Of a stretch of 37,694 nucleotides of DNA, positions 1 through 37,694 are shown piece by piece. The DNA lies in IMG/VR virus record IMGVR_UViG_3300025087_000204, positions 1-37,694 of that record; one strand, written 5' to 3'. The notes beneath the pieces were generated by a model. It had not been told where the DNA came from, made no database searches, and saw only the letters and a program-made list of their open reading frames with translations. The translations under genes and the position numbers were made by a program. How positions within the stretch are numbered: the stretch's first letter is position 1; every line of letters begins with the position of its first letter. The DNA is from a virus.

Positions 1-357
1 AGTTGGCCATATTTTGAGTAAGCTCGTGCAAATTTTCCAACCCATGTATCTTTATCCATCTGATTCAACATGAAGGCTCTAAGCGAATGGGTCTTTTCAG
101 AATCCTTGCCATAAAGTTCTTCAGCTACCCAACAAAAGGCCATTCCGAGGCCACCAGCAAGACCACCAATAGCCCCAAGTCCTTGGAATCCAAGACTCGT
201 ATAATCCATCCACCCGGGCTTTGAACCTTCTGCCTGTTGCCGGCCTAGTTGAGCGGCCAGTCCCATCTGCTGTCTTTGAAGTCCTCTTTCATAGGACGAA
301 TCGTCAATTTCCTTATTAAACATCTGTCTCCGTAGGCCGAAATCAAGTCCGTACTGC
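1..357. repeat. Contig-end overlap (copy of 37338-37694)
   Basis: Bases 1-357 align without gaps to 37338-37694. I count seven differences, at 2, 9, 15, 21, 27, 99 and 104; bases 105-357 are identical. Six of the seven are synonymous third-position changes in the same reading frame. This looks like a circularly closing assembly made from two closely related strains, not an exact terminal repeat. Confidence 0.85.
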
Positions 358-1313
358 CGGGCCTGTTGGTCAAGACTTCTCTGCCCAGCTAAAAGAGTCT
401 GGGCCGTCTTACCGATATCCAAACCGCCTTGCGCCCTGGCTACCGCAACGTTTCCTAATGCGCTCGCCAATCCTTTGCTTTTTGCCGCTTCCAAAGCGTC
501 CAGGGAGTACCTGGAATTGCGCTGGCCTAACTGATTTTGGGCGGCCAAATCCTCTACCAACCCTCTCTTTTGCGGGGTATAGGCTTCTTCAGCGTCTCTT
601 TCTGTCTGCGCCTTTGCCGCCTGAAAAAGCTGTTCGTTTAAGTCGTTAAGTCCTAGGATTCCTTTGTCAATTTCCTGGGTTGCGGGCGTCGTCCCGGTTC
701 CAGCCGTTAATTTTGCTTGCTCGATGTACGGGTTTACTTTCCCTGAAATTATTTGATCATAGTTGGCTTTCCCTGTTATAACGTCCTCGGCGTACTTGGC
801 ATTGAAATTGCTTGCGACAAATTGTTTGACCTCATCTTCAGCCGGGAGTTTCCCAGTCTGCTTTAAAACCGTGTCAATGTAAGGTTTTGCCAAAGAAAGC
901 AGGGCGTTTGCGGCAATTACTTCTCGGCCTCCGGTAGGTTGGCCAAGATTCTCATACGCTTCCTTTACCTGGCCTTCATAATCCAATGGGCTTGTCCCAT
1001 AGGTTTTCTGGAAAAGCTGGATTCCGGGGTCTTGTGAGCCGCCGAAATCTAAGAGAGCATTTTGAGCTTGAGGTTGGGCCTGGGGCTGTGCCTGTGTTTG
1101 CCCCTGTTGCCCAGGCTGTTGAGCTTGAGGTTGGGCCTGGGGCTGTGCCTGTGTTTGCCCCTGTTGCCCAGGCTGTTGAGCTTGAGGCCCCAATCCAGGG
1201 CGAAACCTTCCTGTACGAGTAGGGCCGGCTCTGTTGACAGAACTATAAGGAAGGTAAATTTCGCCTGTTTGGTCGTCGTACTGCTCACCAGTTCTAGGAT
1301 CGGTTACAATCAT
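1..1313 (-). CDS. Internal virion/ejection-type protein, 5' part of a gene cut by the contig end
   Basis: The minus-strand frame opens at the ATG at 1313, with SD AGGGAGA five bases upstream, and runs without a stop to base 1. The remainder is at 37238-37694; joined through the 357-bp overlap the protein is 470 aa. Residues about 43-85 are Gln/Pro/Ala-rich with a 19-aa tandem repeat. Then comes a helical, Gln/Arg-rich stretch (motif GLQRQQMGLAAQLGRQQ) and a Gly-rich hydrophobic patch (GLGAIGGLAGGLGMAF). It is followed directly by two more long soluble proteins (415 and 676 aa), the usual arrangement of the three ejection proteins of short-tailed phages. I infer a role inside the capsid, in DNA ejection. 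No family is recognised, and the internal ATG at 323 is not the true start. Confidence 0.7.
   Translation of the reverse strand, partial: MIVTDPRTGEQYDDQTGEIYLPYSSVNRAGPTRTGRFRPGLGPQAQQPGQQGQTQAQPQAQPQAQQPGQQGQTQAQPQAQPQAQNALLDFGGSQDPGIQLFQKTYGTSPLDYEGQVKEAYENLGQPTGGREVIAANALLSLAKPYIDTVLKQTGKLPAEDEVKQFVASNFNAKYAEDVITGKANYDQIISGKVNPYIEQAKLTAGTGTTPATQEIDKGILGLNDLNEQLFQAAKAQTERDAEEAYTPQKRGLVEDLAAQNQLGQRNSRYSLDALEAAKSKGLASALGNVAVARAQGGLDIGKTAQTLLAGQRSLDQQARQYGLDFGLRRQMFNKEIDDSSYERGLQRQQMGLAAQLGRQQAEGSKPGWMDYTSLGFQGLGAIGGLAGGLGMAFCWVAEELYGKDSEKTHSLRAFMLNQMDKDTWVGKFARAYSKYGQ
1062..1187. repeat. 57-bp tandem repeat, two copies plus 12 bp
   Basis: Bases 1062-1118 and 1119-1175 are identical 57-mers, followed by the first 12 bases of a third copy. 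The unit is 19 codons, so the repeat keeps the frame of the minus-strand ejection-type gene and encodes a Gln/Ala/Pro/Gly-rich 19-residue repeat, probably a flexible linker. Copy number can vary by slippage or assembly collapse. Confidence 0.9.
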
Positions 1314-1314
1314 A

Positions 1315-1605
1315 TTATCTCCCTGTCATCAGTCTGAAGTTAGGACTGTAATAAAGAGTAGTCCCTAGTCTTAAAATCATGTGAACGCTTCCCGTGCTTT
1401 GGTACGTTCCCGAACTGTAAACCACCATCTCCCCGTCTTTTAGGTTCGCAAGAGGAGGGGTTGATGTCACGAGCCTGAAAATACCCTGTGCGGCGTAAAG
1501 ATTCCTGAACTCGCTCCAAATGTTCTGCTGACCCGAGTAGTCATTAAATATAGGCTCCGCCGCGTGCAATGCCGAAGCAAAAAAGAAAATAAAAAAATAT
1601 CTCAA
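1315..1605 (-). CDS. Small exported protein (signal peptide), 96 aa
   Basis: The start is TTG at 1605, overlapping the TGA of the upstream tail gene (TTGA), with SD GAGGGG just before it. The N-terminus is a typical Sec signal peptide: Met-Arg, a very hydrophobic run (YFFIFFFASAL), then HAA with an AxA-type site (ALHA|AEP). The mature part is short and beta-rich, with many Thr/Ser/Gly/Tyr residues, and no catalytic motif is visible. Its early motif NDYSGQQN echoes SDYSGGLN in the mature N-terminus of the 805-aa protein next door. It lies between the tail protein and the ejection genes, so I infer a small virion or tail accessory protein. Function unknown. Confidence 0.75.
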   Translation of the reverse strand: MRYFFIFFFASALHAAEPIFNDYSGQQNIWSEFRNLYAAQGIFRLVTSTPPLANLKDGEMVVYSSGTYQSTGSVHMILRLGTTLYYSPNFRLMTGR

Positions 1606-4019
1606 TTGCCCCTCGTTGGCAATGGAGTAAAAATTAAAGCCAACCCGTTAAAATTAAGCCCTTTGTCCAGGGTGCTGCTCCTAATCCTGAACCTGAAAGT
1701 CTTTCCGAACATCTTGGGAGTAAAGTCCGTGTAAAGTAGATTGCCTGTGCCGTCAAGAGGAATAAGCCGTTCCGTAAAAGCACCGCCGTCTATGCTTGTG
1801 CCAAGCCTCAATACCCCTCCGTTTTCCCTGTCTATGTCCACCCATCGTTCGTGAAGTTGTTTCTGCCACCAACCCGAAGCCTGGTTCCCGCCCAAAGCTC
1901 CTGTAAACGTCATGTCCGGCGTTTCATAAAAAGCGTCTATGGCTTGCCCATCATCGTTGGTTCCGTAGTCCAGCCTGTAAAAAGTCCCGGAATTTGAGGA
2001 ACCTCCGTAAAGTGTGCTGGAACCGTCCTTGAAAAGGCTTCCCATGTTCATTTGAGCCATGACGTTCCACGAATTTGGGTTGGGGTTGGTAAACCAGGAC
2101 TTCACATACTGAAGCCTTAAATTTGAAGCCAAGTCAGTAGCTATTGATAGCCAGTATTCGTTGTTCCATGCGATAGCTACGGGCCTGTTAGGCGCCCCTG
2201 ATCCTTGAAGGTAACTTAATGTTACTTGGTCAATATTAGAGGTTAAATTTCCAGGAGCAGAAATTGTTGAAGCCCATTGGAAATAATTGTTAATAGCCGG
2301 TGAATTTACAATCGTTCCTGGGAAAACTTGCCGCCATGTCTGAGTGGCGATGTTAATTACTGACGTAGAAGTCCTGTAAAAGAAAGCTATATTCCCACCC
2401 TGAGTTTCATATACTGAGTTAAAATTTCCAAAAGAAGTAACTCCGGTAACGGTCGCTATGTCGGAAATATAATTTCCCGTAGTTGTTCCCATCATAAATA
2501 TATCTGACATCCCGCTCAAAGAAGAAGGCCACAAAACAAATCCGGCAGATCCATTCAGTTCGTTAATTTGAACCCTTAACTGCATATTCCCATTCACCAA
2601 ATCGCTTGAAGTAAAGAGAACGTTCATCCTGCCAATATCCGTGTCCAACACATTTACTTGCTGAACAACCGTGTTTATAGAAAAGTCTTTAGGCCCATAA
2701 GTAAAGCTGTCTCCTGTGCGCATATTCCTTAAGGTGTTTGTAAAAGTCATCCCCGCTCCTGGAATTGGATCTAATGCCTTTGCCCATAATTTTAAAGTGC
2801 TATTGCCAAACAAAGTATAGTTTCCAGAATAAGATATTGGGATTGTTTCTGTAGTCCTTATCGTCATCCAATCCGTAGAACCGCCATCAGTGAGAATGGT
2901 ATAGGAGCTGTTCATGGCCGAAACTCCGGCCTGAGTGTTCGTAGAATAGCCCATTCTGAATGGAGTATCGGTAGACACAGTCACAACCCCAATTGCCAGC
3001 ATGGTAGCCCCAAACAAAGAATATCCTCTATCAAAATCTGCCTGTGTTTCCCAAATCAATTCTGTAATCCTTGTGGAAGGATTTGCCATAACCGCTACGT
3101 CCGGTTCAATCGAATCTGAAATCCTTTGAGAAAAAGACCCGTTATAAGCGTAAATTCCGTCTCGGCCTTTGTGGTATGCTACTCCGTCCAACAAAACTAC
3201 AGATTCTTGGGAAACTACTCCTGCCTGTGTCTCTATTTTCCGTTCAATGTATGTTGAATCGGAATCGCCGAAAAGAGTCCAAATTGAGCCGTCTTTGCCT
3301 ATCTGCAACTGGCCTCTTTGAACCCATAAAGCGTTCAACGCCTCTCCATCCGTAGACCCGATGGACTTGTTGTTCAGGTCAGGCCAAGCCAGGTAATGAT
3401 CTGGCGTTAGGATAGCTCCTCCAGTAGAAACGACCGCGCTCCAATCAAGAGAAGTGTTGTCCGCAGTCGTGTTCCCGACAAAAATCCTGTTTTGGTAGGC
3501 CGCTATATGCCTGCCTTTGGGCACGTTCGGGGTTCCGTTAGTCCCGTCCAAAACCTGCTTCACTCCGTCCGCGTCCCAAGTAAAAACAGCGTCAATTCCG
3601 TTGGTGATATAGACCTTGTTGTTTATCTGGGCAAATTCCAGCATGGCGTTGGGGTTCAACGCGCTTGAGATAAAGACGTAGGTCTGAAAATCTTGCGTTG
3701 AGAGGAGCATGGAACTGTCCGATACCAAAAACTCACTTGAGCCGTCGTTGTGATAAAAAGTGTAACCCGTCCGACCATCAATCAATGAACTGGTTGACCC
3801 GACCTCGACAAAACCACCCCTGGTGATAAGTTTCCCCGGGACTCTGTGGGTAAACACATTCCTCATGTTTGGAGAGTAGTTATTTGCGAGTTTGTGAGCT
3901 GGGACCAAGGTGTTTAATCCTCCAGAATAGTCCGAAATAACCTCAATATTTGCGTTCGTAGGCAAATCAGCCCCGTTCGCTAAAGCCGCCAAAAATAGAA
4001 TCCAAACAGCGTGTTTCAA
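1602..4019 (-). CDS. Tail hub-like beta-propeller protein with signal peptide, 805 aa
   Basis: The N-terminus is a Sec-type signal peptide (MKH, hydrophobic AVWILFLAAL, cleavage near ANG|AD). Residues about 30-75 carry a DYSGGLNT...NNYSPNMRNV...LITRGGF pattern, typical of large tail proteins in short-tailed phages. It continues through Trp/Asp/Gly-rich repeats (TNGIDAVFTWDADG; GRHIAAYQNRIFVG; DGEALNALW; KDGSIWTLFG; GVVSQESVVLLDGVAYHKGRDGI is the longest block) that resemble the phage beta-propeller tail hub. The C-terminal half is beta-rich. The start overlaps the preceding 64-aa gene by 4 bases. It sits directly after the adaptor, as a tail component should. A signal peptide on such a protein is unusual. 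The tail role is inferred from pattern and position. Confidence 0.7.
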   Translation of the reverse strand: MKHAVWILFLAALANGADLPTNANIEVISDYSGGLNTLVPAHKLANNYSPNMRNVFTHRVPGKLITRGGFVEVGSTSSLIDGRTGYTFYHNDGSSEFLVSDSSMLLSTQDFQTYVFISSALNPNAMLEFAQINNKVYITNGIDAVFTWDADGVKQVLDGTNGTPNVPKGRHIAAYQNRIFVGNTTADNTSLDWSAVVSTGGAILTPDHYLAWPDLNNKSIGSTDGEALNALWVQRGQLQIGKDGSIWTLFGDSDSTYIERKIETQAGVVSQESVVLLDGVAYHKGRDGIYAYNGSFSQRISDSIEPDVAVMANPSTRITELIWETQADFDRGYSLFGATMLAIGVVTVSTDTPFRMGYSTNTQAGVSAMNSSYTILTDGGSTDWMTIRTTETIPISYSGNYTLFGNSTLKLWAKALDPIPGAGMTFTNTLRNMRTGDSFTYGPKDFSINTVVQQVNVLDTDIGRMNVLFTSSDLVNGNMQLRVQINELNGSAGFVLWPSSLSGMSDIFMMGTTTGNYISDIATVTGVTSFGNFNSVYETQGGNIAFFYRTSTSVINIATQTWRQVFPGTIVNSPAINNYFQWASTISAPGNLTSNIDQVTLSYLQGSGAPNRPVAIAWNNEYWLSIATDLASNLRLQYVKSWFTNPNPNSWNVMAQMNMGSLFKDGSSTLYGGSSNSGTFYRLDYGTNDDGQAIDAFYETPDMTFTGALGGNQASGWWQKQLHERWVDIDRENGGVLRLGTSIDGGAFTERLIPLDGTGNLLYTDFTPKMFGKTFRFRIRSSTLDKGLNFNGLALIFTPLPTRGN

Positions 4020-4210
4020 TCGTGGTCAATCTCCGGTGGCGACGTTCGACCGAGAAAGTGGCGAAAACCTCCGATTGGCTCCGACCCGAATAGCTCGCCA
4101 AAAGTCGCAAAATCCGTCCCTAAAGGCGCGCCCGTGATGTTGTCGCCGCCCCAATACAAAAGCGATTTTGTCGGCCTGTCTAAAGCGAAATTGTTTGAAG
4201 ATGGAGTCAT
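4016..4210 (-). CDS. Small protein between adaptor and tail gene, 64 aa
   Basis: The start ATG overlaps the stop of the adaptor gene (ATGA), and its own stop overlaps the start of the tail gene, so it is translationally coupled at both ends. It is rich in Gly, Phe and Pro, with no transmembrane segment or Cys motif. Position suggests a small head-tail or tail completion protein, but the sequence gives no functional clue. The short opposite-strand ORF here has no SD or neighbours and looks like a shadow. Confidence 0.65.
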   Translation of the reverse strand: MTPSSNNFALDRPTKSLLYWGGDNITGAPLGTDFATFGELFGSEPIGGFRHFLGRTSPPEIDHD

Positions 4211-4941
4211 GGGATCACACCTCCGCTAAAATTGTCTCCGACGTCAATATCCATGCCCCAAGAAAACCCGAGGGCGTCTTTTGATTCTTGCGTCACTTCG
4301 CTCTGAATCAGTTTAACCTTATCCATAAACATCCTTTCCATTTCCTTTGATATAGCCACGTTTTTCAGGTCAATATACGCCAAATGGAGCGCATATAAAG
4401 GAAGCAGGTTATGGTACGGGGCCGGGAGGTCGGGGACGTCACTGTCAACCGCAATCGTTGCCGGGACATAGCCGTAATTGAGCCATATCTTTTTGCCGGA
4501 AGCCGCGCCTATCGCGTTAGGACGGGGGAAAACGTAGATGGTCTTTTTGTCAAGCTGGATGAGGTATTCCGGCCTGTCGGAAGTCGAGCCTGAAGTCTGG
4601 TCAAGCCAGCTTGGATACATCTCCCTCAACGTCTCTTCTATGGTGATCCGCAAAGGCCGGATGTCGTTGGTTAAGGAATCCCTGTTGCCGAAATAAGCCG
4701 TCCTCAAAAGAAGGTTGTCTACCGGGTTGGAGTAAGACCCCACACCTTCCTCGGCCTGGACCGACACCAAGTCCCGATTGTGTTCGATAAAGACGGCGGC
4801 GAACTCAACCGCTTCGTTCAAATACCCGTCAATTACGGACGAACTCGGAAAATGAGTGTTCGGGTTCGACGTTACAACCTGAGGATTGTCCTCTTGGAGT
4901 TTGTTGTAAACGACTTGACGAAGCTGGCCGAGGGTTTTCAT
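4207..4941 (-). CDS. Head-tail adaptor (gp6-like), 244 aa
   Basis: The N-terminus (MKTLGQLRQVVYNKLQED) is followed at residues about 30-60 by a helical segment (SVIDGYLNEAVEFAAVFIEH). The second half has a helix with LPAPYHNLLPLYALHLAY and then a long amphipathic C-terminal helix. This succession of short helices around a central beta part, in a protein of about 240 aa coded between capsid and tail hub, is typical of the adaptor ring that docks under the portal in short-tailed phages. It follows the 126-aa coiled-coil gene with a 4-base overlap. Family assignment rests on pattern and context. Confidence 0.6.
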   Translation of the reverse strand: MKTLGQLRQVVYNKLQEDNPQVVTSNPNTHFPSSSVIDGYLNEAVEFAAVFIEHNRDLVSVQAEEGVGSYSNPVDNLLLRTAYFGNRDSLTNDIRPLRITIEETLREMYPSWLDQTSGSTSDRPEYLIQLDKKTIYVFPRPNAIGAASGKKIWLNYGYVPATIAVDSDVPDLPAPYHNLLPLYALHLAYIDLKNVAISKEMERMFMDKVKLIQSEVTQESKDALGFSWGMDIDVGDNFSGGVIP

Positions 4942-5318
4942 GCCTTTACAGCCTTTTTATCTTTAGCGTTCCAGAGGATTTTATCGGCTTCGGCCAGTTT
5001 CTCCTTGGCTTCCCGTTCCATGTGGTTGATTGATGCGACCCTGGCCCTCATATTGGAGTCAACCTCTTTGGCTTTTTCCTCGGCCACGGAAATAATCGCC
5101 TGCGCTCTTTTGTTGACTTCCTCGATCAATACCTGGTTTTCAGAGATTTTCTTTTCCTGGTCAACGATTCTCAAGTGATTGTTTTCAATCCGGTATTTCT
5201 GGCTTTTGAGCGTCACCCGCCCGTCGCCCAATAGATCGTTCAAGGTTGTGAGGATTGGTTTAAGTTTTTCGACGTTTTCAGCGAACTGCAATTCTTCCGG
5301 CGTTTGTGGCGTTTCCAT
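4938..5318 (-). CDS. Coiled-coil protein, 126 aa
   Basis: Almost the whole chain is charged and helical: residues about 45-115 are a long Glu/Lys/Arg-rich heptad-like stretch (for example ENQVLIEEVNKRAQAIISVA). There is no signal peptide, membrane segment or Cys pair. SD AAAGGAGAAA precedes the ATG at 5318, and the stop overlaps the adaptor start. It resembles in style the coiled-coil protein at 31340-31780. It may be a chaperone or a minor head protein; function unknown. Confidence 0.7.
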   Translation of the reverse strand: METPQTPEELQFAENVEKLKPILTTLNDLLGDGRVTLKSQKYRIENNHLRIVDQEKKISENQVLIEEVNKRAQAIISVAEEKAKEVDSNMRARVASINHMEREAKEKLAEADKILWNAKDKKAVKA

Positions 5319-5329
5319 GATTTTCTCCT

Positions 5330-5611
5330 TTAATTCCCGATGTGTTTCTCTGCAATCTTGCCGTTTTCCATCCTGCGGCCTTGAGCGAATCTGCCGTTTC
5401 CTATCGGGATGGCGACTCCCCTGTTTATTTCACCTTCTTCCGCGCGGCTTATCCAAGACTCGTCTTTTGTGCCTTTCATCAAAAGCCGCCCGCTATTTAT
5501 TCCGGGCTTAAACGTGGGAAGGCCGGGAGTGACAGTCGAACATCCTCCACAGACGTTGCCCTTGTAACTCGCTTCAAATGTGTTCCAACACCTGACGCAT
5601 CTGTTTGTCAT
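5330..5611 (-). CDS. Cys-rich zinc-ribbon-like protein, 93 aa
   Basis: The N-terminus holds CVRCWNTF and CGGC (CxxC at residues about 5-8 and CxxC about 21-24), which look like one zinc-ribbon knuckle pair. The rest is basic and Gly-rich (GNGRFAQGRRMENGK). I take the ATG at 5611 rather than the TTG at 5614. There is little SD; the strong hairpin at 5622-5652 sits directly upstream and may limit initiation. It lies within the head gene cluster, so it may be structural or regulatory. Function unknown. Confidence 0.6.
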   Translation of the reverse strand: MTNRCVRCWNTFEASYKGNVCGGCSTVTPGLPTFKPGINSGRLLMKGTKDESWISRAEEGEINRGVAIPIGNGRFAQGRRMENGKIAEKHIGN

Positions 5612-5621
5612 CAAATTGTGC

Positions 5622-5652
5622 GGGGCAGAGAGGCTGTTAACCTCTCTACCCC
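5622..5652 (-). other. Strong stem-loop between capsid-cluster genes
   Basis: GGGGCAGAGAGG (5622-5633) and CCTCTCTACCCC (5641-5652) form a 12-bp stem (one G-U in the minus-strand RNA) with a 7-base loop. No T-tract follows on either strand, so it is not a classic terminator. It lies between the exported capsid-adjacent gene and the zinc-ribbon gene and may be an mRNA processing or stability element. Confidence 0.6.
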
Positions 5653-5660
5653 GACTCTAA

Positions 5661-6224
5661 TCAGTCCTGCCTAAGGTAGTAGAGCAAGTCAGCCCGATTA
5701 AGGGGATTTGCACCCGTACCAGTTATGTCGCCTGGCCCGGGGATATTAACCCCATAGAACAGGTTTCCGTAAGCCCGCACAGGCCATTTCAAATGAACTG
5801 GCCCGCCGCAAATGCTTATTCCAGGAGTTCCACCGGAAGTGGAAATTGACACGTTGTTGTAAATACGGGTCAATTCCCTTGACTGTGTGATGCCAGAAGT
5901 AGACACAACCACGCTCACGTAGTTACTGTTTCCACAAAGACCAGTGGAAAAGTTGACTCCGTGAATTAACCAGCTCAATTGGGGGATAACCCCATTGACA
6001 TTGGTTGTGCTGAACTTCGCGTATCCGAACCCTCTGGGCCCGTTTTCCGTGGGGACAGTTGTATGTCCCACATAGAACGAGTTTGTCGCAACGTCCACGC
6101 CGCCGTAATCAGCCGGGATTGAAGTCGTCATGCCGCTATAAGGAGTGCTCCTTAAATCGGCAGCGACGACATTCATAATCCCCAAGCTCAAGAAGACGGC
6201 TAAGACTACATATAACTTCTTCAT
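5661..6224 (-). CDS. Exported capsid-adjacent protein, 187 aa
   Basis: The start is set by SD AAGGAGG eight bases before the ATG at 6224; the longer open frame upstream overlaps the capsid gene and is rejected. It has a textbook Sec signal peptide: MKK, hydrophobic LYVVLAVFLSLGIMNV, site VVA|AD. The mature part is beta-rich with repeated Ser/Thr/Gly stretches (VVVSTSGITQS, VSISTSGGTPGIS) and two Cys near residues 138 and 173. It sits immediately downstream of the major capsid protein, where decoration proteins usually lie. I infer a capsid-surface or secreted companion protein; the export signal is the odd feature. Confidence 0.75.
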   Translation of the reverse strand: MKKLYVVLAVFLSLGIMNVVAADLRSTPYSGMTTSIPADYGGVDVATNSFYVGHTTVPTENGPRGFGYAKFSTTNVNGVIPQLSWLIHGVNFSTGLCGNSNYVSVVVSTSGITQSRELTRIYNNVSISTSGGTPGISICGGPVHLKWPVRAYGNLFYGVNIPGPGDITGTGANPLNRADLLYYLRQD

Positions 6225-6237
6225 CTTAGTGCCTCCT

Positions 6238-7179
6238 TTATGAGCCGTTTGTGATGTAGATCGGAACGCCGTGGTTCGCTCGAACGCCTCGAACTCCGTA
6301 CAGAGAATTTGCCGCGACCAACGTCCCGAACTGCTCGGAAGGCGTGGTTCTGACTTTCTCGTACTTGGCATTGATCTGGAACGCGTAAGCCAAAGACTCC
6401 TCATGTATAAGAGCCCCGGCAGTCGTTCCGGTGACGTTAACTCCGCTTGCGCCGTGGATAATCGCGCCCGTATCAATGTTGATTGTGCTTGCACCGTTCA
6501 GGAGCGTGGATTCGTAAGCAGGGAATCCTAAGATCATCTGCTTGAACCCGTAAATCCCCGTGATGATTGTGGATTTGGCGTTTCCTGTGGTGTTCGCGTT
6601 GGTCTGGACTTCGTTTCTCAGCCAACCTTGATAAAAGGCTTCTACCGGCAGAATCCAATGGATGCTATCCGGTGGAATCTGTCTCCGACGCATGGCTTGA
6701 ACCATGTTAAGTGCTTCGTCCCGCCCGAACGCAACTCCGGTTCCGGGCGCTCCGACTCCTTGCCCGGCAGTTCCGTTATATCCCGTAAAGTCCAGGAACA
6801 GGTCAGCCAAGTCGATTTCCGCGAACTCAGCCAGCCTCTCTCCGAACTGCGAGGGAAGTTCCGTTTCCAAAGTCAGGATAGACTGTTTTGACTGTTTGTC
6901 CGTGATGATGTGAGACACATACCGCCACGTGTTCACGTTCACCTGAACGTTTGTGAAAGTCAAAGTTTCAGACGTAAAAGTCCCGTCTGCCGCTACAGTC
7001 CCGCCCGCGACCCTGGGTTTAATCGAAATGTTGATTATTTCCCCGGATTCTTCAACGAGCGCGCTCCTGTTAAGGACGCACTTTCCAATGGTTGCTTTGC
7101 CGTACCTTGACTGTAGGACTTTTAAATCCCACTTTTGGTCAAAGGACGGCCTCATTCCTGCATCTGTTAAAGTAGCCAT
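6238..7179 (-). CDS. Major capsid protein, 313 aa
   Basis: The length fits a HK97-fold capsid protein of the N4/P22-like type. Visible features are an early helix (DQKWDLKVLQSRYG), a beta strand run with ISIKPRVAGG and LTFTNVQVNVN, the spine-helix-like GERLAEFAEIDLADLFLDF, a central QAMRRRQIPPDSIHWILP block, and a C-terminal EKVRTTPSEQFGTLVAANSLYGVRG stretch typical of capsid C-termini. It follows the scaffold gene after a 72-base gap and precedes the exported 187-aa protein, the standard head order. SD AAGAGAG precedes the ATG at 7179. Confidence 0.8.
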   Translation of the reverse strand: MATLTDAGMRPSFDQKWDLKVLQSRYGKATIGKCVLNRSALVEESGEIINISIKPRVAGGTVAADGTFTSETLTFTNVQVNVNTWRYVSHIITDKQSKQSILTLETELPSQFGERLAEFAEIDLADLFLDFTGYNGTAGQGVGAPGTGVAFGRDEALNMVQAMRRRQIPPDSIHWILPVEAFYQGWLRNEVQTNANTTGNAKSTIITGIYGFKQMILGFPAYESTLLNGASTINIDTGAIIHGASGVNVTGTTAGALIHEESLAYAFQINAKYEKVRTTPSEQFGTLVAANSLYGVRGVRANHGVPIYITNGS

Positions 7180-7251
7180 TTTACTCTCTTAACCTAATGG
7201 GCTTTCGCCTTTTCGATTAAGAGCCTAATTTCCTGAAAAAGACTTGTTCTT

Positions 7252-8064
7252 TTACTTGCCTACCCTGGACTCCACATCGCTTTTCTTTACCAAAGCGTCC
7301 AGCTTAGCCATGAATTGAGGATCTTTCATAAGTTCAGGCACAGTCGCGATCTGGGCGTATAACGCCCCGATTTCCGTTTCCGTTGTCGCGCGGCCTGCCC
7401 CGGCTGTTTGAGCCGTGGCGGTTGAAGCCATCTGCGCTTTTGAAGGCGCAAAGGCGTTTTTACCTTGCCCGTACCGTGATTGATACTCTTTCAAGGCTAA
7501 CTGGGCGGCGTGTTTGGGATTTACTTGAGCGTAAGCTTCCAGAGAGTTGCCGTCATCATCCTCCTCCAGAAGTATCTCTTTCATCCTTTCCTCGCCGTTG
7601 GGGTCTTTTCGGATAAGTTCGTTTGTCCTAATCAGTCTCAATCCTTCTTGCCGCAAGTTTTCCTTCTGTCTCAGGGATTCTTTTTCTTCAATGGCTTTAA
7701 GAATATCGTCTCGGACTTCCGATTTGCCGCCGTCAAGAATTTTCTTGATTGCGTTAATCGGGTCCTGGACAAGTTCTTCCCTTGTGACTTGGGGAACACT
7801 TGGTTTCGGCGCGGCTTGAGGCGGTTCCGATGATCTTGGGTTAAAAGATTGTTTAAAAGACCTGAATTCCTTCACCAAATTTTTAATTTGGCGGGCGGTC
7901 TCATAATCGGGCGTTCCCGGCTGGGCCTGGCTTGTAGATTGGCCTCCCTCGACCTGGGACGGCGTAGAAGTTTGCGGCTGATCAATTGTCTCAGTCGCCT
8001 GCGGAGCCGATGTCGTTTCGGCCTGACCCTCCTCTACCTGGGTCTGTTGGATTGGAGCTTCCAT
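7252..8064 (-). CDS. Scaffolding protein, 270 aa
   Basis: The ATG at 8064 is preceded by a good SD (AAGGAG), so the 18 extra upstream codons of the open frame are not used. The N-terminal 75 residues are Gln/Thr/Pro/Glu-rich and disordered. The middle is a charged helical region (DDILKAIEEKESLRQKENLR), and the C-terminus is helical and basic (FMAKLDALVKKSDVESRVGK). This composition and the place directly before the major capsid gene are characteristic of phage scaffolds, which guide procapsid assembly and then leave. Confidence 0.75.
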   Translation of the reverse strand: MEAPIQQTQVEEGQAETTSAPQATETIDQPQTSTPSQVEGGQSTSQAQPGTPDYETARQIKNLVKEFRSFKQSFNPRSSEPPQAAPKPSVPQVTREELVQDPINAIKKILDGGKSEVRDDILKAIEEKESLRQKENLRQEGLRLIRTNELIRKDPNGEERMKEILLEEDDDGNSLEAYAQVNPKHAAQLALKEYQSRYGQGKNAFAPSKAQMASTATAQTAGAGRATTETEIGALYAQIATVPELMKDPQFMAKLDALVKKSDVESRVGK

Positions 8065-8129
8065 ATTTATTCTCCTTCCCGTATCACGGTCTGTCTGGTT
8101 TCGCCCGGTCAAGGGCAAATCGTTTGAAC

Positions 8130-8170
8130 AAAAAAAAGACTGTGCCCAAGATTAGTATTGGGCCACAGTC
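8130..8170 (-). terminator. Rho-independent terminator upstream of scaffold gene
   Basis: In the minus-strand RNA, GACTGTG(G)CCCAA pairs with TTGGGCACAGTC (12 bp, one bulge, 8-base loop) and is followed by eight Us (8137-8130). It lies inside the late operon, between the glycosyltransferase and the scaffold gene, just beyond the HNH cassette. It would reduce read-through into the head genes unless antiterminated. Confidence 0.75.
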
Positions 8171-8228
8171 TCCTAAAAAACTGTTCATGCGCGGTTTAGG
8201 CCGCCGCTCCGGGTAATTAAGCCGGAGG
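8171..8228. other. Gap with two short hairpins next to the HNH cassette
   Basis: GCGG (8191-8194) can pair with CCGC (8201-8204), and CTCCGG (8207-8212) with CCGGAG (8222-8227). No convincing gene is seen here. The region joins the terminator to the HNH promoter and may mark the left border of the inserted cassette. Confidence 0.4.
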
Positions 8229-8263
8229 TAAGTTTTAACTAAAATTTATGCTATACTATAAAT
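8229..8263 (+). promoter_or_regulatory. Extended -10 promoter for the HNH gene
   Basis: TATACT at 8252-8257, with upstream TGC, gives an extended -10 (TGCTATACT). The -35 (about 8229-8234) is poor. The expected start is at about 8263-8264, exactly the first base of the leader stem. The same TGCTATACT occurs in the minus-strand promoter at 25966-25994. Confidence 0.6.
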
Positions 8264-8362
8264 GTTCACGAAAAAGCCGAGGCTTTCTCTTTTTGGGGCG
8301 TGCTGTGAAGCTTCGGCTTCGTGAACAACGGCACGTCCCATTCTTTTTAAAGGAGATAGAAT
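8264..8362 (+). ncRNA. Structured 5' leader with two competing folds
   Basis: Fold A: 8264-8271 with 8319-8326, and 8275-8285 with 8308-8318, give 19 bp (one G-U, AAA bulge at 8272-8274). Fold B: GGGGCGTGCTG (8295-8305, in the loop of A) pairs with CGGCACGTCCC (8329-8339) over 11 bp with two G-U, and encloses a 5-bp UUCG hairpin (8307-8320). The folds share bases and cannot both form fully. SD AAAGGAG follows at 8350-8354, then the HNH ATG. This looks like a leader that controls expression of the nuclease. Confidence 0.6.
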
Positions 8363-8935
8363 ATGACGTTTAAGCAAATCGTAAACAATATACGCAAAAG
8401 AAATGGCCTCACTAGAATTTATAGCGGCATTTGCAATTTCTGCGGGAAAGATTTTTTTCACACGCATAAACGCACATCTTGCTGTTCGCAAGAATGTGGT
8501 CAAAAAAGAGGAGCATTTATTAAATGCGTGAATTGCAAAAAACAGAAATGGAAAGCTCCTAAAGTTATACTTCGCGCCAAAAATCATTACTGCTCTGATT
8601 ATTGTAAAAGAATTTATGAAATTGGAGAAAATAGCCCAAGTTTTAAGGGTGGATATATTTCCCATCATGGATATAGGGTTTTCAATGTTCCAAAGAGTAG
8701 CGGAAAAAACAGAACGATAGCATTTGAACATAGACTGATAATGGAAAAAATTCTTGGGCGAACCCTTAAAAATTATGAGCGAGTCCACCATCGCAATGGA
8801 ATTCGTTCCGACAATCGTCCAGAGAACTTGGAATTGTGGACTGTTAGAAAAGACCCATGCGGTCAAAGAGTTTCCGATATTCTTAAATTTGTTAAAGATA
8901 ATTATCATAATGAATATATGTCATTGTGTAAGTGA
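8363..8935 (+). CDS. HNH homing endonuclease, 190 aa
   Basis: The N-terminal half has zinc-binding Cys pairs (CNFCGKDF, CCSQEC, CVNCKKQ, CSDYC). The C-terminal half has the HNH signature: EHRLIMEKILGR, then ERVHHRNGIRSDNRPENLELW with HH...N...N. This is the free-standing HNH homing endonuclease type common in phage genomes. It is the only plus-strand gene inside the late operon. It is visibly more AT-rich than its neighbours and has its own promoter and leader. Its last 15 bases overlap the 3' end of the convergent glycosyltransferase gene. It was probably acquired by homing; the neighbouring late genes look intact. Confidence 0.85.
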   Translation: MTFKQIVNNIRKRNGLTRIYSGICNFCGKDFFHTHKRTSCCSQECGQKRGAFIKCVNCKKQKWKAPKVILRAKNHYCSDYCKRIYEIGENSPSFKGGYISHHGYRVFNVPKSSGKNRTIAFEHRLIMEKILGRTLKNYERVHHRNGIRSDNRPENLELWTVRKDPCGQRVSDILKFVKDNYHNEYMSLCK

Positions 8936-9802
8936 CGGCCTAATTCTAGTACCATCATGTTTTGATATAATTAAACTTCCAGGCGCATCTTCGTACTTTA
9001 TAAATTTAATATCATCAAATTTCGGCCTAGGCGGACGCAATAAATCTTCAAGTTTGTAGCCATAATGCCCCCAATGAGTGACCGACAACGTGCTTGGGTC
9101 AAGCCATATCTTGTACCCGGACTTGCGACATTTTTCCGCAAAACTCCAGTCTTCACTCATATAGATAAAATCATCTTCATTGGGAACCTTATAAACCTCT
9201 GGCTGAAAAAATGGCCAAAAGCGAAGGTCTTTTTTATGACAAAGCGGCAATTTACATGTATCAATTACATCAAGAAATACATTCCTATGGCACGCATACA
9301 TGCCACTTCCAATCCACTTTACTTCCCGCAATTCTGAATCTGGACCAAAAATAATCGGTTCCGACCCTTCGATGGGCTTGGAGGCTATCCAATTCCCTTC
9401 TTCTCTTTTAATGACGCACGTGGCGGCCACGATACCTTTCAATTCGTTGGCCTTTTGGCAAATCTTTATCGCATCCTCAACGCTGAAAGATATGTCGTCG
9501 TCCGCGCAAAACAGAACGTCGGCGTCCGAGTAATTAAGGAAGTCGCTGGCTTCCCTGCTCCTGGCCCGGTCAATCAAAGCGTCACCCATGGCGTTGCTTA
9601 CCGTTACATGAGGCTTCTGCACGCACATCAACTTTATGAGCGAGTCCAGGACGTGGTTTTGTATGGAGCGGAATATGCACAACGACACGTGGATTTTGAA
9701 GTCCAACGGGTCAACTTTCGGCAAAATGAGTTTATACCCGTTCGAGCCGTTCCGTTTAGGCGATCTATTAAAAAAGTCTTGAAGCTGGTTTTTTATGTTC
9801 AT
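8921..9802 (-). CDS. GT-A glycosyltransferase-like protein, 293 aa
   Basis: Residues about 85-105 read NYSDADVLFCADDDISF, the DxD-type nucleotide-sugar and metal site of GT-A glycosyltransferases. Later EDWSFAEKCRKSGYKIWLD...VTHWG resembles the acceptor and catalytic end of family-2-like enzymes. It would act in the cytoplasm on a sugar nucleotide. It lies between exported and head genes, so a virion protein or a surface glycan is the likely acceptor; DNA modification is possible but less suggested by context. Its C-terminal third is AT-rich and borders the HNH gene. The start overlaps the stop of the upstream exported gene. Confidence 0.65.
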   Translation of the reverse strand: MNIKNQLQDFFNRSPKRNGSNGYKLILPKVDPLDFKIHVSLCIFRSIQNHVLDSLIKLMCVQKPHVTVSNAMGDALIDRARSREASDFLNYSDADVLFCADDDISFSVEDAIKICQKANELKGIVAATCVIKREEGNWIASKPIEGSEPIIFGPDSELREVKWIGSGMYACHRNVFLDVIDTCKLPLCHKKDLRFWPFFQPEVYKVPNEDDFIYMSEDWSFAEKCRKSGYKIWLDPSTLSVTHWGHYGYKLEDLLRPPRPKFDDIKFIKYEDAPGSLIISKHDGTRIRPSLTQ

Positions 9803-10248
9803 CAGTCTTTAGGGAAATACCTGTTCGACGTTTGAATCGGAGGCATGAAGTAGTAGTCCCACAAATACATGATCGGGCAAGCCCCGCCTACTTTACTGAA
9901 GTAGGAATAATCATTGAACCCGTAAGACGTGCTGGTGACCACGTTCCACTCCTTCCCCAACATATTGTGGGAAACGTCCAATGGAATAAAGGCTTTCGTG
10001 GAGACGATATTCGCCATGAACGGAAAAGCGGAGGAACGGTGGAAAGCGAACTGGCTTGTCCCGCCCACGTTAACTGTTCCTGAACCAGTAACCATATGGA
10101 AAATGATAGGAGTCGAAGAAATGAGGACGTTGGTATAGTCTCCGCATTGGATTTCAGAGCTTTTCCATGTCCTGAACTGAGCCCGCATTTCTTCGCCGTA
10201 ACCGTTCCCGGCCCATAAAAATAAAAACAGAAACAACGCTTTTTTCAT
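9802..10248 (-). CDS. Exported protein, 148 aa
   Basis: SD TAGGAGACTGAC precedes the ATG at 10248. The signal peptide is MKKALFLFLFLWAGNGYG|EE (Sec type, small residue at -1). The mature chain is beta-rich with two Cys (near residues 35 and 125) that could form a disulfide after export, and Ser/Thr/Gly stretches (TGSGTVNVGGTS) like those of the other exported proteins here. It lies two genes after the portal, among head genes. Family not recognised. Confidence 0.7.
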   Translation of the reverse strand: MKKALFLFLFLWAGNGYGEEMRAQFRTWKSSEIQCGDYTNVLISSTPIIFHMVTGSGTVNVGGTSQFAFHRSSAFPFMANIVSTKAFIPLDVSHNMLGKEWNVVTSTSYGFNDYSYFSKVGGACPIMYLWDYYFMPPIQTSNRYFPKD

Positions 10249-10249
10249 G

Positions 10250-10624
10250 TCAGTCTCCTATGTTTAAATTCACTTCCTGGCCCAACATCTCGTCAATCTG
10301 GCTCTCAATATGCTTCTTCGTCTCTTTTTTGTGTTCCTGATAAGCCACAACCGCTTTTCCCAACATCTTCATGGCCTCGCAAAATCCGTTCTTCCGAGCG
10401 GCGTGGATGGCGACTTCCCTGAAACTCTGCTCCTGGGGTTTAACTTTCATCACGCACTCGTCGTATCTCGCCTCCGCTTGAGCTAAAAGCTCCAATAGGG
10501 TCATCCACTCGTCCGACTTGTAAAGTCTCTCCAAAACCGCGCACTTTGCCATGTCCTCATCGCGGTTTTCCTCGTCAATCGAAAGGATGATCGTCCCGGA
10601 ATCTTTGGAAAAAGCAAGTTTCAC
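10250..10624 (-). CDS. Helical protein following portal, 124 aa
   Basis: The GTG start at 10624 has SD AGGA and follows the portal stop by two bases. The sequence is mostly charged helix (LLELLAQAEARYDECVMKV, then HKKETKKHIESQIDEML) with a few beta residues at the N-terminus. No signal peptide or metal motif is seen. Position suggests a minor head or portal-associated protein. Function unknown. Confidence 0.65.
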   Translation of the reverse strand: MKLAFSKDSGTIILSIDEENRDEDMAKCAVLERLYKSDEWMTLLELLAQAEARYDECVMKVKPQEQSFREVAIHAARKNGFCEAMKMLGKAVVAYQEHKKETKKHIESQIDEMLGQEVNLNIGD

Positions 10625-10626
10625 GG

Positions 10627-12618
10627 CTATCCTGACATGGAAACAGGCATAGGATTCGGACTTGAACTCACCGGGCCAACCGGAGTAGTAATCATGTTCC
10701 CGTTGCCTCCGGCCCCGCCTCCGCCTGCTTCCTCGCCCCTCTTTTCGCCCTGATTCTCCTGGTTCATCTGGCCGCCGGGATTGATCCTCTGCTGTTGACG
10801 CATCTGGTACAACATCTGGTCTGCGACCGGGACGGGCGCGCTCAATTGTCTCACGTCCTCACCCATCGCCCTCAAAAGTTTCACCGTCAACACCTTTTCC
10901 ATGTTCATAGCCGTCACCGGGTCAAATATGTTTCTGATGCTCGTGAATATCTGCATGGCCTGGATGACGTTTTGGATGACTTCGGGTCTTGAGTCCCGGT
11001 CGGTCGTCAACTTGATAAAAACTCCGACGTTTAAAGGCAAATTGTCCTTGTTGACGTAAAACGGCTTTGGAGAACCCATCGCTTTCACCCAAAACCCGTT
11101 GTCCATCAAATAGGTGTTGTTGGTGTGGCAGGTTTGCAAAAATTCCCGCAAGAAAGAGTCGGCGATGATCTTTGCCATGACGTTTCCTACCCTGGCGGAC
11201 TCGTTTTGGGCTATGACTTGCCCGGTGGCCGAGCTTTTGTTGGTGATTCCCTGCATGGAGTCCACGGCGTGGTTCGATGCCCTAAAGTCTTGTTTCCAAA
11301 TCTCCTGCATATTAAGGGAATAAGGCAGGGCTTCGATGTTGGCTTTGATCGGCTCTAATTGGTCTATGTTTTCCAACTCCACGAAATTCCAGGGTTTAAT
11401 CGTCAGTTTGGAAACGTCCACCCCGGCGTATTTGCCGATCTTCCACATCGGAAGCACGTTGAACATCGTCAAATCGTTCGTCCTGGATTCCAAGGCGTCC
11501 AGCTCTTTCTGCCGTTTCCGCCCGATCTTGCCAACCCCGTACCCTAACGGCTCAAGCTCAAGCAGTTTGGAATGAGCGATCTTGAACAGGTGATGCCAGG
11601 TCTTGAAAGGCGTGGCGTGGAAATTAACAACTCCGGCCTCATTCAAAACGCCTGCGGAAAAGTCACAGTTTCCTGGATCGTCCTGCCTCCCTTCCGATTC
11701 CCAGTATTGGGAAATGAAGCTCTCGACTTCCGGGTCGGACATATCAATCCGTCCATGGTACTTTATGAATTCCCAATTGTTGTTGTCTATGACCTGGTAT
11801 CCGGCCCGCTGTTTTCGGGTCAACACCCTGCTGTACGTAGAAGTCTTTGACGCGCCCGCTGAATTTTCGCTCCCGTGCTCTAAAACGATTTTTTCAATCT
11901 CGCCCAAGTTCCAGTCTTTCTTGCTGTTTCTGGCCCAATTCCTCAACATCCACACCGTGGGGAAATCTATGGTAAAAATAAACTCGCTTTGGTCCAAATC
12001 GAATACAAACGGGTTGAACCCGGTCGTCAACAACGGCCTCAGTATCAAGTCCGTCCCCTCAAACGTCTTTTCACCGTCTCCATAAGGAAAACTTGTCCAA
12101 GGACATTCCATTATCATCGTCCCGAACAGGCTCAAAGACCTTAATCCCCGCATCAGCTTCTCCGTGAACCGGATATATTGCAATTGCTTCCTTATAGTGG
12201 CCTCAACCGCCTGCAACTCAACCTCGCTTACCTCTCTGCCGTACTGATCCATCCCCTCACCCTGGAAATAATAAAACGGGTCAGCGGATGTCAGCTGGTT
12301 AAACCAAAAAGTGGCCTGGGTCTCAACCGCCCGGTGCGTCTCGCCGCTTTTTGAATTGAATAAAGCCTTCGGCCTCCCTCCTGACCGTTTCGCAACTATC
12401 CGCCATGAATCCACGTACTCGTCATACTCTCCGAAAAACGTCGTCATCCTGCTTTCCCAATGGCTGGACTTGTCTATCACCTCGCCCTTGAGCTTGTCCA
12501 AAGCGTGCTTATGCGCCGGATCAGCCAAATCAAACACCCTGGGCAACATCAACCCAGGCATACCCGGTATAATCGGCATGGAAGGGATCATCGGCATCTG
12601 CGGATCAACGTTTTCCAA
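10627..12618 (-). CDS. Portal protein, 663 aa
   Basis: The size and content fit the large portals of short-tailed phages: a Pro/Met-rich N-terminal tail, then helix-rich DKLKGEVIDKSSHWESRM, a wing region (RSLSLFGTMIMECPW), the clip/stem region with IGRKRQKELDALESRTNDL and SMQGITNKSSATGQ, and a Gly/Gln-rich C-terminus. It forms the dodecameric ring at the packaging vertex and follows large terminase and a 47-aa gene. The annotated start is TTG at 12618, overlapping the upstream gene by 14 bases. A downstream in-frame ATG (about residue 8) is a possible alternative because neither has a strong SD. Confidence 0.75.
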   Translation of the reverse strand: MENVDPQMPMIPSMPIIPGMPGLMLPRVFDLADPAHKHALDKLKGEVIDKSSHWESRMTTFFGEYDEYVDSWRIVAKRSGGRPKALFNSKSGETHRAVETQATFWFNQLTSADPFYYFQGEGMDQYGREVSEVELQAVEATIRKQLQYIRFTEKLMRGLRSLSLFGTMIMECPWTSFPYGDGEKTFEGTDLILRPLLTTGFNPFVFDLDQSEFIFTIDFPTVWMLRNWARNSKKDWNLGEIEKIVLEHGSENSAGASKTSTYSRVLTRKQRAGYQVIDNNNWEFIKYHGRIDMSDPEVESFISQYWESEGRQDDPGNCDFSAGVLNEAGVVNFHATPFKTWHHLFKIAHSKLLELEPLGYGVGKIGRKRQKELDALESRTNDLTMFNVLPMWKIGKYAGVDVSKLTIKPWNFVELENIDQLEPIKANIEALPYSLNMQEIWKQDFRASNHAVDSMQGITNKSSATGQVIAQNESARVGNVMAKIIADSFLREFLQTCHTNNTYLMDNGFWVKAMGSPKPFYVNKDNLPLNVGVFIKLTTDRDSRPEVIQNVIQAMQIFTSIRNIFDPVTAMNMEKVLTVKLLRAMGEDVRQLSAPVPVADQMLYQMRQQQRINPGGQMNQENQGEKRGEEAGGGGAGGNGNMITTPVGPVSSSPNPMPVSMSG

Positions 12619-12748
12619 GGTCTTCGGCCAATCCTTTTCGCTTTTTTTCAGGCAGTTTTTTGTCCGGAGTCTCTTTAGACCACAGTTTCGCCATTTCAGG
12701 CTTGTTTTTGAACATCCATCGTCTCTGGGACTCGGATTTAAAAGGCAT
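12605..12748 (-). CDS. Small conserved phage head-module protein, 47 aa
   Basis: The N-terminus MPFKSESQRRWMFKNKPEMA matches a very common small phage protein (S-x-x-QRRWMF-x-x-PEMA-x-x-W-x-x-x-T) found near terminase and portal genes. It is highly basic with a Lys-rich C-terminus. The start overlaps the terminase stop (TGATG). Its role is not established; a DNA-binding or assembly helper is plausible. Confidence 0.75.
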   Translation of the reverse strand: MPFKSESQRRWMFKNKPEMAKLWSKETPDKKLPEKKRKGLAEDLGKR

Positions 12749-14082
12749 CAATCCTCCCCGAACGCCCACGCCATTTCCCGGCTCGACGCCGTTTTCTGTC
12801 CCGTCAAATCGTTGAAATTGAACGTGTTCGGCGCGGGCGCGGACAACTTCCTTTCAGCTGGAAACAAATTGCCGTGAAACATCGTGTCGTGCACTCTAAC
12901 CAAGCCGTATTTTAAACTGTCCAAAACATCATCCCCTTCATCTTCTCCGTAAACATAGTTTTTGGCCTCGGCAATAAAGTTCTTGCACTTCGGATGCACC
13001 AAAATCTTGTCCTTCTTGAAAAACATCTTCATGATGTCTATGCCCCTATCCCGGTTGTCCCCTGGGATACACGGAACCCCGTTCCGCTGAAACTCCCACA
13101 TGTCCGTCAACCCGGTCTGAGAGTTCCTTTTTGCCGTGGACGGGTCAATCACAGTCCACGCTATCGGCCTCCCACCAGTCATCTGCTTTATTAAGGAAGC
13201 AGACTCGAATATCCGCTTGTCGGTCTGGTAATACTCATCCGCTAAATAAACAAACTCATTCTCCATGTCAATGGCAAGCCAAACACAAGTCGTCGGATGC
13301 GCGATCCCCCAGTCGATCCCCCTCACCCATATCGCCGCCTTCGGAACCTCGAACTCTTTGACGTGCCGCCCATAATCAAACTCGCTTAATAGCAATCCCC
13401 CATAATCCGACTCCTCGGCCATGTACTCCAGCCGCCACTTGTCGTCCGTACACCCGGCCTTGATCGCCTCCACTTCGTCCTTCTCCAGCATCGGGTTGCC
13501 ATATATTGTGTCGTGCCAATACGCCCAGCTCCCGTCTCCCGCCCTCTCCTGCATCTGCGCGTACTCGCATAACTTGGTAAACCAGTTCTTCCCGTCCTTG
13601 TGCGGCGAACTGATAAAGTAAAACGGCCCCTTGGACTTCGCCAACTGCCCCCTCAATATGTTCGGCCATGCGTACCCCTTCGTCTGATCGTACGCCGCCT
13701 CGTCCATTATCCCCCCATCCAAACTCACTCCCCGCAAACTCGTCTCGTTGTCCGTCCCCTTCAGCTTGATCTTCGAGTACCCCCTGGAAAATAAATTCAA
13801 GTTAATCTCCAAATCCGTGTTCAGCGGATTCCCCAATATCACCTCCGAAGGTATCGCCGTCTTGAGAAAATCCCACATGATCTCCCGCGCCTGCCCTATC
13901 GTCGGCGCAATGTACCAATACACCCCGGGATTCCTGAAAGCCATCTGGATGATCTCAAACCCGGCCCAATACGACTTCCCCCACCGCTTGCCGATCTTCA
14001 ATACCTTGAACCTGGCCGGGCTCTCATGCACCCTCTGTTGGTTCGCATGCAACTGGATCGGCAACTTGATGTCTAACTGCAT
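12748..14082 (-). CDS. terL: Terminase large subunit
   Basis: I place the start at the ATG at 14082, giving 444 aa. The ORF extends 49 codons further, but that part covers the hairpins at 14095-14208 and does not look like terminase. Near the N-terminus, LKIGKRWGKSYWA is the Walker A-like motor site and VSLDGGIMDEAAY the Walker B with the catalytic Glu; FISSPHKDG follows as the coupling motif. The C-terminal nuclease half shows RGIDWGIAHPTTCVWLAID, VIDPSTAKR and DDVLDSLKY, whose acidic residues fit the RNase H-fold nuclease. It packages and cuts DNA with the small subunit. No strong SD is seen at 14082, so the start is less certain than the identity. Confidence 0.85.
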   Translation of the reverse strand: MQLDIKLPIQLHANQQRVHESPARFKVLKIGKRWGKSYWAGFEIIQMAFRNPGVYWYIAPTIGQAREIMWDFLKTAIPSEVILGNPLNTDLEINLNLFSRGYSKIKLKGTDNETSLRGVSLDGGIMDEAAYDQTKGYAWPNILRGQLAKSKGPFYFISSPHKDGKNWFTKLCEYAQMQERAGDGSWAYWHDTIYGNPMLEKDEVEAIKAGCTDDKWRLEYMAEESDYGGLLLSEFDYGRHVKEFEVPKAAIWVRGIDWGIAHPTTCVWLAIDMENEFVYLADEYYQTDKRIFESASLIKQMTGGRPIAWTVIDPSTAKRNSQTGLTDMWEFQRNGVPCIPGDNRDRGIDIMKMFFKKDKILVHPKCKNFIAEAKNYVYGEDEGDDVLDSLKYGLVRVHDTMFHGNLFPAERKLSAPAPNTFNFNDLTGQKTASSREMAWAFGED

Positions 14083-14083
14083 A

Positions 14084-14220
14084 AAATTCTTTGGGGCTTC
14101 GGAGCCACTCTTAATCAGATATAGGCCGCTTAGCCCGCCCGCCCCAAAAGGAAACGCCGTGCGAAGGTCATTCCCAGAATTCTTTAGGGAACACTCAATC
14201 GCACGGCGGCTTTTAACTGA
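14084..14220 (-). ncRNA. Structured intergenic element before large terminase
   Basis: CGCCGTGCGA (14155-14164) pairs with TCGCACGGCG (14199-14208), a perfect 10-bp stem. Inside it TTCCC (14171-14175) pairs with GGGAA (14187-14191), and GGCT (14095-14098) with AGCC (14103-14106) forms a third small hairpin. The segment is GC-rich and lies between the 97-aa gene and terL. On the minus strand the main stem is followed by TTTCCTTTT, so a weak terminator or attenuator is an alternative to a functional RNA. Confidence 0.45.
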
Positions 14221-14235
14221 CTGCTTCAAATTAAA

Positions 14236-14529
14236 CTATTTCTTGTCCCAATACCTCTCCTTAACAAACTTCTCCCAATCCCAATCAGTCAAAATGTTTT
14301 CCATTACTTCCTGATTCCCATCCTTATCTACCTTATACATATTTGGCATAGATAAAAATTCATTAATCAACTTTAAGGCTTCATCGTTCTGTTTCAACTG
14401 ATCCTTTAAAAAATTACCTCCCTCAATACTCTTCATGTCAGCTAAAGCCAAAACATAGGCCGTCTCTCGATTCAAACGAAGAACTATCTCAGCCCTTAAC
14501 GCGTCCCTTATATTCACGCCCTCTTGCAT
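14236..14529 (-). CDS. Helical protein in terminase cluster, 97 aa
   Basis: This is a charged helical protein (NIRDALRAEIVLRLNRETAYVL is its first helix; SIEGGNFLKDQLKQNDEALK the second) ending in DWDWEKFVKERYWDKK. It overlaps the upstream 63-aa gene by 16 bases and ends just before the structured element ahead of terL. It may take part in terminase assembly. No family recognised. Confidence 0.65.
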   Translation of the reverse strand: MQEGVNIRDALRAEIVLRLNRETAYVLALADMKSIEGGNFLKDQLKQNDEALKLINEFLSMPNMYKVDKDGNQEVMENILTDWDWEKFVKERYWDKK

Positions 14530-14705
14530 CTTATCATATCCTCATACGCCGCCTGAATGTTGTCACTCAACGTCTCTTTGTCCTCAAAACTTACGTTCCT
14601 CCCATCACCCCACTTCAATACTCCATCCCTAGGATCATGCGCCCATAAATCAAATCGGGATTTGAGAAATATCCAATGCGCCCTGGCTTCCTTATACCCG
14701 CCCAT
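14514..14705 (-). CDS. Small protein after small terminase, 63 aa
   Basis: The start is the ATG at 14705, overlapping the small-terminase stop by 14 bases. It is rich in Trp, Asp and Arg (WIFLKSRFDLWAHDPRDG) with a helical C-terminus. No signal, Cys pair or known motif is visible. Coupled overlaps on both sides support it being a real gene. Confidence 0.6.
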   Translation of the reverse strand: MGGYKEARAHWIFLKSRFDLWAHDPRDGVLKWGDGRNVSFEDKETLSDNIQAAYEDMIRCKRA

Positions 14706-15189
14706 CACTCTGCAATATGTTCACCTGAATATTCTTTGCGTTAAATTGTCCCGACTCCTCCCGCCTCTTACCCCACCCCTTGTAATCCATGATCAACTTG
14801 TACATCATCGGAGTCGTCTTGTTTACCTTCACGTCCCCCCTCGCCATCCCAGCTACTCGCCCCTCCCACTCCTCCTCCGTCATCTTGTCTAAATTCCACC
14901 CCTCATACATCGCTATCACAGGAGCCAAATGCGTACGGTACTTAAACCACTTCTTTAATCCCCTGTCACTCAACTTCCTCTTATATACCCTCAACAACTC
15001 CTCCCGGCACGCCCTCATGCTATGCGTCCGCGCCCATACCCTACACACCAAATCCTCCCCCCTGCTTAACTCGTACCCCTTAAACACTATCCTGTCCCGC
15101 GATTCGGAGATCTGATTATCTATATTAAATGGAGGCATTATAGCCTTGTCCCTAACATCTATCACCTGGTTCATTGTTGACTCATTCAT
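14692..15189 (-). CDS. Terminase small subunit-like DNA-binding protein, 165 aa
   Basis: It lies first in the terminase cluster. The central part (VWARTHSMRACREELLRVYKR is the longest helical block) looks like a helix-turn-helix, as in small terminases that recognise the packaging site. It is followed by KLSDRGLKKWFKYRTHLAPV and a C-terminal segment with NAKNIQVNILQSDGRV. The ATG at 15189 overlaps the upstream 59-aa gene (ATGA). Assignment rests on size, HTH-like content and position two genes before terL. Confidence 0.6.
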   Translation of the reverse strand: MNESTMNQVIDVRDKAIMPPFNIDNQISESRDRIVFKGYELSRGEDLVCRVWARTHSMRACREELLRVYKRKLSDRGLKKWFKYRTHLAPVIAMYEGWNLDKMTEEEWEGRVAGMARGDVKVNKTTPMMYKLIMDYKGWGKRREESGQFNAKNIQVNILQSDGRV

Positions 15190-15365
15190 TTAAGTAAATT
15201 AATAATCCTTCCAAATCCTTCAGCGAACCGACTGTCGGCTTTATTAAAAGCTATCTGCATTGCTTTTAATTCTTTTAAAATATCTACCTTAATATGTTCA
15301 TACTCGGTTATGCGCATCCTCTTGCACCTTATTGACTGAGATTCTGAAATTGTAGTCGGCTCCAT
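15186..15365 (-). CDS. Small helical protein, 59 aa
   Basis: The ATG at 15365 lies just after the stop of the upstream 64-aa ORF, and the TGA overlaps the small-terminase start. The sequence is helical and mildly basic (IKVDILKELKAMQIAFNKA, then EGFGRIINLLK), with one Cys. It might be a small DNA-binding or accessory protein. Nothing more specific is visible. Confidence 0.6.
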   Translation of the reverse strand: MEPTTISESQSIRCKRMRITEYEHIKVDILKELKAMQIAFNKADSRFAEGFGRIINLLK

Positions 15366-15366
15366 G

Positions 15367-15561
15367 TCAGGATAGGCTAGATTTAACCCCCCGGCCCCTA
15401 AACCCCTCCCCCCCCGGGTACGTCGGCCTTCGGAGCGAATCCTGCGCTTCTTTTAAGGAAGGTATGTAGTTCTCCCAATCCCTCAAACGTTTAGGCAACA
15501 GCTTAAAACGTGCTTTTAAAGGCTGTCTTTTAAAAGGCTTATTAATTAAGTGTTTTGGCAT
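15367..15561 (-). CDS. Small basic protein, 64 aa
   Basis: The first 40 residues are strongly basic (KPFKRQPLKARFKLLPKRLR) and then carry NYIPSLKEAQDSL. The last 15 residues come from an unusual C-run region (15390-15418) and look less protein-like. The stop is two bases from the next start. No SD is obvious. Possibly a nucleic-acid-binding protein; it could also be a chance frame. Confidence 0.45.
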   Translation of the reverse strand: MPKHLINKPFKRQPLKARFKLLPKRLRDWENYIPSLKEAQDSLRRPTYPGGEGFRGRGVKSSLS

Positions 15562-15646
15562 GGTTTAACATAACATAACGTTTATTATCGGAACTGGCTG
15601 GTTAAAAGCCTTAAATAACAAGGCTTTTGATTGTGGGGAAAATTGT

Positions 15647-15901
15647 CTACAGTTTACCCTTTTCCCGGTCATGCGCTTCAATTAACTCAAGAAGTTTTTT
15701 GAAAACAGGGACAGCAAACCTTTTTTCAAGCGTAAAACTGTTTTTTTTAGGGTGCCATTCCTGGTCTGTATTCCATTTTGTCCATGTTCTCAAGTCTATG
15801 ATTTCGGAACCACCTGAGAGTTTGAATTGAGCCATAAGGCGAGCACATGGCGTAAACTGAGCCATCTCCATAGGGTCTGTTAACGGAATTTGGGTATACA
15901 T
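15647..15901 (-). CDS. PC4/YdbC-like single-strand DNA-binding protein, 84 aa
   Basis: Residues about 22-80 read as beta strands followed by a C-terminal helix: LMAQFKLSGGSEIIDLRTW, then EWHPKKNSFTLEKRF and VFKKLLELIEAH. This resembles the PC4/YdbC fold, with a short beta sheet containing IDLRxW, a Lys-rich turn and a closing helix. Such proteins bind single-stranded DNA and can modulate transcription. It is the first gene downstream of the twin palindromes at 15927-15990, so they may control it. No SD is clear at the first ATG. The family match is from pattern only. Confidence 0.5.
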   Translation of the reverse strand: MYTQIPLTDPMEMAQFTPCARLMAQFKLSGGSEIIDLRTWTKWNTDQEWHPKKNSFTLEKRFAVPVFKKLLELIEAHDREKGKL

Positions 15902-15924
15902 GTTATCTATTTATATATTATCAA

Positions 15925-15994
15925 AGTTAAAGTGACACTTTAAGTTGTAGACATAAGTCCACAGTTGCAATAGTTAAAGTAACACTTTAAGTTT
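15925..15994. promoter_or_regulatory. Two near-identical palindromic operators
   Basis: TTAAAGTGACACTTTAA (15927-15943) has 8-bp arms around one base; TTAAAGTAACACTTTAA (15974-15990) has 7-bp arms. Each lies in a shared 22-base context and their centres are 47 bp apart. They sit upstream of the PC4-like gene, where GATAAT-like AT-rich sequence could be a -10. A dimeric repressor that loops or binds cooperatively is suggested. Confidence 0.6.
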
Positions 15995-16145
15995 TTGTTT
16001 TCATGTGTGTGAAAGCGCAAGCAAGAAGAAAAAAGGCATTATATAGAGTTTTCAAATTTGTTTTGCTTTTCTCAATAAAATGTTCGATGACATCTGTGCG
16101 CCACAATTCGGGAATGAATTGATTTTCAGTTGAGACGGACATCAT
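15987..16145 (-). CDS. Small protein ahead of the twin operators, 52 aa
   Basis: The ATG at 16145 overlaps the stop of the 28-aa gene, and the TAA lies inside the right-hand palindrome. The N-terminal part is polar (VSTENQFIPELWRTDVIEHF). The C-terminal part has a moderately hydrophobic run (YNAFFLLACAFTHM) that may be a membrane segment. Unknown function. Confidence 0.5.
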   Translation of the reverse strand: MMSVSTENQFIPELWRTDVIEHFIEKSKTNLKTLYNAFFLLACAFTHMKTKT

Positions 16146-16228
16146 GGGAGTATGAGATCCATGAGGAAGTTGAGTAGGGCAAGAGAAAAAACGGCGATGA
16201 TGATTCCAAGAGCGATTGAGATGATCAT
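16142..16228 (-). CDS. Single-pass membrane peptide, 28 aa
   Basis: Nearly the whole peptide is hydrophobic (MIISIALGIIIAVFSLALLN) with a short acidic end. It is coupled to both neighbours by ATGA overlaps (16225-16228 and 16142-16145). It could be a small inhibitor or host-takeover peptide. No homologue is recognised. Confidence 0.5.
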   Translation of the reverse strand: MIISIALGIIIAVFSLALLNFLMDLILP

Positions 16229-16494
16229 GGGTTCAGGCCGTTGTTGTTGTGATTGTTTGCAGTTGAAGGGCCGGGAACGGTTGTAGACAGTTCCAATCGT
16301 TGGATTATAGTTTTGACGGTATCAAGGTTGGCAATGACAAGTTTGGCTTTAGAGACGGAGACGTATTTTGGGGGGACGGGTTGGCCGGCGCGGTCACCGG
16401 TTTTATAGGTGGCGCCATTGGAAAAGCAAATCATGGGAAAAGACTGGCCGTTTTTTGAGTTAGGCGGCGTGTAGTCTTCAAGGGTTATGTTCAT
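16225..16494 (-). CDS. Unknown small protein, 89 aa
   Basis: The ATG at 16494 overlaps the stop of the upstream 49-aa gene. It contains PMICFSNGATYKTGDRAG and KAKLVIANLDTVKTIIQRL, then an Asn-rich C-terminus. It could be a small beta/alpha protein that binds nucleic acid, but no motif proves this. It belongs to the short leftward operon that begins in the divergent control region. Confidence 0.6.
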   Translation of the reverse strand: MNITLEDYTPPNSKNGQSFPMICFSNGATYKTGDRAGQPVPPKYVSVSKAKLVIANLDTVKTIIQRLELSTTVPGPSTANNHNNNGLNP

Positions 16495-16640
16495 GGTTTT
16501 AGTTTGGCTGCCTTTTTTAGTTTTTGGTAGTTGGCGCGGTAAGAGCTGGGGGAGAGGATCCTAGTCCCGTTGTTGTAGATATACGATCTGGCGTATCCTT
16601 GAGCCTGGGCGCGGAAAGATTTGGCGCGTGAGCCTCTCAT
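16491..16640 (-). CDS. First leftward gene, basic protein, 49 aa
   Basis: The ATG at 16640 lies about ten bases downstream of the -10 of the leftward promoter, so the leader is very short and has no SD. The protein is strongly basic and rich in Tyr, Arg, Ala and Ser (RGSRAKSFRAQAQGYARSY). The stop overlaps the next start. It is probably nucleic-acid binding and is a candidate regulator of the divergent promoters, by position only. Confidence 0.55.
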   Translation of the reverse strand: MRGSRAKSFRAQAQGYARSYIYNNGTRILSPSSYRANYQKLKKAAKLKP

Positions 16641-16649
16641 GTTGAGGTA

Positions 16650-16678
16650 GTTATACACGGATTTTTATACAGTTACAA
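16650..16678 (-). promoter_or_regulatory. Leftward sigma70-type promoter
   Basis: Minus strand: -35 TTGTAA (16678-16673), 17-base spacer, -10 TATAAC (16655-16650). It drives the 49-aa gene and perhaps the whole leftward late operon. It is back-to-back with the rightward promoter, separated by only four bases between the -35 boxes, so one bound regulator could control both. Confidence 0.6.
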
Positions 16679-16682
16679 GGCA

Positions 16683-16711
16683 TTGACAAAACTTGTCATA
16701 TCTGCTATATA
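16683..16711 (+). promoter_or_regulatory. Rightward promoter 1 with embedded operator
   Basis: -35 TTGACA (16683-16688), 17-base spacer, -10 TATATA (16706-16711) with TGC before it. The palindrome TGACAA-AAC-TTGTCA (16684-16698) covers the -35 and part of the spacer. SD GAAGGAGAG precedes the 58-aa gene at 16745. Confidence 0.8.
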
Positions 16712-16744
16712 TAAGGAAGGAAGGTAGGCCGAAGGAGAGATTAA

Positions 16745-16921
16745 ATGGAATGTGAGCGATGCAAGAGGCGGGACAAAGCCATGAAGCAATGGCGGACGGA
16801 TCATAGTGATTATGAATTAAAGCCGGCGCGGAAAGTTTATAAAGCGTGGTGGGCGCGGCAGTCCAGGGCCAAAAAGAAGGCGGCGAGGCTAACCGCATGG
16901 GTAAAAAATAGTTTAAAATAA
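16745..16921 (+). CDS. Small basic CxxC protein, 58 aa
   Basis: The ATG at 16745 has SD AAGGAGAG. CERCKRRDK near the N-terminus is a single CxxC pair. The rest is very basic and Trp-containing (VYKAWWARQSRAKKKAARL). It is the first gene of the rightward operon and its stop overlaps the second promoter's upstream edge. A DNA- or RNA-binding early protein is likely; no known family. Confidence 0.65.
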   Translation: MECERCKRRDKAMKQWRTDHSDYELKPARKVYKAWWARQSRAKKKAARLTAWVKNSLK

Positions 16922-16924
16922 GTG

Positions 16925-16953
16925 TTGACAAGTAGACAAATCTTGTCTATAAT
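16925..16953 (+). promoter_or_regulatory. Rightward promoter 2, full consensus, with embedded operator
   Basis: -35 TTGACA (16925-16930), 17-base spacer, -10 TATAAT (16948-16953): a perfect sigma70 consensus. The palindrome AGACAA-ATC-TTGTCT (16934-16948) fills the spacer up to the -10 and matches the operator of promoter 1 (GACAANNNTTGTC). It should be a very strong, repressible early promoter. Confidence 0.85.
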
Positions 16954-16992
16954 ATAAGTGAAGGGTAAGGACAAAAAAAGAGGTGAACAAAC

Positions 16993-17313
16993 ATGAGAAC
17001 TGGAGATAGTCTGCGTGAGTATTTTTTGAAATCACAAACGCTGAGCCCGGCTGTTCTGACTGAATCCGAAATTTCAGGTGTGGATTTTGACCAGTTCGTA
17101 TTGGCTCAAACCAACGCGACAAATTTCGCCGGGGATATTCGCATCGGCCTGGCGAGCGAGGTGGAAAAAAATTACAAAGGCGCACGCGTCGCCGGAGTGA
17201 CACACGAATACGTCGTATCCCCCAGCCGGTATTTCCGGCCATCCAAAACGGCATTGAGAGGAATGATCGAATGGATGAAATCTACCCAATTGGGAAAACA
17301 GGAGGTCAAATGA
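16993..17313 (+). CDS. Early protein, 106 aa, unknown
   Basis: It is the first gene after the consensus promoter, with SD AAAGAGGTG before the ATG. Helical N-terminus (SLREYFLKSQ), then a mixed segment with EISGVDFDQFVLAQTNA and a C-terminal part with YVVSPSRYFRPSKTALRG. No signal, membrane segment or Cys. Strong early expression suggests host takeover. Not recognised. Confidence 0.7.
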   Translation: MRTGDSLREYFLKSQTLSPAVLTESEISGVDFDQFVLAQTNATNFAGDIRIGLASEVEKNYKGARVAGVTHEYVVSPSRYFRPSKTALRGMIEWMKSTQLGKQEVK

Positions 17314-17314
17314 G

Positions 17315-17521
17315 ATGAAAACACAATTGATAGACAAAGAGATTGAAAGGACATACTACAAGCTGGCTCAAGGGCAAGTCATAAACATCATGGACATCCC
17401 GAAAGTTTTTGCGCTTGCTAGAAAATCAATCGTCGAAGGAACCGGCAACATCGAATCTTCTGTAAGGGCGGCTATCCTCATGTATTGCGAGGATGCGAAT
17501 AAAATAAATGGGGTGAAATAA
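17315..17521 (+). CDS. Early protein, 68 aa, unknown
   Basis: It begins one base after the previous stop, with SD GGAGGTCAAATGAG. It is helical (IDKEIERTYYKLAQGQVINI, then FALARKSIVEGTGNIESSV) with one Cys. No motif recognised; part of the six-gene early operon. Confidence 0.65.
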   Translation: MKTQLIDKEIERTYYKLAQGQVINIMDIPKVFALARKSIVEGTGNIESSVRAAILMYCEDANKINGVK

Positions 17522-17522
17522 C

Positions 17523-17843
17523 ATGGAAACGAAAAAGAAGGTGACGCATGCGCCAACGCCGGGGCCGTGGAGATATGAAGAGGTAACAAAAACAATCCGA
17601 AGCGTTCCTTCTAATTACTGGCTGGCCACTATGGATTCATGGGATGGGGCTATTAACAATGAAGCCAATGCCCGGCTCATCGCCGCCGCCCCGGAGCTTT
17701 TGGAGGCAGCAAAACGGATGCTGGAAATCTTTAAGGAGTTCCCGGCTACTCCTGAAATCCAAAAGCATTTCTCCAATGCTTTCCGTGGCAATATTGAGGA
17801 CGCCATGGAAAACGCCATTGCCAAAGCCGAAGGGAGGGAATGA
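17523..17843 (+). CDS. Early phage protein of the NARLIAAAPELLEA type, 106 aa
   Basis: The pattern TPGPWRYEEV at the start and NEANARLIAAAPELLEAAK in the middle is a widespread small-protein signature of phages and prophages, found in early or accessory regions. The C-terminal third is helical (GNIEDAMENAIAKAEG). Function of the family is not known to me. It follows the 68-aa gene with one base between and ends in a TGATG overlap. Confidence 0.7.
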   Translation: METKKKVTHAPTPGPWRYEEVTKTIRSVPSNYWLATMDSWDGAINNEANARLIAAAPELLEAAKRMLEIFKEFPATPEIQKHFSNAFRGNIEDAMENAIAKAEGRE

Positions 17844-18025
17844 TGGCGCTTGAAAAAATAGTCTATTGGCAAGCCAGATGCGATGGATGCGATGAGCCTT
17901 TCCCATTCGGGACCACCGATGATCCGCTTCACTCAGAAAAAAAAGAATTGTTGGAACGGCTTAAAAAAGGTAAGTACAAAATCGGCAAAAAAATATTGTG
18001 TCAATCTTGCCAAAAGGAGCGATAA
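17843..18025 (+). CDS. Early zinc-ribbon protein, 60 aa
   Basis: CDGCDEPF and CQSCQKE are two CxxC pairs about 40 residues apart, a likely zinc ribbon; the segment between is Lys/Glu-rich. I prefer the ATG at 17843 over 17840, since SD GGAGG is then five bases away and the start overlaps the previous stop. It may bind nucleic acid or a host protein. Confidence 0.65.
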   Translation: MALEKIVYWQARCDGCDEPFPFGTTDDPLHSEKKELLERLKKGKYKIGKKILCQSCQKER

Positions 18026-18026
18026 T

Positions 18027-18197
18027 ATGAACGACCAAATAGACGCATTGCAAGCCGCCCGGATGGCGGCCTCGATAGTCCGGGAGTTTCACGGCTTGGA
18101 CGTTGACGGGTACTCTAGCGGGGATCTGTCCGCGCTGATTAATTGCCTGTTCGCTATCCGGCGGGGTAAGGTGGCGGAAAAGTATGGAATGAAGTAA
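18027..18197 (+). CDS. Last early gene, 56 aa, unknown
   Basis: The ATG at 18027 has SD AAAGGAGCG. It is helical (DALQAARMAASIVREFHGL) with a second hydrophobic-polar helix (LSALINCLFAIRRGKVAEK). No Cys pair or membrane anchor. The early terminator begins 16 bases after its stop. Confidence 0.6.
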   Translation: MNDQIDALQAARMAASIVREFHGLDVDGYSSGDLSALINCLFAIRRGKVAEKYGMK

Positions 18198-18212
18198 CCG
18201 GACGTAAGAGAG

Positions 18213-18258
18213 AATCCCCGCCGGCAAGAGATGACGAGAGCCGGCGGGGATTTTTTTT
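18213..18258 (+). terminator. Strong terminator of the early operon
   Basis: AATCCCCGCCGGC (18213-18225) pairs with GCCGGCGGGGATT (18240-18252), a 13-bp GC-rich stem, followed by T8 (18251-18258). It stands between convergent operons; on the minus strand only a weak TCTCTCTT follows, so it may act poorly for the opposite direction too. Confidence 0.9.
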
Positions 18259-18260
18259 GT

Positions 18261-18674
18261 TTAATCGGCGGTTTCGATTGTGATTTCTGTCATGGGTTGC
18301 GCGCCTAGCGGACAATAAAACTTTGAGGCTCGGATATCGTATATCTGGCCGTCGTCATGCCATGCGATGCCATTTAGCCCATCGAGGATTGCTTTCAGTA
18401 GGTTATCGAGGTCCGGGCGTTTAGCGCATGGGATAAATCCGGGATCTGATTTCTTTTTGCACAGATATTTCGGGCGGTCAAGGGAAAAAGTGATGGTCAG
18501 CTTCACCGGCTTGTCGGTTATGGTGATCCCCGCCTGCCTGGCAAATAGGGCGACTTTCGCCTTAAAATCTTTTGAATCCTGCGGGTCATAGGTCTTTACA
18601 AAGTTACCGACCCGGGCGAACCGGGGCCGCTTTTGGGGTTTGGGGTTGCCTGGGATCGTGAATGTGAATTTCAT
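18261..18674 (-). CDS. rusA: RusA-family Holliday junction resolvase, 137 aa
   Basis: The N-terminal beta strand FTFTIPGNPKPQKRPRFARV is the RusA hallmark (GxPxxKxRPR). The central region PCAKRPDLDNLLKAILDGLN carries the paired catalytic Asp residues (DLDNLLKAILD), and WHDDGQI provides the third acidic cluster. It cuts four-way junctions, probably resolving replication or recombination intermediates before packaging. It is the last gene of the leftward replication operon. The start overlaps the stop of the small Cys protein upstream. Confidence 0.85.
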   Translation of the reverse strand: MKFTFTIPGNPKPQKRPRFARVGNFVKTYDPQDSKDFKAKVALFARQAGITITDKPVKLTITFSLDRPKYLCKKKSDPGFIPCAKRPDLDNLLKAILDGLNGIAWHDDGQIYDIRASKFYCPLGAQPMTEITIETAD

Positions 18675-18859
18675 TTATACTCCGCGTCTCTGAATTTTTT
18701 CATTCTTTCCTTTAATTTTTTCCTGGCCGCCTCAAGATCGCGAGATTGTATCTCTCGGTGACATTCCAGGTGAGCATATCCGTGTTGACCAGGGGTGAAA
18801 CTTTCCGTGCCGTTGAATTTCTTATCGCATACGACGCATACTATGTCCTCTTTTTTCAT
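18671..18859 (-). CDS. Zinc-finger-like small protein, 62 aa
   Basis: CVVCDKKF (CxxC) near residue 8 and HLECHREIQ (HxxCH) near residue 30 form a likely zinc site. The C-terminal half is a basic helix (DLEAARKKLKERMKKF). It overlaps the start of rusA by four bases, so the two are probably translated together. Possibly a DNA-binding partner. Unknown function. Confidence 0.65.
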   Translation of the reverse strand: MKKEDIVCVVCDKKFNGTESFTPGQHGYAHLECHREIQSRDLEAARKKLKERMKKFRDAEYK

Positions 18860-18987
18860 TTTATCCTTTCCCCTCTCCTGGGATCGTCCTCAACCCATGT
18901 TCCAACGAGTTTAAAATGCTCAAATAGTTTCTCCTTAGCCTCATAATAGTATTCCTGGACGTCTCCTAAAAACCCGCACTTGCATTT
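18856..18987 (-). pseudogene. ORF without a usable start codon
   Basis: A frame ending at TGA 18858-18856, in ATGA overlap with the next gene, encodes a plausible Cys-containing N-end (KCKCGFLGDVQEYYYEA) and an acidic helix. Between the upstream in-frame TAA and this stop there is no ATG, GTG or TTG. It may be a gene with a rare start, or one that lost its start. Confidence 0.3.
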
Positions 18988-18991
18988 TGCC

Positions 18992-19255
18992 TTAGCGGAT
19001 TGATTTTATGGCTTCGTTGATCTTTTGGTTGACAGTATCCTTGCAATTATCCCATCCTTCTCTTAAGTCTATTTCGTCATCAGACCCCTCATCATCGGGT
19101 TCGTAAAAATTCTCTTTCGGCCTCACGCTTTCGAGGGCGGCAATGACGTTGCGCGTGATCTCGAAGTCGATGAAATTCTCTAAAATTTCAGGTTCTTGCC
19201 GAGCATAGACATCTACCATAATTGAAAATAGCGCATCCTCGTTAAACCTTCTCAT
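18992..19255 (-). CDS. Acidic helical protein, 87 aa
   Basis: It is acidic in the middle (EPDDEGSDDEIDLREG) with helices on both sides. No Cys pair or membrane segment. The start overlaps the upstream coiled-coil gene by 14 bases. A DNA-mimic-like acidity is notable but not diagnostic. Unknown function. Confidence 0.6.
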   Translation of the reverse strand: MRRFNEDALFSIMVDVYARQEPEILENFIDFEITRNVIAALESVRPKENFYEPDDEGSDDEIDLREGWDNCKDTVNQKINEAIKSIR

Positions 19256-19643
19256 CTGACACCTCCTCGGATTTAGATTTTACAATCGCCCTTTGTGCAA
19301 TGTCTCCAACCGTTGCCGTGATTTGTTGCAGTGCCTCAAATGGCGGCATTGCGAATACTCCATTGACATACATATCAATACTCTCCAAAGAACTTACCAA
19401 CCTCTCGCACCTGAGATTGAGAAGCGCATTGTCAGCGCAAATTTCATCATCAATATCTTTCAGCTTGTATAATTCCATGTCCTTATCGGCCAACTTTTGC
19501 TTGAGCTCATCCCTGTCTTTCTCAGCGGAGGCGAGGGCGGCTTGTAACTTATCGAAATCTTCCTTGAGCATTTGAACAGCTCTTCCATCGAATGAAGTTA
19601 CGCAGACTTTAGGCTCGATCTTTGAAAAATATATCTCGCTCAT
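19242..19643 (-). CDS. Coiled-coil protein, 133 aa
   Basis: Residues about 25-65 form a heptad-like helix (DKLQAALASAEKDRDELKQK, then ADKDMELYKLKDID), with a second helical part at residues 75-130. The N-terminal 20 residues are beta-like. No signal. The start overlaps the previous stop by four bases. Possibly an oligomeric accessory or regulatory protein. Confidence 0.65.
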   Translation of the reverse strand: MSEIYFSKIEPKVCVTSFDGRAVQMLKEDFDKLQAALASAEKDRDELKQKLADKDMELYKLKDIDDEICADNALLNLRCERLVSSLESIDMYVNGVFAMPPFEALQQITATVGDIAQRAIVKSKSEEVSDEKV

Positions 19644-19888
19644 TTCCCTGACCTCGCTTTTCTGATTTGTTCGAGAGCTTCGTCAATCTTCTGAATTTTC
19701 CTGGCCTCAACTCCGTGCCGATCATAGGTCTGCATGGCATACGATGAAATAGAATCTTTTGCCGTAAGCAGACATTCCTCCGCCGCATCGAGGGCCGCAT
19801 CCCGCTCGGCGAGTTGCTTTGGAACCTCACAAAAGGCATAGCAACAAGAAATTCTTTTACAGTGTGGGCACGGCTCGACTTTACTCAT
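19640..19888 (-). CDS. Cys-rich N-terminus plus helix, 82 aa
   Basis: Start chosen at the ATG at 19888: it overlaps the upstream stop (TGATG) and has SD GGAGG five bases away. CPHCKRISCCYAFC gives four or five closely spaced Cys, likely a zinc knuckle. The remainder is a long helix (RDAALDAAEECLLTAKDS). Common in style for small phage early/middle proteins; unknown function. Confidence 0.65.
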   Translation of the reverse strand: MSKVEPCPHCKRISCCYAFCEVPKQLAERDAALDAAEECLLTAKDSISSYAMQTYDRHGVEARKIQKIDEALEQIRKARSGK

Positions 19889-20031
19889 CACTTCCTCCTC
19901 TTTGGCGAGACGGCGGGGCGGATCTCATAATCACAGCGGCAACAACACCATTGCAATTTTCGGTCTTTCGGCTTATAGATAGCCAGATGCAAGCAATGCT
20001 CCGCGCACCGTCGTGGTTTCGGGGTCTTCAT
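19888..20031 (-). CDS. Small basic Cys-rich protein, 47 aa
   Basis: ATG at 20031; the TGA overlaps the next start. It contains CAEHCLHL and CCCRCDYE, so one CxxxC-H and one CxxC group, in a strongly basic chain. It fits a minimal zinc-binding fold. The start overlaps the upstream zinc-ribbon gene (ATGA). Too short for automated calls. Confidence 0.6.
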   Translation of the reverse strand: MKTPKPRRCAEHCLHLAIYKPKDRKLQWCCCRCDYEIRPAVSPKRRK

Positions 20032-20198
20032 TTTTGACACCTTGGACATTTTCCCAATACCCAGCCACCCCCTGTCTTTTTACGGGTAGCATATTTTTCA
20101 AGTGTTTCCCATTTTTTAAACCATTCCAATTTCTTAGTTCTAAATTTGCGCCTGCATACGTTACATCGCATTCCGTAACTGATTTTATAAACGATCAT
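20028..20198 (-). CDS. Zinc-ribbon protein, 56 aa
   Basis: I place the start at the ATG at 20198 (MIVYKISYGMRCNVCRRKF) rather than 36 bases upstream. CNVC (about residues 12-15) and CPRC near the C-terminus give a four-Cys ribbon. The middle is basic and aromatic (KKLEWFKKWETLEKYATRKK). It overlaps the 54-aa gene upstream by 14 bases and the 47-aa gene downstream by 4. Confidence 0.6.
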   Translation of the reverse strand: MIVYKISYGMRCNVCRRKFRTKKLEWFKKWETLEKYATRKKTGGGWVLGKCPRCQK

Positions 20199-20349
20199 CT
20201 TCCCATCCCATTCTTTGGTAAAAATGCGGCTCACATAATCGCAAGCCCATTGTGGTATTCATATCCAACGTAAGAAAATGCGTTGCCATATCTGTGCAGG
20301 TTTCGATTTCACAGATATGGACAGCCCCGTGAAGCGATATTGGGTTCAC
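20185..20349 (-). CDS. Small Cys/His protein, GTG start, 54 aa
   Basis: The GTG at 20349 is preceded by GAGGTGAGAG. The frame encodes HICEIETCTDMATHF and LCEPHFYQRM, a C-x4-C ... C-x2-H pattern that could hold zinc. It overlaps the next gene by 14 bases. Supported by SD, motif and tight packing, but not recognised. Confidence 0.5.
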   Translation of the reverse strand: MNPISLHGAVHICEIETCTDMATHFLTLDMNTTMGLRLCEPHFYQRMGWEDDRL

Positions 20350-20380
20350 TCTCTCACCTCGTCACCCGGCGTGGGGGATT

Positions 20381-20656
20381 TCATGTTCTCACAATCTCTG
20401 TTTCTGTAAAATATATTCTCGGATGAACATTGATAACGTAAGTCTGGCAAACTAAATTGATAAATGCTTCCAGCCGTGTATTGGTAATTTCAGTATCGTT
20501 TGTTTCCGAAAACGTCCGTTCAATGATTTCAAAAGCCGACCGCATCTTGCCGACATTCTCTCCTAACCAAGAGATTTGGCCTCCACTTAAATGAATCCGC
20601 TCGACATTTGCGCCGAAAAAGAATTGATATTCTATATTTCTAATTGGTTCATCCAT
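20381..20656 (-). CDS. Unknown protein, 91 aa
   Basis: SD GAGGGAGGG precedes the ATG at 20656. It has a beta-type N-terminal part (NIEYQFFFGANVERIHLSGG) and a helical second half (RLEAFINLVCQTYVINV). No known motif. It is one of a run of accessory genes between recombination enzymes. Confidence 0.65.
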   Translation of the reverse strand: MDEPIRNIEYQFFFGANVERIHLSGGQISWLGENVGKMRSAFEIIERTFSETNDTEITNTRLEAFINLVCQTYVINVHPRIYFTETEIVRT

Positions 20657-20671
20657 GTTATTATCCCTCCC

Positions 20672-20812
20672 TCAAAGTGGCCCGGCGGGCGGCAGGATTA
20701 GGCATTTAGGCCGATCAAGGTCGATAGTGCCTACGAGTCCTATCAAAAGGACACCTGCAAGTCGGTGGTAACTTGAGGCATAGAGAGCTTGGATTTTTCT
20801 TATGCCTTGCAT
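20672..20812 (-). CDS. Possible small protein, 46 aa
   Basis: An ATG frame from 20812 encodes HRLAGVLLIGLVGTIDL, a weakly hydrophobic segment, and ends Pro-rich. There is no good SD. A 20-aa frame (20800-20862), coupled to the upstream stop by ATGA, reads into it and could assist initiation. Without either, the 200-base stretch 20657-20858 would be empty. Confidence 0.3.
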   Translation of the reverse strand: MQGIRKIQALYASSYHRLAGVLLIGLVGTIDLDRPKCLILPPAGPL

Positions 20813-20858
20813 TTGATAACAGCTTTGGCTTTCCAAGACCACACCCGCCGGGATTTAG

Positions 20859-21008
20859 TCATAGTTCTTTAAAAATCGCTTTCTGAAATCCACTTCCAGG
20901 CTTAAAACAATCTTTGCAGAGAACTGGATAATCATGTTCCTTTTCAAAGCAAACCCCACACCATCCGCATTGAAATCCTAAATTTATATCATCAGCAATA
21001 TCGCCCAT
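20859..21008 (-). CDS. Zinc-ribbon protein, 49 aa
   Basis: SD GGAGGTGG lies just before the ATG at 21008, which I prefer to an in-frame ATG 15 bases upstream. CGWCGVCF and CKDC give a CxxCxxC...CxxC pattern typical of a rubredoxin-like or ribbon zinc site. The C-terminus is basic (GSGFQKAIFKEL). Confidence 0.65.
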   Translation of the reverse strand: MGDIADDINLGFQCGWCGVCFEKEHDYPVLCKDCFKPGSGFQKAIFKEL

Positions 21009-21022
21009 CCCCACCACCTCCA

Positions 21023-21490
21023 TCATTGATTATGCGGGGCCACTTCTTTACTGTCTCTCAAAACTCTTATTTTTTCTTTCAGAGTCCATATCCGCATCGT
21101 TCCCAATCTCGATATTTCAAACTTTTCCTGTAATGTGAAGGGTTCGGAATTGCTGAATTTCGCCTCTCTAACGAAATCGCAGAAACCGCCACTCACGCCT
21201 ATGATGCCGGCACGATCTGGCACATATTCTGCAAATGCCGTCAAAGACTTGGGCATGGCAAAATACAGAGCCTTAATGCGTGTGTCATTGTGTCCGTGCC
21301 GTTTCCGGCCATCTCTTTTCAAGTCGGCTTTGGTCGTTTTAATTTCAATTTCATAAGCGTATCCGGCCCTGGTGATGACGAGCATATCGCATTCGTGAAT
21401 GTTGGCTCCCCAGCTCACGTTTGGCACGATGATATTTGCCCTGGCGTTAAAATGAACGGCAAGTGCAAGCTCAATATCCAACGCCTTCAT
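21023..21490 (-). CDS. MmcB-like PD-(D/E)XK-fold protein, 155 aa
   Basis: The start at 21490 is set by SD GGAGGGG. ALDIELALAVHF, then the strand-rich core HECDMLVITRAGYAYEIEIK and KTTKADLKRD has D...EIEIKT, the PD-(D/E)XK order of acidic-x-Lys; FAMPKSL follows. This resembles the MmcB family of small nuclease-fold proteins linked to DNA repair. It lies near a larger Cas4-like nuclease and rusA. Catalysis is not proven. Confidence 0.6.
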   Translation of the reverse strand: MKALDIELALAVHFNARANIIVPNVSWGANIHECDMLVITRAGYAYEIEIKTTKADLKRDGRKRHGHNDTRIKALYFAMPKSLTAFAEYVPDRAGIIGVSGGFCDFVREAKFSNSEPFTLQEKFEISRLGTMRIWTLKEKIRVLRDSKEVAPHNQ

Positions 21491-21755
21491 TCTCACACCC
21501 CTCCTCATGCCGGCGCGCGGTTATTACTTTGAAGTCTGTCATCTTGATTGAATCTCCACATTGGACAGATGTTTCGTCTACATTTAATTCGGGATATGCC
21601 CTTCCGAGAAATAATAAGCGGTTACAGTCGCAGCCATAGTTCCCCTCAGTAAACATAAATTCTGCTGATTCCTCTGAATAATTTTCTCCAAAATCATATT
21701 CGTATGGATAGGCTTTCCCGTTGAAGTGAAAAACCATTGAAGCTATTGTTTTCAT
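21471..21755 (-). CDS. Unknown protein, 94 aa
   Basis: Start at the ATG at 21755. It is beta-like with aromatic and acidic residues (HFNGKAYPYEYDFGENYSEE), then CDCNRLLFLGRAYPELNV and a VQCGDSIKM segment. No membrane part. It overlaps the MmcB-like gene by 20 bases. Not recognised. Confidence 0.6.
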   Translation of the reverse strand: MKTIASMVFHFNGKAYPYEYDFGENYSEESAEFMFTEGNYGCDCNRLLFLGRAYPELNVDETSVQCGDSIKMTDFKVITARRHEEGCENEGVGY

Positions 21756-21762
21756 CACTCGC

Positions 21763-21915
21763 TCACGCGCCGGGGTTAAACTCTACCTCAACCTTCTTTA
21801 TTTCTTTCTTTGTAAGCTCTCCGCAACGTGACCTCAACTCTCTTATTGACCAATAAACAGTCAATAATCGTTTATTTGTGTGGTAAACGTCCACGATATA
21901 TCCTGTCTTTTTCAT
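21763..21915 (-). CDS. Small basic protein, 50 aa
   Basis: ATG at 21915 with AAGGAG about 11 bases upstream. Strand-like N-terminus (GYIVDVYHTNKRLLTVYW) and helical basic C-terminus (LTKKEIKKVEVEFNPGA). Fits the gap between the PD-(D/E)XK nuclease and the 94-aa gene exactly. Unknown function. Confidence 0.55.
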   Translation of the reverse strand: MKKTGYIVDVYHTNKRLLTVYWSIRELRSRCGELTKKEIKKVEVEFNPGA

Positions 21916-21930
21916 AAGCAATTTCACTCC

Positions 21931-22917
21931 TTACCCCAGCGGAATATACGTTATCCTCTGCGTCTTGATTTCTTTCTCATATTTCGCCTTTATGTCCGGC
22001 GGGATCGCCTTCGTGTCCAGCCTCGTCTGCGTCCCGTTTTTGATCTCACATTTGAAAGACGTTCCCACCACAAAATCCTTGCCCACGCCTTTCGCCGTGT
22101 CGACCGTTGACTTTTCCAGTTCTTCGTATTCGTCAACAACTGGCTCAAGCTCGTTCATGCGCTTTAGTTTAGTCTCAAGCTCCGGCATATCCACGAACTC
22201 AAGGCCATTTTCGTTCAGAATGTCCGGCAAACACACGTTTTTATATTCACACGACTTACAAGTTTGGCAGTAAGCAATCCGCTGTGGCGGCTCTTTGTTT
22301 ATTACGGCCTTATTCGTGCGCTCGGCTCTTTTCAGCATATACTCTGCCAACTCATAGTCGAGATTTACGATAATCCATTTCCACTCCATCGTCATTTTGT
22401 TCATAATTACCATCACGCCAGATTCCTCATTCTGGTCATAGAGATAGCAGGTGATTTGTCCGGCATACGATCTGATGTAATCTCTTTTATGCTCCCGAAT
22501 ATCATCCCACGTATTTATTTTTTCGTAGTCGTATTGATTCATGCTCTTGAATTCATAAAGGACTGGTTTGATAGTTCCTTTCCCGATACGCCCGTCAATT
22601 TTACCGCTGATAAGAAATTCATTGCGGAGTTTTGCTGAGAGCGGCGTTTCCGCATGAATTACTCTGTAACCCTGGGCTTTTCTATCCATTACCCAATTAT
22701 CGTGCAAAATTTCTCCAAGTTCACCGATCCCTTTCCAGTCTCGCCGTTCTTGATGTTCCCAATCCACGCGATTATGATAAAGCCACCGCTCGCATGGATG
22801 GGCTAATTTTGAAGCCCAATTTGAAGTGACTGCCCAGGGTGGTTTTTGTTTGAATCCGCAGTCCTTTTCAAATTCTGCTATTAAGTCCTCAACCCGGATT
22901 TCGGTTATCGTTTCCAT
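21931..22917 (-). CDS. Cas4/RecB-like PD-(D/E)XK exonuclease with Cys cluster, 328 aa
   Basis: SD GGAGGAAAAC fixes the start at 22917. The nuclease core has ELGEILHDNWVMDRKAQG (His before the core), ISGKIDGRIG (catalytic Asp) and VLYEFKSMNQYD (E-x-K). A first Cys near residue 43 (HPCERWLY) and a C-terminal CQTCKSCEYKNVC group match the four-Cys iron-sulfur arrangement of Cas4/AddB-type nucleases. It probably resects DNA ends and lies four genes and about 0.4 kb from a putative annealing protein, like phage exonuclease/recombinase pairs. A long acidic C-terminal helix follows. Iron-sulfur binding is inferred. Confidence 0.75.
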   Translation of the reverse strand: METITEIRVEDLIAEFEKDCGFKQKPPWAVTSNWASKLAHPCERWLYHNRVDWEHQERRDWKGIGELGEILHDNWVMDRKAQGYRVIHAETPLSAKLRNEFLISGKIDGRIGKGTIKPVLYEFKSMNQYDYEKINTWDDIREHKRDYIRSYAGQITCYLYDQNEESGVMVIMNKMTMEWKWIIVNLDYELAEYMLKRAERTNKAVINKEPPQRIAYCQTCKSCEYKNVCLPDILNENGLEFVDMPELETKLKRMNELEPVVDEYEELEKSTVDTAKGVGKDFVVGTSFKCEIKNGTQTRLDTKAIPPDIKAKYEKEIKTQRITYIPLG

Positions 22918-23009
22918 TAGTTTTCCTCCTGACATTCGCAACGGCAATCTTCTTTCCCGTTCCGGCACATCTCATGGCTTCCGAGCCTACAGGCTATGCA
23001 GATAGGCAT
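22917..23009 (-). CDS. Tiny Cys-rich protein, 30 aa
   Basis: The ATG at 23009 follows the upstream TAA directly; the TAA overlaps the nuclease start (TAATG). Six Cys in 30 residues (MPICIACRLG, then MCRNGKEDCRCEC) suggest a tight zinc or disulfide knot. It may influence the adjacent nuclease, by position only. Confidence 0.6.
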   Translation of the reverse strand: MPICIACRLGSHEMCRNGKEDCRCECQEEN

Positions 23010-23288
23010 TTATTTTTTTTTACCCTCAATTAGTGTCATGGGCGAAATATTACCACCTATCACCCAGTTCAGGGTAAGTATAATTGGGAAGACCATAATT
23101 AGCTTAGCTATCGCATCATCTCCGTCCGGTGGTTTATAATTCTTTATAGTTTCAATCATGGCCTTAACTTCGTTTTCCGAACGCAATGCTTTGATTACAT
23201 GATTTCCACAGTTTGGGCAGAATTTTGTCTGAGCTTGGATATCCGAATTACATTCCTTGCACTTTAACTGATTTGTTGTAATTTCCAT
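23010..23288 (-). CDS. Zinc-ribbon membrane protein, 92 aa
   Basis: Residues about 10-30 form a zinc ribbon (CKECNSD...CPNCGNH, double CxxC). After a helical linker there is one membrane segment (IAKLIMVFPIILTLNWVIGG) and a basic tail. The start overlaps the upstream stop (TGATG). A ribbon plus single anchor is common in small bacterial and phage proteins of unknown role. Confidence 0.65.
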   Translation of the reverse strand: MEITTNQLKCKECNSDIQAQTKFCPNCGNHVIKALRSENEVKAMIETIKNYKPPDGDDAIAKLIMVFPIILTLNWVIGGNISPMTLIEGKKK

Positions 23289-24142
23289 CACGCCACCGCC
23301 TTGTCCGTCAAGCTGATCGCCGTGATCTCCTTATTGCCTTTTGGAGTGACCTTGTATGAGATGGTCGCTTGAAGTTTTTTATCCCAGGCGTCACAGGCCG
23401 TCTGATAGTCGGTTTTTGAAAAAGTCCCGACCTCAAGACCGGACTTAGTTTTGATCTTGAATAAAGTCCAGTCTTTTGTTTCTTTAGATAGCTTTGCGTC
23501 AACGATTTCATCGGTTACTGTCGTAATGTCCGCTGATTTTTCCTCCTTCGATTGGAAATTATACCCGCCGCTTACCGAGACTTTCACTCCGTATTTCTCA
23601 AGTTCCGAACGGCTCAAGTGCCTCAAACCCAAAAGAACCTTGACTCCTTCCTTAAAAATGCCACGCTTCGCCGCGATCTGAACGTCTTCCCGGCTCACTT
23701 CCGACAAGTCCTTATACTCCCCGGAATCCTTGCCGAAAAACTTCGTCCTGGACGAGGCGAGGGACATGACCCGGATGATTCGGCTTCGGAAAATAGCGTC
23801 CGCCTCATAAATGTAGCGGTACCCAGGACCGATGTCGTCCTGGAACGTCTCCATTTTCTCAGTCCAGTTAGCGAAACTTACGCCAACGTCCCTGCCGATC
23901 CGCTCGCATCCTGCGCCTATGATCTCAATCTTTTCGTTGGCGCCCTTCCCGAATGCGACAAAATCTCCCGGATGCGTGCTTTTCAAGATGTATGTGAAGA
24001 TTTTTTTGTTCGCGTCCACCAGCTTTTCAATGTTGTCCGCAAGCCAGAGCGTGTCCTGTAACGACTCATGTTTGACTTGCAACACTTCACCCGTCGTCAA
24101 TGCTTCGCTCGGTAACTCTTTCACTTCTATGTCGTTCGCCAT
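23288..24142 (-). CDS. Putative single-strand annealing/recombination protein, 284 aa
   Basis: SD AAGGAGAC fixes the start at 24142; the longer frame upstream is intergenic. Residues about 80-180 show CERIGRDVGVSFANW, GYRYIYEADAIFRSRIIRVM and the pattern AAKRGIFKEGVKVLLGLRHL, which resembles the core of ERF/RecT-type phage annealing proteins. The C-terminal part is beta-rich and ends TAISLTDKAVA. Its closeness to an end-resecting nuclease supports a recombinase pair. The family call is from pattern only and could be wrong. Confidence 0.45.
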   Translation of the reverse strand: MANDIEVKELPSEALTTGEVLQVKHESLQDTLWLADNIEKLVDANKKIFTYILKSTHPGDFVAFGKGANEKIEIIGAGCERIGRDVGVSFANWTEKMETFQDDIGPGYRYIYEADAIFRSRIIRVMSLASSRTKFFGKDSGEYKDLSEVSREDVQIAAKRGIFKEGVKVLLGLRHLSRSELEKYGVKVSVSGGYNFQSKEEKSADITTVTDEIVDAKLSKETKDWTLFKIKTKSGLEVGTFSKTDYQTACDAWDKKLQATISYKVTPKGNKEITAISLTDKAVA

Positions 24143-24307
24143 TTCAGTCTCCTTATGGGAGTTAGTTTTTTTGAGAAAATCTTGGTGGCCGGTGAAGTAT
24201 AAATCTAACCGTTGGAGCCGTAAGTTAGATATCCCATTCTCCGCTACGCAATCCAATTCAGCTCTCACTCACTAGATTGCTCTTTTCTTACCACCAATAA
24301 AATCTAT
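24143..24307 (-). promoter_or_regulatory. Intergenic region with possible promoter and inverted repeat
   Basis: A minus-strand TATACT (24201-24196) lies about 50 bases before the annealing-protein start; its -35 is poor. ATCTAAC (24203-24209) and GTTAGAT (24224-24230) form a 7-bp inverted repeat directly upstream of the -10. An internal promoter under control of a DNA-binding protein is possible. Confidence 0.35.
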
Positions 24308-24454
24308 TTACGCCTCGTTAAGACCTTTCAATCTGGTCTTTTTCTGTATCCGCTTCTTCTCCCTGGCGTCCAGCCACGCGCCGTAAAGGATCCCCATGCC
24401 GGATAACAGAATCACAACCCCGATAGCGTAAAGCACGATCTTAAAGTCGCCCAT
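24308..24454 (-). CDS. Single-pass membrane protein, 48 aa
   Basis: ATG at 24454 with SD AGAGG, overlapping the upstream stop (TGATG). N-terminal membrane helix (IVLYAIGVVILLSGMGILYG) followed by a Lys/Arg-rich cytoplasmic-type tail (REKKRIQKKTRLKG). Unknown function. Confidence 0.6.
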   Translation of the reverse strand: MGDFKIVLYAIGVVILLSGMGILYGAWLDAREKKRIQKKTRLKGLNEA

Positions 24455-24627
24455 CAGTAAACCTCTTTGTACTTCTCGTTTTGCGCTTGCATGGAATACA
24501 AAAGTTCCTCAATGTAATCCTCGCGTGTACAACCCGTGTTATCGTCCATCCATTCGGCAAACTTTTTGGGGTCCAGGTTCGCCATCGCTTCTTGGGCTTC
24601 TGATATCCAGTCAGACGGATTGTCCAT
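24454..24627 (-). CDS. Acidic small protein, 57 aa
   Basis: SD AAGGAGG precedes the ATG at 24627. The chain is acidic and helical (MDNPSDWISEAQEAMANL, then DYIEELLYSMQAQNEKY). No Cys pair. Tightly packed with its neighbours. Unknown function. Confidence 0.6.
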   Translation of the reverse strand: MDNPSDWISEAQEAMANLDPKKFAEWMDDNTGCTREDYIEELLYSMQAQNEKYKEVY

Positions 24628-24715
24628 TTTTTATTTTCCTCCTTACGATTTTAACTGTCCCCCCGTCTAACTTCCACGCAAGCCAGATGATGCCGATATA
24701 TCCGAGTAAAATCAT
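24611..24715 (-). CDS. Membrane peptide, 34 aa
   Basis: SD AAGGAGAAG precedes the ATG at 24715. Hydrophobic N-terminal half (MILLGYIGIIWLAWKL) and basic C-terminal half. It overlaps the next gene by 17 bases in another frame and the previous stop by four. Confidence 0.5.
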   Translation of the reverse strand: MILLGYIGIIWLAWKLDGGTVKIVRRKIKNGQSV

Positions 24716-24951
24716 CTCTTCTCCTTATTCTTGAGCCGATGGTATAGGTTTTGTAACTGCACCATTTTCTTGGCGTACATCTCGTACCCCTTCATCCGCT
24801 TTGCCCGGTAGTCCAGGTAGTGTTTCTGGTTGTCTACTAACTGGCTGATTCTCTTGACCAGGACTCCATTGCGCCGCATCAGCTTCCAGATTGTGTGTTG
24901 CAAATTCCCGACCTTCTGGTCAACGTATGCCTGGGTTGCCATCGGGGTCAT
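24712..24951 (-). CDS. Basic helical protein, 79 aa
   Basis: I place the start at the ATG at 24951, in ATGA overlap with the stop of the 266-aa gene. It is one long basic helix (QHTIWKLMRRNGVLVKRISQ, then YEMYAKKMVQLQNLYHRL) and could form a coiled coil. No known family. Confidence 0.6.
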   Translation of the reverse strand: MTPMATQAYVDQKVGNLQHTIWKLMRRNGVLVKRISQLVDNQKHYLDYRAKRMKGYEMYAKKMVQLQNLYHRLKNKEKR

Positions 24952-25748
24952 GGCTTTATTTCCTTCCCGAACTTGTCGCACTCATACAAAACTTTCCCTT
25001 CCCTGAACGCGATCTTGTGTGGATATACTGGATTAGGCCACGCATAAAGATCGTCCTTTTTTATCTCAATTGCGATGTATTTGTCTCCGTTATTGTTTCT
25101 GAACTCGTCGCAAAAATATGGACGTGAACACGCATGAAACTTGCCTTCTCCACATTCGGAGTTTTTAGGGTTCCAATTTTTGTGCGTTACTATTGAGCCG
25201 ACACCCCATAATGTCTCATTGTCCGTTCCCTCTTGAGTTTTGAAATCTTTGGAAACCTTTTTATAAAGGATGATTTTTTCGGATTGGTCTATGGCGTTTT
25301 CTTCCAGCCAACCGTCGAGTCCTTCTAAACTCTCAACAAAAATTACGTTCGCCCGATCAGATTTTTTCTCAACCTTGGCTTTCTTCGAGAAAACCCAACA
25401 TACGGAATACATGAATAAAATCACGGAGGCAAAATCGGATTGTAAATGAACGCCCACATTTTCCCGCGCTACAACGCTGGAATTTTCCCACGCTTCAACG
25501 CTGGAATTTTCCCGCGCTACAACGCGGGAATTTCCCCACGCTACAACGCGGGAGTTTTCCCGCGCTTCAACGCTGGAATTTCCCCGCGCTACAACGCTGG
25601 AATTTCCCCACGCTTCAACGCTGGAATTTTCCCGCGCTTTATAAACAGTTATCCTTTGGCTTGCCCGGATTTCAATAAATGTAAACTCGTTGAATTTCTC
25701 TGGAAGATCGTCAATTTCCACCTGGGTTTTTACGATTATTGTTTTCAT
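24948..25748 (-). CDS. Repeat (beta-solenoid-like) protein, 266 aa
   Basis: After an N-terminal strand region (MKTIIVKTQVEIDDLPEKF), residues about 40-97 consist of seven 8-residue repeats of the form (E/G)NSSV(E/V)A(W/R), e.g. ENSSVEAWGNSSVVAR. Such short periodic repeats usually build a small beta-solenoid. The C-terminal 110 residues hold a mixed domain with WLEENAIDQSEKIILYKKV, then CGEGKFHACSRPYFCDEF (Cys/His-rich, possible metal site) and end as EGKVLYECDKFGKEIKP. Similar repeat-plus-domain proteins occur in phages with no known role. Confidence 0.65.
   Translation of the reverse strand: MKTIIVKTQVEIDDLPEKFNEFTFIEIRASQRITVYKARENSSVEAWGNSSVVARGNSSVEARENSRVVAWGNSRVVARENSSVEAWENSSVVARENVGVHLQSDFASVILFMYSVCWVFSKKAKVEKKSDRANVIFVESLEGLDGWLEENAIDQSEKIILYKKVSKDFKTQEGTDNETLWGVGSIVTHKNWNPKNSECGEGKFHACSRPYFCDEFRNNNGDKYIAIEIKKDDLYAWPNPVYPHKIAFREGKVLYECDKFGKEIKP
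25459..25639. repeat. 24-nt tandem repeat array, about 7 copies
   Basis: The element AACGCTGG or AACGCGGG recurs every 24 bases at about 25472, 25496, 25520, 25544, 25568, 25592 and 25616. The period is eight codons of the minus-strand 266-aa gene. Units differ by a few substitutions, so the array is coding and diverged; there are no unique spacers. Confidence 0.9.
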
Positions 25749-25751
25749 GGC

Positions 25752-25925
25752 TCAAACCTCGCGGGTGACGCCGAGTTCTTTCTTCTTTCTTTCCGAAGAT
25801 GCGATCATCCGGCATATAGGAGAATCGTATTTAGCTGTGTCTGTACAGGACATAAAGTATTTACCGCAAATAACGCATTTGCGCTTGTAGTCTCGTGGCA
25901 ATTTGAATCCTAGTGGTCTACTCAT
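25752..25925 (-). CDS. Zinc-finger-like protein, 57 aa
   Basis: The ATG at 25925 lies about 40 bases downstream of the promoter at 25966-25994. CVICGKYF (CxxC), then CTDTAKYDSPICRM gives a third and fourth Cys, a plausible zinc site in a basic chain. The stop is three bases from the next start. Unknown function. Confidence 0.6.
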   Translation of the reverse strand: MSRPLGFKLPRDYKRKCVICGKYFMSCTDTAKYDSPICRMIASSERKKKELGVTREV

Positions 25926-25965
25926 CGGGGGTTTGGTCTCCTCGCTGTCTATAACGATATATCAC

Positions 25966-25994
25966 AGTATAGCATGATATCTCAAACATTGCAA
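25966..25994 (-). promoter_or_regulatory. Leftward promoter inside the replication operon
   Basis: Minus strand: -35 TTGCAA (25994-25989), 17-base spacer, extended -10 TGCTATACT (-10 at 25971-25966). The palindrome ATATCA-N10-TGATAT (25959-25980) covers the -10, so it is probably regulated. It would boost the genes from 25925 leftward. Confidence 0.75.
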
Positions 25995-26140
25995 GTCTTT
26001 TTTTTATTTATTTTTTCATACATCAGCACGTCCCTGCATCCTGGACACCGGGCCACGATCCGGCGGATCGGCTTTGCCCGCGATACGGTTACGGGCAGGA
26101 AACATCGGTTGCAAAAAAGATGGACGGCTTCGTAGGTCAT
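25982..26140 (-). CDS. Zinc-ribbon protein, 52 aa
   Basis: ATG at 26140 overlaps the HNH stop (ATGA). CNRCFLPV and CPGCRDVL are a classic pair of CxxC knuckles about 24 residues apart in a basic chain. It extends into the promoter region at its 3' end. Probably nucleic-acid binding. Confidence 0.6.
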   Translation of the reverse strand: MTYEAVHLFCNRCFLPVTVSRAKPIRRIVARCPGCRDVLMYEKINKKKTCNV

Positions 26141-26475
26141 AGAGTTAATTCTGTTTGTTTTGATTTTTTTTGCCTTGTCCGCCGCGCATGGATCTGATGC
26201 ATGAACCTATCATAGCGAAGGTGGCAACGGTTACAAAACAGCATCAAGTGATTTTCGTTGTCGCATTGCGTATGGTGGCAGAGATGGGCCAGAGTCAAAA
26301 CCACGGTGCCTCGCGCCCATTTTGCCGGTTGAAGGTGCCTTTCCTCGCAACGTCTCTGCTTTGTCCGGCTATGAAGCCCGCAATGACCGAGACATTGGCA
26401 TCTGCCACCAGATAGTTCAAACTTTTTTAATCTGATTTGCTCCCAGTTCGATGGATAGTCCTTTTTCTTAAACAT
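26137..26475 (-). CDS. HNH nuclease, 112 aa
   Basis: I use the ATG at 26475 with SD AAAGG; a TTG six codons earlier is possible. The first part has RCQCLGHCGLHS and RRCEERH zinc ligands. The HNH core reads LAHLCHHTQCDNENHLMLFC, then NRCHLRYD: H...N-x-x-H...C-x-x-CH-x-x-x-D. Such small HNH proteins near replication genes nick or cut DNA, possibly at the candidate origin just upstream, or act as homing enzymes. It runs with, not against, the operon. Confidence 0.8.
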   Translation of the reverse strand: MFKKKDYPSNWEQIRLKKFELSGGRCQCLGHCGLHSRTKQRRCEERHLQPAKWARGTVVLTLAHLCHHTQCDNENHLMLFCNRCHLRYDRFMHQIHARRTRQKKSKQTELTL

Positions 26476-26509
26476 TTTCAACCTTTTTGGCAAGTTTGTT
26501 GCGACTCTA

Positions 26510-26542
26510 AGACTATAGTAGTTACTTAGTACTATATAGTCT
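26510..26542. repeat. Imperfect AT-rich palindrome
   Basis: AGACTATAGTA (26510-26520) and TACTATATAGTCT (26530-26542) are inverted copies with a TA insertion. It lies in an AT-rich stretch (26500-26570) next to GC-rich repeats and may be a protein-binding or melting element of an origin. Confidence 0.55.
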
Positions 26543-26573
26543 GTTTTATGATGTTAATAACTTTTTTCTAGCG

Positions 26574-26721
26574 TGCCCCTATGCCCCGTATGTACCCCGT
26601 ACTGTTTTGTTGGGGGCACTCGACAGTAATGTGTCCCGTGTGCCCCGTCACGCGCTTAGAATTTCGCTTGCAGTTTTTTAGAGAAAATAAAATCATACTT
26701 TTACAGGGCACATGGGGCACA
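26574..26721. other. GC-rich repeat cluster, candidate replication origin
   Basis: Copies of TGCCCCGTA-like 9-mers occur at 26574 (partial), 26582, 26593, 26632 and 26641; inverted copies (GGGGGCA, AGGGCACA, TGGGGCACA) are at 26612, 26705 and 26713. The cluster sits between the primase-helicase gene and an HNH gene, beside an AT-rich palindrome. This is the usual layout of an iteron-type origin. A 59-aa frame crosses it (see rejected). Confidence 0.5.
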
Positions 26722-26749
26722 AATGCATTATATTCGTTATTTTCCATGT

Positions 26750-28705
26750 CTACCAATCCACAACATCGGCTAGGTCAGGCTGGCTTGCCTGTGGATAACT
26801 TTTCCTTGGCCCCCAAATTTTGGCAGGGTTGCTGTCCTTGGAAAGACGTTTTCTAACCTTTTCCCAGCCCAAAAGCCTCAAAATTACACCAGCCCGTTTC
26901 TGGCAGGCCATGTCCATTCGCTCTTTTGGCATTGATATTGCTTGCGCCAAAATGTCAGTTACCGTGACTTCGCTCTTTCCTATAAGGTATTCCCTGATGA
27001 TATCCTCCCAGGGGTCCCCTATGCGGCGGATTTCCTGTTCAACTGCTGTTTGGTCTGTGGTGTCCCACCACCGCGCCCCGTCCCGGTACTTGGCCACCGC
27101 TTCCGCATATAACTGGTCACGGTATTTCTCAATGTACTTTTCGTCCAACTGGCCACACCGGATAGGCCAAAACCGGCGCCCTCCGGTATCATCTTTGAGG
27201 TACTCATGCTCATTCGTAGTCCCGATAAAAATGCACATTCTTGGAGTATCCTGTGGCTTGGCCGCATAAGGAAGGCGGTAATAGTCGGATGGGTCTGATA
27301 CCACCTGCTTGATCTTGCTGATTTCCGCCCGTTTGAAGGAATCGAGCTCCGCAATTTCAACCAGGAGCTTGCCGGGTAGCAGCATCTTAAAATCTTTCGT
27401 CATAACGGATTCGCTGGCTGAACAGTACCACTTCCCGGCCAATATGCGGATGGCTCGGCTTTTGCCTATGCCCTGGATGCCCTCCAAAACCACCATGTTG
27501 TCAACTTGGCATCCCGGCTCAAATATCCTCGCCACCGTGGAAACCCAAAAATTGAATGACACGGTGGAAACGTAATTGTTGTCGTCTGCCCCGAAAGCGT
27601 CGCTGAAAAACCTGCCGATCCGCTCCGTCCCATCCCATTCCAGCCCATCAACCCACGTCTTTGGCTCGTTCCTAGTTTCCTCTGACGCATATAGGATAAC
27701 GGCTTTCGATACGATCTGATGCCCTATCCTCTTGATACCAAGTTTGGATTGCATCATCATCGTCAGAAAAAGATCGTCGTTGTCCGTCCATTCTCTCGGA
27801 ACCTTGCAATCCATGTCGGTAAAAATCTTCCTGTGGAACTCCTCAACCCAAATATGGCCGGACAACTGCGGATGAGACTTTATGATTTTATATGCCAATT
27901 CCAGGTTAGGGTAATTAGAGCCGCCGTTGAAAATCGCGGCCTTGCACATCTGCCAGCCGTCGTCTTTGGCTTCCGGGGATTCGATGGTAGATAGGTTCTT
28001 GATTACGACCCGCAAGTGGTCAGGAGTGCCGCCGCGCAAAAACCAGTCCACCGCGTCCCCGCCCTTGATCGGCTCGGATATGCAGAAATGTTTGACGCTG
28101 GCCGCCACGCCTTTAATCCCGTTCGTTACGTCCCTGTCAAAGTCCAGCCCGGGCTCATCGTTGTCGCGCCAGATGACAATGTGCTTTCCTTTAAAGTAGT
28201 CCGCCATTTCAGGCGCCCAGCTTGTCGCCCCACCCGTGGTGACGGCGACGAACCCGCATGAAGCCATGTAGTCGGCGCACTTCTCACCTTCGACAATAAA
28301 TATAGGCTCGTCAATATCGGCTTTAAGAAGATCGGGAAGGCGGTAGGGTATACGCTTCACCCCTGATAGGTTGTGCGCCCAACCGCCGTTCCCGTTCTTG
28401 TGAGATTGTCCCCATGAGCCGTCGTCATATAAGGTTTTTCTGTAAACCAGGTTCCCGTCCGCGTCAACATAGTCGAAGTTTTTAACGGACAGCTTTTTTT
28501 GGTCTGTGGGCAGACCTTTCAGTTCCTTGAACTTGCGGAGTCCGCCTTTCCCGCAATTGGCAAAGCACTTCCAGGAGCCTGTTTCCAGGTGGACGGAAAA
28601 TGATTTTAGCTTGTCATCGTGGAAGGGGCACTTGCCTTGGGCCCAGCCGGACGTGTTCGGATGCCCCAAATTCTGAACATGGGATTGAAAGAAGTCCGTG
28701 AACAT
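26750..28705 (-). CDS. Primase-helicase: zinc finger, Toprim, VirE/superfamily 3-like ATPase, 651 aa
   Basis: Residues about 20-55 have the CHC2-type zinc finger (GKCPFHDDK...WKCFANCGKGG). Residues about 130-185 are Toprim-like (PIFIVEGEKCADYMASCGF, with VIWRDNDEPG as the DxD part). The C-terminal half is a VirE/D5-type ATPase: Walker A EGIQGIGKSRAIR, Walker B region LLVEIAELDSF and sensor IFIGTTNEHEYLKDDTGGRR. It should make primers and unwind the phage DNA, with replication left to host polymerase. It lies next to the candidate origin and follows the 77-aa gene closely. No SD is evident, suggesting coupling to the upstream gene. Confidence 0.85.
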   Translation of the reverse strand: MFTDFFQSHVQNLGHPNTSGWAQGKCPFHDDKLKSFSVHLETGSWKCFANCGKGGLRKFKELKGLPTDQKKLSVKNFDYVDADGNLVYRKTLYDDGSWGQSHKNGNGGWAHNLSGVKRIPYRLPDLLKADIDEPIFIVEGEKCADYMASCGFVAVTTGGATSWAPEMADYFKGKHIVIWRDNDEPGLDFDRDVTNGIKGVAASVKHFCISEPIKGGDAVDWFLRGGTPDHLRVVIKNLSTIESPEAKDDGWQMCKAAIFNGGSNYPNLELAYKIIKSHPQLSGHIWVEEFHRKIFTDMDCKVPREWTDNDDLFLTMMMQSKLGIKRIGHQIVSKAVILYASEETRNEPKTWVDGLEWDGTERIGRFFSDAFGADDNNYVSTVSFNFWVSTVARIFEPGCQVDNMVVLEGIQGIGKSRAIRILAGKWYCSASESVMTKDFKMLLPGKLLVEIAELDSFKRAEISKIKQVVSDPSDYYRLPYAAKPQDTPRMCIFIGTTNEHEYLKDDTGGRRFWPIRCGQLDEKYIEKYRDQLYAEAVAKYRDGARWWDTTDQTAVEQEIRRIGDPWEDIIREYLIGKSEVTVTDILAQAISMPKERMDMACQKRAGVILRLLGWEKVRKRLSKDSNPAKIWGPRKSYPQASQPDLADVVDW

Positions 28706-28707
28706 GG

Positions 28708-28941
28708 TTATTGTAAGTGATTATTTTCTAATTCTTCAAAGAAAACTTTTTTTATTTTCTCTGCTATCTGTGGGGCTCGTTCAAAATCTGCGATGCTAAT
28801 TCCTATACCCTTATCTTTTATATGCCATATCAAAGCTAAGGGTTCAATCTCACCATTATCTTGAATAAACACTTCGCGCAATTTGCCATCAACCAATATA
28901 TCAATACAGGCCTGTTTGAAACTGGAATTTATTTTAATCAT
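28708..28941 (-). CDS. Small protein before primase-helicase, 77 aa
   Basis: The ATG at 28941 overlaps the upstream stop (ATGA) and the stop is two bases from the primase-helicase start. Beta-type first half (ACIDILVDGKLREVFIQDNG) and a helical second half (ERAPQIAEKIKKVFFEEL). Possibly a replication accessory protein, by position. Confidence 0.65.
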   Translation of the reverse strand: MIKINSSFKQACIDILVDGKLREVFIQDNGEIEPLALIWHIKDKGIGISIADFERAPQIAEKIKKVFFEELENNHLQ

Positions 28942-29171
28942 CTGGAAAGTTCTTTTAAGAGTTTGTCTATTTTTTCTTTTTTATCCGGCGGGAATCCGTC
29001 CTGGGCGGTCAAGTCCATGATGTGATGGACGACCAAGCTTTCTGGGATTTGATCATCAGTGACGTAGCTTTCAAGGAGAGATATGGCCATGTCCGGCAGA
29101 GCCTGGGCATGATCGTTTTTTAGTTTCAGTTCGGCCAGCAGGTTTTCTACGATTTCTTTCAGGTGAGTCAA
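28938..29171 (-). CDS. First gene of replication operon, 77 aa, TTG start
   Basis: The SD GAGGAGG lies seven bases before TTG at 29171, so I prefer this over the GTG 11 codons upstream, which lacks an SD. The protein is all-helical and acidic (HLKEIVENLLAELKLKN, then KKEKIDKLLKELSR). It lies about 100 bases downstream of the promoter at 29271-29299. A regulator or replication partner is possible. Confidence 0.6.
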   Translation of the reverse strand: MTHLKEIVENLLAELKLKNDHAQALPDMAISLLESYVTDDQIPESLVVHHIMDLTAQDGFPPDKKEKIDKLLKELSR

Positions 29172-29270
29172 ATTGCCCTCCTCGGAGGAAGAAGTGTAGG
29201 CCACGACCGCTCGTCGGAGGGGTTAAATCATTTAAGGGAAAAAGACAAGATACGATCATGGCCTACATGA

Positions 29271-29315
29271 CTTTTACCAAAACGTCACATTTTTGTCAAG
29301 TTATTTTGACAAAAA
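29271..29315 (-). promoter_or_regulatory. Replication-operon promoter with inverted repeat
   Basis: Minus strand: -35 TTGACA (29299-29294), 17-base spacer, weak -10 TAAAAG (29276-29271). The repeat TTTTTGTCAA-N6-TTGACAAAAA (29290-29315) covers the -35, so a repressor site is likely. A late-operon terminator function for the same AT-rich stem is a weaker alternative. Confidence 0.55.
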
Positions 29316-29339
29316 GCACATATCCGGTTTTTTACCGTC

Positions 29340-29798
29340 TCAGAATGACAACCCGGCCTTGATGCCGGCGAGCAATTCTTGCTCCGTAAACCCATGAGCG
29401 ATGAACGGGCCCACCCATAATCTGTCCCAATTTCTGTCAAGCGCCGGAAGCGTATTCCTAACCGCGCTCACGTTACCTTTAAAGAAGTCCTCAAGAAGTC
29501 TATTGACCCTCAACGTGCCGCCAACCATCAGGCTTCCGCGTGATTTTGTATCATAGCCGGAAACGTACCCGAAATCAGCCGTGATATAAGGAGTCGCATA
29601 AACGATAGGGAACTGCGCTCCAACCGCGTTACGGCCTCCGATCATGTCCCGGAAGTAACCGGGCTCAACTGAAGATGCGATAGCCCAATCGAATAATTGG
29701 CCCTCGGTCTCCTTGAATACTTCTTTCCAATCATCCGCATGTGCAATCCCCAGCCCCATCCATCCGGCAATCATTAACGAACTGATTAATTTCTTCAT
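29340..29798 (-). CDS. Exported protein, end of late operon, 152 aa
   Basis: SD CAGGAGG precedes the ATG at 29798. Sec signal peptide: MKKLISSLMIAGWMGLGIAHA|DD, a clean AxA site. The mature part has aromatic, beta-type segments (QFPIVYATPYITADFGYVSG, then GSLMVGGTLRVNRLLEDF) and ends FTEQELLAGIKAGLSF; the YxxADFGY and GGTLRVN pieces resemble outer-membrane beta-strand patterns. It may be a periplasmic or outer-membrane lysis or exclusion protein, or a virion protein. Last gene of the late operon. Confidence 0.7.
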   Translation of the reverse strand: MKKLISSLMIAGWMGLGIAHADDWKEVFKETEGQLFDWAIASSVEPGYFRDMIGGRNAVGAQFPIVYATPYITADFGYVSGYDTKSRGSLMVGGTLRVNRLLEDFFKGNVSAVRNTLPALDRNWDRLWVGPFIAHGFTEQELLAGIKAGLSF

Positions 29799-29880
29799 TT
29801 TAAGCCTCCTGTTTATTTATGTAAACTATGCTTTACTTAAATGTTTTATAGATGACTTTCTCGACGGTAACTATATGTAA

Positions 29881-30207
29881 CTACTTTGAGACAGCTTTAT
29901 CCGTCACAAGTCTCAGAAGCATATTAACCACGCCTAGAACCGTCGCCAACGTGCCCGCCTGTTGAGCGTCCATTTTAGCTTCCGGTGACATCAGGAATGT
30001 CAATGCTCCCGCAACCACAGTAAGAAAGTTCACCCATATAGTTTTTGAAGCCCACCACTTTTTGCCATCATTTTCAGCCATGATTTTACGTACCTCCCTC
30101 TTTGCGATCTTGAAACGGATGTTCTCCTTGCCACTTAGAACGGACTCCATCACGCCTCTTGAGAACCATTCCACTATCTTCACTTTGATCTTGTTTTTCA
30201 GGTTCAT
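29881..30207 (-). CDS. Holin-like membrane protein, 108 aa
   Basis: The N-terminal 50 residues are basic and helical. KKWWASKTIWVNFLTVVAGA then opens a membrane segment (to about residue 72), and a second amphipathic segment (AGTLATVLGVVNMLLRLVTD) follows. The WWxSKTIWVN...NMLLRLVT pattern is widespread in phage lysis cassettes. It lies beside the M15 endolysin, so a holin or related lysis role is probable. Confidence 0.6.
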   Translation of the reverse strand: MNLKNKIKVKIVEWFSRGVMESVLSGKENIRFKIAKREVRKIMAENDGKKWWASKTIWVNFLTVVAGALTFLMSPEAKMDAQQAGTLATVLGVVNMLLRLVTDKAVSK

Positions 30208-30295
30208 TGTGTCCTGTCAATCCGAAGCGATATTTAACTTTAAGCCATAAAGTTCGATCTTTGAACCAGTTGTGAAAGAAAGATTCAGAACCCAC
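30086..30295 (-). CDS. Possible small protein overlapping the holin-like gene, 69 aa
   Basis: The GTG at 30295 follows the upstream TAA directly, with GAGG four bases before it. The first 30 residues (ESFFHNWFKDRTLWLKVKYR) fill an otherwise empty 88-base gap, but the last 40 residues lie out of frame within the holin-like gene. Embedded small lysis genes are known in phages; a chance frame is equally possible. Confidence 0.35.
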   Translation of the reverse strand: MGSESFFHNWFKDRTLWLKVKYRFGLTGHNEPEKQDQSEDSGMVLKRRDGVRSKWQGEHPFQDRKEGGT

Positions 30296-30412
30296 TTACC
30301 TCACCGATACGGCCAGAGGGATGAGGTTGATGGCGATGGCGATGAGCCAGATAATGAAACCATCCTCCTCATCCAAAGATTTACCGGGATTCCCGGTGTT
30401 TTTAGCTTTCAT
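30296..30412 (-). CDS. Small membrane protein, 38 aa
   Basis: ATG at 30412 overlaps the endolysin stop (ATGA). Acidic N-terminal half, then one membrane helix (GFIIWLIAIAINLIPLAV) and a short basic end. Its place right after the endolysin suggests a role in lysis (holin, pinholin or antiholin). Confidence 0.6.
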   Translation of the reverse strand: MKAKNTGNPGKSLDEEDGFIIWLIAIAINLIPLAVSVR

Positions 30413-30960
30413 CCGATCTGTTTGCATCCTATATGGATGGCGTTATTTATGCGCTCTTGCAAGTAGTCCGTTATAAAGCAGGTTCCTTCTTGGTAGGCCT
30501 TCATCACCCTCTTGGCTTTCTCCATCAGATTCTTGCCGCCGCCTATGTCGAACGCAAGTCCTCGCTGGTGAGGGCTTATTTGGATGGTCTGCCCTTTCTT
30601 GTTTTCCGGGCTCCCTGGCCGGAAGTAGTCGTACAAGCATTTTGCCGGGATAGGGGGGTTAACAATATCGCCGATGTTGAGGAGCCGAGACCATCCGCGT
30701 TGCCAGAAATAGACCACTTCGTCATCCACTTCCAGCCCAAATCCGGGATCGCTGTCGCGATGCAAGTCAAATTCTGGAAAATCATTGTAAATACCATGCC
30801 TTTTCATTTTCTCTGAGATAATCCTGACTTGATCTTCCGGCGTTCTAAGACCGGAAGTAATCTCCGATTGCTCACCTTCAAAATAAGGGTCAAGCAGTTC
30901 TACTGTCCGCATGATAGCGGGGGTGTTTTTGACTTTTTCTTCAAATAAAAGCCACTTCAT
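30409..30960 (-). CDS. M15-type peptidoglycan peptidase (endolysin), 183 aa
   Basis: ITSGLRTPEDQVRII near residue 40 and SPHQRGLAFDIGGG near residue 130 give the SGxR and SxHxxGxAxD zinc motif of D-Ala-D-Ala/M15 peptidases; AIHIGC near the C-terminus supplies the last His. A Zn(II) held by His, Asp and His would cut stem-peptide bonds. There is no signal peptide, so it needs a holin from the adjacent membrane genes. SD AGGGG precedes the ATG, which overlaps the upstream TAA. Confidence 0.8.
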   Translation of the reverse strand: MKWLLFEEKVKNTPAIMRTVELLDPYFEGEQSEITSGLRTPEDQVRIISEKMKRHGIYNDFPEFDLHRDSDPGFGLEVDDEVVYFWQRGWSRLLNIGDIVNPPIPAKCLYDYFRPGSPENKKGQTIQISPHQRGLAFDIGGGKNLMEKAKRVMKAYQEGTCFITDYLQERINNAIHIGCKQIG

Positions 30961-31229
30961 TAATTCCCCTGTTTCGTCAAAATAGCGTATATCTGATCGG
31001 TGCGAATAACGTTCGACGCCATGCTGTTTTCTATCCTTCTCAAAGTCTCCCTCAACGATTCAACATCTCCTCCATGCCTGGCTACGGAAATTTCCAATTT
31101 GTCCACCTTGTCAAACAGGATATTCACGGCCTTCCTCGCGGTTTCGACCCTTCGGTACATATCGCCCAGCACAAAGACCGTCGCCATGATCCAGGTGATA
31201 ACGCCCCAGTATTCCGTGAATCCAGCCAC
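30960..31229 (-). CDS. Membrane-anchored coiled-coil protein, 89 aa
   Basis: GTG start at 31229. An N-terminal membrane segment (YWGVITWIMATVFVLGDMY) is followed by a continuous helix with heptads (ILFDKVDKLEISVARHGGDV, then SLRETLRRIENSM). This is the topology of an inner-membrane spanin or a holin accessory. It is coupled to the endolysin by a TAATG overlap. Confidence 0.6.
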   Translation of the reverse strand: MAGFTEYWGVITWIMATVFVLGDMYRRVETARKAVNILFDKVDKLEISVARHGGDVESLRETLRRIENSMASNVIRTDQIYAILTKQGN

Positions 31230-31244
31230 ATCACTTGCCCACTA

Positions 31245-31343
31245 TCATTGGCTGTGGATCACTCGAATAGTCCTGCGGGGCTGCGCTTCTCCGCTCCCGC
31301 CAGCCGCCAAAGACCGCCAGATTGAATAGTCCGCCGGGTTCAT
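31245..31343 (-). CDS. Small basic protein, 32 aa
   Basis: ATG at 31343 overlaps the coiled-coil gene stop (ATGA). Gly/Ala/Arg-rich (MNPADYSIWRSLAAGGSG). It would otherwise be the only gap in this gene run. Real but tiny, or a chance frame. Confidence 0.4.
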   Translation of the reverse strand: MNPADYSIWRSLAAGGSGEAQPRRTIRVIHSQ

Positions 31344-31780
31344 CGGACAGCGACTTCACCGATTGCCCTTAATTTCTCATCGAGCCTGGATTGAAGCTCT
31401 TGCGCGTCTTGAGTTGCCTTTTCGTAGCTGGAAATTAACTGCTTCAATTCGTTTTCCCTGACTTCCATCCTAGAGGCTTCATTTTGGATTTTGATTCTCT
31501 CTTGGTCTACAATAGACCGCAAGGAATCCAACTCCCTTGTTTTGTCACGGATTGAATTTATTTCAGCGGCTCTTTCGGACTCAATATCCGTTTTCAGTTG
31601 AGCCTTCTGTTTGTTCAAGTCGTCCACTTCGGCAATGAGAGATTTTTTAGTCTGCTCCCAGTTGACGATCTGGGCAGGCAAATCTCCGAATTTAGCCATG
31701 ATTTCTTTAGCCTCTTTCAAGAAATCGGCAATTTTCAAAAGCCCGTCAATTTCCTCTTTTGCTTTTCTCAATGATTCCAT
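31340..31780 (-). CDS. Long coiled-coil protein, 146 aa
   Basis: SD AAAGGAGAC precedes the ATG at 31780. Residues about 45-140 are an almost uninterrupted charged helix (KKSLIAEVDDLNKQKAQLKT, later KATQDAQELQSRLDEKL). No signal peptide. It lies between an exported protein and the lysis genes; it might be a fibre chaperone or virion protein. Confidence 0.7.
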   Translation of the reverse strand: MESLRKAKEEIDGLLKIADFLKEAKEIMAKFGDLPAQIVNWEQTKKSLIAEVDDLNKQKAQLKTDIESERAAEINSIRDKTRELDSLRSIVDQERIKIQNEASRMEVRENELKQLISSYEKATQDAQELQSRLDEKLRAIGEVAVR

Positions 31781-31791
31781 GTTTGTCTCCT

Positions 31792-32154
31792 TTATGAGCT
31801 TCTTTTAACTGACCAATCTGTGTCTACGGGATAAATCTTGCTGTTGTCTAGGATGATTCTCGGAGGACCGCTATTATCGAACCGCCAAACCTGATAAATA
31901 TCTCCCGCTACAAGTACCTCTGATTTTTCCGTTACGTCCTTTGGTGTTGTTATCACTAGAACATAATTCGTGTCCGGCTGAGTTAGAGTATGCGTTCCGT
32001 AAAAAGGCTGTTCTGAACCCTGCCGTCCTTTAGTCTTAAATGTAGCTTCAATCGCTTGTTTCGTTTTAACTCCAACGGGAACACGAATATAGTAGGTGTC
32101 CTGAGCGCACAGAACTCCACAGGCTCCAAAAAAGACTGCTAGTTTAATAAGAAT
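31792..32154 (-). CDS. Exported protein with probable AUU start, 120 aa
   Basis: A 120-codon frame ends at TAA 31794-31792. It has no ATG, GTG or TTG near its beginning; ATT at 32154 has GGAG eight bases upstream and gives an ideal signal peptide (LIKLAVFFGACGVLCA|QD). The mature part is beta-like (YYIRVPVGVKTKQAIEATF, then GDIYQVWRFDNSG). It overlaps the upstream gene by 11 bases. The next gene follows with a good SD. Either a rare AUU start or a small sequence error explains this. Confidence 0.55.
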   Translation of the reverse strand: MLIKLAVFFGACGVLCAQDTYYIRVPVGVKTKQAIEATFKTKGRQGSEQPFYGTHTLTQPDTNYVLVITTPKDVTEKSEVLVAGDIYQVWRFDNSGPPRIILDNSKIYPVDTDWSVKRSS

Positions 32155-32983
32155 ATTGTTCGCTCCATGCCTGGAAAAATGCCAAAGCTTTTCCCCTATC
32201 CACTATATTGTTCCAAACCCAAAAAGGGCCTACTATACCGCCCATTTCCCCAGAGGCTCCAACCTTTGATTTTCCAATCGCAAACTCAGATCCTCCGGCA
32301 CAGGTGTTTATATTAGGAGCCCCGGTAACCCTATTCACTAATTTACCATCGTAGTAGTAATCAATATGTCCAGAGCTGTCTCGCCATATTCCAAACATAT
32401 GAGGTCTAGTGTCTCTACCATACTCAAAATTGAAGAACCCGGCAGAGCCTGAACCTGGAAAAATAAGGTTTAAGGTTTGGTTTGCCCCTCCGGTAACTTC
32501 AAGAGAAATTCCACAAGAGTTTGCCCCTTGCGACCAGTTGAAAATGGAAACTTGCGCAGCGGCAAACCCTATGGAGTAATCAGATATTATAAAAGCAATC
32601 ATAAATGGCTTGTTCCCGCTAAAATCAAACATAGTTGTCGTAGTAATTGTTAAATCAACTCCAGTAGTTGGAGTTAGGTAGGCGGCATGTCCGAAAAGAG
32701 GTGTATAGGCAAGCGAGCTAGGCCTTACAACGTAAGGAGTTTGTACCCAACCTGCAAAGATTTGGCTTTCTTCTATCCAAGCAACTGGCCCGTTTAGCTT
32801 AAAATCCAGACCCGAATTGCTTTGATCTCTAGCCGTTCCGCCGCGACCGTCCTTCATATCAACTGCAAGGATGCAGTTAGGGTCTTTAGGGTCTGTTGGG
32901 TTAATTGCATGAACCACATGGCATCCCCCCATAAAGATAAATAATAATAAGAGCCTAGTAGCGGCTCTTGAACCACATATCAA
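32144..32983 (-). CDS. Exported LamG/lectin-like protein, 279 aa
   Basis: The TTG start at 32983 overlaps the fibre gene by 29 bases. The signal peptide has Arg in the n-region (SRAATR), hydrophobic LLLLFIFMGG and either VHA|IN or, less likely, a lipobox-like MGGC. The mature chain is a beta-sandwich type: ILAVDMKDGRGGTARDQSNS, then AFIISDYSIGFAAA and HMFGIWRDSSGHIDYYYDG, the pattern of LamG/concanavalin-like domains that bind glycans. With the fibre next to it, receptor binding is a likely job. Confidence 0.65.
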   Translation of the reverse strand: MICGSRAATRLLLLFIFMGGCHVVHAINPTDPKDPNCILAVDMKDGRGGTARDQSNSGLDFKLNGPVAWIEESQIFAGWVQTPYVVRPSSLAYTPLFGHAAYLTPTTGVDLTITTTTMFDFSGNKPFMIAFIISDYSIGFAAAQVSIFNWSQGANSCGISLEVTGGANQTLNLIFPGSGSAGFFNFEYGRDTRPHMFGIWRDSSGHIDYYYDGKLVNRVTGAPNINTCAGGSEFAIGKSKVGASGEMGGIVGPFWVWNNIVDRGKALAFFQAWSEQYSY

Positions 32984-33971
32984 AATGGAATTTTACCCCC
33001 CTTGGGAGAGAGCCTGTGCTTGGAACCGTGGTAATCCAAAGGCTGAATGTCTCTCCGGCGTTGAAGGGTATGGATGTCGAAACAAACCCTGAAAATCCGT
33101 CTCCACGACCATTTGAAGTGGCTGTATCAAGTGAAATTGTGGTGTTATTAAAACGGTCCTGTATTGGGACTCCTTGAACCCCTATCCCGCTAGTGGCTCC
33201 TGTGGTGGTGACTATCTTAAACCCTGTAAATGTGTTCGTTGAAGCTAAAGCAGCGTCCATCCAGTACCCAACCATTGTCCCCGAATCTATCCCCATCGAA
33301 TAACAGGCTTTCGGAACAGCACACGGCCCTATTGTGGCTACAAAGACAGAAGCAATATCAAAGGTAAACGTCATCGTAGCTCCCTGAACTGTAGCTGCCC
33401 CGCCTGCCCCGCCGCCGCCAGCATTGTCTCCACCCCAAAAAACTCTTGATCCTGACCTTTGGAGGATGTTATTGCCGATCTCCGGGGCCGTGGATTGCCA
33501 AATATAGTCGTTGCCGCCAACACTAAAAGACTGTCCGGTTACGCTCAAGGTTGAAGTAAATGTCCCGCTGGAAAAAGACTGAGCCGCTGTCCACGTCCAG
33601 GCCGCCTGATAAATGCTGTTCAGCCCCTGCAACGTGTCGGTGGCGGCCACCACGCCGGAGCCGCCGCCACATCCAGTACAGGAAGATACGTCAATCCAGG
33701 TGAAGTATTGTCCTGCCGTCCAGGTTCCGGTTGTGTTCCTGATATTCGCCTGATTCGCCGTAGTCGTAGAAATCGCGGTTATCTGGTTCTGGACTCTGGT
33801 CAACGTCGAGTCAATGATCTCGAAATTGGCGTTAAACTTGTCTCCCCAATTACGGTTAGGGTCAACCTGGGTCAAGGAAGGCTGTAACAGCTTCATGTTG
33901 CCCGTGGTCTGGGTATCAGCCAGGAGATACCCTGCGGCTAAAACAACGATTCCGAATATAAGTTTTTTCAT
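32955..33971 (-). CDS. Tail fibre-like protein with signal peptide, 338 aa
   Basis: The start overlaps the 676-aa gene stop (ATGA). Signal peptide MKKLIFGIVVLAAGYLLA|DT. The mature N-terminus (LLQPSLTQVDPNRNWGDKFN, then NFEIIDSTL) matches the common N-terminal segment of phage tail fibres. Next come a short coiled coil, a Trp/Thr/Gly-rich shaft (TGTWTAGQYFTW, TWTAAQSFSSGTFTS) and Gly-rich and beta-rich C-terminal parts. Fibres are normally assembled in the cytoplasm, so a signal peptide here is striking. Confidence 0.7.
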   Translation of the reverse strand: MKKLIFGIVVLAAGYLLADTQTTGNMKLLQPSLTQVDPNRNWGDKFNANFEIIDSTLTRVQNQITAISTTTANQANIRNTTGTWTAGQYFTWIDVSSCTGCGGGSGVVAATDTLQGLNSIYQAAWTWTAAQSFSSGTFTSTLSVTGQSFSVGGNDYIWQSTAPEIGNNILQRSGSRVFWGGDNAGGGGAGGAATVQGATMTFTFDIASVFVATIGPCAVPKACYSMGIDSGTMVGYWMDAALASTNTFTGFKIVTTTGATSGIGVQGVPIQDRFNNTTISLDTATSNGRGDGFSGFVSTSIPFNAGETFSLWITTVPSTGSLPRGVKFHFDMWFKSRY

Positions 33972-35998
33972 TTTTTCCTTTGCCTTTTTTCAGTTAGCCC
34001 TGAAGCCAATCCAGGAGTTCTTTGGATAGGATGCGATAAAAGTGTAGGTTTATTTACCAAGGACTCCAAATAATCTACATTGACGCCGCCACCCTTTTCG
34101 GCCATGCTTAAAACACCTTTTGTAGACCCTGGCATATCAACAATATTCCCAAGGAGCATGAGTTTCCATCTTATGTTCCACGGCAACGGCATAAATTTGT
34201 GTCCTTCCGTTACTTCCCCGGCGTATTGAGCTATTTCCCCAAGAGTTTTTATTTCTTGTGACTTTGCTCCATAAAGAGCATCTAAAAAACCGCTGTCCGA
34301 AAGTTTTTTTACGTCCGCCCCAAGTCCCGCGATATCCACATCTACACCGGATGGGCTTTTTACGGTATTCTCACGGACTAACTTTTGGATGATTCCTTTC
34401 TGCAAAAACTTAAAGCTGTCCTGGCTCAAATTGCGTTTAGCGGCTGATATGACTTCCGGCGTATTGTTCCTAACGGCGGAATCAACGATTTTAGACGGAT
34501 GATTTTGAATGATGTTATGCAGATCGTAGTCCGCTTTAGGTATGACTTCTTCCAATTTTCGAGTGGGAACATCCGGCAACGCTTTTGCTTTTTTCATAAG
34601 ATCGCCGCTGACTTTTTTACCTGTTTCAAAGGCTTTTACTTCCGATTCATGTTTAGCCAAAACGTAGGCAATATCCCTGGATCCCAAAGATTCGGAGACT
34701 TGCTGGACTCTGCTGGGCGTCCGCATTGCGGGTATGATATCTTCTGGAAATTCTGACTTTCCTATTTTCTTAATCATGCCTTTATCAAGGAAGTCGTAGA
34801 TATTCAAAGAAGATTGCCTTGCCGCTTCAGCTTCTTTCAAGAACCCTGCGGATGCGGCGGTATCAACATAATCCTCGCCAAGGCTCCTATACAGTTTGAT
34901 TAGGTTATAGTTGAGTTCGTCGCCTCTTGGCGTGTTCCAATCAATCTTTTGGCCGATGGCTGTTTTGAGTTGTTTAATGTCGTTTGCCGTTATATTTTCT
35001 TTTTGGCCTACCCGTAAAATCTTCGCAAAAATACCGTAATCCCTGGCTGGCATGGCAGGGTTGACTTCTTCAATGGATTTAATATTTATCGGAGGAGTAT
35101 AGTCCGGGTATTGTTGGCGAATTGTTGATAGCGGAATCCCACTTTCGGTTGTTTCGCCAAGAACATTTGCTATCCCGGCTCCTTCGCCCATGCCGAAAAG
35201 GTTTTTAATGTATTCAACTGTCTTAGGTATGGCTCCCGGACTGTTTGCCAACTTACCCTCAATCTGTTTATAGGCTTCTTCCTCTTTGTTTTTTAGGCCG
35301 GACAGAACACCTTGTCTCCTGGTTTTCAATTCCGTGCCCATTTGAATTTTCTGTTCCATCGGTATTTCCGGGGCTTTTTCAGCCACTTGAGGCACTTTTA
35401 CCTCCGGTTTCCTGCCTAAAATATCCTCAAGCTCCCCTAATTGCTTGCCATAACCACCGGTATATTCTTCTTTAATCATGCCGCCGAGAGTTTCTGGCTT
35501 TACTTGTTTGCCGGACAATTTTTGAGCATATTTGCCTATACCTGATTTTACTTTCCCAAAAGTTGACAACAAAGACGGCATCGGCAAAAATCCGGCGAAC
35601 CCTGACGGTGAAAACGGAGCTAAACTTAAAGCGGTATCGGCCAGTCCGGTTGCCAACCCTCTTGCGACCGGGTAATCTTGGCCTGGAATTTTGTTTTCTG
35701 TCAATAAATTACCCAATGAAGCCGTGGAAGCTCCCTTGACCCGATTTGAAAGACCTTCAAGTATCATTGGAGCCGAATGAGGCTCAAGAACGGCTGTTTT
35801 AGCCAATCCAAGCCAATCAGAAGGACTTTTAGCTTGTTCAGCTTCGTGGTATGGAGCCATAGTCCAATCAGCTAGTTTTTGAGATACTGTTTCCTGCGCC
35901 GGAGGCTCTACCTGTTCAGTTTGTGAAACAGGCCGCGCAGTAGCAGGGTTGAATTTCCCTCTATTAACAGGCCGCGCAGTAGCAGGGTTAAACGCCAT
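33968..35998 (-). CDS. Large internal virion/ejection-type protein, 676 aa
   Basis: The N-terminus carries two copies of FNPATARPV, a motif seen repeated at the start of internal virion proteins of short-tailed phages. Then a Gly/Leu-rich hydrophobic region (GLATGLADTALSLAPFSPSG) and long helical segments through residues 150-600. No nuclease or lytic motif is visible. It is the third of three long soluble proteins in a row, directly before the fibre, the usual position of ejection proteins. The start overlaps the 415-aa stop (TAATG). Confidence 0.65.
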   Translation of the reverse strand: MAFNPATARPVNRGKFNPATARPVSQTEQVEPPAQETVSQKLADWTMAPYHEAEQAKSPSDWLGLAKTAVLEPHSAPMILEGLSNRVKGASTASLGNLLTENKIPGQDYPVARGLATGLADTALSLAPFSPSGFAGFLPMPSLLSTFGKVKSGIGKYAQKLSGKQVKPETLGGMIKEEYTGGYGKQLGELEDILGRKPEVKVPQVAEKAPEIPMEQKIQMGTELKTRRQGVLSGLKNKEEEAYKQIEGKLANSPGAIPKTVEYIKNLFGMGEGAGIANVLGETTESGIPLSTIRQQYPDYTPPINIKSIEEVNPAMPARDYGIFAKILRVGQKENITANDIKQLKTAIGQKIDWNTPRGDELNYNLIKLYRSLGEDYVDTAASAGFLKEAEAARQSSLNIYDFLDKGMIKKIGKSEFPEDIIPAMRTPSRVQQVSESLGSRDIAYVLAKHESEVKAFETGKKVSGDLMKKAKALPDVPTRKLEEVIPKADYDLHNIIQNHPSKIVDSAVRNNTPEVISAAKRNLSQDSFKFLQKGIIQKLVRENTVKSPSGVDVDIAGLGADVKKLSDSGFLDALYGAKSQEIKTLGEIAQYAGEVTEGHKFMPLPWNIRWKLMLLGNIVDMPGSTKGVLSMAEKGGGVNVDYLESLVNKPTLLSHPIQRTPGLASGLTEKRQRKK
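35927..35989. repeat. 24-bp direct repeat at the gene start
   Basis: 35927-35950 and 35966-35989 are identical 24-mers, 39 bases apart (13 codons), and give the twin FNPATARPV motif in the 676-aa protein. It is probably a duplicated binding or cargo-tag motif and could recombine. Confidence 0.9.
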
Positions 35999-37245
35999 TA
36001 AGGAACCTCGTCATAAGTTCCGTCCGGGTACATCCACGCTTTATTGCCCTCCGCGTCTATTTTCAAAACACCGCCCGGTTTTGGGCTGGAAGATGGATTC
36101 ATAGGACTTGTTTTCTCAAGCCGCCGTATTCCAGAAGATAAGGTATTTACGTTTGCCTGGAAAGCCTTATCGGTTGATGCCGGTGAACTGAACAAACTTA
36201 AATAAAATTTCCTGTCTTCATTTGATAACCTGTTTCTTTCAACCAGTTTCGCAAGCCTTTGAGCCAAAAGCCCTTTTTCTGTTTCCCAGTTTGTAATTGG
36301 CGCGGAAAACAACCTTCCAACTCCTGTCCCGCCAGGTATAAGAGTGGCATTTCGCTCGCTTTGCGACATCGTTTGCCGTATGGAATTTAAATTATTGACT
36401 CCTTCCAAAATTGATCCTATGATTTCGTTTTCAGATTCGACTTTATTTTCCACGGTATCGTCAATCGTTTTATATTTTCCAAGACCTCTCAACTGTTCAG
36501 GCGACATTTTCAAAAGTTCGCTTTTTTTGTATGTCGGCAACTCTTGATCTGGAATGATTTTAGTGCCTTTTTTAACCATACCCTCGCCAATAGCTTCTGT
36601 TCCTGTCATGGCTGGGACCAAAGCGTTCGCATTCGCGCTCGATACCGCAAGCGGAACGCCTGTTTTAGCAGGCAAAGAACCCTGGTAAATATATCCGGCT
36701 GGAGGCGGGTTCCCTCTCGGTTGAATGATCGGAGGCTTTGAAGCGTCCGTAGGATGAGTATAAACGTCGGTTCCTCCCTGCATACCGCGAATTTGCGCCG
36801 CTTTCAGGTTTTGTTCAAGGCTTAAATCACGATTGATACCTTTAGCTTGTAAATCCATTCTTTGATTTTGATTAGTCAATGCCTGCTGTCGCGCAGTATC
36901 AATTCCTTTTTGTCTCGTGTCCAGACTACCGCTAAATAAATCCTGAACAGGGATAGGAGCATTTTGAGCCTGATTCAATGTTGATTGAACAGTCGAAGTC
37001 GTGTCACTCTCGGATGGCACTCCAATCAAATCTCCTACTGGCCCTGCATCTTTATTCTTCAACTCCTGAGCCTTCATCTCAAGGGCTTGTTTAGCATAAG
37101 TCTGGAACTGTGTTCCAACGTCACCGACAATCCCCAACATCTTGGCGGCTTTATCAATGTCTCTCTCGCCTTGAGGACGATAACCTTCTTTATAGGCTGA
37201 GACTTGTTGAAGCAATTTTGCTATTTCAGAAGCCGTGTTAGGCAT
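35998..37245 (-). CDS. Internal virion/ejection-type protein, 415 aa
   Basis: SD GAGGGGGT precedes the ATG at 37245, overlapping the stop of the 470-aa gene. It is Gln/Asn/Lys-rich and helical in the first half (ARQQALTNQNQRMDLQAKGI), with a Pro/Gly-rich middle (IIQPRGNPPPAGYIYQGSL) and a second helical region (VESENEIIGSILEGVNNLNS). No enzymatic motif or signal peptide. Position between two other long virion-type proteins supports an ejection role. Confidence 0.65.
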   Translation of the reverse strand: MPNTASEIAKLLQQVSAYKEGYRPQGERDIDKAAKMLGIVGDVGTQFQTYAKQALEMKAQELKNKDAGPVGDLIGVPSESDTTSTVQSTLNQAQNAPIPVQDLFSGSLDTRQKGIDTARQQALTNQNQRMDLQAKGINRDLSLEQNLKAAQIRGMQGGTDVYTHPTDASKPPIIQPRGNPPPAGYIYQGSLPAKTGVPLAVSSANANALVPAMTGTEAIGEGMVKKGTKIIPDQELPTYKKSELLKMSPEQLRGLGKYKTIDDTVENKVESENEIIGSILEGVNNLNSIRQTMSQSERNATLIPGGTGVGRLFSAPITNWETEKGLLAQRLAKLVERNRLSNEDRKFYLSLFSSPASTDKAFQANVNTLSSGIRRLEKTSPMNPSSSPKPGGVLKIDAEGNKAWMYPDGTYDEVP

Positions 37246-37694
37246 GAGACCCCCTCAAAGACATTTCATAAAACTTGTCATAAAGATTCTGGAACACCTG
37301 TCTTAATTTCGTGTCTTTCTTTATCTGGTTCGCCCAGATTTGGCCGTATTTGGAGTAGGCTCGCGCAAATTTTCCAACCCATGTATCTTTATCCATCTGA
37401 TTCAACATGAAGGCTCTAAGCGAATGGGTCTTTTCGGAATCTTTGCCATAAAGTTCTTCAGCTACCCAACAAAAGGCCATTCCGAGGCCACCAGCAAGAC
37501 CACCAATAGCCCCAAGTCCTTGGAATCCAAGACTCGTATAATCCATCCACCCGGGCTTTGAACCTTCTGCCTGTTGCCGGCCTAGTTGAGCGGCCAGTCC
37601 CATCTGCTGTCTTTGAAGTCCTCTTTCATAGGACGAATCGTCAATTTCCTTATTAAACATCTGTCTCCGTAGGCCGAAATCAAGTCCGTACTGC
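37238..37694 (-). CDS. 3' part of the 470-aa ejection-type gene (continues from 1-1313)
   Basis: The frame is open to the right-hand contig end and is the same gene as 1-1313. This part carries the C-terminus: GLGAIGGLAGGLGMAF, then WVAEELYGKDSEKTHSLRAF and the helical end (TKLRQVFQNLYDKFYEMSLR). The stop TAA overlaps the 415-aa start. Over the shared 107 codons the two contig ends differ at seven bases, six of them silent. Confidence 0.8.
   Translation of the reverse strand, partial: QYGLDFGLRRQMFNKEIDDSSYERGLQRQQMGLAAQLGRQQAEGSKPGWMDYTSLGFQGLGAIGGLAGGLGMAFCWVAEELYGKDSEKTHSLRAFMLNQMDKDTWVGKFARAYSKYGQIWANQIKKDTKLRQVFQNLYDKFYEMSLRGSHA
37338..37694. repeat. Contig-end overlap (copy of 1-357)
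   Basis: This is the right-hand copy of the terminal overlap. Removing it gives a circle of 37,337 bp. The differences from the left copy all lie in the first 104 aligned bases. Confidence 0.85.

Follow-up and report, generated by a model that had tools for sequence, protein, structure and literature searches.

Predicted signal peptides at the native start of phage tail fibres suggest that outer particle parts cross the host membrane

Background

To our knowledge, the textbook tailed phages are assembled entirely in the cytoplasm. Why, then, should the tail fibre of such a phage begin with a Sec signal peptide? The question is raised by the window, the whole stretch of 37,694 nucleotides analysed here (IMG/VR record IMGVR_UViG_3300025087_000204). 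Its beginning and end carry the same 357 bp, apart from 7 mismatches, which shows the record to be circular; the genome is circular and podovirus-like, and the coordinate blocks 1315-10248 and 29340-33971 form one late module once it is circularised. The eight signal-bearing genes and the virion, packaging and glycosyltransferase-like genes listed below lie on the minus strand.

Signal peptides in the late module

The earlier note had claimed Sec-type signal peptides at the start of eight proteins, and all eight are present, with lysine or arginine in the n-region, an uncharged h-region and small residues at -3 and -1. The calls are predictions only, made by a rule-based scorer of n-region, h-region and cleavage residues that requires a positive n-region, an uncharged h-region, small residues at -3/-1 and a length of about 15-30. 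Six of the eight were found directly, and the other two after correction of their starts: gene 5661-6224 starts at an ATG within a longer GTG reading frame, and the gene at 31792 has no ATG, GTG or TTG start, its best start being ATT at 32148 (ATT AAA, giving M-K-L-A-V-F-F..), which overlaps the TAA stop of the gene upstream.

Two of the eight, the tail fibre and the tail hub, are discussed below. Next to the fibre are a 279-amino-acid protein with a TTG start (32144..32983), probably a receptor-binding accessory judging from a weak Laminin_G_3/ConA-like lectin match (E=8e-4, under the Pfam cut-off), and a protein of about 118 amino acids (31792..32148, with the probable ATT start), whose signal MKLAVFFGACGVLCA is followed by QDTYY. 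A strand-rich protein of 152 amino acids near the lysis genes (29340..29798) is possibly an envelope protein. A small gene of 96 amino acids adjacent to the hub (1315..1605, TTG start) has the signal MRYFFIFFFASALHA ahead of AEPIFND. The last two encode 187 amino acids directly after the major capsid gene (5661..6224) and 148 amino acids between the portal and scaffold genes (9802..10248). At the hub (4019) and at the small gene (1605), the TTG start shares the letters TTGA with the stop of the preceding gene and lies behind a purine-rich stretch, as in translationally coupled genes. None of the signal-bearing genes of the window matches a lysin above the cut-off, which gives no ground for reading them as exported endolysins.

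The bias is confined to one module, as the earlier note had it. Signals are absent from the major capsid protein (6238..7179; phrog_267, E=9.5e-13), the scaffold, assigned as probable by position and composition (7252..8118), the portal (10627..12618) and three genes between hub and fibre (33968..37660; 676, 415 and 140 amino acids), which by position probably encode ejection or internal proteins. The same is true of the terminase large subunit (12748..14229), an SU10-type adaptor (4207..4941; PF24175, E=9e-16), a glycosyltransferase-like protein (8921..9802; a weak match to phrog_12406, and E=1.4e-9 to phrog_1574, a phrog of unknown function) and a weakly matched VanY/M15-like protein (30409-30960).

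In numbers, 8 of about 28 late genes carry signals, a denominator that is our own gene set. This exceeds chance: the 118 control phage loci have signals on 17 of 971 genes (1.75%; Fisher p=1e-7, binomial 2e-8), and in the remaining window the count is 0 of about 30 (p=0.0016). Within genomes, cysteine is not generally raised in signal-bearing genes.

The tail fibre

The fibre (32955..33971, 338 amino acids) had been described as having a canonical N-terminus, and the domain TTN..LTKP...WG..N.NF..ID is indeed there: the signal MKKLIFGIVVLAAGYLLA is followed, after the predicted cut, by DTQTTG and then by the WG..N.NF..ID tail-anchor domain, in a mature part with 4 cysteines. A search of related genomes for signals on homologous fibres, which the earlier note had proposed, found the same arrangement, a signal peptide directly ahead of the classical anchor (TTN.xLTKP...WG..N.NF..ID), in ten IMG/VR fibre lineages, the window included. 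These lineages, all metagenome-derived like every signal-bearing fibre found, range from podovirus-like to tape-measure-bearing phages. A second anchor type, W..G(E)..T..DLN, also occurs with a signal, at three loci (L123, L191 and L126); two search patterns for this type either demanded too much or matched mainly in the wrong frame.

The position of the predicted cut is the central observation. It coincides with the start of signal-less fibres: behind the cut after ..AYA the sequence reads DTLTTNLGLTKP, to be compared with MADTTTTNLGLTKP in signal-less fibres. The residues ahead of the WG motif number 17-23 after the predicted cut, and 19-23, Met counted, in signal-less fibres. Fibres of cultured phages start at the predicted cut point: those of phiM5 (ARV77521, Sinorhizobium), Ochrobactrum phage OH and MW202879 share with the window fibre the WG..N.NF..ID anchor, the N-terminal length and the gene neighbourhood, but begin with MADT.. 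and have no signal. The phiM5 homologue is annotated in its record as detected in particles.

Internal starts offer few ways around the signal. Two lineages, L146 and L147, have no in-frame ATG, GTG or TTG that could bypass it, and the internal starts of the remaining signal-bearing fibres have no recognisable purine-rich leader; in the window fibre there is an internal ATG at residue 26. Exactly one anchor-motif fibre occurs in each of the ten motif-bearing records. Cysteine is more frequent in signal-bearing fibres than in signal-less ones (8.5 against 2.4 per 1000, p=4e-4), a contrast confounded by lineage, since many signal-less fibres look marine.

A predicted cut that falls almost exactly at the ordinary fibre start suggests that outer particle parts are sent through the host membrane and added late. 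The sequence evidence supports export well; on export and cleavage in the cell it bears indirectly, through the position of the cut and the higher cysteine content of signal-bearing fibres.

The tail hub

The 805-amino-acid protein at 1602..4019 (TTG start) had been called a beta-propeller-like tail protein, and its AlphaFold model, searched with Foldseek, bears this out. The model matches podovirus hubs (P22 gp10, T7 gp12, SU10, Pam1, VP1) with E from 1.6e-15 to about 1e-6, the values for Pa223, P22 gp10 and T7 being 1.6e-15, 5.6e-9 and 1.6e-6, for a mean pLDDT of 52.8 in which the propeller part alone is well modelled. Profile comparison agrees: hhalign aligns residues 23-307 with the signal-less hub family at probabilities of 98.9-99.5. 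Judged by its modelled fold, the protein is a P22/T7-type tail hub or nozzle.

Its signal, MKHAVWILFLAALANGA followed by DLP, stands ahead of the family start DYSGGLNT, unlike the examined homologues, which have none. It speaks against export that hubs like P22 gp10 ordinarily seal the filled head while it is still within the cell. In the window hub, residue 19 is encoded by an in-frame TTG behind GGGG; a start there would give MPTNANIEVIS-DYSGG, the normal N-terminus of the family, and a signal-less hub made from this codon is possible. The earlier note had staked its reading on hub and fibre homologues having such N-termini, with no in-frame start used past them. This holds for the fibre, with its ten lineages and two that lack any bypass, and not for the hub, for which the bypass codon exists and the cousin described next (E=7.6e-39 to the window hub) and 118 homologues are signal-less. 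An export route like that of the fibre is possible for the hub too, and less certain.

Related records

The cousin, G009, has about 30% identity to the window in core proteins. It carries signal-bearing genes at three syntenic places. One is the portal-scaffold gap, where its gene 27686-28048 has the same position as the window gene 9802..10248; the others are the fibre and the position that follows the capsid gene. A signal-bearing gene behind the capsid gene is also found in G001, G005, G008 and MW202637, and the window fibre has BLAST matches to the signal-bearing fibres of G005, G006, G008 and G009. This recurrence in related contigs indicates that the pattern is not that of one odd genome. 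At two of the three places the cousin and window genes have no recognisable sequence likeness (z=1.6 for 5661, z=0.3 for 9802). The 29340..29798 protein is weakly similar to one signal-bearing protein of the cousin (z=4.8), and the homologue of the small gene 1315..1605 (20983-21231, z=11.2) has no signal.

Two other records add features that speak for the export reading. G005 encodes a 990-amino-acid signal-bearing protein with a dense cysteine cluster and an F5/8C domain, and in G001 a Wzy_C membrane protein (O-antigen-ligase family) directly follows the capsid-adjacent gene. Multi-transmembrane, TPR-tailed proteins of G004, G005 and G007 were considered as TMTC/GT-C transferases and set aside: they have the motifs only, with no match to Pfam PMT_2 or TMTC_DUF1736, and their PDB matches fall on the TPR part.

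A search for close relatives with hub, terminase and capsid yielded just one near-identical second record. Over the four signal-bearing genes that it covers, the 13.75 kb record L002 is identical to the window and thus gives no independent evidence. Among 50,697 phage records, tblastn gave no match to the hub, the portal, the capsid protein or the complete fibre, and a hub search of genome contigs gave no relative. The scan of genome contigs for the signal-fibre pattern found no host; the three archaeal loci that it returned were frame-shifted chance matches.

Discussion

In the reading that we favour, and to which we give an even chance, these are genuine signals for Sec and signal peptidase on outer virion parts, which are exported, processed and joined to the particle at or after the breach of the membrane. 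Heads, portal and tail core would be built in the cytoplasm; Sec would carry out the tail fibre and the accessories for receptor binding, and probably also a protein of the capsid surface. Signal peptidase would trim the fibre to the N-terminus of ordinary fibres, the fibre would fold outside the cytoplasm, with disulphides probable in some lineages, and it would join an otherwise complete particle when lysis breaches the inner membrane. We infer the cleavage in vivo, the disulphides and the late joining; since exported parts are diluted after lysis, the joining must be fast. The earlier proposal that structural proteins are exported and the particle finished outside the cytoplasm thus remains the best fit, with support from the relatives, a support that does not extend to the presence of the exported parts in the virion. 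The small signal-bearing proteins with no assigned role may be no virion parts, and the privacy of the hub signal to the window lineage is a further counterpoint to the export route.

It is unlikely, though worth weighing first, that the exported and processed proteins act at the host envelope rather than in the virion, by binding or masking receptors, excluding superinfection or keeping progeny off debris. Known phage envelope proteins work in this way, Cor and Llp among them. Another is Lom (PMC12309495), and the 29340 protein resembles an envelope protein. However, the exported fibres retain a tail-anchor domain that only a virion part needs, no second, signal-less anchor fibre was seen in the ten motif-bearing records, and the signal-bearing genes stand in structural gene order.

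Leaky or dual targeting, in which export is incomplete and the protein that is assembled comes from a cytoplasmic pool, left by slow export or made from an internal start, seems to us improbable. The TTG of the hub and the internal ATG of the window fibre speak for it, and dual-start holins use an internal start. The Ms6 lysin, with two isoforms made through alternative translation, is a precedent (PMC6116005). Against it stand the L146 and L147 fibres and the leaderless internal starts of the others. We give a similarly low probability to an extended form of the favoured reading, a two-compartment route in which a cytoplasmic head and tail core receive, at the breached membrane, Sec-exported surface parts that have been oxidised and, in some lineages, glycosylated outside the cytoplasm by phage polytopic transferases.

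If the hydrophobic N-terminus stayed uncleaved and held fibre assembly to the inner membrane, it would have a precedent in the membrane-tethered signals of phage SAR endolysins (PMC6116005), but the h-regions are short, the native fibre start comes immediately behind the small residues at -3/-1, and an anchor would have no need to end there in ten lineages; we consider this very unlikely. Least credible of all is a start-codon artefact, with true proteins beginning past the hydrophobic stretch: three of the eight window starts are TTG and one is ATT, but the fibre and three others have ATG with purine-rich leaders, the TTG starts overlap the preceding stop, and the ten fibre lineages, two with no other start, largely refute it for fibres.

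Known systems offer partial parallels. Like the window proteins, pIII and pVIII of filamentous phages are virion proteins with Sec signals, and they are assembled from the membrane or periplasm side. Filamentous phages use the host secretion machinery (PMC4823517), but they are extruded without lysis and have no terminase, portal or tail; the window, with terminase, portal and major capsid protein, is no filamentous genome but that of a tailed double-stranded DNA phage with a lysis module. Lytic tailed phages do send late proteins through host Sec, as with Lys44 of fOg44 and the SAR endolysins (PMC6116005); these are lysis enzymes, unlike the structural proteins of the window.

We found no earlier report of signal-bearing tail fibres in the open-access literature, a search that leaves most subscription journals outside. 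Annotation is affected too, since fibres of this kind may be mistaken for secreted proteins of the host. A recurrent signal at the native fibre start points either to export of some virion parts or to an envelope role of fibres that retain their tail anchor. Either reading, if true, would alter views of virion assembly, fibre folding and superinfection in uncultivated phages.

Signal peptides in the late module

All eight proteins of the window to which the earlier note had ascribed Sec-type signal peptides (SPs) bear out the claim: 8/8 N-termini belong to real open reading frames with SP anatomy. By our own count of late genes, the carriers are eight of about 28, versus none of about 30 other window genes; terminase, portal, capsid, scaffold, adaptor and ejection proteins all lack an SP, which confirms that the core proteins are spared. 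The same rule-based scorer, with a leader required, finds 17 SP-positive genes out of 971 in 118 control loci, every one with a tail-hub homologue. Two TTG starts share a TTGA overlap with the stop of the preceding gene, and gene 31792-32148 (-) probably begins at an ATT that overlaps the preceding TAA stop. Record L002 covers four of the SP genes, all identical to those of the window, and is thus no independent evidence.

The window record is circular or redundant: the 357 bp at its start (positions 1-357) return at its end (37338-37694) as a direct terminal repeat, and the 7 mismatches between the copies suggest assembly or population variation. Since the ends repeat, the genes at 1.3-14 kb belong with those at 29-37.7 kb to a single late module. 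A protein at 24948-25748 (-) contains short, almost identical units in a row (..AWGNSSVVARGNSSVEARENS..), which resemble pentapeptide-type or beta-helix repeats.

Recurrence of the signal on fibres

We scanned IMG/VR for a start codon, a gap, and the tail-anchor motif WG..N.NF..ID. An SP lies directly ahead of the anchor in 11 of the 53 loci returned; L155, L159 and L165 have the same sequence, so that nine lineages besides the window carry the signal on homologous fibres, a recurrence for which the earlier note had proposed to search. Three further loci, L123, L191 and MW202637 (Manatee Spring phage), have an SP on another anchor type, W..G(E)..T..DLN.

After the predicted cut, 17-23 residues precede WG in SP fibres (the cuts of L139 and L165, set by visual inspection, are one to a few residues off the scorer's first choice), and 19-23, Met included, in SP-less fibres. 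Because these lengths agree, the predicted cut corresponds to the native fibre start. Alignments (tblastn) with cultured phages begin at SP-fibre residues 20-23, the cultured proteins' own starts, and the record of the phiM5 homologue notes its presence in particles. Between signal start and anchor, neither L146 nor L147 offers an ATG, GTG or TTG; internal starts in the remaining SP fibres have no recognisable leader. The fibre signals are very probably functional. Per 1000 residues, fibres with an SP contain 8.5 cysteines and fibres without one 2.4 (Mann-Whitney p=4e-4), a comparison confounded by lineage.

The tail hub

The 805-aa hub (1602-4019, -) is similar to the virion families phrog_3287 and phrog_511. 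Profile alignments with 18 homologues start at residue 23, at probabilities of 98.9-99.5, and the hub's AlphaFold model, dependable in the propeller region only, matches the tail hub/nozzle structures of Pa223, VP1, SU10, Pam1, P22 (gp10) and T7. Its predicted mature start lies 12 residues ahead of the motif DFTGGLN. A motif scan finds 118 homologues in IMG/VR; the 83 of them that were given references start 7-26 residues before the motif, none with an SP. The hub of the cousin phage G009 (L164) has no SP either, nor has the small gene that follows it, a homologue (z=11) of the window's SP-bearing gene 1315. Consequently, the SPs of hub and gene 1315 are additions in the window's lineage.

The earlier note had held that homologues without the signal, together with use of a downstream start, would refute its reading of the tail-hub and fibre signals. 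For the hub, the first part stands; as to the second, an in-frame TTG exists at residue 19, its use is only possible, and a second, signal-less hub may start there. A 69-bp direct repeat, offset by 57 bp, occupies 1062-1187, in the gap that separates the small hub-adjacent gene from the late gene next to it.

Position across relatives

G009 matches the window at 29% in portal (E=4e-79), 29% in terminase, 32% in hub and 27% in capsid, and has SP genes at the same places: the portal-scaffold gap, directly behind the capsid gene, and the fibre. The capsid gene is followed by an SP gene in G001, G005, G008 and MW202637 as well. SP genes often stand in succession at the fibre: there are four in G005, and two or more in G004 and in G007, whose L156 stretch has as many as four. 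Since core proteins diverge widely among SP-fibre records, two of which (L139 and L160) have tape-measure-like genes, several origins or transfers are likely. Adjoining the SP fibre of G005 is a 990-aa SP protein (L216:14739-17711, +) with a dense cluster of 21 cysteines, a choice-of-anchor Q domain and an F5/8C domain (E=2e-12).

A possible link to glycosylation

Directly behind the capsid-adjacent SP gene of G001, L226:7151-8260 (+) codes for a membrane protein of the Wzy_C family (above the Pfam cut-off, E=4e-13); this family includes O-antigen ligases, and PglL-type protein O-oligosaccharyltransferases also belong to it. Related polytopic proteins lie inside the late modules of G004 (L214:8237-9745, -), G005 (L216:120-1427, +) and G007 (L221:5707-7212, -). 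Their N-terminal DD, (E/Q)RYxYL motif and TPR tail lead us to suspect GT-C transferases, a reading that Pfam models fail to support. In 189 other loci (1.68 Mb), the only comparable proteins are one tape-measure-like and one from an archaeal contig. As Pfam support for GT-C fails and the window itself offers nothing beyond a gene for a soluble glycosyltransferase-like protein (8921-9802), we treat the idea that exported parts are glycosylated as a lead rather than a finding.

Between that gene and the scaffold lies an HNH endonuclease gene (8363-8935, +; PF13392, E=1.7e-10) that runs opposite to the late genes; ORF 8246-8908, antisense to it, is probably not a real gene. L123 has a similar insertion at 5014-5658 (-).

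Probable export of virion parts

The SP proteins might act purely in the envelope; against such a role, SP fibres keep the tail anchor, and the anchor fibre is single-copy, its motif occurring once per record in all ten records where it is found. We propose instead that outer particle parts with an SP would be exported, trimmed to their normal start, and would join cytoplasm-built particles once the membrane opens. Export of SP-bearing parts is strongly indicated, their joining to the virion is what we infer, and whether the hub takes this route is uncertain. Filamentous phages are already known to export virion proteins by Sec, and tailed phages to export lysins that way; the open-access library searched, which covers few subscription journals, yielded no report of Sec signals on tailed-phage fibres, which appear to be new.
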